Assembly (NCBI RefSeq): GCF_016775155.1 | Contig: NZ_JAEUGD010000067.1 | Coordinates: forward strand, 1 to 64,000 | DNA from: Fulvivirga marina | Lineage (GTDB): Bacteria > Bacteroidota > Bacteroidia > Cytophagales > Cyclobacteriaceae | Length of the DNA stretch: 64,000 nt | Direction of reading: 5' to 3' | Shown here: positions 1 through 64,000 of the stretch, piece by piece | Numbering within the stretch: the first letter of the stretch is position 1 | Layout of the letters: each line of letters begins with the position of its first letter | Position numbers and translations under genes: made by a program | The notes under the pieces: model-generated | What the model was told of the DNA's origin: nothing | Databases searched by the model: none | The model's input: the letters and a program-made list of their open reading frames with translations, nothing else

Positions 1-598
1 CAGCCTCTTTCATATAGCGTGAGTGAAAAGCTCCACTCGTATTCAGCGGAATGAACATGACATTGGCTTTCTCAAAATATGGCTGTGCCTGGTTAATATC
101 ATCCCGCAAACCAGATACCACAATCTGGGTCGGAGCATTTAGATTCGCTATATCAATGCCCGTCAGTTTGGCTTCTTTTAATATCTCTTGAATCTGTTCC
201 TCAGAAGAATTTAAAATTGCCGCCATACCACCATTTTTGGCCTGGCTCATCAGCTCGCCTCGCTTCTTTACCAGCTTAAGTCCATTTTCGAAGCTAAATA
301 CGCCTGCTGCTAGCAGTGCGTTATATTCGCCCAAGCTATGGCCGGCCAAAAAATCGGGTTTCTTCTCCCCGTCTTTGAGCTTCTTCTCATATGACAGGGC
401 ATTAACCACATATAATGCGGGTTGGGTGTATTGGGTTTGGTTTAATTGCTGGTCGGGGTCATTCAAACATAGTTCTTTGATTGAGTAACCCAGTATCTTA
501 TCTGCTTTCTTGGTGATCTCGGGAAACTCATCGAAAAGGTCTCCTCCCATGCCTTTTCTTTGTGACCCTTGACCGGGAAATACATACGTTTTCTTCAT
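1..598 (-). CDS. trans-acting malonyl-CoA acyltransferase (partial, 3' end outside window)
   Basis: The ATG is at 598-596 and 199 codons are visible before the window ends, so the C-terminal part is missing. It is a FabD-family acyltransferase. The N-terminal PGQGSQ motif is followed by GHSLGEY with the nucleophile Ser88, by Arg113 in the RGELM motif (the residue that binds the malonyl carboxylate in FabD), and by GAFHSRYM with catalytic His192. These are the marks of a malonyl-specific enzyme. None of the synthases in this window has its own AT domain, so this protein is the likely supplier of malonyl units to all carrier proteins, acting in the cytoplasm. It follows the second AT-fold gene after 76 bp on the same strand. 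AT genes of this kind are sometimes fused to a trans-acting enoyl reductase; the truncation prevents checking that here. Confidence 0.93.
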
Positions 599-674
599 TT
601 CTTTATTATTTTTAATTGGGTATTGGTAATATTAATGGTTATCCGGTCGGAGCCGCCGGAATATATACGATTTA

Positions 675-1634
675 TCAAACGTTGCTCTGCAAATTGGCCT
701 TTAACCTGTCAATATTGATAAGGTCTCTTCCAAATTGGTTGAGCACTTGTAAAGTAGCAGAGTCTGAACCCGGAATCAGAATGTACTTCACAAAAGTAGC
801 TAGTGTACCGCTTGGTCCTACATCTATAAAAATGTAATCTCCAGTATCTAGTATCCTCCTTATAGTTTGCTGAAAATTGACAGGATACCTGATGGCTTTC
901 CATAGATAGTCCCCATCCAACTTCTGAACAATCCCTTCATTTAATGAAGAAATCATGGGTGTTTTAGTTGTTGATACCGGGGTATCCCTTACAAGTTGCT
1001 TGCATTCCTCTTCAATAGGATCAATGAGTTCCGTGTGAAAACCATATTTTACTGGCAATATTTGAGACATTATAGTCTTTTTATTCAAGCCTTCGTGAAG
1101 GTGCTGTATAGCTTGCGGCAATCCGCTAACCACAAAGTTTTCATCAAAATTTTCGGCTGTCAGCCAACTGTCGTGAAAAAGGTCTGGAAAGTCAGTCATC
1201 AGCGACTTGGACCCCATCACCGCCAGCATAGCTGCAGGTTGCGTCTTTTCATCGGTAAGCCTGGCAATATCAACGGCCAGACGAATGCCATCTTCTAATG
1301 ATATGGCTTCTGAAACTACTGCTGCCACCAACTCCCCTACACTGTAGCCCATCAGAAAATCAGGCTGAATGCCCATATCTTTCAGAACTTTGGTCAGGCT
1401 ATATTGAATACATAACAATGCTGGTTTGGTATGAAGCACATTATCGAAAGGTTCGCCCTTACCTTTTCCCCGATATAGTATTTCAATTAAAGATGCATTA
1501 ATGATCGGCTGAACAATTTCATCACACTTATCCATCCAAAACTTGAATTGTTGATGATTTTCATAAAGCTCTTTTCCCATTTGGTAGTACTGGGACCCTT
1601 GTCCCGAATACATAAATATGATCTTCTTCTTCAT
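675..1634 (-). CDS. AT-fold protein, probable trans-acting acyl hydrolase (PedC type)
   Basis: This 319-residue protein has the malonyl-transferase fold. It starts with a YSGQGSQ motif, and it has GYSVGE with Ser98 and GFHTEL with His200, so the Ser/His pair is intact. It differs from its neighbour in key places: GHSLGEY becomes GYSVGEL, AFHS becomes GFHT, and the malonyl-binding Arg is Ile123 by alignment through the preceding LKL/IRL segment. Trans-AT clusters often encode two AT-like proteins, a malonyl loader and a proofreading acyl hydrolase of the PedC type that removes acyl groups from stalled carrier proteins. The missing Arg argues for the hydrolase role. A specialised acyltransferase for another extender or starter is the main alternative. 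It lies 76 bp upstream of the loader gene and after a 311-bp gap. Confidence 0.8.
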   Translation of the reverse strand: MKKKIIFMYSGQGSQYYQMGKELYENHQQFKFWMDKCDEIVQPIINASLIEILYRGKGKGEPFDNVLHTKPALLCIQYSLTKVLKDMGIQPDFLMGYSVGELVAAVVSEAISLEDGIRLAVDIARLTDEKTQPAAMLAVMGSKSLMTDFPDLFHDSWLTAENFDENFVVSGLPQAIQHLHEGLNKKTIMSQILPVKYGFHTELIDPIEEECKQLVRDTPVSTTKTPMISSLNEGIVQKLDGDYLWKAIRYPVNFQQTIRRILDTGDYIFIDVGPSGTLATFVKYILIPGSDSATLQVLNQFGRDLINIDRLKANLQSNV

Positions 1635-1945
1635 CTAATGCTGATTCTTAAATTTGCCGCGGAAAGCTATAATCTTCTGCGAGCTTTTATATTTTCCGGC
1701 CGCCATTCATTTCCGACCTTAGAAAGACACGGAGTCCTCCACAAGAAATTCTACTGGAAAGTATGCTATATTCATAGATTCTTCCACAAAAAGAAAGTCT
1801 AACTGTCGTCAAATGATGTTAACTCCTTCCTTAATAACTCTAAATAAATTCAAAGTTGCTAACTACCTAAAATGTGTTAATAGTGTAAATAACTTTCATT
1901 TGGCATAATACTAAAAAAAATCATGCAACGCCACTCACAGGTACA
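1635..1945. other. 311-bp intergenic region upstream of the acyl-hydrolase gene
   Basis: This AT-rich spacer separates the end of the outer-membrane protein gene from the start of the AT-like gene. I see no convincing coding sequence in it. It is long enough to hold a promoter for the two AT-fold genes, but I found only poor matches to the Bacteroidota TTTG / TAnnTTTG consensus. A run of eight A on the plus strand (1913-1920, T on the transcribed strand) lies just after the upstream gene. Confidence 0.6.
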
Positions 1946-1946
1946 T
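1912..1946 (-). terminator. possible transcription terminator after the outer-membrane protein gene
   Basis: After the TAA stop at 1948-1946 the transcribed strand shows a weak imperfect stem (ATGTA pairing with TGCAT, about 14-nt loop) followed directly by eight T. The stem is short, so this is a weak call. It would partly separate the AT-fold genes from the rest of the operon. Confidence 0.3.
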
Positions 1947-3358
1947 TAAAACTGATATTGGATCTTAAGTACTGCCTGTTTTTGAGTACGATAAATATAC
2001 AGCCCACTGCTAGGGTCATCGGTAAAAGGCATTAACATATCAAAATACAATGTAGTGCGATCATTCCAGTTGTAAGACGTCGACAATATATTAAAAAAAG
2101 TAGTATAAGGTCCATTGTACATGGATGCTAAATTTATAGAAAGATCCTCTTTCATTAATTCTTTGCTCAATGCCACCAGTAACATGTAGTTATTTCTGGG
2201 TTGTCCCTGTATTCTTTCGCTCCAGTCCATGATATGGTAGTTTACAGCTTCCACGCTCACTGTAAAACTATTGTTCATATAATAATCAACTCCGAGGGAT
2301 GCGTCAAGTGCATTTTTCTCTACGATCTGAAAAGAGGCATCATTATATGCTTTCGGCGCCTTAACGGCAACTTCTCCTTTCAGGAGTACATTGCTTATAG
2401 CACGGTTGAATGTAACTCCGGCCATATGGAAACGGTGCTTCTTTCTAGTTATAAGTTCGGGGTTAGCCATACGCAAGGCATATTCATTGTTAATCAGACT
2501 GGCTGCCATAATGCTAACATCACTTTTTCCAAAAGTTTTCTTCCACCTTAGACCATATTCAAAATGGCTTTCATCGTCTGGCTCTGCTTGATATGTAACG
2601 GTACCATTAAAAGGCTCATAATAATACCCTGTACCCTCTTTGGGATGTTCATTAAATTTCGGATCCGGAGTAAAGAATGCACTCCAGTCTCCCGATTGTG
2701 AGTAATGATCAACAGTGACAATAGGCTGACCTATCCTTAGTTCGTCGATACTCAAACTCAGGGGTTCCCGATAATCCAGACGACTCACTTCATTGGTAAC
2801 TATGGCAAAGTCGGACTCTCCCCAAACTAAGGTCTGGATACCCGCCCTAATACTGGTTTTACCAAAACTAGCCTGAACAAAAGCTTCTCTTGTTCTTCCT
2901 CCAAAGGAAAACTCTGCTTCATTTGCATCATCATTGATCCAGTATTCTATATCCCTGGCCCTGTGGTCGTCCTTCAGGAACGTGAATATTTTGGTATCAA
3001 CCTGTAGCGAGAAATGATCGAAAAATGACCTTGAATACTCCAGTCTGTACGAAAGCCTGTTGTTCATTACCCTGTCAGGTTTTGTGACCTTGTAAGCCAT
3101 TTCATATTTCAGCCCAAAACGCATGGGGTCAAATATGTATGAATTAAAAAATGATTCTTTTTCCTCGACAACCAACTCATCGGGAGAACCACCAAAAATC
3201 GGATCTTCACTTACGGAAAACTCAAGTTCTGACGTATCAAAATCTTCATAATCTAAAGTATCACTTTCGACCGGCATCTGTCCATAAACAGGCGAAGCAA
3301 TAATAAGTAAGGTAATGATACCAAATAGTGTATTGACAATACTGAAGGAGCTCTTCAT
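1946..3358 (-). CDS. outer-membrane beta-barrel protein, function unknown
   Basis: This is a 470-residue protein with an N-terminal signal peptide: a hydrophobic stretch at about residues 8-22 and a likely cleavage near residue 26, just before QMP. The remainder has alternating polar and aromatic beta-strand patterns and ends in a Phe-terminated strand (KIQYQF), the usual outer-membrane insertion signal. A segment near the middle (GIQTLVWGESDF followed by LDYREPLS) recalls the DUF1302-type barrel proteins, but I hold that family call only weakly. It sits between the ECH1 gene and the AT-fold genes in the same direction. Its presence in a polyketide cluster suggests a role in export or uptake of the product or in self-protection, but nothing in the sequence proves this. 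I do not recognise a specific homologue. Confidence 0.8.
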   Translation of the reverse strand: MKSSFSIVNTLFGIITLLIIASPVYGQMPVESDTLDYEDFDTSELEFSVSEDPIFGGSPDELVVEEKESFFNSYIFDPMRFGLKYEMAYKVTKPDRVMNNRLSYRLEYSRSFFDHFSLQVDTKIFTFLKDDHRARDIEYWINDDANEAEFSFGGRTREAFVQASFGKTSIRAGIQTLVWGESDFAIVTNEVSRLDYREPLSLSIDELRIGQPIVTVDHYSQSGDWSAFFTPDPKFNEHPKEGTGYYYEPFNGTVTYQAEPDDESHFEYGLRWKKTFGKSDVSIMAASLINNEYALRMANPELITRKKHRFHMAGVTFNRAISNVLLKGEVAVKAPKAYNDASFQIVEKNALDASLGVDYYMNNSFTVSVEAVNYHIMDWSERIQGQPRNNYMLLVALSKELMKEDLSINLASMYNGPYTTFFNILSTSYNWNDRTTLYFDMLMPFTDDPSSGLYIYRTQKQAVLKIQYQF

Positions 3359-3418
3359 GCTTTCCTCTATAAATAAAATTAAACTATGATTTGTATGTGT
3401 GTTTATTACCCTCTACAG

Positions 3419-3457
3419 AGCCTGTTTGTCTTTTCAATCTACTAATTGAAACAGGCT
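3419..3457. repeat. inverted repeat between the ECH1 and outer-membrane protein genes
   Basis: AGCCTG at 3419-3424 pairs with CAGGCT at 3452-3457, and inside this TTTCAAT pairs with ATTGAAA around a 6-nt loop. The left arm carries a 7-nt bulge. There is no T-run directly after the stem on the transcribed strand, so it may be an mRNA processing or partial termination element and not a standard terminator. Confidence 0.5.
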
Positions 3458-3554
3458 ATTTGGGTTTGGCTTTTGACAGCTTTAACAGCATCGGCCAAAC
3501 CCGGTCCCAAAGGGTAATTTATAGCCAACTTTATCCGACATTCGGATATATCTA

Positions 3555-4346
3555 TCATCCTCCTTCCCAAGGGAATTGCCCGGTTTTCACAAACCTTGCA
3601 ATCTTGTCCAAATTGTTTTGGTCTGAGAACACTTCAATATTAGCTGCAAGTGCATGGGCTTTGGAAGTCTCAGGAAAATCATTGAGCCTGTTCATATAAC
3701 TTTTATAGCGGGCCACACCATCTTTAGATAGTAACCTTAATCGCAATAAATGCTTTCTCAACAGGTTTTCACTTTTATCTTCGTATGCATCTACCAAGCC
3801 CCAGTCGTATGCCTGCTTTGCTGATATAGGCTGGGTCATCAGAGTCATGTAATGTGCTTTTGAAAACCCCATCTTTCGAATCAAAAATGGTAATACGCAA
3901 GCTGGCATCAGGCCGAAAAGCAACTCCGACAGGCTAAATACCGCCCTTTCTTCACAAAGCACAATATCGCAGGCTGCCACAAAACCGATACCTCCGGCGT
4001 TGGCCTTCCCTCTGACGTGGGCAATCGAAACGTACGGACCTGAGGCCAGCTTCATCCACAAGTCGTACATCGGCTCAGGATTCTGTTCCTGATGCTGCCC
4101 CCCATTTTCGAGGCTTTCCTGAATACCTTTGAAGTCTGCCCCAAAGCAAAATACTTCGGGAGAGCCTTCTACCACCACTATCTTGGCGGTGTCTTCGCAC
4201 TGATTAAGTACGTTCGAAAACTCCTCAACCAAGCTGTCATTAATTGCATTATTGGCATCTGGACGGTCTATCTGAATAAAGCAGATATCATCCTCAAACC
4301 TGACTTTGATAGTTTCGTATGTTGCCGTATTGCTTAAGACACCCAT
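3555..4346 (-). CDS. pksH: trans-acting enoyl-CoA hydratase ECH1 of the beta-branching cassette (PksH type)
   Basis: This 263-residue crotonase-fold protein matches, from memory, the PksH family (bacillaene) almost from end to end. Shared blocks include FCFGADF (about residues 66-72, oxyanion hole), HVRGKANAGGIGFV, SELLFGLMPACVLPFL, HYMTLMTQPIS and the C-terminal TGQFPWE. PksH-type ECH1 enzymes dehydrate the HMG-like intermediate made by the PksG-type synthase while it is bound to a carrier protein. The product is then decarboxylated by an ECH2. Here the ECH2 function appears to be inside PKS B and PKS C. The start codon overlaps the end of the HMG-CoA-synthase-like gene by 13 bases, so the two are co-translated. 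Confidence 0.93.
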   Translation of the reverse strand: MGVLSNTATYETIKVRFEDDICFIQIDRPDANNAINDSLVEEFSNVLNQCEDTAKIVVVEGSPEVFCFGADFKGIQESLENGGQHQEQNPEPMYDLWMKLASGPYVSIAHVRGKANAGGIGFVAACDIVLCEERAVFSLSELLFGLMPACVLPFLIRKMGFSKAHYMTLMTQPISAKQAYDWGLVDAYEDKSENLLRKHLLRLRLLSKDGVARYKSYMNRLNDFPETSKAHALAANIEVFSDQNNLDKIARFVKTGQFPWEGG

Positions 4347-5593
4347 TCGTATTCTCTTTTGAATTCCTTGATCCCCTTTAAAAACAGTGTCTCTTTGCCC
4401 ATAGCTTTTCTGGACTGAGGAATAAAACTACTATCCAGAGTAACATTTCGAGTACCAAATTTCACAGCATTACTGCCTACAAGCAGGTTCTCGTATTCTT
4501 CCATAGTCAGTTCATATCTTTTATCAAACTGCTCTTTGATCTTGAACTTTTTCATAGCTTTCTGGCTCTCTTCGCTCACTACTCCACTAAAAAACTCTGA
4601 ACAACATCCTGATCCATAAGAAAAACATCCGATTCTTTGTGGTGCCGTGAAATTACCATTCTCGATAGTACTGGCTAGTGACATCATGGCAGTAGCTCCC
4701 ATAATGTTACCAATACGCTGGCAGTAAACCAGGCCTGGAACTACACGATTCTCAAAGTCTGCTTCAATATCTTTTGGTTTAGCCTTAGCGGCTTTTCGCA
4801 TCAGGTTACGGTGTGCTCCTTTCACCATACCTCCAAAAGGAGTATGAAAGGCCAGATAGCTAAATGTTTTGGCATAATCTGCCTCAGGCACCCTTTTCTG
4901 ATATTCATAAAATGCATTTTCACAACAATCAAGGTATGACAGCAATGAAAGATCAGAGTCTCCTGCCTCTCCATCAGAAGTAGGTCTACAAGTATCCATA
5001 ACCTGATAGCCATAATAGCCATTGGCTCCAATATCTACCTGGAATATATGTGGTGTTTCACTAACCAACATAGCTACAGCTCCGGCACCTCCACTAGGCT
5101 CAGCAAATGACCACTCCATGGTAAGGGCATCTCCACCCTCTTCAATCATGAAGCGTGATACGTCCGTGGCTATTACCAGGGCTTTTGCTCCCGGAGAAGT
5201 TTGAGAAAGAATAAAATTGATTGCCATTTGAAAACCGGCAACTCCGGAATAACAAGCATTTTTCAGCTCAAATAAACGACAGTTACGGTTCAACCCTAAT
5301 ATTTCGTGAAAGTAAGTACTCATTGATTTACCAAAATCAAAAGACGATTCGGTACATGAAATTACCAACTCTATACGATCCTTCTCTTCCGGGCTAAGGG
5401 CATCAATAAGTGGTTTGGCTGCATTCACACCAAAAGTAACCGGATCCTCATAAGGTAAGGCTACTGTTTTCTCCTTCATCAGGAGGTTTTTAAACCTGGA
5501 AGTATCCAGGTTACGATGTTCGGCAAGCTTCTCTACATTCAAATAGGTAGTGCCTGCAAAAACATTCATTGCTTCAATTCCTGCTACACGCAT
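4334..5593 (-). CDS. pksG: HMG-CoA-synthase-like enzyme of the beta-branching cassette (PksG type)
   Basis: This 419-residue protein resembles PksG/CurD-type HMG-CoA synthases along its whole length. The catalytic residues are Glu82 (SCTES), Cys114 (NACYSG) and His250 (FHTPFGG), at the positions I recall for CurD. The enzyme adds an acetyl carbanion, held on a donor carrier protein, to the beta-keto group of the growing chain, creating the carbon branch. It overlaps the ECH1 gene by 13 bases. The likely clients are the tandem carrier proteins of modules 4 and 6. The donor carrier protein and the decarboxylating ketosynthase that normally accompany it (AcpK and PksF types) are not in this window. 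The start at 5593 is preceded by an A-rich stretch and no Shine-Dalgarno sequence. Confidence 0.95.
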   Translation of the reverse strand: MRVAGIEAMNVFAGTTYLNVEKLAEHRNLDTSRFKNLLMKEKTVALPYEDPVTFGVNAAKPLIDALSPEEKDRIELVISCTESSFDFGKSMSTYFHEILGLNRNCRLFELKNACYSGVAGFQMAINFILSQTSPGAKALVIATDVSRFMIEEGGDALTMEWSFAEPSGGAGAVAMLVSETPHIFQVDIGANGYYGYQVMDTCRPTSDGEAGDSDLSLLSYLDCCENAFYEYQKRVPEADYAKTFSYLAFHTPFGGMVKGAHRNLMRKAAKAKPKDIEADFENRVVPGLVYCQRIGNIMGATAMMSLASTIENGNFTAPQRIGCFSYGSGCCSEFFSGVVSEESQKAMKKFKIKEQFDKRYELTMEEYENLLVGSNAVKFGTRNVTLDSSFIPQSRKAMGKETLFLKGIKEFKREYEWVS

Positions 5594-5727
5594 TATTTTT
5601 TAAATAGTTAAATGGTTAAAGATGAATTCTACTTAGTGGTTACTAACCTTTAAAGTATACCGGTCAGACCTCTAAAAAATCCGGCCGGCGATAAAACGGC
5701 AAAGTTCATGCAACCACAGTTTAAGTC

Positions 5728-5747
5728 AGGTCCACCTGAGTGGACCT
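5728..5747. repeat. perfect 8-bp inverted repeat with 4-nt loop
   Basis: AGGTCCAC and GTGGACCT are separated by CTGA, in the 202-bp gap between the class-V PLP enzyme gene and the HMG-CoA-synthase-like gene. A second pair, CTGTG and CACAG, can close a longer imperfect stem outside it. No T-run follows on the transcribed strand. It could be an attenuator, an RNA processing site or an operator. Confidence 0.55.
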
Positions 5748-5795
5748 AAAAGCTGTGAGTCATGAACATTTACCTACAGAGCAATTACACCTCGA

Positions 5796-7799
5796 CTACT
5801 CGGCGTAAGCGTAGACTCGGTGGACTGCTGTCTGCGAAAACTCTTCCAGTTCTTTCTGGAATTCAGTCTCGGCTTCGGCTATTGCTTTTTTCTCATCACC
5901 GTTAGGTTTTACCTTAGCCTGACTGGTCAGTCTGTTGAGTACATCGACCAAAACATCGATATCCTCTTTAGTATTCTCTACACCTAAGCTCACTCGCACA
6001 ACGCCAGGAAGCTGAGTTTTTGGAGACACCGTAAGCACAACACGCTGAACTTGCTCCAATACCGGGTTGATGTCAAGCAAGTGCTTGATCAGCAAGTGAG
6101 AGCAGTGGCAACCATACCGAACTCCTATGCCTCCCTTCTGGAACATTTCTTCAGCCAGCTTGTTGTGCAAGATGTCCTTAGTTTCGAATACAATAACACC
6201 AATTTTTTTATCAAATTGGCTTGAATTTGGATCTTTTATACCAAATATTTTGAGGTGGGGTACTTTAGACAAGCCTTCCAGCGCAAGTCTGGTCAGTGCC
6301 TGCTCTTCTTCATGTACCACATCCATACCAATACGACGTAAAAGCACAAGTGCCTTGCCTAGTGCTGCTACACCACCAATATTTTCTTCACCTGAAGACT
6401 GGATCTGCTTTAACTCATCAGCCTTATGGTTAAGCAACCCTTTTCTTGCGATCAGTACTCCTGTACCGAAGGGCGCGTATACCTTATGTGCTGAGAAAGC
6501 CAAAAAGTCGATCTCATCTTTCTCCATTTCCACCTTTTTGTGTGCTACTACCTGGGCTCCATCGACAAGAAGCTTTGCTCCATATTTATGTACTATAGGG
6601 CTTATTTTCTCGATGTCGTTACAAGTTCCCAAAACGTTGGAAGCACCACTTAAAGCAACTATCTTTATTCGCTTCTTTCCATGTTTATGGTCCTGGTTGT
6701 ATTCTCTCAAGCTATTTTCCAGCTCAACAAGGTTTACAAAACCTTCGGAATCAACAGGAAGCCTTACGAGTGACTTCTTAGAAGCCATACGCCATGGAAG
6801 GTCATTAGATGAGTGCTCAAGCAATGAGATAAGTACTGCCGGCTCCGTATCCTTGTCAGTTGAACGCCCCAGACTCTCAGATACGAGGTTAATTGACTCA
6901 GTTGTATTTTTGGTAAATATGATATCATATTTTTCAAGGGGAGCTCCTAGTAATTCACTACAAACTGCCTTCACTTCATTGACCACGTCTTGCTTTCTTC
7001 GCTCAGGTAGCCTTAGCGACTGGCGGAAAGTATTCCATATAGGCTGGAAAGTAGGCGTACTAGCGCTATTATCCAGGTTAACAAATGGTTTTTCACCCTC
7101 CAGTGTTGGTACTATAAAACCGCGACCTATCAGGGTTTTCCTCAGATGCTCCATTAGCTCAACGCCGGAGTACTGTTCCATATCATCTTTGTAAAGCAAC
7201 TCAGTGATACCCAAATCATTGTTTGGAAGTTTCTTAAAGATATCTTTTCCATATCGCTTTAACAACAGCAATGCCTTACCGAATGCGATCACATTAACAA
7301 TAGGAGGAGTACCTGCCTCAAATTTATCAGGACCAGTGTTCCAGATGATCCAGCCAGCGGCGACCAGTCTCGCAGTACCTCCTCCACACTCTGTCGGAGA
7401 ACCTTTAGGCAATGCCTTTTTCTCCACTGCAATGGCAGTGATACCTAATGGCAGGCCTACTTCACGACTGGTAATACTTTGATAACTTCCCGGCTTGAGC
7501 AGAGAGATCAGCTCGCTGGTTCTTTTAGGTGAGCTAAAAATAACGATATACTTGTCTTTGTTTAGCCCCATGTATTCCAATACCACGCCTCTCGCGTGCT
7601 CATATAATTGCGAAGAAACCAAAGAGTTGTGTCCACTTCCTCTATGCACGTTAGCATAAGTCTCCAAAGCTGCATACACACTACGTTCAAGCTCTGTAAA
7701 TGCTCTTTCCGCTCCATTATTTTTCTGTATGCCATTTTCTGTATCCTGAGTCTGGGCGACATCAGACGATGCATACTCTGTTTGCTTAGTTGTTTTCAT
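5796..7799 (-). CDS. class-V PLP enzyme (cysteine desulfurase-like) with an extra truncated N-terminal copy of the fold
   Basis: The protein has 667 residues, well above the roughly 400 usual for the family. Residues from about 235 form a class-V aminotransferase/cysteine desulfurase domain: LDNSAST at 242-248, SAHK with the PLP lysine Lys439, and a cysteine-rich loop YGCHCSH with Cys564 and Cys566, where desulfurases of related type carry the persulfide cysteine. This domain seems to lack the HRGS..S segment after its first helix. Residues 35-190 look like pieces of a second class-V domain: a start with VHRGSGHNS near 51-59, then a C-terminal-type part with KFEAGTPP near 159-166, with the PLP-binding middle missing. 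The protein probably handles cysteine sulfur or a similar beta-elimination. It lies 78 bp after a methyltransferase gene. An amino-transfer or carbon-sulfur lyase role on another substrate is possible. Confidence 0.8.
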   Translation of the reverse strand: MKTTKQTEYASSDVAQTQDTENGIQKNNGAERAFTELERSVYAALETYANVHRGSGHNSLVSSQLYEHARGVVLEYMGLNKDKYIVIFSSPKRTSELISLLKPGSYQSITSREVGLPLGITAIAVEKKALPKGSPTECGGGTARLVAAGWIIWNTGPDKFEAGTPPIVNVIAFGKALLLLKRYGKDIFKKLPNNDLGITELLYKDDMEQYSGVELMEHLRKTLIGRGFIVPTLEGEKPFVNLDNSASTPTFQPIWNTFRQSLRLPERRKQDVVNEVKAVCSELLGAPLEKYDIIFTKNTTESINLVSESLGRSTDKDTEPAVLISLLEHSSNDLPWRMASKKSLVRLPVDSEGFVNLVELENSLREYNQDHKHGKKRIKIVALSGASNVLGTCNDIEKISPIVHKYGAKLLVDGAQVVAHKKVEMEKDEIDFLAFSAHKVYAPFGTGVLIARKGLLNHKADELKQIQSSGEENIGGVAALGKALVLLRRIGMDVVHEEEQALTRLALEGLSKVPHLKIFGIKDPNSSQFDKKIGVIVFETKDILHNKLAEEMFQKGGIGVRYGCHCSHLLIKHLLDINPVLEQVQRVVLTVSPKTQLPGVVRVSLGVENTKEDIDVLVDVLNRLTSQAKVKPNGDEKKAIAEAETEFQKELEEFSQTAVHRVYAYAE

Positions 7800-7877
7800 A
7801 TGAATCTCTTTCGTTTTAATTATTAGTTGATTTTGGTCTGTTCTATACTTAATTCAACCTCCGGCCCCGGAGGCTTT

Positions 7878-8531
7878 TCAATCTTTTTTACCAACAATGA
7901 AATACTGCTTCCCTGCCTTATTCAAACATTCACTTTCTACAAGGCTGAAGCCGGCATTTACTATTGCGTCTTCAACTTCATTTACATTATATGTTTTAAG
8001 GTTGGGAATCAACCCGATTTTACTGACAAGTGATAATGCTATACCTACAAATGTTTTCCTTCCCAGACAAGGCGTAACGGAAATGAACAGCCCTCCAGGC
8101 TTCAACAATGAATGTATTCTGTTCAACACCTTAGGCATATCTTCCATCAAATGTAGCATATAAACTGCCAGTATGGTATCGAATGTACCAGGCTTATAAC
8201 AGTCATCAAACAGCGTTCCGTGGGTATATTTTACATTTTTCAAGTTAAGCTCATTGGCCTTGTTTTGGGCAATTCTAACCATTTCAGAAGATATATCCAT
8301 ACCATGAACGGTATGCACATCGCGAGCGATTTCATTGGCTAGTATTCCAGTAGCACAACCAAAATCTAATACATCATCCTTTTTTTGGAGATACTTTTTT
8401 GTGCTGTCAAGGATCTTCATGCGGCCCGCTTTGTCCTTCATTTCCTCCTTGTCATACCCGTTTGCACTCTTGTCCCAAAATTTTTCCGATTTGTCCATTG
8501 TCTCTTTTGATGTATAGGGTTGGTTTTTCAT
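7878..8531 (-). CDS. SAM-dependent methyltransferase (class I)
   Basis: This 217-residue protein has the class I Rossmann methyltransferase motifs: VLDFGCATG at residues 54-62 (SAM binding), HGMDIS at about 76-81 (acidic residue that holds the ribose), and a post-motif region with LKPGG before the C-terminal strand. It resembles small UbiE/Methyltransf_11-type enzymes. It sits between the two PLP-dependent sulfur enzymes, 24 bp after the cysteine desulfurase gene, which suggests methylation of a polyketide or of a sulfur group made by its neighbours. The target atom (O, S, N or C) cannot be read from the sequence. Confidence 0.9.
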   Translation of the reverse strand: MKNQPYTSKETMDKSEKFWDKSANGYDKEEMKDKAGRMKILDSTKKYLQKKDDVLDFGCATGILANEIARDVHTVHGMDISSEMVRIAQNKANELNLKNVKYTHGTLFDDCYKPGTFDTILAVYMLHLMEDMPKVLNRIHSLLKPGGLFISVTPCLGRKTFVGIALSLVSKIGLIPNLKTYNVNEVEDAIVNAGFSLVESECLNKAGKQYFIVGKKD

Positions 8532-8555
8532 GATCGCGACCTGAGCTTAATTTAA

Positions 8556-9728
8556 TTAATTTTTATTTTTTTCTTCCTCAATATACTGTTTAATCACCTT
8601 TAGTGTGTACTTAATGTGCTTTGATTTCGTAGTTGATCCAAAGCTTATCCTGATAGATTCCTGTGCAGCTTCATCTGTCAGCCCTATAGCTTTTAGTACA
8701 TGCGAGGGTTTGTTTGATGATGTGCTACACGCTGAACCAGCAGAAACTGCAATACCATGGTAATCAAGCATTTTCATCATTTCTCCACTACCTATACCTG
8801 GAAAAGTAAGATTAATGGTGTTTGTCAGACAGTGCTCCTCGGGGGAGTTAATGATGATATCGTTTTTTATTCCTTTCAACTCTTTAATAAACGTGTGCTT
8901 AAGAGACTCATTTTGCCTGGAAAATGTTACAAGCTTATTTACATGTTTACAAGCTTCTCCAAAACCCGCTATATTATGAATAGACTCAGTGCCTGCCCTC
9001 ATTCCTTCTTCCTGGTGTCCACCATGAATGTAAGGCTCTAAGGGACAACTAATTCTGGCATACCAGGCACCAATACCTTTAGGGCCGTAAAGTTTATGCG
9101 CTGAAAATGTTGCGTAGTCAACATCCAGATCTTTTACATCGATGGGGATTTTACCCAATGCCTGAACACAGTCAGAAAAGACCAATGCTCCTTTGGCTCT
9201 AGCCATCGCAGCTATCTTTTTCACATCCTGGATCGTGCCTATTTCGTTATTAGCAAGCATGCAACAAACCAGAGAGGTCTTATCATCGATCATAGCCTCC
9301 ATTTCTTCAAGCACTACACGGCCTGATTTGTCTACCGGGCAATATTGAACATCAATACCCTGAGTTTTCATATACTCCAGGGTATTCATTACTGAGGGAT
9401 GCTCAATAGGTGTGGAAATAACCTTGTTTTTCTCCGGGGAGAAATGATTACTCACTGTTTTCAGTATAGCATTATTAGATTCGGTAGCACAGCTGGCAAA
9501 ATAAACCTCGTGCGAATGGGCTCCAATAGCCGCCGCTACCTGCTCACGGGCTTTTTCAATGATCTGTGCCGACATTTTCCCCTTGGCATACCCCGATGAA
9601 GGGTTGCCCCAATAAGATTTCAACACCCGATTCATTACAGATCTTACAGGAGCTGCAATATGGGTTGTTGCGTTGTGATCGAAATAAACATTTCGTTTAC
9701 TCAATAACTGTTTTATCATAGCAATCAT
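8556..9728 (-). CDS. cysteine desulfurase (NifS/IscS type)
   Basis: This 390-residue group I cysteine desulfurase has YFDHNATT at residues 15-22, the PLP-stacking His110 (IEHPSV), SAHK with the PLP lysine Lys212, and the flexible loop SAGSACSTSS with the persulfide Cys334. It releases sulfur from cysteine and passes it on as persulfide. No IscU, ferredoxin or other iron-sulfur assembly gene is beside it, so it looks like a cluster-specific sulfur donor and not the housekeeping copy. It is packed 24 bp after the C_GCAxxG_C_C protein gene and 24 bp before the methyltransferase gene. Two possible start codons (residues 1 and 4) are equally plausible. Its presence beside a polyketide line suggests sulfur incorporation. 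Confidence 0.93.
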   Translation of the reverse strand: MIAMIKQLLSKRNVYFDHNATTHIAAPVRSVMNRVLKSYWGNPSSGYAKGKMSAQIIEKAREQVAAAIGAHSHEVYFASCATESNNAILKTVSNHFSPEKNKVISTPIEHPSVMNTLEYMKTQGIDVQYCPVDKSGRVVLEEMEAMIDDKTSLVCCMLANNEIGTIQDVKKIAAMARAKGALVFSDCVQALGKIPIDVKDLDVDYATFSAHKLYGPKGIGAWYARISCPLEPYIHGGHQEEGMRAGTESIHNIAGFGEACKHVNKLVTFSRQNESLKHTFIKELKGIKNDIIINSPEEHCLTNTINLTFPGIGSGEMMKMLDYHGIAVSAGSACSTSSNKPSHVLKAIGLTDEAAQESIRISFGSTTKSKHIKYTLKVIKQYIEEEKNKN

Positions 9729-9752
9729 ACTTTAATAAAAAACTAATATGAA

Positions 9753-10574
9753 TTATAGTGCGGCAAGTGCATCGATGATCTTCTTGCAACCACCATTCTT
9801 AATATAATCGGAGTGATCATCTATATCTTTAAATTCTTTGCCAGTGATCTTGCTGCACATTACTTCGGAGTCGGTCTGAACATAAAACGCCCTCAGCATT
9901 TTCTTTTGCTCCTGAGCGTCAAATGACGAAGCAGATTTACCAGGATTTTTCTTGAGCCAGTCAACCATTTTATACCAGATGGCAGCACTTAGCGCTCCAC
10001 ATTCCTTTCCACTGAGTCCAAGTCCCCCTGCATATCCGGCCACCATAAGCATCTCTTCTTCGGTCCCCCCCATTTTTCTAACTACTTCAGATGCACAGCT
10101 CACTGATCCTGGGCAGAACTTAACCGTATCATCAGACAACCCTTCATCTGCCGACTTGATAGCTTCAGGCGCCCATTTCCCGGCAAGTTTCATACAAGTA
10201 AAGGCTTTGCCTGTAAACAATACTTTGAGTGGAGCCAGCTTACCAGACAGATCCATATCAGTAATATCACGACAACTTATGGTATTGGTCCTTTTGGTAA
10301 AGGACTGCATCAAATGTTGGGTGGCAGTTATGGCCATGGCTACAGCAGTGCCCGTATCTTCATTTCTACGGTATGATTCTGCCCCGGCAGCCAGTACAGC
10401 ACCTCCAATAAGCCCGCATTGATATCCTCTGTTCAACAGACCTCCTGCAAAAGGTGATGCAGCTACCTCAGCCACTTCATTAGGCACACCATACTCTTCG
10501 TTCAGTAACGAACAGAACGCCGTACCGCAAGTTCCTCTGGATAATACTTTGAGACCATCTTTATAAGCTTTCAT
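9753..10574 (-). CDS. protein with two C_GCAxxG_C_C domains, function unknown
   Basis: I place the start at 10574 (273 residues) because the reading frame upstream of this ATG, open to 10673, has no family-like sequence. Two related halves are visible. Half one has Cys16, Cys21, Cys53 (YQCGLIGGA), Cys101 and Cys127. Half two has Cys154, Cys160, Cys192 (KECGALSAA), Cys240 and Cys263. The regular spacing and the CG(A/L) core match the C_GCAxxG_C_C family, small cysteine-rich proteins thought to bind a redox cofactor or metal; their reaction is not known to me. No signal peptide or membrane segment is present. It follows PKS D and precedes the cysteine desulfurase by 24 bp, so it may carry sulfur or electrons for the tailoring step. 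Confidence 0.8.
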   Translation of the reverse strand: MKAYKDGLKVLSRGTCGTAFCSLLNEEYGVPNEVAEVAASPFAGGLLNRGYQCGLIGGAVLAAGAESYRRNEDTGTAVAMAITATQHLMQSFTKRTNTISCRDITDMDLSGKLAPLKVLFTGKAFTCMKLAGKWAPEAIKSADEGLSDDTVKFCPGSVSCASEVVRKMGGTEEEMLMVAGYAGGLGLSGKECGALSAAIWYKMVDWLKKNPGKSASSFDAQEQKKMLRAFYVQTDSEVMCSKITGKEFKDIDDHSDYIKNGGCKKIIDALAAL

Positions 10575-10765
10575 AGTTGAAATTTTTAGTGTGTATTTAA
10601 TTAAGTATAGACCCACGACCCCCACTTCTACTTCGCGAAAGGACTGAATCGTGTTTTTGAAAGAATATATCATACGACAGTGCGGGCACTATTATGGGCC
10701 ATGCCTACACTGCCATAAATTTTAATTTATGTTATCATTTTTAAGTATTTTATCATATTCTCCGT
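10575..10765. other. 191-bp intergenic region after PKS D
   Basis: This spacer lies between the end of PKS D and the preferred start of the C_GCAxxG_C_C protein gene. The reading frame of that gene is open for 33 more codons into it, but they look non-coding. I see no clear terminator or promoter. Confidence 0.4.
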
Positions 10766-13490
10766 TTATATAACATCAGCCTCCATATACTGGTCACCCT
10801 GCACAGCGCTAACCTTGCCAAATGCCCTTACATAGAAGTTTTTAATACTCGCTAAAACGTCTCCTCCTTCATTGATGATTTTGATATTGAACTTTTTAAT
10901 ATCAGCCTGAGATCTACCCTCAGCCTCCACCTTTTCTACATAAGCATAACAGGTATGTGACAACGGACGGAATATTTCTATTTCGTCAATTGCGAACGGC
11001 ACATGTGGAACTGCTGACTCCATCTGACCGATCAATCCTGCTACAGTTTGTAAGGCTCCATCAACAATACAAGGGTGTAATATAAAACGATCAAAATCAG
11101 CTTTCAAATGATCTGCCAATTTTAGTTTAGACAATGCAAAAGATTCATTGACATAAAACTCATGCATAGTCCTGAATGCCAGGCCATAATCAAAGCCTAC
11201 CTGCTTAAATATATCATAATAATCAGAGCCATTCTGAGGGGCTGGACATTGAGCCTTCAGCGCCTGCACCGAAATATTCTCAGTATGTAACGAAGGACTC
11301 ATACTATTTTGGAAGAACAACTGACCTTCCGAATGCATTATTTTTTCATTCTCATCATCAAGAGAAGTAATTCTATATTCAATACCACTTCCATTAGGCT
11401 TTAACGATGTTTGAACAAACTGAGAGCCTGTTTTGAAACTTAACGGATGCGCCCAAACGATATCCCTGATCTTGCTTACTTTTTGCTCTCCTGCCAGGTT
11501 ACCGCATATGTTTGCAATCTCTATAAACCCTGAACCGGGGAAGAGTTTTTCTCCATTAACCTGGTGGTCTACAGCATAGAAGGCGCTATCCAACAGCATG
11601 GAGCTAAAGCTAATTTCCCTCAAAGTAGATGAGTTATATGAAACCAAAGGATGCAACTGAGCATTCGCAGGCTCTGGAGCTGCTTTCTTCTCCATTTGAT
11701 CCGTCACCCAGTATCTTTCTTTAGCAAACGGATAGGTTGGCACCGAAATTTTGCCTGGCTTATCCAGAGCATACAACGCTTCCCAGTCTACTTCAACGCC
11801 AGTTACCCACAATTGAGCCAGTTGCCCCAGCTCTCCTGTTTTGAAAAGGTTTTGAAGCTCTTCAGTTCTGTCAGGAGCTCTTCTCCTTCCCTGACGAGGA
11901 TCCGTTTTTCCCTGATAGATATACTCTGAGTCCTTCCGCTGCTTCCAGTCTTTTAATCGATCAAGGAGCTCTGTTCTGTCTGATGCTACAATAGCCAGTC
12001 GCTCAGGCATTGCCTCACGACCAATTTGCAAGGTAAACGACAGATCGGCCAAGCTTACATGTTTTTCATTTCCTGCAAAGGTGAGAAGTCTGTCAACATA
12101 TTCATTGAGTCTTTCTTCATTCTTTGCAGATAATGCAAACAGGTGAGGTCCTTTATCTTGATGTTTCTCCATGGATTTCGGTTTTTTATATTCCTCCAAT
12201 ATCAGACATGCATTCACCCCTCCAGCACCAAACGAATTGATGAGCGCTCTTCGCGGATAGCCGGGAGCAGGATTCCACGGAGTAAGTTGATGCTGTAGGT
12301 AGAAAGGCGACTCTTTGAACTCGATATTCGGATTCACCTCATCGGAATTAATGGTCGGTACTAGCTGTTGATGCTTCATTTGCAAGAGCACTTTGGCTAC
12401 ACCTGCTATGCCAGCAGCTGACTCAGGATGGCCTATATTGGCCTTAACAGATCCGACAGGAGCAAATTGTTTTTTCTTCGTCTGCTTTTGGAATGCGTTG
12501 GTCATGGCTACGATCTCAAGGCTGTCACCCAGCTGAGTTCCAGTGCCATGCCCTTCTATATAACTAATGGTTTCAGGATTAACATTAGCTTTGCGAAGCG
12601 TGTGCTCGATCAAATTAGCCTGAGCATTCGGATTAGGAGCAGAATATCCATTAGACCTTCCACTATGGTCATAGGCACTTCCCGTTACTACTGCGTAGAT
12701 CTGATCATTGTCTGCAATGGCTTTGCTAAGTGGCTTCAGCAACACCGATCCAACTCCTTCGCCTGGCACAAAACCATCATCACCTGCACCATAGCTAAAG
12801 CACTTTCCAGTACGGGAGATCATACGATTTTTACAGAATGAGTGATACTTTGATGGGTGCAAGTATAAATTCACACCTCCTGCTACGGCCACCTGACACT
12901 CTTGTTTCCTTAGACTCTCGCATGCCAGATGTATGGCCACAGAAGATGATGAACATGCAGTATCTACGGGCATGCTTGGTCCATTGAAGTCAAACAAATA
13001 GGATACGCGGTTCGCAATAGACCAAGGGTGCGCACTTGGCGTAGTATTTCCCTTGCTCCATTCTTCTGATGCTAATAGGTTATAAGTATTGGTAGTAACC
13101 CCCACAAAAACCCCCACATTGGCGCTTTTGGCTTTAGGGTGTCGCTTTTTAAGGCTGTCTTTGGTATACCCGGCATCTTCTATGGATGACCAGACTGATT
13201 GTAGGAATAGCCTTTCCTGAGGATCTATTATTTTGGCTTCATCCGGAGTAATATTAAAAAACTCAGGATCGAATTTATCTACATCATTAATAAAACCTCC
13301 CCATTTACAGTAAATTTTACCCTCCTTAGCCTTTTCAGGATCTTCATGATAATAAGCTTCACTGTCCCACCTGGTAGCAGGCACCACCTCAGTCAGGTCT
13401 TTACCATTCTTAAGGTTTTCCCAGTATTTATTTAGGTCTTCCGATTGCGGATAGCTTCCATGCACTCCAATAATGGCAATCGGTTCAGTA
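10766..13490 (-). other. module 11: KS-DH without KR or ACP (PKS D C terminus)
   Basis: KS 12190-13490 (Cys at 12953-12955; EGHGTGT and NIGH present) and DH 10790-11670 with DHQVNG and HPCIVD intact. The protein then ends. A separate KR-ACP protein or a following synthase would have to complete the module. Confidence 0.85.
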
Positions 13491-16400
13491 TCTTCATATT
13501 TATCTGTAGATGATACAGTCTCTCTGATCTCTACCTGACGATGCTCTACTACCTGTACTTTTTCTTCGTATCTGATGGTCTCCTGAACATCCTCTTCATC
13601 TACCTCTTGCTCTAAATTCAGGAAGCTGATCAGGGCCTCTCTTTCCTCCGCCACCATATAGGCTGCCAGTTCTTCTATCGTTGAATATTCGTAGAACAAA
13701 GTTTTAGGCAGAGCCCCAAGATCTCTCTCCAGGTTAGCATTGAGTTTGCTGATAACAATAGAATCGATACCGAAAGTTTCAAAACGCTCCACTGGATCAA
13801 TGCGCTCAGGATCAAGCTTGATTTCTTCACCAATCAGAGCCTTCAGATAACCTTCTGTCAGCTCGAGAAGCATTTGTGGATCTATGGTTCTGGCCTGGGC
13901 AGGCTTACTCTTCTCAACCTCTACGGTTCCCTGTCCCATATATGGCTTGATCCTCGAGGATAAACCATAAAGCGGAACACCCTGCGACAGATCAGAGATC
14001 AAGAACTCTTCGAAGTATTGGACACCCTGATTGACAGGTAAAGGACTAAGACCTGCCTGTTTTTCAATCATAGCAACCTCCTCGTCAGAGATGTGCATTC
14101 CACCTTCTTCCCAGTAAGTCCAGTTGATGGATAAGGTTTTACCTTTGCGCTTTTGCTCCCTTACCAGGGTTTCTCTGTTTTCTGCAAATGAATCCAGGAA
14201 GTGGTTACCATAGGCATAATCGCACTGTCCAACATTACCCATTACTCCAGCAATTGAAGAGAATAGGACAAATATGTCCAGATCTTCATCTCTTGTAGCA
14301 AGATCAAGGTTAATGGTTCCGTAAATTTTAGGTGCCAACACTTTATCCATCTCTTCTCTTGATTTCCTGAGAATAAATGAATCTATATTAACCCCTGCAC
14401 TATGGATCACTCCATTAACTTGTGAAAAGCGCGCTTTTGCAGATTTCACTACAGACTCCATATCTTCAAGACTGGAAGCATCTGCCTGTAGATAAAGTAT
14501 TTCTGTACCATACGCCTTGAGTCGATCAAGTTTTTTCTCTTGCGCTGCTTTAAGCTCAGAGCGTCCGAAAACAACCAGATTACACTGGTAATTTTTAACC
14601 AGATACTCGCTGAAAACGAGACCTAATCCTCCTAACCCACCGGATACAATATAAACGCCATTCTGCTTAAGCGGCAACCTGTCCTGGCTGCGTTCCACAC
14701 GAACAAACTGCGTCAATTCTCTGACGAATCTGGTATAGGCTTGTTTTTCGTCTCTGTATTTGTAGCGAATTTCATTTTTCTTCCAGTTTCCATCGTTAAA
14801 TTCATCAGAAACGATTCGAACTTTTTCTTCTGTTGTCACCCTGCCTTCATCACCTTGCTGAACCTCCACAATTTTACCATGGTAGTGAGGGTTCTCCAAA
14901 GCTAACGTTTTGAAAAAGCCTCCCAGTGCAGCATTCAGAGCCGCAGAGATGCCTGCATTATTGAAGACAGATAAAATCTTAAGAGGTACCTGATGCTTTT
15001 GTGCCATCAGTGCCTTACACAAATTAAATAAGGCAAAAACGCCAGAATTGAGCTGTTTTGTTATGTCATCTGCTTTATCAGAATTCTCAAGCGCCAAAGC
15101 TTGGTGAACAATTCGGTAAGGAAGTTGGCTTCTCGAAGCAAGAGTTTCTACCAATTGGCCAAAGTGTGCTTCATTCTGCGGATCAAGGGTAAATACCGTT
15201 GACTCTATTTCCTGATAGTTGTTTCCTGGCTTTACTAAAATCAGAGGGCTAGACTGTTTCTGTCCATTTTTCATGGCTTGGTATAGCTCATCCGTAGTAT
15301 CCAATACCAAAACAGAGCCACTCTCGGGAGTTTCTTCTTCTGTCGGACTCAGATTAAGCTCCACCCATTGAGGTTGATAGTGGAGCTTCCTCTTTTTCTC
15401 TTCTTCAGGCTGGTCATCCGTGTTGATCTCCTGTACGATGAATTGGTCAGTAGACAGGGAAAATGGCGGGGTCTTGATCCAATATCGCTCTTTGGCAAAC
15501 GGATACGTAGGAAGTGAAACCCGCTTGGGCTGAGTATGCTGATAAAGCAAAGACCAATCTATTTCTCCACCTGAAATCCAAAGCTTAGCCAGTTTTTCTA
15601 GGTTTCTGGCCTCCATAATCACTTTTAGGTAGGCCCTGCCTTCTTCTCCTTCCAACAAAGCGCTCGCATCAGATGACGCTTTTTTAATATTGCCATGATA
15701 AATTCCTTCCAGCTCACTTGCTGATTTTTTGGAATCTTTCTCCTGCTGTCCGGCTAGCCATCGTCCTAGTTTTTCTTCAAGCTCCTGAGTACTGCTGGCT
15801 ACTATTACCAGACGTTCATTCATTGGAGTTCTTCCTACTTGGGAGGTATAAACAATATCGGTCAGCGACGTGCCTTTATTATTACCCAGGAAGGTCAGCA
15901 TTTTTTCAGCATATTTCAAAAGTCCATTTTGATCCTTCGATGAAAGAACAAAGGCCTGAGGTAAGCTTTGGGGCGTCTCTCTATCCTGTAGACTTAAGTC
16001 ATTGTACTCTTCTATAATGAGGTGAGTATTAGAACCTCCTGCTCCAAAAGAGCTGATTCCGGCTCTTCTAGGATAGCCATCATTGCTGGTCCAATCAGTC
16101 AACTCCCGCTGCACGTAGAATGGCGAATCACTGAAATTGATGTTCGGATTCAATGTTTCTGCATGCAATGAGGGTACTAGTTGTTGATGTTTTAACTGGA
16201 GCAACACTTTGGTCACTGCTGCAATTCCTGCAGCTGATTCCAAGTGTCCAATATTTGACTTCACGGAACCTATCGGGCAAAATTGTTTTTTCTCGTTAGT
16301 ATCTCCGAAAGCTTTGTTCAACCCTGTAATTTCAATAGGGTCACCCAAAGCCGTACCTGTACCGTGAGTCTCAATGTAGCTTAAGGTAGAAGGATCAATT

Positions 16401-19400
16401 TTAGCCTTTTTCAGCGACTCGATGATCAAATCACCCTGCGCGTTAGGGTTAGGTACAGAGTAACCGTTGGTTTTTCCGCCATGATTGATCACGCTAGACT
16501 TAATAACTCCGTAGATATGATCACCATCTTCTATGGCTTTGTCCAGAGATTTAAGTAGTACGGCACCTACACCTTCACCGGCTACATACCCATCGCCACC
16601 ATCACCAAAACTTCTGCATCGTCCATCGCTGGCAGCAAAATTGCCTTGACTAAGGATCAGATACTTGTGAGGGTGTATCGACACATTGACCCCACCGGCA
16701 ATAGCAGCCTCTATATCACCTTTCCTTATTTCTTCGCAGGCCTGGTGTATGGCTGTAAGAGACGAAGAACACATGGTATCCATGGCAATGCTGGGTCCAT
16801 GTAAGTCTAAGAAATAGGACACCCTATTCGCTATTGAAGCATAGGACGAACCCGGCACAACAGCATTACCTGCCAACATGGCCTCTGCTCCGTAAAGCTG
16901 GTATTGACCATACATCACGCCAACGTAAACTCCAACTCGGCCCATAGCCGAAATGCCTTCTTTACTGTATCCGGCATCTTCAATAGTCTGCCAGGCTGCC
17001 TCTATAAAAAGACGTTCCTGCGGATCTATCAACTCTGCCTCTTTAGGAGATATGTTAAAAAACAAAGGATCGAATTTATCTACATCGGAAATAAATCCTC
17101 CCCATTTGCTATAGCTTTTTCCTGCCTGGTTACGCTTAGGATCAAAAAAGCGTTTGGTATCCCAACGATCCTCTGGAATTTCAGTAATACAGTCTTTTCC
17201 TTTTTTAAGATTTTCCCAAAACTCTTCTATGTTTTCCGACAGAGGGTACTTACCACTCAAACCAACAATGGCAACTTCCCTTCTCTGAGCTTGGGTTTCA
17301 TTGCTATAGAAACGGTTACCTGAACGGAGGGTGGATATCACCGGTTGCTTCTTAGCTGTAGCCTGAGGTGTTGTCTCCGGAGCAGGTGCTGGTGTGTTAC
17401 CTCCGACCTTCTCCAAAATGATCTGCGGATAGGATTTGGCAAGGAAACCGGCCAGGCTTTTTATAGTCTGATATTCGAAAAATAGTGTTTTAGAAAGAGA
17501 ACCGAAGGTTTCTTCAAGCATACTGGTCAATTTCATGGCCAGTATGGAATCAATACCGTAATTCTCCAAAGGTGCTTTAGGATCAAGTTCGTTGGCCGGA
17601 AGTTTAAGAACTCCGGCAAATTCCTTGCGCAAATAAGCTACTGTTTTGTCCAGTAGACTGTTTGCATCTGCCTGGGCAACCGGTGCAGACTCGGCACTGA
17701 TGGCACTTGGTTCTGGTGTGGCCTCTACATGACTGGCTTGATCAGGATGGAGGATGTTACGCATCTTCTTCAGATCACCTTCCATCACCAACATTTGGCC
17801 ACACGACGATGCCAGGCTACCATAAAATGCCCTTATACCTGACGAAGCCTGCAAAGGCTGAATGCCAGTAGCCTGTTCCAGCATTTCTATATTTTTCTGG
17901 TCAATACTCAAATGACCGTCTTTCCACAACGGCCAGTTGATAGAAAGTGTTTGCCCATGTCTTGCTTTTTGATCTGCCAGCTGGTTACGGTAAAAAGCAA
18001 ACTGATCCATAAATGCGTTAGCCGCAGCATAGTCTGCCTGCCCCACATTACCCATAGCGCCGGATAATGAGGAGAAAAGCACCATAAAATCAAGCTCAAT
18101 GTCTTTGCTGGCCTCGTCAAGGTTAAACGTACCAGTCACTTTAGGCGCCAGTACCTTGTTAACCTCCTCTTTGGTTTTCTTCAGGATAAAGCTATCTGAA
18201 ATCATTCCTGCACTATGGATGATTCCATTGAGCTGCTTGTTTTTCTTTTTGATTTCAGCTATAAGTGCCTTCACTTGATCCAGGTTATTGATATCAAGTT
18301 GCTTATATATCACCTGACTGGCATTTGCAGACAATTCAGTTAATACGGCCTGTTTTTCTTTAGTTAACTCAGAACGCCCGGTGAGTATTACCTTAGCTCC
18401 CTGGGTGTGCTGCAAAATCTCTCCGGCAAACAAAATTCCCAGAGCCCCCAAACCTCCGGTGATTAAATATACACCGTTGTCTTTAAGTACTGTTTTAGGG
18501 TCTGTTTCGCTTCCCAATATTTCATCCCATTGTAAAACATGAGCAGCCTCTGCTTCATATTTAATGAAAGACTCTTCCGGCCTTTGTTGCGCTTTTTGCA
18601 ACTGGCCCGCTAGAGCTTCTTCATGGATACCAGACTCAGTAAGTATGACCTGACCTATGAGTTTAGGATTTTCCTGAGTGGCAGTTTTGAGCAATCCTGA
18701 CAGTCCGGCAAAAAGTGCCTGTTCCTTATGGTTAGGCACAACAACCTGAACCAGTACTCTTCCTTCAGGTTTATCCTTAATAATCTTTTGTATATACTCG
18801 AAGCAAGCCACGACATACTCGTTGTAGCGTTCTGCTATATTTCCTTTAGGGGCAACGAGCTGCAAACAATTGCTGTTATCCATCCTGGATTTAAGCTCTG
18901 TTGCTTTTACACCTGATAGCTCACAAAGTATGATATGTTTTTGCTCAAATTTGGGTTCTACCGTTTCCGCTACCCTTTCAAATGGTGCCCATGTAGGCTT
19001 AGCCATTAGTGTACCTATACCTTTGCTCTGGACATCAACGCTAAGCTGTCTGGAAGACAGTCCTCTCATTTGAACACATACATTACCTTCCTGATCACAC
19101 AGATCAATATCCAGTCTTGTTATGGCATCTGTAGGCTCGCTTCCTTTAGCGTAACGAACCCATGCAAACATATTTTCGGTTGCCGGGGAAATGATGCGAA
19201 TGGTATCTAAAGCAAAAGGGACAGAGGGCTGTGAAGGAAGATCTTTAAGGTCTTCTAACAAGCCAAAAGCCGATTGCAACGCACTATCCATCAGGCTTGG
19301 ATGCAGCATGTAATCATGTTGATCTGACGCCACAGCTTTGGGCAACTTTAACTCTGCCAGCAACTGTCTTTCTCCCTGATAGAGCGCTTTGATCCCTTGG

Positions 19401-22400
19401 TATGCAGGTCCATAGATTAGACCCATAGAATTAAATAATGGATACAGGCTCTCGGCATCTATTTTGCCTCTACCCATTTGCCCTTTGAGCTCTACTGTAT
19501 CCAGTTTTTGTACGGTTTTATGACTGGTAAAACTGGCTACTCCCTGGCAATGGACAACATCCTGATCGCTGTCCCAGCTGGAAATTTCATAGTTAATCTG
19601 GTCGCCCCCTTTTACGAAAAGGGCTATATCCACCTGCTTATGCTGTTCTACCACCAATGGCTGAGCCCAGGCTGTATTGTGCAGTTCCAACATTCCATAA
19701 CCCGGCTCTACACCGGCAGCTCTTTCCACTGCTACACGAGCCATTTCAAGGTAGGCCACTGCAGGCAAAACCTTGGCCGAATGTTCATCGCTGATTTTTA
19801 CCTGATGGTCTGACAGGAAGAATTCTGTACCACTGAAAGTAGAGCTATAGCTCTGTCTGCTAAAATCTGACGTGTTGCTATGTAGCAAAGGGTGAAGTGC
19901 TGAAGTAGTCTTTCCGTTGATGGCACCCTGCCCGTTGATTTTTGTATCAATCCAATACCTGTCTTTGGCAAAAGGATATGCCGGAAGACTGATACGTTTA
20001 GGTTTATTTTCTCCATAGAACTTGGCCCAGTCCAGGTTCAGACCTTTAGCCCACAGATCCAGAAGTTTGGATAGCTTCCTTCGTGAAATCCACTTGTCTA
20101 CAGTTTGCTCAAAATCACTGTCTGCGTTGAACAAAGACAGGGTATCACTATCCTGATCCGTTCGTCCCTGATAAGCATCTTCTATATCCTCTTCACCGTC
20201 AAGATAAGCCTGAAGTTTTTCGATTAGTTCATCAACAGTACTCACCATAAAGCCTAGACGAACATCCATGGCTTCTCTTCCCACCTGTAGCGTATAGGCC
20301 ATTGAAGCAAGGTCAATCGCTCCTACTTCCTCTTCCTGCTCTTTGGTTCTGGCATTCTGAAGGAAATCATAAAGATCGAGCGCTTTTTGTCTAAGCTGTT
20401 CAGGTGTTCTCGCTGATAAAGGAATGATCACTTTTAAATCCGGGCTGGTAAGTGCAACAGCCTGATTTTCTTCAGCCGGAGCAACATATTCCTCAATAAT
20501 AATATGAGCATTGGCACCACCAGCACCAAAAGATGACAGGCCTGCTAAACGAGGTACACTAACACCATCAATTACAGGTTGCTCCCAAGGTTTCAGTGTT
20601 TGATTGACAATAAACGGTGTCTTATCAAAATCTATATTAGGATTTAATTTCTTTGAATGCAAAGAAGGAACTATGCGCTTATGCTTAAGCTGTAGCAATA
20701 CCTTAGTCAGGCCAGCAATGCCTGCAGCAGATTCGCAATGCCCTATATTGGATTTGGCCGAGCCTAACTGACAAAATCCTACATCCGATGTTTTGCGCTG
20801 GAACGCCTGGCTTAATGCTGCGATCTCAATAGGGTCTCCCAGTTTGGTACCTGTACCGTGAGCTTCAATATAGCTGATATGACGAGGGTCTGTATTGGTA
20901 GTTTCCAGTACATGACTGATGAGGTTAGCCTGCGCCTGTGGGTTAGGTACACTATATCCATTGGTCTTACCCCCATGGTTTAAGGCACTGCCTTTAATCA
21001 CACCATAGATGTGATCTCCATCACGAACAGCTTCTGACAGTCTTTTCAAGACCACTATACCCACACCTTCACCAGGGATATAGCCTTCACCTCCTTCTCC
21101 AAAGCTCTGGCAATGACCATCGCTGGAAATGTACTGTCCCGCACTGATCACCAGGTATTTATTAGGGTGTATACTTACGTTAACACCACCGGCAATACCC
21201 AGGCTGGTTCTTCCCTCTTTCAAATCCTGACAAGCCAGGTGGATAGCAGTTAATGACGAGGAGCACATAGAGTCAACCGTCATACTTGGGCCGTGTAGAT
21301 TCAATACATAAGATACTCTGTTGGCGATACTGGCATAGCTACCTGGAACACCCATTCTTTTTCCACTCTTACTCGCTTCAATACCGAAGAGCTGGTATTC
21401 GCTATACATGACGCCAGCATAAACGCCAACCTGTCCTGCCATTCCAAGATTGTGGGGTATCTGAAGACTGGCTTTGGTATACCCCGCATCTTCCATAGCC
21501 ATCCAGGCATGTTGCAAAAACAGCCTTTCCTGAGGATCAAGTATTTCTGCTTCAAGAGGTGATATGTTGAAAAACAAAGGATCAAACTCGTCAACGCCCT
21601 CGATAAAACCACCCCATTTGCTATAGTGATGGCCTCCTTTGCTTCGGTCCTCGCTGTAATATTCGCGCCAGTCCCACCGGTCCTTAGGTACTTCTATGAT
21701 ACAGTCCTTTCCATCGCGCAAGTTATTCCAGTATGCCTCAATGTTGGCAGATTCTGGATAACGACCGCTCAAACCGATAATGGCAATCGGATCGGTATCC
21801 ACTTTTCGTGCAGTATCCGCACCTACCTCAATATGGCGCTGGCGTCTAATCGATCTGGACTGTAATGGTTTAGCCTGAGTTTTAACAGGACTTTCTTTGG
21901 GTTTCTCAACCACTTTTGCTTCACTACTTTTCGTTGAAATAAAAAGTGAAGCCAGCTTGGCCGAATGTGATCTTATAAAGTAATCTGTAAGTTCACGTAT
22001 AGTCTGATATTCAAAAAAGAGTGTTTTGGGCAGTGAACCAAAAGTTTTTTCCAGTTGATTGGTCAGGTTCATGGCCAAAATAGAGTCGATCCCATATTTC
22101 TCCAAAGGAGCATGTGGATCAATTTTATGTGCAGGGAGCTTAAACAACTCCGAAAGCTGCTTTTTGATGTAATCCTGGGTTTTCTCTTCCAGACTTCCTG
22201 CATCCATTTCAACAACAGGCTCCTGCTCTTCGGTATCCGCATGGCTGGCAGGCGATGATTCTATGATCTTTTCGGCAAAAAGTGCCTGGTGCAACTGCTG
22301 CAGATCACCCTCCATCACGAGCAATTGTCCTTGAGAGAGTTCCAGGCTTCTATAGAATGTGCTCAGGCCTGTCTCTGTACGCATAGGACTCATGCCCGTG

Positions 22401-24574
22401 CTCTGACGAAGAATTTCCTCTTTTGAAGCATCGATCTTCATTCCTCCATCTTGCCATAAAGGCCAGTTGATAGATACTGTTCTGCCTAATCGCTCTCCGG
22501 CATCTACCAGTTGATTACGGTAAACAGCAAACTGATCCATAAAGCCATTGGCGGTAGCATAATCAGCCTGACCGCTATTGCCAGTCATGGATGAAATAGA
22601 AGAGAATAAAACCAGGAAGTCAAGATCCACGTCTTTAGTAGCCTCATCCAGATTATAGGTACCTGTAACTTTGGGAGCAAGTACCTCATTGAACTCTTCA
22701 GCAGTTTTCTTCAGAATAAAGTTATCGGCAAGCATCCCAGCACTATGTATGATACCATGAAGCTGTTTATGTGCTTTCTTTATAGCAGTAATAGTCTGCT
22801 TTACCTCCTTTAGGTTGGTAACGTCCAACTGCTGATAGGTAAGCTGACCTTCTTCCGCTCCCAATTCGTTAATTTGCGCTTGCCTTTCCGCGGTTAGTTC
22901 GGATCTGCCTGTTAATATAATTCTGGCATTTTTTGTTTGTTGCAGGATCTCTCTGGCAAATACTTTACCCAAACCGCCTAAGCCTGCGGTAATCAGGTAC
23001 ACGCCATTATCCTTAAAGGCAATTCTGGATGAATTGTGGGCTATTTCCTCCCAGCCAAGTACCTTACGGATCTGCTGCTCATATTTTACGATAGCATCCT
23101 GCGGTCTGTCATAGCTTTCCTTCAATTGTGCCGCCAACTCTTCTGCCTTCACCTTAGGATCTGTAAGAATAACCTGACCGGTCAATAGGGGGTTTTCCAA
23201 CGTTGCTGTCTTCAATATACCGGATAAAGCAGTAAAAACGGCTTTTTCCTGATCGCTGGTGGTGACTACCTGAATAAGTACTTTCTCACTGGGTTTATCC
23301 GCCAATATTGCCTTTACCTGTTCAAAACAGGCTCGCGCATATTCGTTGAACCGCTCAGCTATATTTTTTGTCTGCTTTGTCTCCAGGTGAATAACACGGC
23401 TTTGAGTAAGTATACCCTCAAGTTGTTTTTCTGTTACCTCAGGCACCTCACACATGAGTACATATCGCTGCGAGTAATTTACACTAGCAGCTTGGGATGC
23501 ATCAACCTCGGTGGTATGCCAGGCAGGGGCAGCCAAGATAGAGCCTTTTCCTTTTCTGGGTTCTCCGGCTACAGCTATGTCTGTATGAAGTATGCGGGAT
23601 GAAAACCCTCTCATTTGAACCGCTACAGTACCGTCTTTATGACAAAGGTCTATATCCAGTTTTATCACTTTATCATTGGACTTATTGCCTTCTGCATACC
23701 TCACCCAGGCAAACATTTCTGACTTGCAAGCCTCAAAGATCTTCAAAGACTCCAGGGCAAAAGGTAGAGATGGCTGATCAGGTATTTGATCCAGAGCTCC
23801 AAACAAGCCAATAGCAGCCTGTAAGGCACTGTCCATCATGCCTGGATGCAAAACAAAATCTTCAGTACCTGAACTGTTCAGGCCCGGTAGATTCAATTGT
23901 ACGAGCAATTGTCCACTTCCCTGATAGATCGTTTTTATAGCCTGATGGGTGGGGCCATAATTTAGCCCTAACTTGGAGTATGCTGTATAAACAGGCCCTG
24001 ACTCCAGTTTTCCCGACTGCATTTGTGCCTTGAGCTTATCAACGTCAAGCTTTACAGCTGCTGGTTTGTTAACTAAAACTGCCTGCCCCTGGCAATGGAT
24101 CGTTTCACTGATGTCCCCATCTTCAACAACCTCAGTACTGTAAACTTCATATTGTATCTGGCCGTTATCTATTTCTTTCTCATCTGCAAACAAAGCGATA
24201 GTAACTTCCTTTGCATCTTTAACTATGATAGGTTGGGCCCAAATAACATTACGTAGCTCTATGACCGAACCCTGCTGTGCAGGCATGGCATTCTTGAAAG
24301 CAGTCCTGGCCATTTCAAGGTAAGCCACTCCTGGCAATACCTTCTGACCTTTGACTTCATGGTCTTTCAGAAAAAATTCATCACCACTAAAAGTAGAACT
24401 AAAGCTTTGCTGGCTTAAATCAGATGTATTGGTATGTAATAAAGGATGTATTACTGCCGGCTTGCCACTGGTTCCTGAACGATGGCTAAATTGCCTTATC
24501 AGATCCAGAGCATTTGCTTTTGATAGTCTCTTACTCTTCAGTTCTAAAACTACATATTCTATGAAATCAATCAT
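10766..24574 (-). CDS. PKS D: trans-AT polyketide synthase, dd-DH-KR-ACP / KS-DH-KR-ACP / KS-KR-ACP / KS-DH
   Basis: 4602 residues. Approximate domains: docking 1-33; DH 41-328 (HxxxGxxxxP and HPxxMD intact); KR 521-711; ACP Ser831; KS 925-1361 (Cys1104, SMCSSS); DH 1561-1841; KR 2031-2224; ACP Ser2343; KS 2431-2856 (Cys2602, TMCSSS); KR 3302-3495; ACP Ser3605; KS 3696-4128 (Cys3874, TACSSS); DH 4304-4595. No AT domain is present. All three KS domains keep the two active histidines (HGTGT and NIGH). All three KRs carry the Asp that marks B-type (D-hydroxyl) stereochemistry. The first KR reads TAGLGG where TGGLGG is usual. The N-terminal DH-KR-ACP completes the module begun by the last KS of PKS C. 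The protein ends 7 residues after its last DH, with no ACP, docking helix or thioesterase. The gene starts 65 bp after the stand-alone condensation-like gene. Confidence 0.95.
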   Translation of the reverse strand: MIDFIEYVVLELKSKRLSKANALDLIRQFSHRSGTSGKPAVIHPLLHTNTSDLSQQSFSSTFSGDEFFLKDHEVKGQKVLPGVAYLEMARTAFKNAMPAQQGSVIELRNVIWAQPIIVKDAKEVTIALFADEKEIDNGQIQYEVYSTEVVEDGDISETIHCQGQAVLVNKPAAVKLDVDKLKAQMQSGKLESGPVYTAYSKLGLNYGPTHQAIKTIYQGSGQLLVQLNLPGLNSSGTEDFVLHPGMMDSALQAAIGLFGALDQIPDQPSLPFALESLKIFEACKSEMFAWVRYAEGNKSNDKVIKLDIDLCHKDGTVAVQMRGFSSRILHTDIAVAGEPRKGKGSILAAPAWHTTEVDASQAASVNYSQRYVLMCEVPEVTEKQLEGILTQSRVIHLETKQTKNIAERFNEYARACFEQVKAILADKPSEKVLIQVVTTSDQEKAVFTALSGILKTATLENPLLTGQVILTDPKVKAEELAAQLKESYDRPQDAIVKYEQQIRKVLGWEEIAHNSSRIAFKDNGVYLITAGLGGLGKVFAREILQQTKNARIILTGRSELTAERQAQINELGAEEGQLTYQQLDVTNLKEVKQTITAIKKAHKQLHGIIHSAGMLADNFILKKTAEEFNEVLAPKVTGTYNLDEATKDVDLDFLVLFSSISSMTGNSGQADYATANGFMDQFAVYRNQLVDAGERLGRTVSINWPLWQDGGMKIDASKEEILRQSTGMSPMRTETGLSTFYRSLELSQGQLLVMEGDLQQLHQALFAEKIIESSPASHADTEEQEPVVEMDAGSLEEKTQDYIKKQLSELFKLPAHKIDPHAPLEKYGIDSILAMNLTNQLEKTFGSLPKTLFFEYQTIRELTDYFIRSHSAKLASLFISTKSSEAKVVEKPKESPVKTQAKPLQSRSIRRQRHIEVGADTARKVDTDPIAIIGLSGRYPESANIEAYWNNLRDGKDCIIEVPKDRWDWREYYSEDRSKGGHHYSKWGGFIEGVDEFDPLFFNISPLEAEILDPQERLFLQHAWMAMEDAGYTKASLQIPHNLGMAGQVGVYAGVMYSEYQLFGIEASKSGKRMGVPGSYASIANRVSYVLNLHGPSMTVDSMCSSSLTAIHLACQDLKEGRTSLGIAGGVNVSIHPNKYLVISAGQYISSDGHCQSFGEGGEGYIPGEGVGIVVLKRLSEAVRDGDHIYGVIKGSALNHGGKTNGYSVPNPQAQANLISHVLETTNTDPRHISYIEAHGTGTKLGDPIEIAALSQAFQRKTSDVGFCQLGSAKSNIGHCESAAGIAGLTKVLLQLKHKRIVPSLHSKKLNPNIDFDKTPFIVNQTLKPWEQPVIDGVSVPRLAGLSSFGAGGANAHIIIEEYVAPAEENQAVALTSPDLKVIIPLSARTPEQLRQKALDLYDFLQNARTKEQEEEVGAIDLASMAYTLQVGREAMDVRLGFMVSTVDELIEKLQAYLDGEEDIEDAYQGRTDQDSDTLSLFNADSDFEQTVDKWISRRKLSKLLDLWAKGLNLDWAKFYGENKPKRISLPAYPFAKDRYWIDTKINGQGAINGKTTSALHPLLHSNTSDFSRQSYSSTFSGTEFFLSDHQVKISDEHSAKVLPAVAYLEMARVAVERAAGVEPGYGMLELHNTAWAQPLVVEQHKQVDIALFVKGGDQINYEISSWDSDQDVVHCQGVASFTSHKTVQKLDTVELKGQMGRGKIDAESLYPLFNSMGLIYGPAYQGIKALYQGERQLLAELKLPKAVASDQHDYMLHPSLMDSALQSAFGLLEDLKDLPSQPSVPFALDTIRIISPATENMFAWVRYAKGSEPTDAITRLDIDLCDQEGNVCVQMRGLSSRQLSVDVQSKGIGTLMAKPTWAPFERVAETVEPKFEQKHIILCELSGVKATELKSRMDNSNCLQLVAPKGNIAERYNEYVVACFEYIQKIIKDKPEGRVLVQVVVPNHKEQALFAGLSGLLKTATQENPKLIGQVILTESGIHEEALAGQLQKAQQRPEESFIKYEAEAAHVLQWDEILGSETDPKTVLKDNGVYLITGGLGALGILFAGEILQHTQGAKVILTGRSELTKEKQAVLTELSANASQVIYKQLDINNLDQVKALIAEIKKKNKQLNGIIHSAGMISDSFILKKTKEEVNKVLAPKVTGTFNLDEASKDIELDFMVLFSSLSGAMGNVGQADYAAANAFMDQFAFYRNQLADQKARHGQTLSINWPLWKDGHLSIDQKNIEMLEQATGIQPLQASSGIRAFYGSLASSCGQMLVMEGDLKKMRNILHPDQASHVEATPEPSAISAESAPVAQADANSLLDKTVAYLRKEFAGVLKLPANELDPKAPLENYGIDSILAMKLTSMLEETFGSLSKTLFFEYQTIKSLAGFLAKSYPQIILEKVGGNTPAPAPETTPQATAKKQPVISTLRSGNRFYSNETQAQRREVAIVGLSGKYPLSENIEEFWENLKKGKDCITEIPEDRWDTKRFFDPKRNQAGKSYSKWGGFISDVDKFDPLFFNISPKEAELIDPQERLFIEAAWQTIEDAGYSKEGISAMGRVGVYVGVMYGQYQLYGAEAMLAGNAVVPGSSYASIANRVSYFLDLHGPSIAMDTMCSSSLTAIHQACEEIRKGDIEAAIAGGVNVSIHPHKYLILSQGNFAASDGRCRSFGDGGDGYVAGEGVGAVLLKSLDKAIEDGDHIYGVIKSSVINHGGKTNGYSVPNPNAQGDLIIESLKKAKIDPSTLSYIETHGTGTALGDPIEITGLNKAFGDTNEKKQFCPIGSVKSNIGHLESAAGIAAVTKVLLQLKHQQLVPSLHAETLNPNINFSDSPFYVQRELTDWTSNDGYPRRAGISSFGAGGSNTHLIIEEYNDLSLQDRETPQSLPQAFVLSSKDQNGLLKYAEKMLTFLGNNKGTSLTDIVYTSQVGRTPMNERLVIVASSTQELEEKLGRWLAGQQEKDSKKSASELEGIYHGNIKKASSDASALLEGEEGRAYLKVIMEARNLEKLAKLWISGGEIDWSLLYQHTQPKRVSLPTYPFAKERYWIKTPPFSLSTDQFIVQEINTDDQPEEEKKRKLHYQPQWVELNLSPTEEETPESGSVLVLDTTDELYQAMKNGQKQSSPLILVKPGNNYQEIESTVFTLDPQNEAHFGQLVETLASRSQLPYRIVHQALALENSDKADDITKQLNSGVFALFNLCKALMAQKHQVPLKILSVFNNAGISAALNAALGGFFKTLALENPHYHGKIVEVQQGDEGRVTTEEKVRIVSDEFNDGNWKKNEIRYKYRDEKQAYTRFVRELTQFVRVERSQDRLPLKQNGVYIVSGGLGGLGLVFSEYLVKNYQCNLVVFGRSELKAAQEKKLDRLKAYGTEILYLQADASSLEDMESVVKSAKARFSQVNGVIHSAGVNIDSFILRKSREEMDKVLAPKIYGTINLDLATRDEDLDIFVLFSSIAGVMGNVGQCDYAYGNHFLDSFAENRETLVREQKRKGKTLSINWTYWEEGGMHISDEEVAMIEKQAGLSPLPVNQGVQYFEEFLISDLSQGVPLYGLSSRIKPYMGQGTVEVEKSKPAQARTIDPQMLLELTEGYLKALIGEEIKLDPERIDPVERFETFGIDSIVISKLNANLERDLGALPKTLFYEYSTIEELAAYMVAEEREALISFLNLEQEVDEEDVQETIRYEEKVQVVEHRQVEIRETVSSTDKYEDTEPIAIIGVHGSYPQSEDLNKYWENLKNGKDLTEVVPATRWDSEAYYHEDPEKAKEGKIYCKWGGFINDVDKFDPEFFNITPDEAKIIDPQERLFLQSVWSSIEDAGYTKDSLKKRHPKAKSANVGVFVGVTTNTYNLLASEEWSKGNTTPSAHPWSIANRVSYLFDFNGPSMPVDTACSSSSVAIHLACESLRKQECQVAVAGGVNLYLHPSKYHSFCKNRMISRTGKCFSYGAGDDGFVPGEGVGSVLLKPLSKAIADNDQIYAVVTGSAYDHSGRSNGYSAPNPNAQANLIEHTLRKANVNPETISYIEGHGTGTQLGDSLEIVAMTNAFQKQTKKKQFAPVGSVKANIGHPESAAGIAGVAKVLLQMKHQQLVPTINSDEVNPNIEFKESPFYLQHQLTPWNPAPGYPRRALINSFGAGGVNACLILEEYKKPKSMEKHQDKGPHLFALSAKNEERLNEYVDRLLTFAGNEKHVSLADLSFTLQIGREAMPERLAIVASDRTELLDRLKDWKQRKDSEYIYQGKTDPRQGRRRAPDRTEELQNLFKTGELGQLAQLWVTGVEVDWEALYALDKPGKISVPTYPFAKERYWVTDQMEKKAAPEPANAQLHPLVSYNSSTLREISFSSMLLDSAFYAVDHQVNGEKLFPGSGFIEIANICGNLAGEQKVSKIRDIVWAHPLSFKTGSQFVQTSLKPNGSGIEYRITSLDDENEKIMHSEGQLFFQNSMSPSLHTENISVQALKAQCPAPQNGSDYYDIFKQVGFDYGLAFRTMHEFYVNESFALSKLKLADHLKADFDRFILHPCIVDGALQTVAGLIGQMESAVPHVPFAIDEIEIFRPLSHTCYAYVEKVEAEGRSQADIKKFNIKIINEGGDVLASIKNFYVRAFGKVSAVQGDQYMEADVI
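13640..17285 (-). other. module 10: KS-KR-ACP (PKS D)
   Basis: KS 16005-17285 (Cys at 16769-16771), no DH fold, KR 14090-14670 with the B-type Asp (VNID), ACP Ser at 13760-13762. It should leave a D-configured beta-hydroxyl. Confidence 0.87.
17430..21800 (-). other. module 9: KS-DH-KR-ACP (PKS D)
   Basis: KS 20490-21800 (Cys at 21263-21265), DH 19050-19895 with DHQV and HPSLMD (about five extra residues between His and the conserved Pro), KR 17900-18485 with the B-type Asp (MISD), ACP Ser at 17546-17548. An olefin is predicted. Confidence 0.85.
21970..24574 (-). other. module 8, second part: docking-DH-KR-ACP (PKS D N terminus)
   Basis: Docking residues 1-33, DH 23590-24455 with HxxxGxxxxP and Asp intact, KR 22440-23015 with the B-type Asp, ACP Ser at 22082-22084. 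An olefin is predicted. Confidence 0.82.
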
Positions 24575-24639
24575 TACAGTACTATCTATTGAGGTTGTTG
24601 TTGGTTAGTTAATGCTGAAATACGGGTATCGATTTACTG

Positions 24640-25869
24640 TTACTGGAAGGTCTTCGACGAAAGCGTTTCGCCTACTTCACAGGTTGATAAAAGATCATCC
24701 CGTTCTACTGTTTTTGTAAAATACATGACTGCCAGTTTATCCTGTTTGGCTTTAAATACCACCGCCGAATCTAGAGGAAAGGCCTGCTTGGCATCATACA
24801 ACGGAAGATGAAGCACCTGCTCACATCCTTCCAGATCATGGCTTTCCTGAAAGTCGCTCCAGCTACTGATCAAGCTAACTTTACAGCTCAGGGCTTCTCC
24901 AAATTTAGGAAGAGGTCTTGCTGTAGTTGGTACAGGCAGACCCGCCATAAATGCCTTTCTGATACCCACAGGTGAGTGACTTGTATCATTGTCAAACAAA
25001 AGTCCTCCTGCATAGTTACCAGCATCGGTGCTACTAATATCTTTGACCCAGCTTCTCAGGTTTACCGCCATTATGCATATGCGGGCGTCAGTCACCTTGG
25101 CAAAACTTGAACTGATAATGTCATTAGTTGAAATATAATCAACACCTGAATGTCCATTAACCTGGTTTTTGGCCGAAGTGATCCTATCAGGTTCTATATA
25201 AAACCCATAGCATTTCGTCTTTTTGCCAAACAGAGCACCCTTTAACAAGTTCATAACAAAAGGGGCAGAATGGAAAAATTTGAAAGGCTTTTTGCCAACG
25301 ATATCGGTCACTTTATTGGCGGCATCCTGCTTACGCCTCACTTCCAGTTGCTCTACGGGTCCATTGGAGAATAACTGGTTAAATATCTTATAATAAGTAA
25401 ATCCATCAGCCGCTACATGTGAGATGGAAAAAATAAGTGCAAAGCCATTTTCAGCATGTATATCCGGCACTATGGTAAGACGAGAAACGATACCAGGCTT
25501 ATTGATAAGCTGGTTTCCCTTTTCTACTATAGCTGTTTTGGCCTCTTTAAACAATTCTTCATACCCCATTTCTGAGCCAACCTTTACAGTGGCAGGGTTT
25601 GGGTGAAGTATCTTATTGATCTGTTCCTCAGATAGTGTATCTGATGGATATGCCAGCTGTAAATTTTTATGCTTTTTATTTTTGATCAACCGTCCGGCTA
25701 ACCAAGGGTTAACCTTCACTATTTCCCTCAACCTTGCACGTATGAAATCCGTGGCCGGACCTCTGTCTCCTTTGTAAAATGTAATAGTGGTTATTCCGTT
25801 TTCTCCTTTTATGATCATGGATGATTCCTCATCCAACAACGGTATAATGGTTTCTTTTATACTTCGCAT
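24640..25869 (-). CDS. stand-alone condensation/acyltransferase-fold protein
   Basis: This 409-residue protein carries an HxxxDG motif (SHVAADGF, His151 to Gly156) at the position expected for the CoA-dependent acyltransferase superfamily, which includes NRPS condensation domains, PapA5-type acyltransferases and chloramphenicol acetyltransferase. The second His of the NRPS HHxxxDG motif is Ser here, and I do not see a clear C-terminal DFGWG-type motif, so it is not a typical peptide-bond condensation domain. Free-standing members of this fold can release a chain by forming an ester or amide, or can acylate a hydroxyl group. The gene is inserted between PKS C (22 bp) and PKS D (65 bp). No thioesterase is visible in the window, so release or ester tailoring by this protein is a reasonable guess. 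Confidence 0.72.
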   Translation of the reverse strand: MRSIKETIIPLLDEESSMIIKGENGITTITFYKGDRGPATDFIRARLREIVKVNPWLAGRLIKNKKHKNLQLAYPSDTLSEEQINKILHPNPATVKVGSEMGYEELFKEAKTAIVEKGNQLINKPGIVSRLTIVPDIHAENGFALIFSISHVAADGFTYYKIFNQLFSNGPVEQLEVRRKQDAANKVTDIVGKKPFKFFHSAPFVMNLLKGALFGKKTKCYGFYIEPDRITSAKNQVNGHSGVDYISTNDIISSSFAKVTDARICIMAVNLRSWVKDISSTDAGNYAGGLLFDNDTSHSPVGIRKAFMAGLPVPTTARPLPKFGEALSCKVSLISSWSDFQESHDLEGCEQVLHLPLYDAKQAFPLDSAVVFKAKQDKLAVMYFTKTVERDDLLSTCEVGETLSSKTFQ

Positions 25870-25891
25870 AGTTGGTTTATCTTAAAGTATT

Positions 25892-27835
25892 TTATTTGGT
25901 ATATGCTATATTCTTTAATAAGCTGACAGCCTCATCTGTCTCAATGGATTCGCTTTCGATCTGGTTGATCAGGTCTTCCATCACCTCGTAATTTTTACCC
26001 ACTTCCTCCATATGAGTCTCTTTAACCTGTTTTGTAGTGTTTTTCCTGATCCAGTAACGCTCTTTGGCAAAAGGATACTTTGGAAGACCTATACGCTGAG
26101 GTTTAGCCTCACCATAGAGCTTGTTCCAATCCAGTTCAAGGCCTTTGACCCATAATTCCAGCAATTTCGAAAGTTTTTTGTTATTTATCCATTTATCAAT
26201 AGTTTCTTGCAAGTCAGCATCAACATTGAATATAGATACTGAAGTATCGTGATGCTTCACTTCGCCCTGATATACACCTTCTATGCCCTTTTCTGCTTTG
26301 CGATAAGCCTGTAGTTTATCGACCAGTTCTTCTATGGAACTAACAATAATTCCAAGTCGAACTTCCATTGCCTCTCTGGATGTCTGCAGAGAATAAGCCA
26401 ATGCCAACAGATCTATGTCTTCATCAGCCTTATGGATAAAGTTCAGCAAGTCACCTACTTTTTGGTCCAATTGCTCATCAGTCTTAGCAGAAAGCGCTAT
26501 AATAACCTGACTGCCATCATCCGGATGGGCAATTGTAACTGGCTGAGAAGGTACCGGCGGCAGGTATTCTTCTACTACCACATGAGCATTGGTACCACTA
26601 CGACCAAACGAACTTACTCCTCCCATACGAGGCTTATCATCTTCCCTATCCCATTTCCTGGTTGTCTTATTGATGTAGAACGGACTGTCTTTCCAGGAGA
26701 TGTAGTCGTTCTCATCTTCACAGTTAATGGTGGCCGGTATTTTATTGTGTTGTAAGCCTTTAAGCATACTCACCACACTTACCAAACCGGAAGCTGCCAT
26801 AGTATGCCCCAGGTTACTCTTACAGCTGGTTACCGCACATTTCCCTGATAGGGTCTGTCCGTTGCTGAGCTTTTTGAAAGCATCATTCAGTGCATTAATC
26901 TCAATAGGGTCTCCCAATTTTGTACCCGTACCATGGGCAACAATATGAGAGATATCCTGCGGGTTGATATTGTTGTTTGTATAGATCCGCTTGATTAATT
27001 CTTCCTGACTTTTTCCATTAGGTGCAGTTACGCCATTAGTCTTTCCGTCAAAATTGATACCACTTGCTTTGATGGTACCGTAAATAGGATTACCTGCCTC
27101 AATAGCAGCAGATAACGGTTTAAGCATCAGCACCACCACCGCCTCACTGGCTCCTATTCCATTGGCCTTTTTGGCAAAGCTAAAGCACTGACCATCCTGA
27201 GATAGCATGCCTGCCTGACTCATCTTTTCGTAGAATTTCGGAGACAGTATCAATGAAGAAATACCCGCAACCAGTGCTGACTCGCATTCTCCATTGCGCA
27301 AGCTTGTGATCGCCTGATGCAGGGCCACCAACCCGGAAGAACATGCCGTGTTGGTTGCAATAGTGGGGCCGTGCAGATCCAGGAAGTAAGACAACCTGGA
27401 CGATATCATAGCATTACCACTGTTGCCTACGCCCTGCTCATCGGCAATGAGTGCATCGTACTGGCTTTCCTCCATGCCCATAAAAACACCAACTGGAGTT
27501 CCTCGTAGTGATGAAGGGTTTATTTGAGCATCTTCAATGGCCTTGTAAGCTTCCATCAGAAGCATTCTTTGACCTGGGTCAGTTGCTTCCGCTTCTCTTG
27601 GTGTAATTTCAAAAAACAGCGGATCGAACTCATCTATATTATTGATAAAGCCACCTTTATTGGTGCTGATCTTATTGCCAGAGTGGCCTGGTGCGGTGAA
27701 GTAATCACGCCAGTCCCAACGTGACAATGGGACTTCACTGATACCGCTCTCTCCTTTTTCCAGTAATGACCACAACTCATCCACTGTATCTGCTTTAGGA
27801 AAACGACCTGACATACCGATAATTGCGATTGGCTC
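25892..27835 (-). other. module 8, first part: KS-docking (PKS C C terminus)
   Basis: KS 26560-27835 (Cys at 27341-27343, TACSSG), the usual post-KS linker ending near 26045, then a charged C-terminal docking tail. The DH-KR-ACP of this module is at the start of PKS D. Confidence 0.8.
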
Positions 27836-30800
27836 TTGCTCCTGTCTCGCAGCATATGACCGTCCATTGGATGAATTTTGCAAGAAGCGTTTTCTCAATG
27901 ATCCCCGATTCATCACTGGTTTGGTCACAGGTATTTGTTTTTCTGCATCATTCACTTCACGCTGAGGTTTGCTATAAAACTCCTCCATGTGTGCCTGATA
28001 TTCTTCCGCAAAGTAACCGCTCAGTTTCTCTATAGTCGAGTAGTTGTAAAATAAGGCCGGAGTTACCTCAAGAGCAAAATGCTCTTTTAACTGCTTGGCA
28101 AATGTGGTTAAGCTGATAGAATCGAAGCCGTAATCTGCCAAGTTGGTAACACCATCCAGTTTTGTAGTTGGTATTTTCAGACTGACAGAAACCAACCTGG
28201 TCAGGTCTGTATAAGCACATTCTTTGATTGAAAGGTCCTGATATTGGACCTTCCAGCCTTTGCCCATGTGCGATGGCAGGTTCTCTGCCTTTACAGTAGA
28301 TGTAGCGGATGATTTTTGCTGATCAGCTTCATATATGCGGTGTAGGAATTGCTCCAGACGGTTAGGCTTGCCTTTGAGTACCAGCGTTTGGGTCTCCCCA
28401 AACCTGATTAGGTCATGCCATATTTCAAGTCCTTCAGCTGTTTCCAACACATCTTGTCCGCTGCTTTTTAAATAGAAGGCTGCCTGCTCTGCATCACCTT
28501 TGCCCATTCCTCCATCTTTCCAGAATGGCCAGTTAATCACAATTGATCTACCCTTGGCCTGTTCGTTTTGTTGACGGTATTGAGCATATGCCATTTGGAA
28601 ACGGTTGGCTATGGAATAATCACAAGATCCAAAATCACCCAACAAAGCCGCTGATGAAGAAAAATAGCAGACAAAGTTCAACGGGTGCTGCGAAAGTACA
28701 TCGCTTAATAAAACAGTACCCATGGATTTAGGTTGCAGCACCTCGTTGATACTTTTTGTCGTTTTTTCATAGAACAGCTGAGTGCCCTCCACGCCTGCCG
28801 CATGAATAACTCCCGACAGGTCAAAAGAAAGATTCTTCTCCCAAGCTATAAGTGCTTTTTCATCGCTGATATCAACGGCGTCATAGCGCACTTCTTTAGC
28901 TCCAGCCTTTTTAAGTTCCTCAATTTTTTCTTCTATACTAGAAGTAAGTGGACTTCTACCCATCAAGATAAGGTTTGCCTGATACTCTTTGGCCAGGTAT
29001 TGAGCAAAGCTAAACCCAAGTTTACCAATACCGCCGGTGATCAGATAGCTACCATGCTTTTTCAATACCGGCTGCTGATCCTTAACAATACGCTCAGCAG
29101 ATTTTACTGATAATGCAAACCTGCGCTGGCCTTGATGCCAAGTTATACCCGGATGATGCATAGCCTCCAGAAGCTGCTGAGCAGTAACTGTTGATGTATC
29201 GGTGTAAAGCAAAGATACTTTTACATTAGGAAGTACCAGCTTCAACGACCGTTCGAAACCAATCCAGGAGTAATCCCAGCAGCTATCGGCTATCGAAGGG
29301 TCATAATGACCGATTAATGTAATATCAATCGGTCGGTTGAATGTCTTAATGGCTTTGAACAGGCTGAACAAGGCGTGAATGCCTGCTTCCTTCTGCCCTT
29401 TGGCCCAAGTATAAACCAGGGAAATAGGCTCACCAAATTTCTCATTTACAGCATTCAAAACTTTCTGAATATCGCTGGCATGATTGAATCGGCATGCATA
29501 AGTGTTATCAGCCTTCTCGCTGAACTTCTTACCTTGCTGTACAAAAACAGCACTTGTCCATATGGACGCACTATCACCTGTTGTCAATTGCTTTTGAAGT
29601 GCCTCGTCTGCAAAAACGATGGCTTGTTTGCTGTCCGGCTGTACCCCGTTAGAGGTCAGTGGCTTATCCTCCCAATACTCTGTAAAGAACAATGGCTGTG
29701 AGGCTTCCTCTGTATGACTTGGAACAGTATCGTAGGTCTCTATTGTATTTGCTAAAGCTTCACCCACTGCAAAATTCTGCAAAGCAAATCCGCGCATTTC
29801 CACGCAAACATTCCCCTGCTGATCGATTAGATCGATATCGAGCTTAATGTTAGCTCCCTGTACCTCGGAGCGTACCCAAACAGCCATGTCGTTGGTGCAG
29901 GCAGATCCAATACGCAGAGTATCCAGCGCAGCCGGGAATAGTGATTGTTCCACAGCATTCTTGTCTGCCACCAAGCTAGTACATGCCTGAAGTACTCCTT
30001 CCATGACTGATGGATGAAGTATCATACTATTTTGCTCATTTATGGCTGGCAGGTTTAATTCTGCCAGTAACTGATTTGCTCCCCGATAAACAGCTTTGAT
30101 TCCTTTATGTGCTGCTCCATATTTAAAGCCCATACGGTTTAAACTGGCATATAAACCATCCGATCCGGACGCAGCATTCATCTCTGTTTTAAGTTGTGCT
30201 ATATTAAGCTTGCGATTCAGCGGAGTGCCATATCTTGCCTGTCCCTGGAAATGTGCCATTTCCTGTCCGGCTTCAGTACTGAATATTTCGAAATCAATCT
30301 CTTCCGTATCGTTGGCAAACAGGGCTATTGAAACTTCCCTGCTTTCTTCCATAACGATCGGCTGTATCCATGATATGTGGTTTAATTCAACCGTTGCATG
30401 ATTATCCTGAGGTGCATCAGCCAGCACCATAGCTGCACGCGCCATTTCCAAGCAAGTCATTCCAGGTATTACCTGATTGTCACCAATGGCATAGTCGCGC
30501 ACGAAGTCATCTTCCTGACTAAAGACAGTGCTATAGCTCTGCTGGTGCAGGTCTGATGTATTTCTATGCAGCATAGGGTGAAGTACTTCCGTTGTTTTTC
30601 CTATAGCCTTCACCTCCTGATCTGCCGTCTTTTCAATCCAGTAACGCTCTTTCGCAAATGGATATAGCGGCAGGCTTATGCGTTTAGGCTTAATCTCTCC
30701 ATAAAGCTTGAGCCAATCCAGATCCAGTCCTTTGACCCATAGCTCAAGCAACTTGGACAATTTCTTCTGACCAATATATTTTCCAATGATGGTCTCTTTC

Positions 30801-33800
30801 ATGTCAGCATCGTTACTGATGATGCTGATCCCTTCTTTGCTTCGCTTGACATGGCCCTGATATACACTTTCTATATCATCTTCTTCACTCAGCCATGCCT
30901 GAAGTTTTTCAGCCAGTTGATTGGTATTAGCAGCCATCAATCCTAAACGGTGATCCATAGCTTCTCTACCCACCTGTAAGGTATAAGCCAACGCTGTCAA
31001 ATCTACCTCCTCTGGCGTTTTGCCAATAAATTCCAGTAAATCAGTAGCTTTCTGTTTCAATTGCTCCTCTGACTTGGCCGAAAGTGGGATCATCAACTCA
31101 GAATTTTGAGTTATCACCTGTACAGGCCTTTTCACTGATGTTTGTGGGATATATTCTCCCATCACCACGTGAGCATTTGTACCGCTAAAGCCAAAGGCAC
31201 TGATTGCGGCCTGACGACGTTCGGTACTTTTAACGCTCCAGTCTTTCAACTGAGTGTTAACATAGAAAGGACTGTCTTTCAAGCTAATGTGTTCATTTAG
31301 CTGCTCAAAGTTGATGGTCGGAGGCAACTGTCTGTGCTTCATCGCCATCAATACTTTTATGGTACCTGCCACACCAGCAGCAGTCAGACAGTGACCTATG
31401 TTACTTTTCACAGAACCCAGTGCACAGTATTCTTCCTCCTGAGTATATTTTTTGAAGGATCTTCGCAATCCTTCCACTTCAATAGGGTCTCCCAATTTGG
31501 TACCTGTACCGTGAGCCTCAATCATCTGAATACCGGTAGGATCGATATTGAACTGATCATAAACCTGTTGTTCCAATAGCGTTTGTGACTCGGTATTAGG
31601 GGCAGTGATACCATTCGTTTTACCATCCTGATTTATGCCCCATCCATGGATCACGCCAAGGATGTTATCATCATCTCTTTCAGCATCTTCGAGCCTCTTC
31701 AGCATAACGGCTCCTACCCCTTCGCCTGGCACAAAGCCATTCGCCCGCTGATCGAAGGTGTAACATCTGCCATCAGGTGATAGCATGCCTGACTGAGAAC
31801 TCATAATGTGCATGGAGGGTGTAGTCATAACGTAAACTCCACCAGCCAGAGCTACATTGCTGCTGCCTGAGATCAGGCTGTCGCAAGCATTGGCTATAGC
31901 TACCAATGATGACGAACAGGCTGTGTCAATAGAGATACAAGGTCCCTGGAGATTCAGGAAGTATGAAATGCGCGCCGCTAAAATGGAACTGGCTGCACCT
32001 GTAAATCCCTGAGCACTGAGCTGATGTTTCTTAGACTGTTGCAGGTAATCTCCTGCCGCACACCCCACGAACACACCGCATTTGCTGCCTGACAGCATTT
32101 GAGGATCATAACCTGCGTTCTCTATGGTATGCCAGCATGCCTGCAAGAACAGTCTCTGCTGCGGATCCATACTTTCTGCTTCGGATGGCGAAATGTTGAA
32201 AAATAGAGGATCAAAAAGATCATACTCTTCCAGGGCTCCCATCCACTTGCTGTAGGATTTTCCCGGAGCTGCTTCTCCTTCCTGGAAGAAGCCGTCCATG
32301 CTCCAGCGCTTTTGAGAGATTTCACTGATACAGTTTTTACCCTCTGCAATATTTTGCCAGAACGCTTCTATATTTTTGGCTTCAGGGAACTGACCGGCCA
32401 TACCAATAACAGCAATAGGTTGCGACTGGTATGTCGACTTTGTAGCCTGATTTGTTCTCAGAGCTGACTTATTACGCCATGAAATGAGTTTCTTTCTAAC
32501 TACTGGTACCGAAGTCACTTTCTTCGGAGCTTCAGACGGTGTGTTAACCGGAGCTGGTGCTACAGGAGCCACAGGCGCTGCTATAAGTGTTCCCTGTTTT
32601 TCTGCCTCTTCTTTAACATGCTCACTGAGTTTGGCAATCGTTGAATGACTGTAAACAATAGTCGCCTGAAGCGATGTATTATACTTGTCATTGATCTTAC
32701 GGATGAATGTAACCCCAACAATGGAGTCTAAACCAAGATCAACAAACTGACTATTTTCATCAATTTCACTCTCTTCAAGGTGTAGCTCCTTAGCCAACAA
32801 CTTTTTAAGACTGGATATAATTCCAGGTAGTGCATCAGTAACCGGTTGGGTATCAACAACTGGCTGGGTGTCTATCTGAGTTTGGACCGGAGTCTCTATC
32901 TGCACTTCCGAAGTAGCCGGAACTTCAGGCTGACTCACTATTGTACCCAGTTTTTCTGCTTCCTCTTTTACATGATCGGCAAGCTTTGCCAGTGTAGAAT
33001 AACTGTAAACAATAGTAGCTTGAAGTGAGGTACCATACTTATCGTTAATTTTACGAATGAATGTAACCCCAACGATAGAATCTAGTCCGAGATCAACAAA
33101 CTGGCTGTTCTCATCTATCTCATCTATTTCGAGGTGCAGTTCTTTCGCTAACAGCTTTTTAAGACTGGATATAATACCTGGTAAAGCATCCTGATTTTGC
33201 GATGTTTTTTGCGGCTCAGGGGTTGTAGCATTTTCCGTTACAGGTACGGCTTGTACCTGTGCAGTTCCTTCTTCACTATAGAAGTTACTCTCTATTTGTT
33301 TCAATGTATCTGCCTGACCTACAAATGTTTTTTCATGCATAGCCAGTTCACGGCTGTAGGTTTCTTCTAACAGATCCTTGAGGTGTCTTGTAAGTTGCTG
33401 TTTTGCAGCAACCAAACCGCTTCGTGGATTTTGTGCTATTTGTTTAGCCAAAGTCAGTGCGGCTTCATTGACATCTTTTCTTGATAAAACCGGCAGCAGC
33501 AGCCCTTTGCGCTTTAAATCGCGACCTGCATACTCATTAGCAGTCAATAAAGTTTCTCTGGAGAGATCATATCCTGTTTTGTCAGGGAATATCAGGGTAG
33601 CAGCTGCTCCTGGTGTAAACCCATAGTTCATATAAGGGCTTACATAATGACTTTCTTCACTGAACAACATGAAATCAGCAAACATACCCATTGACCACCC
33701 TGCACCAATAGCATGACCCTGCATGGCTGCAATTACAGGAACTTTACATTCCATGGCCAGCTGGAATATCTTGGTATCGGTAAACTTAGCTTTGCCCTCC

Positions 33801-36800
33801 TGAATGGCCAGTAAGCTTTCTTTGGTACCTCCAGAAGCGAAATAGCTGTCATAACCGGTAAATACAACAGCTTTGTAGGCATCCGACTGATCAATGTGTG
33901 CAAAGATTTCCTTCATGCCTCCGATAAATGCTTCGGAGAACATATTTTTAGCATCTCTGTCTTCCATTTTCACCTCAACAACACCTTCCGGATGAATGGT
34001 AGCTTTAATAACTTCAGATTTAAGCTCAATTGCAGCAGGTGACTCAGGCAGTGCTTTTGAAGATTTTTCTTCGACTTTAAGCCACTCGGGAAGCTGGTTG
34101 ATTTCATTAGCCAGTACTGTGGCTCTCTCTTTTTTCCATGAGGTCACCGCAGCCCATGAAAGTCTGGCCCAGGATCCGGCTAATGCCACGGCTCTGGTCA
34201 ATACTTCCTCTTTTTCGGCTATGGCTACTGCGCCTGATAGCTGCATTAACTCTGCTCCTGAATAGGTCTTGATAGCAAACAATAGCTCCTTGCAGGCATA
34301 GTTTCCTAAACGGTTTGCAAAGATCAATGCAGCTTGCTTAGCCAACTTAGGTATTTGTAAAATATTTTCAAGTGAATAAGCCCCTTCTTCGTTGTAAATG
34401 CAAGAATCACAAGACTGAGCGATCAGCCAGGCCGAACCTTTAGCCTCTGCTCCGATAGCTGCAATTACCGGTACGGGCGCCTCAAGAACTAGTTTTTGAA
34501 GAGCCAAAACTTCGTCTACCTCTTCTGCCTTTCCTGTCGTAGTTATAAATCCGGTATCTTCACTGGCAAGTACAATAACCTTATAATATGCACCCTTTCT
34601 AACCTGATCGAAAATTTCATCCAGGCCTGATGCTATATCTTTTAGTTTATCTTTTTTCCTGCTTTTCTTGATGCTGATGGTCAGCACATGCTCGGCACTA
34701 TCTTCCAGCTTCATCAATTTAGATGAAGAAGTGATCCCATTCTTTTTAGTGGCCTTACTTTCACTATCAGCAATCTTTATTACTGTCAGCTTTTCCACCA
34801 AAGCCTGTATGTGACGTCCCAGATGTTGCTTTAACAAGCTCAGGGAGATTTGCGATTTAGCAGAAAGGTCTGATGCCAACTCCATAGCATAGGCCTCCAC
34901 CTCATCAGTAGACAGGATAGGACAGCTCCATCCTTTTGCTTTCATTTCCTTTCCAGTAGATACGGTAGACTGATAAAGGAAGTCGCCGGCAAGGGCTTCA
35001 CCAAATCTTTCCTTAAAGAGAAGCTCTTCATTGCTTGAAGGGAACAAGCCTTCTTCATGGTCAGTGTAAGAGTATTTACTCTCCAGGCTGCATATCATAA
35101 AGTCACACAATGCCCCCACCAAAAATCCAGCGCCGGTAGCTCCACCCTGCATAACCGCTATTATGGGATAAGGGAATGAGGCTATGGACGGATACAGTTT
35201 TTGCTTTATGGCTTCGTTATACTCCTCTCTACCTCCATGTAAGAAAACAGAGCCTGTTCCTCTTAACATCAACACTTTGGCTGATGACGCTTCTTTCACG
35301 AAATCCAGTGCTCTTAATAGTTGCTCTACCAAGTCACGAGAAAGTGTATTGTAATTGGCCAGTGCATCAATATCTATGGAATACAGGCCATTGCCATGGT
35401 CAAACAGTTTCACAAAGGTAGCTACAGTTGCCTTGCTCTTCTGCTCCGGTTGGGATACAGACGATGTATCTGCAAGGCTAACTACTCCTTTACCCTGTAC
35501 GGGCTGACTCATATCTTTAGCCTTAAGGGCCTGAGGTATAACGAGGGAAACGTTGGTTGGTTTCTCCAGTATCACGTGTGCAATCTGTTGAAATACCGGT
35601 TCGCCGGTTGAAGTTTTGCTCACCTGTGGCATTAATTGAATCTGCTTCGGTGCTGTTTGTACAGGTGCTGATGCGGGCGTTGCTGCTTCTGTGGCCACTG
35701 GTCTTTCTTTTGGTTGTGACTGCTCTGAGGTAACCGAGGTGACGGCTTCTTCTTGATAATGCACTCCGAGCATTTGGATCGCAACATTTCCATGAGCATC
35801 GCACAGATCGATATCTGCTTTTGCTCTATCCGCTGAATAACGTACCCAGGCAAACATTTCTCCTGCACAATTACCTATAATACGCAATGTATCTATACTT
35901 CCTGGCAGCAAAGCTTTAGCTGAAGGCTGATTAAAATCCGCCATTAAAGCCATACCGGCTTGTAATGCACCATCAACCAGCGTCGGATGTAGCTGAAAAT
36001 CGTTTTGAGTTTCTTCAAGAGCATCTGGCAAACTTAGGCTTGCCAGCAATTGCCCATTACCCTGCTGGATAGCGGCTAGACTCTGATATGTTGAAGCATA
36101 CGCCAGCCCCATTCTTCCGAATGCTGAATAGACATCAGTTGATGCCCACTGCGTTCCATTCAATTGTCTTCTCAATTGCGCAATATCCAGTGCTGAAGGA
36201 GTTGCTTCTCTGCTGATAACAGCCTGTCCCTGACAATAAACCGTGTCTTCTTCAGTTTCCGGGCTATATATTTCAAAGTTAACAGCCTCTTGAGTTTGAG
36301 CCAGTAGAGCAATATTTACTGGTTTGCTTTCCTCAATATTAGCGGGACCAGCCCATACTGTATTGTGCAACTCCAGGATGTATGGTTCCTCTTGTACCGG
36401 CATTGCCTGACTGATGGCTACTCTAGCCATTTCCAGGTAGGTTACCTCAGGAAGTCCCTTTTTACCAGAGTTTGTTACAAAAAATTCATCGCCGCTGAAT
36501 GTTGAGCTAAAGCCCTGCTCACTCAGGTTAGAAATATTTCTATGCAGTAACGGGTGAAGTGCTACTGCAGCCAATCGGTTAGGAGCTTGCGATGTAGCAG
36601 TTACGTCTATCCAGTAACGTTCCCTAGCAAACGGATATACTGGCAAGCTGATCAATTTCGGCTTCGCATTGCTGTAAAGTTTATTCCAGTCAAGCTCGGT
36701 GCCTTTAACCCAGGCATCCAATAGTTGGAATAGCTGCTTGCTGGTAATCCACTCATCAACAGTTTGCTGCATGTTTGCGTCGTAAGCTGCATCACGCTTC

Positions 36801-39800
36801 ACTTTTCCCTGATATAGGCCATCTACAGGTTTATCCTCCGTATAGGCCTGTAGTTTCTCTTCGAGCTGACTGATCGAAGTCACAATGAAACCCAGACGCT
36901 CGTCCATGGCTTCTCGGCCAACTTGGAGTGTATAAGCCATTGAAGACAGGTCAATGGGCTTATTTTGTTGTGTTGAGGTACGAATAAACTCCAGCAGGTC
37001 TTGTGCCTTTTGTTTCAATTGTCCGGCCGTTCTGGCCGACATCGGAACAATAATATCTTTAGTAGCTCCATTCAGGGATACCGGTCTTTCGGCTTCGGTA
37101 TATTCCTGGATAATAATATGGGCATTTGACCCTCCTGCTCCAAAAGACGAGATGCCTGCTATACGAGGCAAAACTTTTCCTTCCACTACCGGCTGATCCC
37201 AATCTCTTAAGGTCTGGTTAACCGTGAATGGTGTTTTCTCAAAATCAATGTGCGGGTTCAACCGTTTTGAATGCAATGAAGGCACGATTTTACGATGCTT
37301 CATCTGCAATAATATCTTTGTAACCCCGGCTATACCTGCTGCCGATTCGCAATGTCCTATATTAGACTTGGCAGAGCCCAGTTGGCAATAGGCAGTATCC
37401 TGGTTATCCTGATGGAAGGCCTTGGTGAGTGCTGATATTTCAATCGGATCACCTAGTTTGGTACCGGTTCCGTGTGCTTCTATATAGCTGATATGGCGTG
37501 GTTCTACACCTGCTTCAGAAAGTGCATGGCTGATAACATTTGCCTGAGCCTTAGGATTAGGGACACTGTATCCATTGGTTTTTCCTCCATGGTTGAGTGA
37601 GCTACCTCTGATGATCCCGTAAATATGGTTTCCATCTTTTTTAGCTTCCGATAATCTTTTCAATACTACTGCACCTACACCTTCACCAGGTATGTAGCCG
37701 TCCCCTCCCTCTCCAAAGCTCTGGCAGTGACCGTCGCTGGAGATAAACTGACCTGTGCTAAGCATCAGGTATTTGTTGGGATGTACACTAACATTAACCC
37801 CTCCGGCAATCGCCAAATCAGTAAGGCCTGCCTTTAAATCCTGGCAAGCAAGATGAATAGCTGTTAAAGATGATGAACACATAGTATCCAGTGTGATGCT
37901 CGGACCATGAAGGTTCAAGACATAGGACACTCTGTTGGCAATACTTGCAAGGCTGCCCGACAGGTTGTATTCTCCATACATCACACCTGCATAAACACCT
38001 ACCTGACCAGCAAGCCCTTTCTTGTGAGGTATTTGCAAACTGGAACGGGTATACCCGGCATCTTCAACAGCCATATAGGCATGCTGTAAAAACAGGCGTT
38101 CCTGAGGGTCTATGGATGCTGCTTCACGGGGTGCAATGTTGAAGAACCGCGGATCAAATTCGTCTACTCCTTCAATGAAACCACCCCATTTGCTGTAGTG
38201 ATGCCCGCTTTTGGTACGATCTTCACTATAGTATTCACGCCAGTCCCAGCGCTCTTTAGGTACTTCTATTATACAATCTTTTCCATCACGCAGGTTGTCC
38301 CAGAATGCTTCGATGTTGGATGCCTCAGGGTAGCGACCGCTCAGCCCTACTATGGCAATAGGATCGTCATTGACAGGACGCACTGACTTTGGCTGTCCTT
38401 CAAAGGGACGTGGGCGTGTGAAACGTTTCCCTGATGTCAACTTTTGTGGTGCCCGCCTTTCTGGTTGCGACTTAACCTCAACTGATTTTTCCGTACTATC
38501 CGTTACGGTATTGAATATAGCAGCTAATTGCGCAGCATGTGATTTAACAAAATACTCAGTAAGTTCTCTAATGGTTTGATACTCAAAGAATAATGTTTTA
38601 GACAGTGAACCAAAGGTCTTTTCCAACTGACCTGTAAATTTCATTGCCAGTATAGAGTCAATACCGTAGTTCTCTAGTGGTGCCTGAGGATCTATTTTAT
38701 GAGATGCCATCTTAAGCAATGAAGAGAATTCCTGACACAAATATTGCTCAGTCTCCTCAAAAAGGTTGTCTGTATTCGTGGCAACCTGAGTTGTTGCCGG
38801 CTGCTTTTCAACTTTTGCAGTGGCTTCTTCAGCACCGTTGAGTTGTTGTGGCATCTTTCCTCTAGCAACCAGAACCTGATCCTGACCTAATTCAAGGCTA
38901 CAATAAAATGCGTGCATGCCTGTGATTGTTTCCAAGGGCTGCACATCCATGGTTTGTTTAAGTATTTCCTGGTTTGCCTGATCTATCTGCATACCTCCCT
39001 CCTGCCACAAAGGCCAGTTAATGGAAAGGGTTTGCCCTTGTCGCTGACCGGCATTCACCAGCTGATTGCGATATACTGCAAACTGATCCATGAAGCCATT
39101 GGCAGCAGCATAGTCTGCCTGCCCCACATTGCCTAGCAATGAGGCAATTGAAGAGAATAGTACTACAAAATCAAGATCAAGATCTTTACTGGCCTCGTCC
39201 AGGTTGAAGGTACCTGCCACTTTAGGGGCAAGTACTTTGCTGAATTCATCACCAGACTTTTTAATAATAAAATTGTCGGCAGTCATCCCTGCACAGTGAA
39301 TGATTCCGTTGAGTGTTTTACCCTCTCTATTGATTTTGCCTACGAGCTTGTTAACTTGATCTGCACTGTTAAGGTCGAGCTGGTGGTATTCCACTTTATT
39401 GTTAAGGGCTGGCAAAGCATCTAGTACTTTTTTCCTTTCCGCAGTTAATGCAGTACGCCCGGTAAGGATAATCCGGGATTGGGTAGTTTGCTTAAGGATC
39501 TCTTTGGCAAACAAAATACCCAAGCCCCCCATACCTCCGGTGATGAGGTATACTCCCTGGTCTTTAAAAACAACTTTAGGGCTAACTTGACTGGCCTCCA
39601 CCTCTTCTCTTTTCAAAACATACCGTGTACCCTGCTCATATTTTAAGATATGATCCTGAGGGTTGGGTTGATTTTCTTTCAGCTGTGCTATCAGTTGATC
39701 CGCTTTCACCTGAGGTTGGGTGATGATCACCTGCCCGATCACTTTGGGGTTTTCCAGGCCTGCTGTTTTCAATAACCCTGAAAGTCCTGCAAAAATGACC

Positions 39801-40210
39801 TGCTCAGCTTCACCTCCAATGGCTACCTGGATCAGTATTTTTCCCTGAGGTTTGTTGGAAAGTATCTGTTTAATATACTCAAAACAAGCCAAAGCATAAT
39901 TTTCATATTTATCAGCTATATTGGCCTGCGCCGCTGCCTGTAAAGTCAAAACCTGACTACCAGGAAGTGAGGTTTCAAGCGTTTTACCATTAACTTCTGG
40001 CAGTTCACACAGGATAACGTGCTTTTGGGCATACTCTACCTGATTGGCAGACGATACCGCACCGGCTTCCCAAACCGGACTTGAAAGTAATGTACCTTCA
40101 GTTTTGCCCTGTTCCTGTTGTTTTATAGCCTTGATCTTCTCTAATGCTTCTATTTGAGTAAGCTTTCCTCTGGAAATATCTTGAAATATCTTTTTTAGGT
40201 TCTCTTTCAT
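25892..40210 (-). CDS. PKS C: trans-AT polyketide synthase, dd-KR-ACP / KS-DH0-ECH3-ACP2 / KS-DH0-KR-ACP / KS-dd
   Basis: 4772 residues. Approximate domains: docking 1-36; KR 217-408; ACP Ser519; KS 614-1038 (Cys778, TMCSSS); dead DH 1215-1485; ECH-a 1596-1800; ECH-b 1828-2046; ECH-c 2062-2313; ACPs Ser2378 and Ser2496; KS 2594-3022 (Cys2765, TACSSS); dead DH 3209-3478 (His to Tyr, Asp to Glu); KR 3714-3905 (no B-type Asp); ACP Ser4031; KS 4126-4550 (Cys4290, TACSSG); C-terminal docking about 4730-4772. There is no AT. The first KR-ACP completes the module begun by the last KS-DH of PKS B. The ECH-containing module lacks a KR, so its beta-keto group stays available for beta-branching. The last KS has no processing domains here; PKS D supplies DH-KR-ACP. 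About 3000 N-terminal residues duplicate PKS B. Confidence 0.95.
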   Translation of the reverse strand: MKENLKKIFQDISRGKLTQIEALEKIKAIKQQEQGKTEGTLLSSPVWEAGAVSSANQVEYAQKHVILCELPEVNGKTLETSLPGSQVLTLQAAAQANIADKYENYALACFEYIKQILSNKPQGKILIQVAIGGEAEQVIFAGLSGLLKTAGLENPKVIGQVIITQPQVKADQLIAQLKENQPNPQDHILKYEQGTRYVLKREEVEASQVSPKVVFKDQGVYLITGGMGGLGILFAKEILKQTTQSRIILTGRTALTAERKKVLDALPALNNKVEYHQLDLNSADQVNKLVGKINREGKTLNGIIHCAGMTADNFIIKKSGDEFSKVLAPKVAGTFNLDEASKDLDLDFVVLFSSIASLLGNVGQADYAAANGFMDQFAVYRNQLVNAGQRQGQTLSINWPLWQEGGMQIDQANQEILKQTMDVQPLETITGMHAFYCSLELGQDQVLVARGKMPQQLNGAEEATAKVEKQPATTQVATNTDNLFEETEQYLCQEFSSLLKMASHKIDPQAPLENYGIDSILAMKFTGQLEKTFGSLSKTLFFEYQTIRELTEYFVKSHAAQLAAIFNTVTDSTEKSVEVKSQPERRAPQKLTSGKRFTRPRPFEGQPKSVRPVNDDPIAIVGLSGRYPEASNIEAFWDNLRDGKDCIIEVPKERWDWREYYSEDRTKSGHHYSKWGGFIEGVDEFDPRFFNIAPREAASIDPQERLFLQHAYMAVEDAGYTRSSLQIPHKKGLAGQVGVYAGVMYGEYNLSGSLASIANRVSYVLNLHGPSITLDTMCSSSLTAIHLACQDLKAGLTDLAIAGGVNVSVHPNKYLMLSTGQFISSDGHCQSFGEGGDGYIPGEGVGAVVLKRLSEAKKDGNHIYGIIRGSSLNHGGKTNGYSVPNPKAQANVISHALSEAGVEPRHISYIEAHGTGTKLGDPIEISALTKAFHQDNQDTAYCQLGSAKSNIGHCESAAGIAGVTKILLQMKHRKIVPSLHSKRLNPHIDFEKTPFTVNQTLRDWDQPVVEGKVLPRIAGISSFGAGGSNAHIIIQEYTEAERPVSLNGATKDIIVPMSARTAGQLKQKAQDLLEFIRTSTQQNKPIDLSSMAYTLQVGREAMDERLGFIVTSISQLEEKLQAYTEDKPVDGLYQGKVKRDAAYDANMQQTVDEWITSKQLFQLLDAWVKGTELDWNKLYSNAKPKLISLPVYPFARERYWIDVTATSQAPNRLAAVALHPLLHRNISNLSEQGFSSTFSGDEFFVTNSGKKGLPEVTYLEMARVAISQAMPVQEEPYILELHNTVWAGPANIEESKPVNIALLAQTQEAVNFEIYSPETEEDTVYCQGQAVISREATPSALDIAQLRRQLNGTQWASTDVYSAFGRMGLAYASTYQSLAAIQQGNGQLLASLSLPDALEETQNDFQLHPTLVDGALQAGMALMADFNQPSAKALLPGSIDTLRIIGNCAGEMFAWVRYSADRAKADIDLCDAHGNVAIQMLGVHYQEEAVTSVTSEQSQPKERPVATEAATPASAPVQTAPKQIQLMPQVSKTSTGEPVFQQIAHVILEKPTNVSLVIPQALKAKDMSQPVQGKGVVSLADTSSVSQPEQKSKATVATFVKLFDHGNGLYSIDIDALANYNTLSRDLVEQLLRALDFVKEASSAKVLMLRGTGSVFLHGGREEYNEAIKQKLYPSIASFPYPIIAVMQGGATGAGFLVGALCDFMICSLESKYSYTDHEEGLFPSSNEELLFKERFGEALAGDFLYQSTVSTGKEMKAKGWSCPILSTDEVEAYAMELASDLSAKSQISLSLLKQHLGRHIQALVEKLTVIKIADSESKATKKNGITSSSKLMKLEDSAEHVLTISIKKSRKKDKLKDIASGLDEIFDQVRKGAYYKVIVLASEDTGFITTTGKAEEVDEVLALQKLVLEAPVPVIAAIGAEAKGSAWLIAQSCDSCIYNEEGAYSLENILQIPKLAKQAALIFANRLGNYACKELLFAIKTYSGAELMQLSGAVAIAEKEEVLTRAVALAGSWARLSWAAVTSWKKERATVLANEINQLPEWLKVEEKSSKALPESPAAIELKSEVIKATIHPEGVVEVKMEDRDAKNMFSEAFIGGMKEIFAHIDQSDAYKAVVFTGYDSYFASGGTKESLLAIQEGKAKFTDTKIFQLAMECKVPVIAAMQGHAIGAGWSMGMFADFMLFSEESHYVSPYMNYGFTPGAAATLIFPDKTGYDLSRETLLTANEYAGRDLKRKGLLLPVLSRKDVNEAALTLAKQIAQNPRSGLVAAKQQLTRHLKDLLEETYSRELAMHEKTFVGQADTLKQIESNFYSEEGTAQVQAVPVTENATTPEPQKTSQNQDALPGIISSLKKLLAKELHLEIDEIDENSQFVDLGLDSIVGVTFIRKINDKYGTSLQATIVYSYSTLAKLADHVKEEAEKLGTIVSQPEVPATSEVQIETPVQTQIDTQPVVDTQPVTDALPGIISSLKKLLAKELHLEESEIDENSQFVDLGLDSIVGVTFIRKINDKYNTSLQATIVYSHSTIAKLSEHVKEEAEKQGTLIAAPVAPVAPAPVNTPSEAPKKVTSVPVVRKKLISWRNKSALRTNQATKSTYQSQPIAVIGMAGQFPEAKNIEAFWQNIAEGKNCISEISQKRWSMDGFFQEGEAAPGKSYSKWMGALEEYDLFDPLFFNISPSEAESMDPQQRLFLQACWHTIENAGYDPQMLSGSKCGVFVGCAAGDYLQQSKKHQLSAQGFTGAASSILAARISYFLNLQGPCISIDTACSSSLVAIANACDSLISGSSNVALAGGVYVMTTPSMHIMSSQSGMLSPDGRCYTFDQRANGFVPGEGVGAVMLKRLEDAERDDDNILGVIHGWGINQDGKTNGITAPNTESQTLLEQQVYDQFNIDPTGIQMIEAHGTGTKLGDPIEVEGLRRSFKKYTQEEEYCALGSVKSNIGHCLTAAGVAGTIKVLMAMKHRQLPPTINFEQLNEHISLKDSPFYVNTQLKDWSVKSTERRQAAISAFGFSGTNAHVVMGEYIPQTSVKRPVQVITQNSELMIPLSAKSEEQLKQKATDLLEFIGKTPEEVDLTALAYTLQVGREAMDHRLGLMAANTNQLAEKLQAWLSEEDDIESVYQGHVKRSKEGISIISNDADMKETIIGKYIGQKKLSKLLELWVKGLDLDWLKLYGEIKPKRISLPLYPFAKERYWIEKTADQEVKAIGKTTEVLHPMLHRNTSDLHQQSYSTVFSQEDDFVRDYAIGDNQVIPGMTCLEMARAAMVLADAPQDNHATVELNHISWIQPIVMEESREVSIALFANDTEEIDFEIFSTEAGQEMAHFQGQARYGTPLNRKLNIAQLKTEMNAASGSDGLYASLNRMGFKYGAAHKGIKAVYRGANQLLAELNLPAINEQNSMILHPSVMEGVLQACTSLVADKNAVEQSLFPAALDTLRIGSACTNDMAVWVRSEVQGANIKLDIDLIDQQGNVCVEMRGFALQNFAVGEALANTIETYDTVPSHTEEASQPLFFTEYWEDKPLTSNGVQPDSKQAIVFADEALQKQLTTGDSASIWTSAVFVQQGKKFSEKADNTYACRFNHASDIQKVLNAVNEKFGEPISLVYTWAKGQKEAGIHALFSLFKAIKTFNRPIDITLIGHYDPSIADSCWDYSWIGFERSLKLVLPNVKVSLLYTDTSTVTAQQLLEAMHHPGITWHQGQRRFALSVKSAERIVKDQQPVLKKHGSYLITGGIGKLGFSFAQYLAKEYQANLILMGRSPLTSSIEEKIEELKKAGAKEVRYDAVDISDEKALIAWEKNLSFDLSGVIHAAGVEGTQLFYEKTTKSINEVLQPKSMGTVLLSDVLSQHPLNFVCYFSSSAALLGDFGSCDYSIANRFQMAYAQYRQQNEQAKGRSIVINWPFWKDGGMGKGDAEQAAFYLKSSGQDVLETAEGLEIWHDLIRFGETQTLVLKGKPNRLEQFLHRIYEADQQKSSATSTVKAENLPSHMGKGWKVQYQDLSIKECAYTDLTRLVSVSLKIPTTKLDGVTNLADYGFDSISLTTFAKQLKEHFALEVTPALFYNYSTIEKLSGYFAEEYQAHMEEFYSKPQREVNDAEKQIPVTKPVMNRGSLRKRFLQNSSNGRSYAARQEQEPIAIIGMSGRFPKADTVDELWSLLEKGESGISEVPLSRWDWRDYFTAPGHSGNKISTNKGGFINNIDEFDPLFFEITPREAEATDPGQRMLLMEAYKAIEDAQINPSSLRGTPVGVFMGMEESQYDALIADEQGVGNSGNAMISSRLSYFLDLHGPTIATNTACSSGLVALHQAITSLRNGECESALVAGISSLILSPKFYEKMSQAGMLSQDGQCFSFAKKANGIGASEAVVVLMLKPLSAAIEAGNPIYGTIKASGINFDGKTNGVTAPNGKSQEELIKRIYTNNNINPQDISHIVAHGTGTKLGDPIEINALNDAFKKLSNGQTLSGKCAVTSCKSNLGHTMAASGLVSVVSMLKGLQHNKIPATINCEDENDYISWKDSPFYINKTTRKWDREDDKPRMGGVSSFGRSGTNAHVVVEEYLPPVPSQPVTIAHPDDGSQVIIALSAKTDEQLDQKVGDLLNFIHKADEDIDLLALAYSLQTSREAMEVRLGIIVSSIEELVDKLQAYRKAEKGIEGVYQGEVKHHDTSVSIFNVDADLQETIDKWINNKKLSKLLELWVKGLELDWNKLYGEAKPQRIGLPKYPFAKERYWIRKNTTKQVKETHMEEVGKNYEVMEDLINQIESESIETDEAVSLLKNIAYTK
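28000..32430 (-). other. module 7: KS-DH0-KR-ACP (PKS C)
   Basis: KS 31145-32430 (Cys at 31916-31918), dead DH 29775-30585 (His to Tyr in RDYAI, Asp to Glu in HPSVME), KR 28495-29070 with Ser and Tyr present but without the B-type Asp (VEGT), ACP Ser at 28118-28120 (YGFDSIS). The prediction is a retained L-type beta-hydroxyl, as in module 1. Confidence 0.85.
32610..38370 (-). other. module 6: beta-branching module KS-DH0-ECH-ECH-ECH-ACP-ACP (PKS C)
   Basis: KS 37095-38370 (Cys at 37877-37879), dead DH 35755-36568 (no catalytic His; VTNSGKKGLP), ECH-a 34810-35425, ECH-b 34070-34728, ECH-c 33270-34025, ACPs with Ser at 33077-33079 and 32723-32725. It has the same order and nearly the same spacing as module 4. 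Only ECH-c keeps the putative PksI-type catalytic lysine and histidine. Confidence 0.88.
38540..40210 (-). other. module 5, second half: docking-KR-ACP (PKS C N terminus)
   Basis: Docking residues 1-36 are nearly the same as at the start of PKS B. KR 38985-39560 has the B-type Asp (MTAD); ACP Ser is at 38654-38656. Confidence 0.85.
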
Positions 40211-40359
40211 CTTTTCCTTTAAATTTTCTCGAGAATTCAGTTTCTAAACTAATTCTGCTGCTTCTTCATCAGAAGAAAGTTTTTTTGATCTTCCCCTTTT
40301 AAGACCTGGAAATACTTGTTTAAAATCATTTTCAAACTAGGAATGAAGAAACCGGGAGT
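40211..40359. other. 149-bp gap between PKS B and PKS C
   Basis: This is the longest spacer between the synthase genes. I see no coding sequence or clear signal in it. A remnant of the upstream docking sequence cannot be excluded: translated loosely, the plus-strand words around 40250-40290 resemble the PKS B gene end (tctgctgcttcttcatcaga). Confidence 0.4.
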
Positions 40360-43220
40360 TTAAATCAACTCCATGGCTTCTTCATCAGAAAGTTCCTTAT
40401 TCATCACACTTTGAATAAGCTTTTGATAGTAAGCATCATCAAACTCTGCTGTACTATCATTGTTTTGGTTCACTGAACCATTTTTAGTTGTATGTATCGG
40501 TTTACTACTGCTCTCCATTACGCGGAAGGCAAAACCTTTAATCTGTACACATACCGTCCCTGCTTCATCGCAAAGATCGATATCCAGTTTGGTCACTCTG
40601 CCATCCGGGTCACTGTCAGGCGAGTACCTCACCCAGGCAACCATCTTTTTGGTGCAAGCGGAAATAATGCTCAACGACTCTAGCGCAAATGGCAACATGG
40701 GCTGCGACGGAACTTGATCCAATCCCTGAAATAGCCCAATAGATGCTTGCAATGCACTGTCCATCAAACTCGGATGCAGTACGTAGTCCTCATGCTCATT
40801 TTCAACTACTGCCGGCAGAACCAAGTCTGCCAACACTTGTCCTTCACCTCTGTATATCGCCTCTATGCCCTGGTGTGCCGGACCATAGTATAGCTCCATT
40901 TGGGTAAACGCTGCGTAAATATTGCTGCGCTCCAGTTTACCCGCCTTCATCTGTGCTCTGAGTTGTGCAATATCCAGCTTTTCAGCTTCTGACCTACTAC
41001 TGAATATGGCCTGTCCCTGAAAATGAGTGGCTTCTTCGCCATCATGATCACTAGATATTTCATAGTGTATCAGTTCACCTTCTTCAGGGTCTGAGTCGTC
41101 CAAATACAGGGCTGCATTAATTTGCTTTCTCTGGTTTACCATAAAAGGCTGTATCCAGGCAATATTGTGCAGTTCAAGTACGGCTGATTCCGTTGGATCA
41201 GGCATTGACCTGCCAATGGCCTCACGGATCATTTCCAGGTATGCCACTCCAGGGAGTACTTTTTGTTTGAACACCTGATGGTCTCTTAAGAAGAACTCTT
41301 CTCCATTAAAAGTAGCGCTATAGCTCTGTCTGCTAAAGTCGGAAGTGTTGACATGCAACAATGGATGCAGCACCGACGTTGCCTTGCCATTGGCAATCAT
41401 ATTGGCTTCATCACTCACTTCAATCCAGTACCGCTCTTTGGCAAACGGATATACCGGCAGACTCATTCGTTTCGGTTTGTTTTCGCCATAAAGCTTACTC
41501 CAATCCAAGTTAAGTCCTTTAACCCAAAGATCCAGAAGTTTGGACAGTTTCTTTTGAGAGATCCAGTTTTTAATAATGGCTTCGCGCATATCCGCATCAT
41601 TGCTGATAATGCGTAAACCTTCCTTATTTCTATTCACCTGTCCCTGATATACTCCTGCAATGTCTTCATCTCCATCGATATAAGCCTGAAGTTTTTTTGC
41701 GAGCTGATCAACACTATTGACCATGAAGCCCAGTCGATCTTCCATAGCTTCCCTTCCCACCTGCAAGGTGTAGGCCAGCTCTATAAGATCGATAGACTCA
41801 CGTTCTCTTTCTATGAGCTTCAACAGGTCTGAAGCTCTTTGTTTCAACTGCTCTTCTGACTTGGCTGAAAGCGGGATCATATGCTCATCATTCTGGGTGA
41901 TGACCTGAACCGGCTTTTTCATAGCTGATGGCTGAGGGATATATTCACCCAATACCAGGTGGGCATTGGTACCACTAAAACCAAAAGAGCTAATGGCTGC
42001 CAGACGCTGTTTGGTTTCCTTTACTTTCCAATCTTTCAACTGGGTGTTAACATAGAACGGGCTGCCATCAAGATTAATATGTTCGTTTAACTTTTCAAAA
42101 TTTATAGTTGGTGGCAACTGTTGGTGCTTCATGGCTTGCAGTACTTTGATGAACCCTGCTACGCCTGCTGCTGTCAGACAGTGGCCTATATTACTCTTTA
42201 CGGAACCTAATGCGCAATACTCCTTTTCCTCAGTATATTTCTTAAAGGATCTTCTCAACCCGTCCACCTCAATGGGGTCTCCCAACTTGGTGCCTGTACC
42301 ATGAGCTTCGATGAGTTGAATATCATTAGGGTCGATCTGGAACTGATCGTAGACCTGCTGCTCCAAAAATATTTGTGATTCTGTATTAGGAGCTGTAATA
42401 CCATTGGTTTTACCATCCTGATTTAAGCCCCACCCTTTGATTGTGCCCAGGATATTGTCATTATCTCTTTCTGCATCTTCCAGCCTCTTCAGCATGACTA
42501 CCCCTACACCTTCACCAGGTACAAATCCATTAGCGCGCTGATCGAAGGTATAGCATCTACCATCTGGAGACAGCATACCTGACTGGGATGTTTTGATATG
42601 CATATCAGGCCCTCCCATCACATAGACGCCACCTGCCAGAGCTGAATCAATACTACCTGCTACGAGGCTGTCGCAGGCATTAGCAATAGCCACCAGTGAT
42701 GATGAACATGCGGTATCCATAGATACGCATGGTCCTTGTAAATTCAGGAAGTATGATATACGAGCCGCCAATATGGAAGTAGAGCCACCTGTAAAGCCTT
42801 GCGCACTTAGCTGCTGCTCTCTCGACAAATTCTGGTAGTCACCATAGGCACATCCTACATAGACCCCACATTTGCTGCCTGATAATGCATGTGGATTATA
42901 CCCCGCACTTTCTATGGCATGCCAGCAGGCCTGCATAAACAAACGTTGCTGCGGGTCCATGCTCTCTGCTTCAATGGGTGAAATAGTAAAGAATAGTGGA
43001 TCAAAAAGATCATATTCTGCTAATTGTCCCATCCATTTGCTGCTGGTTTTTCCTGGCACAGGATCACCTTTCTGATAGTATTTGTTTACATCCCAACGCT
43101 CTTGAGGTATTTCACTGATACAGTTTTTTCCCTCGGCTATATTTTGCCAGAACTCTTCCACGTTTTTGGCTTCGGGGAACTGACCGGCCATACCTACTAC
43201 TGCGATGGTCTGTGACTGAT
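40360..43220 (-). other. module 5, first half: KS-DH-docking (PKS B C terminus)
   Basis: KS 41935-43220 (Cys at 42706-42708), DH 40515-41375 with His and Asp intact (Gly of HxxxGxxxxP is Lys), docking segment 40360-40450. Confidence 0.85.
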
Positions 43221-46200
43221 TAGACCTTTTTGCTGTTGAGGTAGTCCTTAACGCTACGCCGTTACGCCATGACTCTAGTTTCTTCCCTGCCAATTTAGTG
43301 ATCACCTTTCGAGCAACCTGTACGGCAGGTGTTTCTACCGGAGCAGGAGCAGGTGTCACAGGCTTACTGACAATCGTTCCCAGTCTTTCTCCTTCTTCCT
43401 TCACATGCTCGCTAAGCTTTGCGATGGTGGAGTAGCTGTAAACAATAGTAGCCTGTAAAGGAATATTGTATTTATCACTGATCCTACGGATGAATGTTAC
43501 GCCAATGATAGAATCTAGACCCAGATCTACAAACTGGCTGTCTTCATCAATCTCATCTTCCTGCATATGCAGCTCTTTAGCCAGTAGCTTTTTGAGACCC
43601 GAGATGATGTCGGGAAGCACATCTGCATCAGCCGCAGTATTAGTGCTTGTGCTTACCGGCGTTTCGGCAGGAGCTTCAACAACCGCCGGAGCAACCGGCT
43701 CGCTTACCAGCGTACCTAGTTTTTCGGCTTCTTCCTTAACATGACCCGCCAGTTTGGCAATCGTGGAATAACTATATACGATTGTGGCCTGTAGTGGAAT
43801 ATTATATTTATCACTGATTTTACGGATGAACGTTACTCCGATGATAGAATCCAGCCCCAGGTCTACAAACTGGCTGTCTTCATCAATCTCATCCACCTGC
43901 ATGTGTAATTCTTTGGCCAGCAGTTTTTTGAGACTGTTAATGATTTCGGGCAATGCATCAGCACTGTAAGAAGTACTTTGAGGAGTAGGGACTGGTGTTT
44001 GCTCTACCGGCAACACCTGAGGTTGTACTTCCCCAGAAGCACTATAAAAGTTGCTTTCTATCTGATTTAATGTATCCGTCTGACCTACAAATGTCTTCTC
44101 ATGCATGTCCAACTCGCTGCTCAGTGTTTCATCGAGCAGATCGTAAAGATGTTTGGTCAGCTGGTTTTTAAAGGCTATCAGACTGCTGCGTGTGTTTTTC
44201 GCAATTTCTTTTGCCAAATCAAATGCAGTCGAGAGTATTTGCTTTCTGGACAGCACCGGTAACGACAAGCCTTTCCCTTTTAACTCACTACCCGAGTACT
44301 CTACTGCAGTCATTAAGGTCTCACGGGCCAGATCATACCCTGTTTTGTCAGGGAATATCATGGTAGCTCCTGCTCCCGGAGTGAAACCGTAATTCATGTA
44401 AGGACTTACATAGTGGCTCTCTTCACTGAACAAGGTAAAGTCTGCAAACATACCCATGGACCATCCTGCACCAATTCCGTGGCCTTGCATGGCCGCAATG
44501 ACAGGAAGTTTACAGTTCAGGGCTAACTGGAATATCTTGGTATCTGTAAATTTAGCTTTACCTTCCTGAATGGCGAGTAAGCTTTCTTTGGTACCTCCCG
44601 ATGCAAAGTAACTGTCATATCCTGAGAACACTACCACTTTATACTCTGGAGCCTGTGCAATGTGATCGAACACCTCAACCATGCCTTCGATAAATGCAGG
44701 GGAGAACATATTCTTCGCCTCACGATCTTCCATCCTCACTTCTACAATACCTTCGGGATGAATCGTAGCTTTAATCACTGATGACTTAAGCTTGATAGCC
44801 GTTGCTTTTTTAGGTAAAGTGCCTGAGGTTTTCTCTTCCACTTCTACCCACTCCGGCAATTGCTTTTGTGCTGCACTTATGGCTGCTGCTCTCTCCTTTT
44901 TCCAGGAGTTTACAGCTTCCCATGGCAATTGTGTCCATTGCTGAGCCTGTTGCTGTGCTTCTGACTGTACATCTTTAGATACGACAATACCTCCTGCCTG
45001 CTGTAAGTCTGCTCCGGTAAATGATTTACCGGTCAGCAATATTTCTTTGCATACATGGTGGCTTAAGCGCTCTCCCAATATCATGGTGGCTACCCTTGCC
45101 AGTTTAGTATCCTGCAATAGGTTAGCTGCCGAGTAAGTGCCTGCCTCCTGGTAGATACAGGCATCGCATGACTGGCTGATCAGCCAGCCTGCATCGGTTG
45201 CTCCTGCTGTTGCAGCGATTACAGGTACTGGCGATACATTCAATATGTCCTGAAGTTCAAGTACTCCTTCTGAGTCACCTGATCCTGAAATGAATTCAGC
45301 ATCATCGCTGGTCAGTATTACTGCTTTGTAATGTTTACCTTTTTCGACCTGACCAAAGACACCGGACAGACCTGAGACTATATCTTTTAACTTATCTTTC
45401 TTCTTACTTTTCGCTATTCTCAAAGTCAACACCTGCTCTGCTCCTGTTTCTACTTTCAGCAGTTTGGAGTCGCTGGTGATTTGATGACTTGCTGCAGGTT
45501 TGCTTTCTGCTTTCAGGCCTTCCTCCGCTTTAAGTTTTTCCGCTTCTGCTAGTATGTGTCGGCCTAAATGCTGCTTGAGTAAACTCAATGATAATGCTGA
45601 TTTGCTGGCAAGGTCTTCTGCTAATCGCTCAGCATAAGCCTCCACTTCCGTTGATGGTACGATAGGAAAACTCCAGCCATTGGCCTTCAACTCCTTACCT
45701 ATTCGCGTTGCTGATTGGTACAGCATATCTTTTGCGAAAGCTTCTCCAAAGCGCTCTGTCAGCACCCTTTCTTCACTTACTGTGGGTAGCAAACCTTCCG
45801 CTTTGTAAGTGTAAACACTCTCTTCGCTACCAACCATAAAGTCACTCAATGCTCCTACCAAAAAACCTGTACCCGTGGCATCACCCTGCATGATTGCTAT
45901 TACAGGGTGGGGAAATGATGCCAGGGTTTGATACAGGTTTTCTTCTATGGCTACGTTAAATTCTTCTCTGCCCCCTTTCAAGAACGTAGAACTGCTTCCA
46001 CTAAGTGTCAGTACTTTTACTGATTCTAATTGCTTTACATAGTTGAGCGCATGTACCAGTTGTGCTGCCACTTCCTTAGAGAGGATATTATCTTTGGCAT
46101 TTATCTTTATCGCGTAGATACCATTACCATTATCAAACAGAGTCACATAAGAAGCTCCGTTAGTGGATGGTACTGTCTTAGCCATAGCCGCAGAGGTACT

Positions 46201-49200
46201 GGACAGGCTAATGACTGCCTTTTGTGTTAATACACGATCTAATTTTAGTGCCTCTGGTGTAACCAATGATACATTGGTCGGTTTTTTCAGGGATACCCTT
46301 TCAAATTTTTGAGCTACGGGTAAACCATGTGAAGCCGTATTCTCCTCTGCCGGAGGTGTTATATGTAGTTGTTTTGGTTTTGCTTTTACCAGCTTCGGTG
46401 TAGACTGTGGTACCTGCACGGGTTGTTGTACCGGGGCTGATTGTTTTTGCGTTGGCTGCTCAGTTGCACTTACAGCTTCTTCGTAATAGCTTACTCCACG
46501 CATCTGCACACATACGTTACCTTGCGCATCGCATAGATCAATATCAATTTTATCCTGACTGTCAGCCGAGTAGCACACCCAAGCGTACATTTCTTCCGTG
46601 CAGCTATTAAGCAGGCTAACAGCATCTATACTCCCTGTTTGCAAGGGCTGAGGTAACGGTTGACCCATATCAACCAACAAGGCTATTCCTGCTTGTAAAG
46701 CGCCCTCTACCATGGCTGGGTGCAATTGGTACGCTTCCCGGTTTTGCTCAACAGCTTCCGGTAGATTCAGGTGTGCCAGCAGTTGCCCGTTACCCTGCTC
46801 AATGGAGCTAATGGCCTGATATGATGCCCCATAGGATAAACCCATGCCATTAAAGGCGGAATAAAGGCTTGATGAGGTCATCTGACTATTCATCTGCCCT
46901 CTGAGCTGTGCTATATTAAGAGCAAACGGAGAAGGTTGCCGGGTAACTATTGCCTGTGCCTGACAATGTACAACCTCTCCTTCTTGCTCAATGCTATATA
47001 TTTCAAAATCTACTGTATCATTGGTTTGTGCAAACAATGCAATATTCACCTGCCAGTTTTCACTTACCACTGCAGGATCAGCCCAAACTGCATTGCGTAG
47101 TTCTAATATGTAAGGCTCTGTCTGCGCAGGCAATGAGCGTTCAATGGCAGCCCGGGCCATTTCCAGGCTGGCCGCTGCAGGAAATACTTTTTGCAGACCA
47201 CCTATATTTACCTGATAATCAGATGAAAAGAATTCATCTCCTCTAAAAGTAGAGCTGTAGCTCTGCTGTGTAAAGTCGGATGAATTGGCATGTAGCAAAG
47301 GGTGTAAAACTGCCGTGGATGTAGCTCCGGATACCATCGGTGTTTCTGAAATATCCACCCAATAACGCTCTCTGGCAAATGGATACGTTGGCAGACTGAT
47401 CGTTTTAGGTCTGGTCGCTCCATAAAGTTTTTGCCAATCCAGTTCCACCCCTTTAATCCAAAGATCGAGTAGTTTGGTTAACTTCTTATCTGCTACCCAG
47501 TTCGCTACGGTTTTTTGCATGTCTGCCTCAGTAGCAAACATCTGAACTGAGTCCTGGTTGCGTTTTACACGTCCCTGGTAAAAGTCTTCAATACTTTCCT
47601 TACCACTCAGGTAAGCCTGAAGTTTCTCCGCCAGTTGGTCCAGTGAGTTTACCACAAAGCCCAAACGCTCTTCCATAGCCTCACGACCTGCTTGTAAAGT
47701 ATATGCCATATCCGCTAGGTCTATAGGCCTGCTTTCCTGCTCTGACAGGTGAATAAACTCCAACAGGTCCTGAGCCTTTTGCTTCAACTGCTCGGCTGTT
47801 CTCGCAGATAATGGAATAATTACTTTGGTCCCATTCAGGGTATTTACCTTTTGGGTAACAGGGTACTCTTCTATAACGATGTGGGCATTTGAGCCTCCGG
47901 CACCAAAAGAGGATATGCCTGCTATTCGTGGCAATACCTTTCCATTGACCTGAGGTTTTTCCCAATCTGTTAAGGTCTGATTAACTATAAATGGAGTTTT
48001 CTCAAAATCAATATGCGGATTTAAACGCTTAGAATGCAGCGAAGGAACGATCTTCCTATGCTGTATCTGTAGCAATATTTTTGTAAGTCCGGCAATACCG
48101 GCTGCTGATTCGCAGTGCCCTATGTTGGACTTGGCTGAGCCTATGAGGCAATAGCCCGTATCTTCGTTGTTTTGATGAAAGGCTCTGGTCAAGGCCGCTA
48201 TCTCGATAGGGTCTCCAAGTTTAGTGCCTGTACCATGGGCCTCTATATAGCTGATATGACGAGGATCGGTATCTGCATCTTTTAATGCACGACTAATCGC
48301 ACTTGCCTGGGCCTTTGGGTTAGGTACGCTATAACCATTGGTTTTACCTCCGTGGTTCAGTGAGCTGCCTTTGATAATTCCATAGATGTGGTTTCCATCT
48401 CTTTTGGCTTCCGACAGTCGTTTCAGCACCACTGCTCCTACCCCTTCTCCCGGGATATATCCGTCACCACCTTCACCAAAACTCTGGCAGTGTCCATCGT
48501 TGGAAATAAACTGCCCTGCACTGAGCATCAGATATTTATTGGGATGAATACTTACATTGACCCCTCCGGCAATCGCCAGATTGGTACGTCCTTCTTTCAG
48601 GTCCTGACAGGCAATGTGAATTGCTGTCAGTGATGAAGAGCACATGGTGTCAATGGTCATGCTTGGCCCATGGAGGTTTAGGAAATAGGATACCCTGTTA
48701 GCCACACTGGCATAACTACCGGAAATACCCATACGATTACCTCGCATGCTTTCTTCAGCACCAAACAACTGATATTCGCTGTACATGACACCTACATAAA
48801 CGCCTACCTGACCGGCCATGTCATCATCATGAGATATCTGTAGGCTGGCCCGGGTGTATCCTGCATCCTCTACGGCCATCCAGGCATGCTGTAAAAACAA
48901 ACGTTCCTGAGGATCGATGGAAGCTGCTTCTCTGGGTGAGATATTGAAAAAACGAGGGTCAAACTCATCTACACCTTCAATAAACCCGCCCCATTTGCTG
49001 AAGTGATGCCCGGTTTGTGTGCGGTCATCACTGTAGTATTCGTGCCAATCCCACCTGTCTTTTGGCACCTCTGTGATACAGTCTTTACCCTCTCGCAAGT
49101 TGCGCCAGTAAGCTTCAATATTGGCAGCTTCGGGGTAACGACCGCTCAGACCTACGATTACAATAGGATCATCGTCATGAATCTGTCTGTTTGTATTTTT

Positions 49201-51024
49201 TGAAGCTACAGTTTTTCGTCTGCGGCTTAAACGTCTTTTGCTAATGTTTCTAACCGGTGTCTCCCGTTGTACTTCTACCAGGGGCTCCTGTTCTTTTTCA
49301 CCAGTAGCAAAAAGCTCGGATAACCTATCGGCATGATACTTAATAAAGTATTCGGTAAGTTCCTGAATGGTTTGATACTCGAAAAAGAGGGTTTTAGGTA
49401 AAGCATCAAAAGTCTTTTCCAGTTGAGCTGTCAGGCTCATCGCCAATATGGAGTCAATACCATATTTCTCCAGGGGTGCCTGCGGATCTAGCTTATCAGC
49501 CGCAATACCTAGCACAACGGCAAACTGCTTACATAAATATTCCTGAGTTTGTTCGGTAAGACTTTCAGTGTTCACTTTAGAAACGGGCTGCTCCATGCGT
49601 GATGGTGCAGAAGCTGTTTTTTCCTTTGTTTTCTGGTTTTCAAGAAGGGCTTTGCGCATTTGGACTACATCTCCTTCCATCACCATGGTCTGACTGTATC
49701 CCAGTTCCAGACCATAATGGAATGTAAATACTCCGCTGCTGGCAGGCATAGGGTGCATTCCAAAAGTTTTGCGTAGTGCTTCCTGATTTTCTCCAACCAT
49801 TTGCATACCTCCGTCCTGCCATAGTGGCCAGTTGATAGACAGGGTATGTCCACGCCGCTGCCCTGACTCTACCAGTTGATTGCGATAGGTAGCAAAATGA
49901 TCCATAAACCCATTCGCCACAGCATAATCGGACTGTCCCACATTGCCCATCATAGAGGTAATGGACGAAAACAGTACCAGAAAGTCGAGATCAATATCTT
50001 TGGTAGCTTCATCCAGGTTAAATGTACCAGATACTTTAGGTGCCAGTACTTTCTCAAACTCTTCGTTTGACTTTCTAAGAATAAAGTTATCGAAAGCTAC
50101 ACCTGCACTATGAATGATTCCATTGAGTTGTTTATGCTCTTTGATGATAGATGCAATGGTATTTTTAACCTGTGCTGCATCATCCATATCCATTTGCATA
50201 TACTCAACCGTATGATTTCCGACAGGCAGTGCATCTAAAATGGCTTTCTTTTCTGCTGTTAATTTAGAACGGCCTGTTAAGATGATCCTGGCCCGGGAAG
50301 TTTGCCTCAGAAGTTCTTTAGTAAATACTACTCCCAAGCCTCCCAGGCCACCTGTGATGAGGTATGCTCCCTGATCTTTAAAAGCAATTTTGGGTTGCAC
50401 CTGACCTGCTTTTATTTCTTTGAGCTGCATGACATACCTGGTGCCATGCTCATATTTTATTAAGGTATTTTGTTTCTCTGCCTGATTGGCCTGCAATTGA
50501 GAAACAAGTTCTTCTCCATTAACTTCTGGCTCCGTAATGATAACCTGATGGACCAACTGTGGGTTTTCAAGGCTGGCAGTTTTCAACAGTCCCAGAAGTC
50601 CTGCAAAAATAGCTTGTTCGCCATGATTTGCCACAACCAACTGGATCAACACTGGCCCGGCTGGCTTATTGCTCAATATTTTACGGACCAGTTCAAAGCA
50701 CGACAGTGCATAGCTGTTGAATCGCTCGGCTATGTTTTTGTGCTTGGCTGCAGGCAAAGCAAGAACCTGGAGATGTGGAAGTGCCTTTTTTAGCTGCTCG
50801 TCTTTAAGGTGAGGCAGTTCGCACAAAACCAGGTGATGTTGAGTATACTCAGGCTGGCCTTCAGACTGCCTGCTTACGGAAGCTTGCTCCCAGCTCGGCC
50901 TGGCCAATAGCCTGCCAGTACCTTTGCCCTGCTTCTGCTGTTTTATAGCCTTGATCTTCTCCAGTGCTTCTTTTTGCGTAAGTTTTCCACTAGAGAGGTC
51001 CTGATATATTTTTAGTAATTCCAT
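40360..51024 (-). CDS. PKS B: trans-AT polyketide synthase, dd-KR-ACP / KS-DH0-ECH3-ACP2 / KS-DH-dd
   Basis: 3554 residues. Approximate domains: docking 1-36; KR 217-409 (B-type Asp in the VAFD motif); ACP Ser525; KS 616-1055 (Cys795, TMCSSS); dead DH 1238-1508 (catalytic His to Tyr in SDYQV, Asp to Glu in HPAMVE); ECH-a 1622-1826; ECH-b 1850-2061; ECH-c 2077-2328; ACPs Ser2393 and Ser2505; KS 2602-3030 (Cys2773, TACSSS); DH 3217-3503 (RDHQV and HPSLMD intact); C-terminal docking 3525-3554. There is no AT. The N-terminal KR-ACP finishes the module started at the C terminus of PKS A, and the C-terminal KS-DH is finished by PKS C. The middle module is a beta-branching one, for which the PksG- and PksH-type enzymes near the left end of the window are the obvious partners. 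The gene starts 58 bp after PKS A. Confidence 0.95.
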   Translation of the reverse strand: MELLKIYQDLSSGKLTQKEALEKIKAIKQQKQGKGTGRLLARPSWEQASVSRQSEGQPEYTQHHLVLCELPHLKDEQLKKALPHLQVLALPAAKHKNIAERFNSYALSCFELVRKILSNKPAGPVLIQLVVANHGEQAIFAGLLGLLKTASLENPQLVHQVIITEPEVNGEELVSQLQANQAEKQNTLIKYEHGTRYVMQLKEIKAGQVQPKIAFKDQGAYLITGGLGGLGVVFTKELLRQTSRARIILTGRSKLTAEKKAILDALPVGNHTVEYMQMDMDDAAQVKNTIASIIKEHKQLNGIIHSAGVAFDNFILRKSNEEFEKVLAPKVSGTFNLDEATKDIDLDFLVLFSSITSMMGNVGQSDYAVANGFMDHFATYRNQLVESGQRRGHTLSINWPLWQDGGMQMVGENQEALRKTFGMHPMPASSGVFTFHYGLELGYSQTMVMEGDVVQMRKALLENQKTKEKTASAPSRMEQPVSKVNTESLTEQTQEYLCKQFAVVLGIAADKLDPQAPLEKYGIDSILAMSLTAQLEKTFDALPKTLFFEYQTIQELTEYFIKYHADRLSELFATGEKEQEPLVEVQRETPVRNISKRRLSRRRKTVASKNTNRQIHDDDPIVIVGLSGRYPEAANIEAYWRNLREGKDCITEVPKDRWDWHEYYSDDRTQTGHHFSKWGGFIEGVDEFDPRFFNISPREAASIDPQERLFLQHAWMAVEDAGYTRASLQISHDDDMAGQVGVYVGVMYSEYQLFGAEESMRGNRMGISGSYASVANRVSYFLNLHGPSMTIDTMCSSSLTAIHIACQDLKEGRTNLAIAGGVNVSIHPNKYLMLSAGQFISNDGHCQSFGEGGDGYIPGEGVGAVVLKRLSEAKRDGNHIYGIIKGSSLNHGGKTNGYSVPNPKAQASAISRALKDADTDPRHISYIEAHGTGTKLGDPIEIAALTRAFHQNNEDTGYCLIGSAKSNIGHCESAAGIAGLTKILLQIQHRKIVPSLHSKRLNPHIDFEKTPFIVNQTLTDWEKPQVNGKVLPRIAGISSFGAGGSNAHIVIEEYPVTQKVNTLNGTKVIIPLSARTAEQLKQKAQDLLEFIHLSEQESRPIDLADMAYTLQAGREAMEERLGFVVNSLDQLAEKLQAYLSGKESIEDFYQGRVKRNQDSVQMFATEADMQKTVANWVADKKLTKLLDLWIKGVELDWQKLYGATRPKTISLPTYPFARERYWVDISETPMVSGATSTAVLHPLLHANSSDFTQQSYSSTFRGDEFFSSDYQVNIGGLQKVFPAAASLEMARAAIERSLPAQTEPYILELRNAVWADPAVVSENWQVNIALFAQTNDTVDFEIYSIEQEGEVVHCQAQAIVTRQPSPFALNIAQLRGQMNSQMTSSSLYSAFNGMGLSYGASYQAISSIEQGNGQLLAHLNLPEAVEQNREAYQLHPAMVEGALQAGIALLVDMGQPLPQPLQTGSIDAVSLLNSCTEEMYAWVCYSADSQDKIDIDLCDAQGNVCVQMRGVSYYEEAVSATEQPTQKQSAPVQQPVQVPQSTPKLVKAKPKQLHITPPAEENTASHGLPVAQKFERVSLKKPTNVSLVTPEALKLDRVLTQKAVISLSSTSAAMAKTVPSTNGASYVTLFDNGNGIYAIKINAKDNILSKEVAAQLVHALNYVKQLESVKVLTLSGSSSTFLKGGREEFNVAIEENLYQTLASFPHPVIAIMQGDATGTGFLVGALSDFMVGSEESVYTYKAEGLLPTVSEERVLTERFGEAFAKDMLYQSATRIGKELKANGWSFPIVPSTEVEAYAERLAEDLASKSALSLSLLKQHLGRHILAEAEKLKAEEGLKAESKPAASHQITSDSKLLKVETGAEQVLTLRIAKSKKKDKLKDIVSGLSGVFGQVEKGKHYKAVILTSDDAEFISGSGDSEGVLELQDILNVSPVPVIAATAGATDAGWLISQSCDACIYQEAGTYSAANLLQDTKLARVATMILGERLSHHVCKEILLTGKSFTGADLQQAGGIVVSKDVQSEAQQQAQQWTQLPWEAVNSWKKERAAAISAAQKQLPEWVEVEEKTSGTLPKKATAIKLKSSVIKATIHPEGIVEVRMEDREAKNMFSPAFIEGMVEVFDHIAQAPEYKVVVFSGYDSYFASGGTKESLLAIQEGKAKFTDTKIFQLALNCKLPVIAAMQGHGIGAGWSMGMFADFTLFSEESHYVSPYMNYGFTPGAGATMIFPDKTGYDLARETLMTAVEYSGSELKGKGLSLPVLSRKQILSTAFDLAKEIAKNTRSSLIAFKNQLTKHLYDLLDETLSSELDMHEKTFVGQTDTLNQIESNFYSASGEVQPQVLPVEQTPVPTPQSTSYSADALPEIINSLKKLLAKELHMQVDEIDEDSQFVDLGLDSIIGVTFIRKISDKYNIPLQATIVYSYSTIAKLAGHVKEEAEKLGTLVSEPVAPAVVEAPAETPVSTSTNTAADADVLPDIISGLKKLLAKELHMQEDEIDEDSQFVDLGLDSIIGVTFIRRISDKYNIPLQATIVYSYSTIAKLSEHVKEEGERLGTIVSKPVTPAPAPVETPAVQVARKVITKLAGKKLESWRNGVALRTTSTAKRSNQSQTIAVVGMAGQFPEAKNVEEFWQNIAEGKNCISEIPQERWDVNKYYQKGDPVPGKTSSKWMGQLAEYDLFDPLFFTISPIEAESMDPQQRLFMQACWHAIESAGYNPHALSGSKCGVYVGCAYGDYQNLSREQQLSAQGFTGGSTSILAARISYFLNLQGPCVSMDTACSSSLVAIANACDSLVAGSIDSALAGGVYVMGGPDMHIKTSQSGMLSPDGRCYTFDQRANGFVPGEGVGVVMLKRLEDAERDNDNILGTIKGWGLNQDGKTNGITAPNTESQIFLEQQVYDQFQIDPNDIQLIEAHGTGTKLGDPIEVDGLRRSFKKYTEEKEYCALGSVKSNIGHCLTAAGVAGFIKVLQAMKHQQLPPTINFEKLNEHINLDGSPFYVNTQLKDWKVKETKQRLAAISSFGFSGTNAHLVLGEYIPQPSAMKKPVQVITQNDEHMIPLSAKSEEQLKQRASDLLKLIERERESIDLIELAYTLQVGREAMEDRLGFMVNSVDQLAKKLQAYIDGDEDIAGVYQGQVNRNKEGLRIISNDADMREAIIKNWISQKKLSKLLDLWVKGLNLDWSKLYGENKPKRMSLPVYPFAKERYWIEVSDEANMIANGKATSVLHPLLHVNTSDFSRQSYSATFNGEEFFLRDHQVFKQKVLPGVAYLEMIREAIGRSMPDPTESAVLELHNIAWIQPFMVNQRKQINAALYLDDSDPEEGELIHYEISSDHDGEEATHFQGQAIFSSRSEAEKLDIAQLRAQMKAGKLERSNIYAAFTQMELYYGPAHQGIEAIYRGEGQVLADLVLPAVVENEHEDYVLHPSLMDSALQASIGLFQGLDQVPSQPMLPFALESLSIISACTKKMVAWVRYSPDSDPDGRVTKLDIDLCDEAGTVCVQIKGFAFRVMESSSKPIHTTKNGSVNQNNDSTAEFDDAYYQKLIQSVMNKELSDEEAMELI
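43395..49175 (-). other. module 4: beta-branching module KS-DH0-ECH-ECH-ECH-ACP-ACP (PKS B)
   Basis: KS 47860-49175 (Cys at 48640-48642), dead DH 46500-47310, ECH-a 45545-46160, ECH-b 44840-45475, ECH-c 44040-44795, ACPs with Ser at 43846-43848 and 43510-43512. ECH-c resembles PksI-type ECH2 decarboxylases, with FASGGT, an EGKAKF lysine and MHEKTF near its end. ECH-a and ECH-b lack the lysine segment and the MHEKTF histidine. There is no KR, so the beta-keto group can be attacked by the PksG-type enzyme. Confidence 0.88.
49340..51024 (-). other. module 3, second half: docking-KR-ACP (PKS B N terminus)
   Basis: Docking residues 1-36, KR 49800-50375 with the B-type Asp, ACP Ser at 49450-49452 (YGIDSIL). 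It joins the KS-DH at the end of PKS A. Confidence 0.85.
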
Positions 51025-51082
51025 GTTATTTGGTAGTGAGATTTGAGATGAACTTGTCTACTGCTTTTGCCGGTTGCTTATT

Positions 51083-53885
51083 TTAATCAAGCTCCGCGGC
51101 TTCCTCTACTGAGATCTCATTATTCAAAACTTTCTCAATTATATTGTTATAAAAACCGTCGTCGTAAGACTGATCACTAATTGCTTTTTGTGCTGCCTGC
51201 TCAATTTTCCCATCTAGTGCCCGCGATGAAAAGCCATGCATTTGTACACACACATTTCCTTCATGATCGCAAAGGTCTATATCCAGCTTGATGAGTTTAT
51301 CTCCTGGCTGGCTTCCCTGAGCGTAGCGTGCCCATACATACATGTCTTCGGTGCAGGCTGCAATTACCCTTACAGATTCCAAAGCAAAAGGAAGCAACGG
51401 TCGAGACGGCAGATCATCCAGATCAACCATTAAACCGATACATGCCTGAAGTGCACAATCCATCATAGCAGGATGCAGAACAAAGTCATGCTGATTATCC
51501 TGCTCGGCCATGTTAAGGTGTGCCAGCAGTTGGTCTTCTCCCATATACACGGCAGTCACACACTGGTGGGCCGGGCCGTAGTTCATTCCTATTTTCCTGA
51601 AAGAATCATAAACTGTATCGGGCTCTATGGTACCTTCTTGCATTTGCGCCCTTAGCTGGTCGATATCCAGCCTTGCGGGTACTTCATACCTTCCGAATAT
51701 GGCTTGTCCCTGACAATGTATCGTTTCTCCATCCAGGTCGTCCGTATCATTGCCCAAGCTATATATTTCGAAATCTACTTTTTCAAAAGTACCATCCTCA
51801 TCATTCTCAAACAGAGCTATGGTTACCTGCTTTTGCTCTCCAACAACCACTGGTTTCAGCCAAACGGTGTTTTGAAGTTCCAGAATAAATGGTTCGTCGT
51901 GAACTGGTAGAGCCATATTTGCGGCAACCTGAGCCATTTCCAGATAAGCCACAGCCGGAAGCACTTTGTTTTCGTTCACTCTATGATCCGTCAGGAAGAA
52001 CTCTTCTCCACTGAAGGTGGTAGTATAGCTTTGCTGGTTAAGATCAGAGGTATTCTGATGCAATAGCGGATGGATCACTGCACCGACAAGTCCTGCAGGC
52101 TTCGCCTGTACACTGCCTTTGGTAGCATGGTACCAATAACGCTCCTTGGCAAACGGATATGATGGCAAATGGACTTTATGAGGTTTAACCCCTTCATAGA
52201 GCTTGAGCCAATCCAGATCAAGTCCTTTAACCCAAAGGTCCGTGAGACTCGACAGTTTGTTTCTGGCTATCCATTTATCGATAATTTCCTGTAGGTCAAG
52301 GTCTCCGCTAAACAGAGACTGAATGTCTTTATTGCGTTTGGCCTGCCCTACCCAAGTGTTTTCAATATTGCGTTCTCCGTTTACAAAGGCCTGCAATTTA
52401 TCAGCAAGCTCTTCAACCGAACTCACTATAAATGCCAGACGCTCTTCCATAGCTTCTCTACCGGTCTGTAAAGTATAGGCCATGTCTACCATGTCAATGG
52501 CTTCTGCCATACCTCCCTGACTCACCTTCACAAAATTCAATAGTTCATTAGCTCTTTGCTGTAGTTGCTCTGGTGTTTTGGCTGAAAGTGGCACAATTAC
52601 AGGCTCGCCAGTCTTTGAAGTTGGCTTGCTCTCTGGCTGAATAAACTCTTTCACTACCAGATGTGCATTAGTACCACTATGCCCGAAGGAGTTAATGGCT
52701 GCCATACGCGGCGCATCCTTTAATGGCTCCCACTCCTGTACTTCTGTATTGATGTAAAAAGGAGATCCGTCAAATTCAATCAAAGGGTTCATGGTCTTGA
52801 AGTTTAACAACTTCGGTATCTTATTATGTTGCATGGATAGCAACACTTTGATCAGTCCTATAACCCCTGCTGCCGCTGCGGCATGGCCAATATATGATTT
52901 GGCACTACCTACAGCACAATACTCTTTGCTTTCCGTAAAGTTTCGGAAGGCTCTTACTAAGGCGTTGGTTTCTACTGGATCACCCAGTTTCGTGCCCGTT
53001 CCGTGCGCTTCTACGTAGCTGATCTTTTCGGGGTCAATGTTGAATTTATTATAAACATCAACGATCAGTTTTTCCTGCGCCTCTCCATTAGGGGCTGTTA
53101 TTCCATTACTGGCTCCATCCTGATTGATGCCTGAGCCGGAAATCAATCCGTAGATCTTATCTCCTGCTTCTATGGCGTCGTCAAGGCGTTTCAGCACTAC
53201 GATACCTACACCTTCCGACATGATGGTGCCATCAGCGGACTGATCAAAGGTAAAGCAACGGCCACTTGGTGAGAGCATTTCTATTTCATCCAGACGGATC
53301 AGCATGTTCTGCTCCAGACAGGCGTTAACCCCTCCGGCTAGTGCCATATCTGTTTCTCTGTTTCTGAGGCTTTCACAAGCCAGGTGCAAGGCTACCGCTG
53401 AAGAAGAACAGCCTGTGTTCACTACGAATGATGGTCCGTTTAAATTCAGGATGTATGACAAGCGAGAGGCTATGATAGCATCAGAATAACCGGTGAAGGT
53501 ATCACCGCTATATCCTGTGGGCTCTGCTCCAATGTAAATACCTGTCTGAGAACCTGAAAGCGCCCTGGGGTTATACCCGGCATTTTCGAGTGCATTCCAG
53601 CTTTCCTGTAATACCAGACGCTGGTGTGGATTCATAGACTCTGCCTCTTTTGGTGAAATGTTAAAGAACAATGGATCGAAGCAATCCCTGTCCTCTACAA
53701 TTCCAGCCCATTTGCAACGGGTCTTTCCAGCTTGCTTTTTAGAGCTGAAGAAATTTTTCTGATCTAAATAGCGCTCCGGAAGTTCATCGACTCCATCTAT
53801 TCCCTCTACAAGGTTATGCCAGAACTCTTCAATGTTTTCGGCTTTCGGAAACATTCCCGATATTCCGACCACAGCAATCTCTGAT
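51083..53885 (-). other. module 3, first half: KS-DH-docking (PKS A C terminus)
   Basis: KS 52640-53885 (Cys at 53408-53410, NTGCSSS), DH 51220-52078 with DHRV and HPAMMD intact, then a short helical docking segment at 51083-51170. The reductive half of the module is on PKS B. The module should give an alpha,beta-olefin. Confidence 0.85.
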
Positions 53886-56800
53886 GTATTAACCTCTGTT
53901 TTAGCTGAGACTAATCTGGAAGATGGTTTATTTCTGAAGGTAAACCTGCTTTGAGGCAAAATACTCGCCCTGCTGGCAGTCCTTTCTTCATATACCTGAG
54001 TGACTACTTCCTCTTCCTCCATCACAGTCGCTTCAGCCTGAACTTCTATGTCAGGCTCAATCTGCGACTGATAGGAGTTCATCACGTGTTTGCTCAAACG
54101 ATTTACTGTAGAATGTTCAAAAATAATAGCAGTATTGAGCGAGATCGAAAGTACCTCATTGATCTGGTTAATAAAACTTACCCCCAGAATAGAGTCGATA
54201 CCGTAATCTGAAAATGCCATATCCGAATCGATTTCATTACTAGAAATCTTTAAAGTTTCTGACAGGCAGTTTAATATTTTGGTACTGATGTAATCCTGTA
54301 TGTTTAGTGAAGGTTTTGCTGCAGGCTGCGGCTTTTTCATTTGAACCACCTTCTGCTTCTGCACGGGTATCTGTACCGGCTTGCTTTTAACTGTTGCCGG
54401 AGTTTTTGGTGCAATTTTCTCATCCTTTTTCACTGAAATTTTACGTCTGATGGCCCCATTACTTTGTGCCAATATAATTTGTTGCCCTAGCATATGTGCC
54501 TCCTTCGCAGGGAATAGCACGGCAGGGAATCCTTCTTCCTCCAAAACGTGTTGCCAACCGGCCGGATATAGTCCCGGACTACCTGGCATTCGAAGTTCTG
54601 CATCGGTGAATAGCCACCAGCCATCCAATAAGCCAAACGTCAGGTGATTAAACAGTGCCGGGGTACTTAATTCATTAATCAGTATGTAACCCTCCTGATG
54701 GAGAACGGCCTTAGCATTCCTTAAAGTACGTCGTATATCCTTGGTAGCATGTAATACATTAGTAGCAATTACAAGGTCATAGGTTCCTACTTCAATACCC
54801 TGATCATCAATGGGCTGCTCAATATCCAGTCGCTGACACTCTATGTAAGGGTTATCAGGCAGGTAGTTTTTCTCCGCATGGAAGAAGAACGCTTTTGACA
54901 GGTCGGTGTAGCAGTACTTTTCAATAGATTCTTTATAAGGTTGCAATCTGTCAAAAATAACAGCAGATGTGCCTCCTGTACCTGCACCTATCTCCAACAT
55001 CCTCAATCGGGCATTTGGATCTGCCTGCAACTTCTGTTGAACATAAGCCACAACAGCGTTGGCAACAATCTCATTGAAAGTATCAGACATCAGGTTGTTT
55101 TTGTAAACCCCTTCAACTTTCTCCATAGATGAATTAGGGAATATCACATCTGTTGCCAGAGTTTTTCCCTGTAGTATTTCAGGCAGTCGCTCCAGACAAT
55201 CATTGACCAAACCTACCCACGCTTTACGATCCGGGTTTTGCAGGTACTTCTCTTTTTCTACCTGCCACTTCTTCCAGGTGGCTTCTGCATCTACCTTCTT
55301 CCACTTGGTAATGGTATCCCCTTTCCATTGAATGTATTTGTTTTGATTAAGCCTGTTGAGGCAAGCTTCCCACCAAGGGATGTATTTATCTAAAACTCCG
55401 CATTGCTCACGAAGGTCTGACATGGTATTTGGTTTTTCCAAACCTGCAGATTTTACGAGTTGATCCATCTGGCAGAACAACAACTGTACGAGCCAGTCTT
55501 CCAGATCACTCTTCTCTTCAGCGAGCTTTAGTTTTTTGATTTTTTCATAAGGGATCTCAATCTCACTTTCATCGAGAGATGTCGAAGGTAAAGCTGATGT
55601 CCCGGTCAGAGAGATCATATCTTCAGGGTTACAGTTCATAAGGGTTTCAATGTGCTGCGATGCTTTCATACACAGTACTTGATGAACTCTGCCTTGATGA
55701 AGCTCTCCGACAAACTGCTCAAAACATTTAAAACCTTCGAGGTCTTCAAGAGCATCAAAATTGCCTGTAGTTACTCCGTCTTTATTCGCAGTTATGGTTT
55801 CAGTCGTAGACTTCCAGAATCCCCAGTTGATAATACCAACAGGAAAATCTGCCTGCTTGCGAATGGCATGAACAAAACTATCGGCATAAGTAATACCACA
55901 AGCATAAGCTGAAAGTTTCGATGCCCCTGAAAAGGAATAAGCCTGTCCCGATGAAAAATAGCACATAAAATCGAGAGACTCATCTTTCAGGGCATCATAG
56001 AACACCCAGCTTCCCTGCGCCTTAAGGTCAAAAATTGATCTGAATTCCGACTCTGTGGTTTGGTCTAATGAGTTTTCAAAACGAAAGACCATTCCAGCAA
56101 ACATGGCACCGTGAATAGCCGGGTGTTTTTGTTTTATAGATACTATTGCCTGTTTCATGGAGTTAGGGTCGGTAGCATCTGCCTGTATATAAAGCAGGTT
56201 TTCTGCAGATTTTTCAAACTGCTGCATAGCGGCCTGTACACGTTCAGAAGTCTCTTCACTTCTTCCCAACCATACTACTGTGGCTCCATATTGTTCTATC
56301 AGGTTCCGTGTCATAATCTTACCAACAGTTCCTGTTCCACCTACTATGAGGTAAACTCCATGATGACGGATAGCCGAGTGACTGTTGGTATCCCAGTTGA
56401 GCTTATACAAGAGCTGTCTATAGCGCTTGCCTGAGCGAAGTTTGAATACTTCACCTCTGTCAGCCGGTGGCTCATGGAGTATCATACCCAACGTATTCCT
56501 ACGACTCTCCGGCGTTTTCAAATCTTCCGAAGACAAGTCCAGATTCCTTACCCTGAACTGGTAGCTGCTCTGAGCCAGTGAATAGGCCAAACCAGTTATA
56601 CCTGCTCCATTGAAATTATTAGGTTCTTCATAGATCGAGTAGGTATCCTGTGTAAGGATATAAGATTCTACTTTATCATTGATCTTATTACTTTGTTTCA
56701 GGAATTTAATCAGACGTAAAAGTTGAATCTCATTGCTTTCCTGACCATCTATCATATTCTTTAATTGGATAGATCCTGCTTTTGGCTCTGCCATGGAAAT

Positions 56801-59800
56801 GAAATAAAGGGTATCTATTTCTTCAATTTCCTTCAGGCAGTTTTTGAAACCGTCATGATCATCTGTTCCACATTGCCACTCTTGATCTGATATCTGTTTT
56901 GTTTTATTGGCTATGCGAATGAGAAGGATTTTTGCTTCTGCATTTTGCTCATAGTGTGCAAGGATATCCTTTTCAAAACCAGTGGTTTCTCCACAAACAA
57001 TCAATACATTTTTATGAGCAGCCTCCACATTTTTCTGCGAAACAGCCTGTTCTTCCCACTGTGTAAGGTAGCTCACCTTATCCCATGATAGGGTTGTACC
57101 TGCATCAGTACCTTTCATTGCCAATGGCGCTGCGCTTAAGTGGGATAGTTCAAGCCCTTCTATGAGTACTGCTACATTACCTTGCAGATCGCAAAGGTCA
57201 ATGTCCAGTTTAATATGTTCGTCACCAGCTTTGACTCCCGGTGAGAAGCGTATCCAGGCGTACATTTCTTCTACGCATGCTGACACGGTAGTTACTGATT
57301 CCAAGGCTACAGGCACCAGTGGCTCCGCATCGGCGATCAATGCCATACTCGCCTGTAGTACGCTATCCATAATGGCCGGGTGCAGTATATAATTACCTTC
57401 TGTAGCAACCGGTGTTTTTAATTTCACCAGCACTTGCTGGCTTCCAAGATGTATAGCGCTGATTGCCTGAAGAGACTGACCATAGTTAATACCTGCACTT
57501 TCCAGAGCATGGTACAAGCCGGATACTTCCATAGTATCACTCATGTACCTCATCAACTCATGAACATCCAGGGTCATAGCTTCGGGTTGAGCAGTAAAGG
57601 CTGCATACCCGCTAAAGTGAATTACCTCCTCATCTGCCTCAGTACTAAAGATCTCATAACTGATCAGTTCATCATCCTGAGCTGCCAGGGTGATCCTGAC
57701 ACTGTGATCCTGATCCACGATGCACGGCTCTGCCCACTCTAATTGATGGAGGGCAATCGCTGCTGGTTCTTCCATGGCAGGCATAGCCATTTCGACTGCT
57801 GCTCTTGCCATCTCAAGGTAAGCGGCTGCGGGCAATATTGTATTTTCCTTGTAGTGATAATCTCCTACGAAGAGGTCACTACCTCTGAAAGTTGAGCTAT
57901 AGCTTTGCTGTAAAAGGTCTGAAGTGTTACGATGTACTAACGGGTGCAGTTGTGCATTTGAATGAATTCCCGATAGTTCAAACTGACCTTTTGATGCTGC
58001 ATCTATCCAGTAGCGATCTTGTGCAAAAGGATAAGTTGGCAATGCTATACGTTTTGGTTTGTTTTCACCGTAGAATTTCTTCCAATCCAAGGTCAGCCCT
58101 TTAACCCACAACTCCAGCAATTTAGAAAGTTTCCTGCGGTTGATCCATTTATCAATCGCCTCTTTCATGTCTTCATCGTCATTGATGATGCTCATGTCTT
58201 CCTGATTGCGCTTAACCTTGCCCTGATAGGTATCTTCGAGGTCTTCTGCACCGTCAAGGTAAGCCTGTAATTTTTCAACCAGTTGATCCACCGAACTTAC
58301 GAGGAAGCCCAGGCGAACTTCGAACTCTTCTCTACATACCTGAAGGCTATAAGCGAGCGCTGGCAATTCAATGCTGCCCTTTGTTGAATCCGTGATGAAA
58401 TCAAACAGATCACGGGCTTTTTGCTGCAGTTGTTCTTCCGTTCTTGCAGAAAGCAGGATAGCCTCTTTATCTCCGGTATAGGTTACAGGTGCGGACCGCA
58501 CTTCTTCGGCCATGGTCTGATACTCTTCAATAACCACATGGGCATTGGTACCACTTCGGCCAAATGAACTTACCGCTCCCAAATACGGTCTGCCTTGCTC
58601 TTTGTTCCACTCTCGGGTCTCTTTATTGATAAAGAACGGACTATTGTTCCAGGTGATATAATCGTTTTCTTCTTCACAATTTAAGCTGGCCGGTATCTGA
58701 CGGTGTTGTATGGCCTTCAGTAAATTGACCACACTCACTAACCCTGACGCTGCCAGTGTATGGCCAACGTTGCTCTTACAACTGGTCAGAGCGCAATGTC
58801 CCTGTTTCCCTTGTGTCGGTCTGTCTCCATTCAGGTTTCTGAAGGCTTTAACCAAAGCATTGATCTCAACTGGATCTCCCAGTTTGGTACCTGTACCATG
58901 GGTTACAATGTATGACAGGTCATTGGTATCAATCTGATGATCGGCATAAACCTTTTCGATCAACTCTGCCTGTCTGTCTCCATTAGGGGCGGTTACTCCA
59001 TTGGTTTTTCCGTCGAAGTTGATACCGCTGGCCTTAATGGTTCCGTAGATGGAGTCTCCATCAGCAACAGCTGCCGACAATGGTTTCAGCATGAACACCA
59101 CAACAGACTCGCCCACTCCTATACCATTGGCATTTTTGGAGAAAGTATGGCAATGTCCATCTTGTGAAAGCATACCCGCCTCGCTCATCATCACATAGCT
59201 GTCAGGTGAAATCAGAAGCGAAATACCAGCAACGATGGCTGACTTGCATTCTCCCTGGCGCAAGCTTGACACAGCCTGATGCAATGCAACCAAGCCGGAT
59301 GAACATGCAGTGTTAGTAGCAATGGCCGGGCCATGCAAGTCCAGGAAGTATGACAGTCGTGAGCTTATCATGGCATTACCCGTAGTGGAAATACCTTGCT
59401 TTCCGGTGATATGGTCATACTGCCCCTCTTCCATTCCAACAAACATGCCTACCTTTTCACCTCTGAGGTCACTCGGAGAAATCCTTGCATCCTCTATCGC
59501 TTTATATGTTTCTATAAGGAGTAGCCTTTCAGCAGGGTCCATCTGCTCGGCTTCACGAGGTGAGATCTCAAAGAATAATGGATCAAACTCGTCAACACCA
59601 TGAATAAAGCCTCCTTTATTAATTGTTATTTTATTGTTTTCATCACCAGGAACAGTGAAGTACTTACGCCAATCCCACCTTGAGGCAGGTATTTCCGTGA
59701 TGGCATCTTTACCCTCTGCCAGTATGGTCCATAGTTGGTCTACGGTACGGGCCTGAGGGAAACGCCCTGACATCCCTACAATGGCTATCGGCTCTTGATT

Positions 59801-62800
59801 CAATGTGCCTGTCACTTGCGGACCAAATCCTGAAGCTACACGACGGCGAATTGCTGGTTTCAGGCTCTTCAACCTGGTTGCAACAACTTTCGCATTATCG
59901 CTGCTGATCACCGCACTATCCTGTCTGTAAAAACCCTCCACATGCTCAGCATGTTCATCAAGGAAATACGCACTCAGTTTATCAATAGTGGTGGCACTGA
60001 AAAATACGGCCGGTGTTACTTCTACTCCAAAGTGGGTGGTCAGCCTTTTGGCAAATTCACTCAGACTGATGGAGTCAAAACCATAATCGGTCAGGTTTTC
60101 AGTGATGTTGAGCTGATTTTGATTGATCTTAGTCAGTGCTGAAACCACTTGCTTCAAATCAGAGGTAATGCACTCTTTCAGCGAAAGTCCCTGATACTGT
60201 GGTTTCCATCCTTTTCCTGCCATGACATTTGCCATGTTTTGTGCATTTTCTCCAACCTCAGACTGGCCTGAAGTGTACAACCTGCTCAATACTTGCTCCA
60301 CACGTGAAGGTTTGCCCAACATAACCAGTGTTTGTAGCCTTTCGGATCTCAAGAGGTCGTGCCAGATGTCCACTCCCTGCGATGTTTGTAGTGGCTCCTG
60401 GCCACTGCTTTTCAAGTAAAACGAAGTTTGAGCCGAATCACTGGTACCCATGCCTCCTTCCTGCCACAATGGCCAGTTAATAACTAATGTTTTACCATTG
60501 TGCTGTCCTTTTTGCTCTCGATAATGGCTATAGGCCATCTGGAAGCGGCTGGCTACGGCATAGTCGCACGAACCAAAGTCTCCCAAGAAAGCTGATACGG
60601 AAGAGAAGTAACAAATGAAATCCAGTGAAGGCTGATCAAAAGCCTCATCCAACAGCAAGGAGCCGATGGATTTAGGATGAAGTACTGCGTTAATATCTGA
60701 TGTTGATCTATTGTAAAAAGGCTCTGAAGACTCGACTCCTGCGGCATGGATTATACCTGAGATATCAAAAGGTAACTCTGCCTGCAATGCCTGGATAGCC
60801 TCTCTGTTGCTTACATCAACTGAGTGATAGCTTACCTCTCCAGCTCCGGCCTCTTTCAATATGCTTAATTGCGATTTAATGTCTGAGGTCATCTGACGTC
60901 TGCCTACCAATACCAGATTGGCATGGTAATTTTCCGCCAGGTAACGTGCAAACTGCAAGCCCAGATTACCACAACCACCTGTAATCAAATAATTTCCGCT
61001 TTGTTTCAATACAGATTCTTCGGTTGTTTTACCGGGCTTACACGTTTGGAGCGACAATAAAAATCTTTGGTTTTGCTTATACCACAATACCCCATTGTGC
61101 CCCGCCGCATCCAATAGTTGCTGAGGTGTGCATGAAGCAGTATCAGTATAAAGCAATGATAATTGAATATTGGGCAGGATCAGTTTCATTGATCTTTCGA
61201 ACCCGATCCATGAATAATCCCAGCAGGTATTAACATTTGTAGGATCGTATTGACCAACCAACGCCACGTGTGTTACTATGGATGCTGATGACTTAATGGC
61301 CTTGAACAGATCGAATAACATGTGAATACCTGTCTCTCCCTGATCTTTTGCCCACATGTAAATAATGCGGACCGGCTTACCTGCCTCCGTAATATGATCT
61401 AGAATCTTGCTGATCTCATCCTGGCTTGCCGGACTGTCAGCCTGTTCAACGATAGTCGCTTTAGATAATGGGTTAGCTGTTTCGGCGATTAGCTTTTCAC
61501 GGAACTCCTTGGTGGTGAAAATGATGGTTTGCTGACCAGCTGGTACTGACGTGGAACCTGTATAAGGTCTAGCCTCCCAATCTTCACTGAAAAACAGCGT
61601 CTGTGTTGCTTCATCGTCTTGTAACAATTCAGCCACATTTTCATTAGCTGCTGCCCACTCCTGCATACTTCCCTGATCATTGATACTTAACGATAATCCT
61701 CTCATTTCAACACATACATTACCCAGGTTATCGCACAGATCTATATCTACACTGACGATTTCATCACCTGGCTGATAGCGTTGGGAGAAACGCCCCCATA
61801 CGTACATATCATCAGTACAAGGTGAAATTATGCGTATTGATCTTAAATCAATAGGTGCTGATGACTGGTAATCATTTCTGAAAACATCTACTGCTTTCAG
61901 CGTATGCTTCATCATAGCAGGGTAGAGCCCAAATCCACTTTGATCATTCGCCGTGTGATTTGGTAAACTCAATTGGGCGAGAAATTGAGTTTCTCCTTGA
62001 TAGAAGTTTGTAAGTTCCTGATCCGTGATGTTAATCCCACCCGGTTTCATGTTCCCTTTGAGCTGCTCTATATTCACCACTGGGCCAGCCGTTTCCGTAT
62101 GGCTCAGACGGGCTTCTCCCTGGCTATATATTATTTCTTCATCACCTGACTGGCTACTAATCTCATAATCAATCTGACTATTGCCTTTTTCATACAGGTA
62201 AATGTTAAACTCTGTTTGTGCGGCAGCTACCATCGGTGCTGCCCAAACTATGTTGCGTAACTCTATAACTTCTGGCTGTGATAACAACGAGTGCTCTACA
62301 GCAGCGCGTGCCATTTCAAGCGCTGCCAGGCCTGGTAATACTTTCACGCCATTTTCGAGCTCCAAATAGGATTCATTTCCACTAAAGCTCGAACCAAAAC
62401 GTTGCTGGCTAAGGACTGAAGTGTTTCTATGCAGCAAAGGATGTATCGCTGATGCTGCCGGCGATGTTAGCTGTACGGCTTCATCCGCATCAATCCAGTA
62501 ACGCTCTTTTGCAAAAGGATATACTGGTAAGTTGATACGGTTGGGTTTGACGTTGTCATATAATTTGTTCCAATCCAGCTCATATCCTTTCACCCATAGG
62601 TTGATGAGATTTGAAAGCTTTCTCTGCTGTACCCATTTATCTATGGTGTCTTGCAGGTCCATGTCTTCAGCAAACAGAGAAATGGTGTCTTCATTGCGCT
62701 TAGCTTTGCCTGCGAACACGTTGTTAACGCTCTTCCCTTCAACAAAGGCCTTTAGTTTTTCTGCCAGCTGATCTATACTGCTTGCCACAAGTCCCAAGCG

Positions 62801-64000
62801 TTGATCCATATCTACCCGGCCTATTTGCAGGGTATAGGCTATATCAGCCAAGCTGAGCGACTGCCCTTCCATGCGGACATAATCTAACAGGTCACTCGCT
62901 TTTTGTTTTAGCTGCTCCTCGGTTCGAGCTGACATCGGAATGATGCAGTCTACGTTTTGAAAGCCTGCCGCTGAAGCTCCCGCTCCTACTGGTGACGGGT
63001 ATTCTTCCACAACGATGTGGGCATTGGTTCCGCTGAAACCAAAGGAGCTGATTGCTGCCTTTCGCAGTTCTGAATCCTCTACTTCCCAGTCTTTGAGCTG
63101 GGTATTAACGTAGAACGGGCTATTGTCCAGGCTGATGTGTTCGTTTAACTTCTCAAAGTTAATTGTTGGTGGCAGCTGCTTGTGCTTCATTGACATGATC
63201 AACTTGATCATACCTGCAACTCCTGCCGCCATCAGGCAATGGCCAATATTGCTTTTCACTGAGCCCAGGGCACAGTATTCTTTTTCCTGAGTATATTTTT
63301 TAAAGGACTCTACGAGAGCTTCAACCTCAATCGGATCGCCTAGTTTCGTACCTGTTCCATGTGCTTCCACCAACTGGATAGAGGCCGGATCGATCTTATA
63401 TTTATCGTAAACTTCCTGCTGCAATCTGGATTGTGCTTCTGTATTCGGGGCCGTAATGCCATTGGTTTTTCCATCCTGATTTACACCCCATCCCTGAATA
63501 ACACCAAGAATATTGTCGTTGTCTCTTTCTGCATCCTCAAGTCTTTTCAGCATAACTACACCAACACCTTCACCAGGCACAAATCCGTTGGCGCGCTGAT
63601 CAAAGGAATAACATTTACCATCTGGTGAAAGCATACCCATTTGCGATGTTTTCAAGTGCATATCCGGTCCGGCTCCGATATAGACCCCTCCGGCAAGTAC
63701 CGTATCACTTTTTCCGAGTACTAACGAGTCACAAGCATTGGCAATAGCTACCAGTGATGACGAACATGCTGTATCAATAGTTAAGCAAGGTCCTTGCAAA
63801 TTCAGGAAGTAAGATATGCGTGCTGCCAAAATGGAGTTATCTCCTCCGGTGAAACCATAAGCACTTATCTGCAAGTCTCTTGATAACAGGTGATAATCTC
63901 CCTGTCCGCAACCTACATAAACACCACATTTGCTGTTACCCAACGATTTGGCACTGTAGCCTGCATTTTCTATCGCATGCCAGCAAGCCTGTAAAAACAA
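51083..64000 (-). CDS. PKS A (5' part outside window): KS-DH0-KR-ACP / KS-DH-KR-MT-ACP / KS-DH-dd
   Basis: 4305 residues are visible. The frame is open to the window edge and the first visible codon is TTG (Leu) inside a KS domain, so the true start is further upstream. Approximate positions from the first visible residue: KS 1-333 (Cys79, TACSSS); dead DH 517-770 (no His, Asp to Lys in YPAMMK); KR 997-1194 (no B-type Asp); ACP Ser1310; KS 1402-1827 (Cys1566, TACSSG); DH 2017-2285 (His displaced by one residue, Asp present); KR 2544-2735; C-methyltransferase about 2860-3170 with LEIGAGTGG; ACP Ser3270; KS 3372-3787 (Cys3531, TGCSSS); DH 3975-4260 (intact His and Asp); docking about 4275-4305. 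There is no AT. The last KS-DH needs the KR-ACP at the start of PKS B. In the third KS the KSNIGH motif reads KSYIGH. Confidence 0.95.
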   Translation of the reverse strand: MFLQACWHAIENAGYSAKSLGNSKCGVYVGCGQGDYHLLSRDLQISAYGFTGGDNSILAARISYFLNLQGPCLTIDTACSSSLVAIANACDSLVLGKSDTVLAGGVYIGAGPDMHLKTSQMGMLSPDGKCYSFDQRANGFVPGEGVGVVMLKRLEDAERDNDNILGVIQGWGVNQDGKTNGITAPNTEAQSRLQQEVYDKYKIDPASIQLVEAHGTGTKLGDPIEVEALVESFKKYTQEKEYCALGSVKSNIGHCLMAAGVAGMIKLIMSMKHKQLPPTINFEKLNEHISLDNSPFYVNTQLKDWEVEDSELRKAAISSFGFSGTNAHIVVEEYPSPVGAGASAAGFQNVDCIIPMSARTEEQLKQKASDLLDYVRMEGQSLSLADIAYTLQIGRVDMDQRLGLVASSIDQLAEKLKAFVEGKSVNNVFAGKAKRNEDTISLFAEDMDLQDTIDKWVQQRKLSNLINLWVKGYELDWNKLYDNVKPNRINLPVYPFAKERYWIDADEAVQLTSPAASAIHPLLHRNTSVLSQQRFGSSFSGNESYLELENGVKVLPGLAALEMARAAVEHSLLSQPEVIELRNIVWAAPMVAAAQTEFNIYLYEKGNSQIDYEISSQSGDEEIIYSQGEARLSHTETAGPVVNIEQLKGNMKPGGINITDQELTNFYQGETQFLAQLSLPNHTANDQSGFGLYPAMMKHTLKAVDVFRNDYQSSAPIDLRSIRIISPCTDDMYVWGRFSQRYQPGDEIVSVDIDLCDNLGNVCVEMRGLSLSINDQGSMQEWAAANENVAELLQDDEATQTLFFSEDWEARPYTGSTSVPAGQQTIIFTTKEFREKLIAETANPLSKATIVEQADSPASQDEISKILDHITEAGKPVRIIYMWAKDQGETGIHMLFDLFKAIKSSASIVTHVALVGQYDPTNVNTCWDYSWIGFERSMKLILPNIQLSLLYTDTASCTPQQLLDAAGHNGVLWYKQNQRFLLSLQTCKPGKTTEESVLKQSGNYLITGGCGNLGLQFARYLAENYHANLVLVGRRQMTSDIKSQLSILKEAGAGEVSYHSVDVSNREAIQALQAELPFDISGIIHAAGVESSEPFYNRSTSDINAVLHPKSIGSLLLDEAFDQPSLDFICYFSSVSAFLGDFGSCDYAVASRFQMAYSHYREQKGQHNGKTLVINWPLWQEGGMGTSDSAQTSFYLKSSGQEPLQTSQGVDIWHDLLRSERLQTLVMLGKPSRVEQVLSRLYTSGQSEVGENAQNMANVMAGKGWKPQYQGLSLKECITSDLKQVVSALTKINQNQLNITENLTDYGFDSISLSEFAKRLTTHFGVEVTPAVFFSATTIDKLSAYFLDEHAEHVEGFYRQDSAVISSDNAKVVATRLKSLKPAIRRRVASGFGPQVTGTLNQEPIAIVGMSGRFPQARTVDQLWTILAEGKDAITEIPASRWDWRKYFTVPGDENNKITINKGGFIHGVDEFDPLFFEISPREAEQMDPAERLLLIETYKAIEDARISPSDLRGEKVGMFVGMEEGQYDHITGKQGISTTGNAMISSRLSYFLDLHGPAIATNTACSSGLVALHQAVSSLRQGECKSAIVAGISLLISPDSYVMMSEAGMLSQDGHCHTFSKNANGIGVGESVVVFMLKPLSAAVADGDSIYGTIKASGINFDGKTNGVTAPNGDRQAELIEKVYADHQIDTNDLSYIVTHGTGTKLGDPVEINALVKAFRNLNGDRPTQGKQGHCALTSCKSNVGHTLAASGLVSVVNLLKAIQHRQIPASLNCEEENDYITWNNSPFFINKETREWNKEQGRPYLGAVSSFGRSGTNAHVVIEEYQTMAEEVRSAPVTYTGDKEAILLSARTEEQLQQKARDLFDFITDSTKGSIELPALAYSLQVCREEFEVRLGFLVSSVDQLVEKLQAYLDGAEDLEDTYQGKVKRNQEDMSIINDDEDMKEAIDKWINRRKLSKLLELWVKGLTLDWKKFYGENKPKRIALPTYPFAQDRYWIDAASKGQFELSGIHSNAQLHPLVHRNTSDLLQQSYSSTFRGSDLFVGDYHYKENTILPAAAYLEMARAAVEMAMPAMEEPAAIALHQLEWAEPCIVDQDHSVRITLAAQDDELISYEIFSTEADEEVIHFSGYAAFTAQPEAMTLDVHELMRYMSDTMEVSGLYHALESAGINYGQSLQAISAIHLGSQQVLVKLKTPVATEGNYILHPAIMDSVLQASMALIADAEPLVPVALESVTTVSACVEEMYAWIRFSPGVKAGDEHIKLDIDLCDLQGNVAVLIEGLELSHLSAAPLAMKGTDAGTTLSWDKVSYLTQWEEQAVSQKNVEAAHKNVLIVCGETTGFEKDILAHYEQNAEAKILLIRIANKTKQISDQEWQCGTDDHDGFKNCLKEIEEIDTLYFISMAEPKAGSIQLKNMIDGQESNEIQLLRLIKFLKQSNKINDKVESYILTQDTYSIYEEPNNFNGAGITGLAYSLAQSSYQFRVRNLDLSSEDLKTPESRRNTLGMILHEPPADRGEVFKLRSGKRYRQLLYKLNWDTNSHSAIRHHGVYLIVGGTGTVGKIMTRNLIEQYGATVVWLGRSEETSERVQAAMQQFEKSAENLLYIQADATDPNSMKQAIVSIKQKHPAIHGAMFAGMVFRFENSLDQTTESEFRSIFDLKAQGSWVFYDALKDESLDFMCYFSSGQAYSFSGASKLSAYACGITYADSFVHAIRKQADFPVGIINWGFWKSTTETITANKDGVTTGNFDALEDLEGFKCFEQFVGELHQGRVHQVLCMKASQHIETLMNCNPEDMISLTGTSALPSTSLDESEIEIPYEKIKKLKLAEEKSDLEDWLVQLLFCQMDQLVKSAGLEKPNTMSDLREQCGVLDKYIPWWEACLNRLNQNKYIQWKGDTITKWKKVDAEATWKKWQVEKEKYLQNPDRKAWVGLVNDCLERLPEILQGKTLATDVIFPNSSMEKVEGVYKNNLMSDTFNEIVANAVVAYVQQKLQADPNARLRMLEIGAGTGGTSAVIFDRLQPYKESIEKYCYTDLSKAFFFHAEKNYLPDNPYIECQRLDIEQPIDDQGIEVGTYDLVIATNVLHATKDIRRTLRNAKAVLHQEGYILINELSTPALFNHLTFGLLDGWWLFTDAELRMPGSPGLYPAGWQHVLEEEGFPAVLFPAKEAHMLGQQIILAQSNGAIRRKISVKKDEKIAPKTPATVKSKPVQIPVQKQKVVQMKKPQPAAKPSLNIQDYISTKILNCLSETLKISSNEIDSDMAFSDYGIDSILGVSFINQINEVLSISLNTAIIFEHSTVNRLSKHVMNSYQSQIEPDIEVQAEATVMEEEEVVTQVYEERTASRASILPQSRFTFRNKPSSRLVSAKTEVNTSEIAVVGISGMFPKAENIEEFWHNLVEGIDGVDELPERYLDQKNFFSSKKQAGKTRCKWAGIVEDRDCFDPLFFNISPKEAESMNPHQRLVLQESWNALENAGYNPRALSGSQTGIYIGAEPTGYSGDTFTGYSDAIIASRLSYILNLNGPSFVVNTGCSSSAVALHLACESLRNRETDMALAGGVNACLEQNMLIRLDEIEMLSPSGRCFTFDQSADGTIMSEGVGIVVLKRLDDAIEAGDKIYGLISGSGINQDGASNGITAPNGEAQEKLIVDVYNKFNIDPEKISYVEAHGTGTKLGDPVETNALVRAFRNFTESKEYCAVGSAKSYIGHAAAAAGVIGLIKVLLSMQHNKIPKLLNFKTMNPLIEFDGSPFYINTEVQEWEPLKDAPRMAAINSFGHSGTNAHLVVKEFIQPESKPTSKTGEPVIVPLSAKTPEQLQQRANELLNFVKVSQGGMAEAIDMVDMAYTLQTGREAMEERLAFIVSSVEELADKLQAFVNGERNIENTWVGQAKRNKDIQSLFSGDLDLQEIIDKWIARNKLSSLTDLWVKGLDLDWLKLYEGVKPHKVHLPSYPFAKERYWYHATKGSVQAKPAGLVGAVIHPLLHQNTSDLNQQSYTTTFSGEEFFLTDHRVNENKVLPAVAYLEMAQVAANMALPVHDEPFILELQNTVWLKPVVVGEQKQVTIALFENDEDGTFEKVDFEIYSLGNDTDDLDGETIHCQGQAIFGRYEVPARLDIDQLRAQMQEGTIEPDTVYDSFRKIGMNYGPAHQCVTAVYMGEDQLLAHLNMAEQDNQHDFVLHPAMMDCALQACIGLMVDLDDLPSRPLLPFALESVRVIAACTEDMYVWARYAQGSQPGDKLIKLDIDLCDHEGNVCVQMHGFSSRALDGKIEQAAQKAISDQSYDDGFYNNIIEKVLNNEISVEEAAELD
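54075..59795 (-). other. module 2: KS-DH-KR-cMT-ACP
   Basis: KS 58520-59795 (Cys at 59303-59305), DH 57145-57950, KR 55795-56370, C-methyltransferase about 54480-55430 with its SAM motif near 54961-55010, ACP Ser at 54191-54193. It adds an alpha-methylated unit. The DH has Asp in HPAIMD, but its His lies 8 and not 9 residues before the conserved Pro, so dehydration here is uncertain. Confidence 0.85.
59985..64000 (-). other. module 1 (partial): KS-DH0-KR-ACP
   Basis: KS (before 64000 to 63000), linker ending in YPFAKERYW near 62505, dead DH 61690-62450, KR 60420-61010 preceded by its structural half, ACP with Ser at 60071-60073. The dead DH and active KR predict a retained beta-hydroxyl. The KR has ESS where B-type KRs have LDD, so an L-configured (A-type) hydroxyl is expected. 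The KS sequence groups by eye with the KS domains after modules 4 and 6. Confidence 0.85.

Follow-up and report, generated by a model that had tools for sequence, protein, structure and literature searches.

Sulfur is introduced into the polyketides leinamycin, guangnanmycin and weishanmycin by a DUF-SH didomain, which sits in a terminal KS-ACP-ACP-DUF-SH-TE module of a trans-AT assembly line that also uses HMGS-type beta-branching. In the excerpted text of PMC8479088, SH is a thiocysteine lyase, GnmP of the guangnanmycin pathway is a hydropersulfide methyltransferase, and the source of thiocysteine is taken to be primary metabolism, where it is ascribed to CGL. The same excerpt (Meng et al. 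2021) counts three further DUF-SH families beyond leinamycin among 109 biosynthetic gene clusters (BGCs), and non-leinamycin DUF-SH synthases are described, in the part of PMC7618002 at hand, with DUF-SH beside a single ACP in a module without TE. PMC3870968 (in excerpt) already points out that LnmJ contains a TPL-like domain and that Beta_elim_lyase domains occur in further PKS/NRPS clusters. The thiotetronate Tu 3010, likewise made by a PKS, also requires a cysteine desulfurase gene; according to the excerpted PMC5518548, its NifS-like desulfurase is encoded at a separate locus (stuJ/stuS) together with a thiouridylase-like partner; DUF-SH goes unmentioned in that excerpt.

Organisation of the gene cluster

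The DNA analysed here (the window) is a stretch of 64,000 nucleotides from Fulvivirga marina. All four genes of the original prediction were recovered by ORF calling and Pfam, and they form one operon-like row on the minus strand (5796-10574). They encode a class V PLP protein of two-part, SufS-like appearance (5796-7799, 667 aa, PF00266), a class I SAM-dependent methyltransferase (7878-8531, 217 aa, PF13847 at 77.8 bits), a NifS/IscS-like (group I) cysteine desulfurase (8556-9728, 390 aa, PF00266) and a C_GCAxxG_C_C didomain protein (9753-10574, 273 aa, PF09719), with gaps of 78, 24 and 24 bases along the row when stop codons are counted as gene. The row is flanked by PKS ORFs (10766-64000) on one side and on the other by a beta-branching cassette (3555-5593) with an HMG-CoA synthase-like protein (4334-5593, minus strand, PF08540 at 68.5 bits) and an enoyl-CoA hydratase (3555-4346, minus strand, NF005498 at 416.7 bits, exceeding the cut-off of 250), and thus lies between synthases and beta-branching genes, as predicted.

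The statement that the synthases have no DUF-SH holds within the window and fails for the cluster, since a giant trans-AT PKS carries a leinamycin-type DUF-SH at C64:93024-95708, 29 kb past the window end. The PKS at C64:85458-95978 begins with ACP-DUF-SH, in which DUF (PF09924, 65.2 bits) stands beside the ACP and is followed by SH (PF01212, 100.8 bits). Among solved structures, the SH part is closest to 9cen ('Polyketide Synthase Protein', E 2.8e-62), and the didomain as a whole shares 37% identity with a PKS of Streptomyces xanthii that adjoins LnmK-family and HMGS genes. The SH residues K659, D616, R619 and R793 are invariant in 5/5 aligned sequences; we take K659 to be the PLP lysine and the other three to be the TPL-like Asp/Arg residues. 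An assembly line devoid of DUF-SH is ruled out by the ACP-DUF-SH outside the window, and a wholly separate route to thiol groups, as originally proposed, is therefore unnecessary.

According to the Pfam tiles, the last domains of the PKS ORF at 10766-24574 (minus strand, 4602 aa) are KS-DH, with no ACP after them, and the line probably resumes with the ACP-DUF-SH that opens the PKS at C64:85458-95978. No AT domain was seen in the PKS tiles scanned with Pfam, and two stand-alone ATs are encoded downstream. The DUF-SH ORF has one ACP beside the didomain, which is internal, and no TE, and does not match the terminal module of the leinamycin type; unlike in the latter, KS-DH-KR-ACP-KS-DH comes after the didomain, and then an aminotransferase ORF and an ORF with KS-ACP-TE. 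The single ACP and the lack of TE are shared with the non-leinamycin synthases of PMC7618002, whereas the linked set of two desulfurase-like proteins, C_GCAxxG_C_C protein and methyltransferase sets the present cluster apart from them, as far as the main-text description in the excerpt goes. The line may already be a member of the further DUF-SH families of Meng et al. 2021.

Properties of the four proteins

The class V protein matches PF00266 with 262.5 bits and reaches 261.9 bits with the SufS family TIGR01979 (cut-off 475.1), its layout being two-part and not that of a single full-length domain. When compared with the 415 aa SufS-like ORF of the same genome, the N half has the hairpin/FEAGTP segment without the PLP core, while the C half has the PLP lysine and a GCHC loop without the hairpin/FEAGTP segment. 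The GCHC loop is invariant in 11/11 aligned sequences, the window's included (L091, with one flagged TAA that is probably the terminal stop, and L085, the same gene as L002, were omitted), which confirms the cysteine-rich loop reported for this enzyme. The AlphaFold model (pLDDT 63.7) matches SufS structures, in agreement with the sequence search. Judged by its sequence, this is a protein that retains a PLP lysine and Cys loop of group II-like type.

The NifS-like protein matches PF00266 with 260.1 bits and scores 388 bits against the TIGR03402 equivalog cut-off of 530.75, and is accordingly called NifS-like, not an equivalog. Its PLP lysine K212 and C334 in the loop SGSACS are invariant in 6/6 aligned sequences (6 of the 11 were aligned), and the window protein is 83-84% identical to the aligned Aquimarina members. 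The SGSACS cysteine loop is the motif of group I cysteine desulfurases. Elsewhere in the genome there are other desulfurase-like genes, including the SufS-like 415 aa ORF and a NifS-like copy with a GGSACS loop at the equivalent place. As originally predicted, the row does look like a set of genes for handling sulfur that forms part of a trans-AT PKS cluster.

Several Pfam methyltransferase models score above cut-off with the methyltransferase (8 of 11 sequences were aligned), and the protein thereby shares with GnmP the class of SAM-dependent methyltransferases. Among the 25 of 69 NCBIfam families listed it reached no cut-off, and a sequence search of the PDB gave 15 methyltransferases or kin, whose titles link none to sulfur.

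The C_GCAxxG_C_C protein matches PF09719 in two stretches (74.9 bits, gathering cut-off 27) and remains below the cut-off of TIGR01909 (43.5 vs 47.4 bits). The mechanical ORF opens at 10673; however, the Aquimarina homologues have stops upstream, and the genes of F. kasyanovii and A. muelleri start at the position equivalent to 10574, the start given by the original prediction. Identity to the aligned Aquimarina members is 89-91% (9/13 available sequences aligned), and the AlphaFold model has a mean pLDDT of 48. PF09719 is described in Pfam as putative redox-active. A redox role for the protein is possible because relatives occur outside PKS clusters, one of which (52% identical) lies near ORFs that were named KatG-like and Fur-like by reading their sequences.

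Distribution of the set and of DUF-SH

Class V protein, C_GCAxxG_C_C protein and DUF-SH occur in the identical 9/66 Aquimarina genomes, and also in F. kasyanovii. The order NifS, methyltransferase, class V, HMGS is kept in F. kasyanovii and in 9/9 Aquimarina carriers, as is the place of the C_GCAxxG_C_C gene before NifS, an arrangement that goes beyond chance. Set and biosynthetic cluster are found in two orders, Cytophagales and Flavobacteriales. The full set accompanies DUF-SH in 11 of the 12 Bacteroidota genomes found with DUF-SH; both are on one contig in 4/11 (83-87 kb apart) and on separate draft contigs in 7/11. The co-occurrence across 11 genomes may represent shared descent of one cluster and not 11 independent events.

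The remaining genome, the flavobacterium G1000, has a sister DUF-SH PKS cluster with none of the four genes in the 140 kb read. The four genes therefore look accessory to DUF-SH and not a requirement of it, and the set would do something extra, possibly an additional sulfur step. That the set is required beside every DUF-SH PKS is ruled out by this cluster. No such genes were seen in 42 kb of the Streptomyces xanthii locus either (incomplete annotation; tblastn at 1e-10).

Genome samples were queried with the class V and C_GCAxxG_C_C proteins. With the best few candidates per genome scored, the class V protein matched 1/196 and 1/395 genomes, in both cases its own. The C_GCAxxG_C_C protein matched 8/395, at full length only in its own genome, G501 and G551, and partially in five (26-29%). 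In stretches of 22, 20 and 5.5 kb, L004 has the class V protein without the other three and G501 and G551 have the C_GCAxxG_C_C protein alone. Conservation of the four genes away from any PKS, which the prediction had named as evidence against itself, was looked for in these samples with the two queries and not found. Among plasmids, 0/388 matching records cover 80% of the class V protein, and the C_GCAxxG_C_C protein gave no match. The excerpted main texts on leinamycin or trans-AT PKSs together with cysteine desulfurase contain no description of the four-gene set.

In A. muelleri, four contigs account for 15/17 KS matches, and parts of the present cluster lie on two of these contigs. A cuniculene BGC of Aquimarina was reportedly described by Helfrich et al. 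2019. A. muelleri is said to carry this trans-AT BGC (PMC9323603 and PMC9860996, both in excerpt), and the present cluster may be the cuniculene cluster. The evidence is mixed, as PMC12565237 speaks against it: for F. kasyanovii, close MIBiG homologues are given there for the flexirubin and fulvivirgamide clusters only, and not for the trans-AT PKS.

Proposed function

We give about an even chance to the reading that the four genes are an accessory module for sulfur supply and finishing in a DUF-SH trans-AT PKS. By homology to GnmT, LnmJ and WsmR, DUF would attach a sulfur donor of the cysteine type to the chain, and its cleavage by SH would leave -SSH or -SH. Sulfane sulfur would be generated from cysteine by the desulfurases and may be carried or guarded by the C_GCAxxG_C_C protein, which possibly passes it to cysteine to give thiocysteine, and the methyltransferase, by analogy with GnmP in guangnanmycin, could cap the nascent thiol or hydropersulfide as S-methyl. 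Since thiocysteine is ascribed to primary metabolism in the excerpted PMC8479088, there is room for a dedicated source. It is tempting, though distinctly speculative, to go further and propose a cluster-borne line for thiocysteine (cysteine persulfide), in which two desulfurases, one of them split, pseudo-dimeric and SufS-like, load sulfur onto the C_GCAxxG_C_C didomain protein; this in turn would convert free cysteine into its persulfide for DUF-SH, and a hydropersulfide methyltransferase would seal the product. The cluster places DUF-SH chemistry in Bacteroidota and offers a lead to the function of a C_GCAxxG_C_C protein, and with its dedicated desulfurases it forms, together with the sister cluster that lacks the set, a natural pair for testing the origin of the sulfur.

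The G1000 cluster, which keeps DUF-SH without the set, also fits a second and separate sulfur step, as does the presence of two desulfurase-like proteins instead of one. DUF-SH would then use a host-derived donor, and the four genes would introduce a further sulfur at a different site of the chain, either during its growth or once it is finished (e.g. as disulfide, dithiolane, thioacid or thioether). We consider this rather unlikely, given that SH alone installs -SSH in the published model (PMC8479088, in excerpt). In contrast to Tu 3010, moreover, no thiouridylase-like partner was found next to the desulfurase among the neighbouring ORFs scanned with Pfam, and neither this nor a ThiS/JAMM-like partner among all ORFs so scanned, which are those within the contig other than C64:76243-76971, 77132-79762 and residues 1-232 of 79875-83696.

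Somewhat less probable still is a role in protection or redox upkeep, with the desulfurases and the C_GCAxxG_C_C protein managing persulfide or oxidative stress from a reactive product, or feeding Fe-S clusters, and donating no sulfur to the product. The Pfam description of PF09719 and the relative near KatG-like and Fur-like ORFs would suit such a role, but SufS-like and NifS-like copies already exist elsewhere in the genome, and the set travels with the biosynthetic cluster in both orders. Tailoring unrelated to sulfur, by an O- or C-specific methyltransferase and class V proteins with other PLP chemistry, is improbable: the NCBIfam result leaves the methyltransferase without a subfamily and the two-part class V layout is unusual, yet both class V proteins keep their desulfurase cysteine loops. 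That the four genes are passengers without a pathway role, as their absence from the G1000 cluster might suggest, is very improbable in view of a gene order kept across orders and the high identities of the C_GCAxxG_C_C and NifS-like proteins to their Aquimarina counterparts (89-91% and 83-84%).

Position and content of the four-gene set

On contig C64 of the Fulvivirga marina genome (6.78 Mb; C64 extends to 598 kb, and the window is its positions 1-64000), four minus-strand genes stand in a row: 5796-7799 encodes a class V PLP protein of 667 aa, 7878-8531 a methyltransferase, 8556-9728 a NifS-like protein and 9753-10574 a C_GCAxxG_C_C didomain protein. In this order they are separated by 78, 24 and 24 bases, and they are flanked by PKS ORFs (10766 upward) and by the HMGS/ECH beta-branching genes (3555-5593), also on the minus strand. 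ORF positions and domain matches bear out the description and coordinates of these genes in the original prediction. In NCBIfam, the methyltransferase gives a weak match to the DVU_1556 methyltransferase (42.1 bits) and the C_GCAxxG_C_C gene one to the DVU_1555 C-GCAxxG-C-C protein (35 bits), both under cut-off; the numbered names suggest that these two kinds may adjoin elsewhere too. Nearby, a DUF1302-like protein (1946-3358) sits between ECH and AT, and a stand-alone 409 aa protein (24640-25869) that matches nothing in Pfam at 0.01 contains an HxxxD-like motif (SHVAADG) and by eye resembles a condensation/BAHD-type acyltransferase.

DUF-SH domains in the same cluster

The original prediction saw no DUF-SH didomain in the synthases; one is present outside the window, in the PKS at C64:85458-95978 of a cluster that apparently reaches about C64:96673. 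The Pfam domain order of this PKS is ACP, PF09924 (65.2 bits; the former DUF2156), PF01212 Beta_elim_lyase (100.8 bits) and KS-DH-KR-ACP-KS-DH. The closest solved sequence to the SH part is the "Polyketide Synthase Protein" 9cen (E 2.8e-62), with tyrosine phenol-lyases ranking behind. Among 80 matching plasmid records, one covered at least 80% of DUF-SH, a Streptomyces xanthii PKS (36% over 91%) adjoining an LnmK-family and an HMG-CoA synthase family protein; the remaining matches listed were mostly tyrosine phenol-lyases or tryptophanases and were restricted to the SH part. K659, D616, R619 and R793 are invariant in all five aligned DUF-SH sequences. The Pfam domains, the 9cen and S. xanthii matches and the invariant residues thus identify the assembly line, at the level of sequence, as a DUF-SH line. 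Its layout agrees with the single ACP and missing TE of non-leinamycin DUF-SH modules, as described in PMC7618002. A plasmid cluster of Streptomyces sp. NBC_01361 (L076), which otherwise resembles that of S. xanthii (LnmK, HMGS), has at 15001-15993 a DUF match without an SH match, and SH has possibly been lost or has diverged there.

Linkage of the set with DUF-SH

Of 67 loci, three had full-length class V relatives, those of F. kasyanovii, A. muelleri and a Bacteroidota MAG (87, 74 and 53%, respectively), and 64 gave partial matches of 19-30%; the contig scan was seeded with short peptides from one sequence and is therefore not exhaustive. DUF-SH is present in the first two genomes, which belong to different orders, and was not found in the MAG genome. 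Among 66 genomes of the genus to which A. muelleri belongs, DUF-SH, the class V gene and the C_GCAxxG_C_C gene each occur in nine, and these are identical for all three; methyltransferase, NifS and HMGS adjoin the latter two genes in every one of the nine. The phylum samples gave one genome in 395 for DUF-SH and one in 395 for class V, each time that of F. marina itself. DUF-SH and the full set thus occur together in 11 genomes (these nine, F. kasyanovii and F. marina), on one contig and 83-87 kb apart in four (F. marina, G593, G647 and G648) and on separate contigs in seven, all drafts, where a single cluster is inferred. All 11 occurrences may descend from one cluster, so they represent linkage and not 11 independent trials.

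A family-level sample of 397 genomes held DUF-SH in two, A. muelleri and another flavobacterium (G1000). The G1000 cluster is collinear with that of F. marina, with relatives of the antiterminator-like ORF (61%), DUF-SH PKS (55%), DUF1302-like protein (44%), aminotransferase (50%) and KS-ACP-TE ORF (50%), then RND-like and GMC-like ORFs, PKSs, HMGS (78%), ECH (71%) and ATs. Its HMGS starts at 974990, after the end of the last PKS at 974909, and within 140 kb no ORF of at least 90 aa matched any of the four set proteins better than the other proteins of the F. marina cluster. Over this stretch the result speaks against a strict link with DUF-SH, and the set looks like an accessory of the line. 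The DUF1302-like relative lies directly behind the DUF-SH PKS in G1000, unlike its position in the window.

Single relatives also occur. In L004, the locus of the MAG, class V is followed by an aldo-keto-reductase-like ORF (named from sequence), and no PKS was noticed within 22 kb. Full-length C_GCAxxG_C_C relatives were found in two other genomes, G501 (52%, near ORFs read as KatG-like and Fur-like) and G551 (48%); the rest of the set was not found beside them within 20 and 5.5 kb, respectively.

The class V protein and a possible sulfur route

The class V protein was compared with a SufS-like protein of 415 aa from the same genome. Its residues 33-101 match residues 40-110 of the latter weakly (E 0.002), and its residues 106-185 match 228-307 (the hairpin and FEAGTP). 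The C half aligns with 93-415 but lacks 19 residues at that hairpin. This half also carries the PLP lysine and GCHC loop, both unchanged across all 11 aligned sequences, including the MAG relative. The protein looks like a fused class V pair whose complementary halves would share one active site, and Foldseek with its model (moderate confidence) ranked SufS structures top. The cluster copies are extra, since the genome has further ones elsewhere: a NifS-like copy (C64:549821-550969), a SufS-like copy (C63:600981-602024, behind an apparent SufD ORF) and, on C38, a third relative of class V.

According to PMC8479088, the SH domains of the guangnanmycin, leinamycin and weishanmycin synthases are thiocysteine lyases that leave -SSH, which GnmP, the guangnanmycin methyltransferase, methylates, and the thiocysteine source is ascribed to primary-metabolism CGL. 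In F. marina, the NifS-like and class V proteins would supply sulfane sulfur, the C_GCAxxG_C_C protein could be a carrier or redox guard, and the methyltransferase might provide the cap; we infer these roles and all transfer steps from gene content and residues. The four-gene set is real, conserved and informative, and the underlying sulfur chemistry is of an already known kind. To our knowledge the new element is the dedicated set, of which searches of the open literature found no description.

Possible relation to cuniculene

According to PMC9323603, the cuniculene trans-AT cluster is present in A. muelleri, Aq78, Aq349 and EL33. Of the 17 KS matches in the A. muelleri genome, 15 fall on contigs C42 (with the four-gene set), C26 (with DUF-SH), C54 and C70, the last two assigned solely by best KS identities (81 and 87%); of the remaining two, C3 has one at 45% and C11 a weak one. 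Since cluster parts lie on its KS-bearing contigs, the F. marina cluster may be the cuniculene cluster. The 103.4 kb trans-AT PKS cluster BGC3 of F. kasyanovii, probably the counterpart of the F. marina cluster, is however among 14 clusters listed without characterised MIBiG counterparts in PMC12565237, which speaks against this identity provided that cuniculene was in that comparison.

Order of the assembly line

The ORF at C64:51083-72853 begins with AprA_N, WH_AprA and AprA MT2-like domains; this N-terminus, which lies outside the window, is likely the loader, and the domains suggest an apratoxin-like methylated starter. The G1000 PKS ORF at the equivalent place has a different start sequence. 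ECH domains with tandem ACPs occur in three PKS ORFs. As the ORF at 10766-24574 ends in KS-DH without an ACP and the DUF-SH ORF begins with an ACP, a module is likely split between them as KS-DH and ACP-DUF-SH. Next after the DUF-SH PKS come an ORF for a class III aminotransferase and one that combines KS, ACP and TE. At the cluster start, C64:96095-96673 reads as a NusG/LoaP-like antiterminator ORF, and its relatives adjoin DUF-SH in all 11 loci tested (L073, L074, L077-L084 and G1000).
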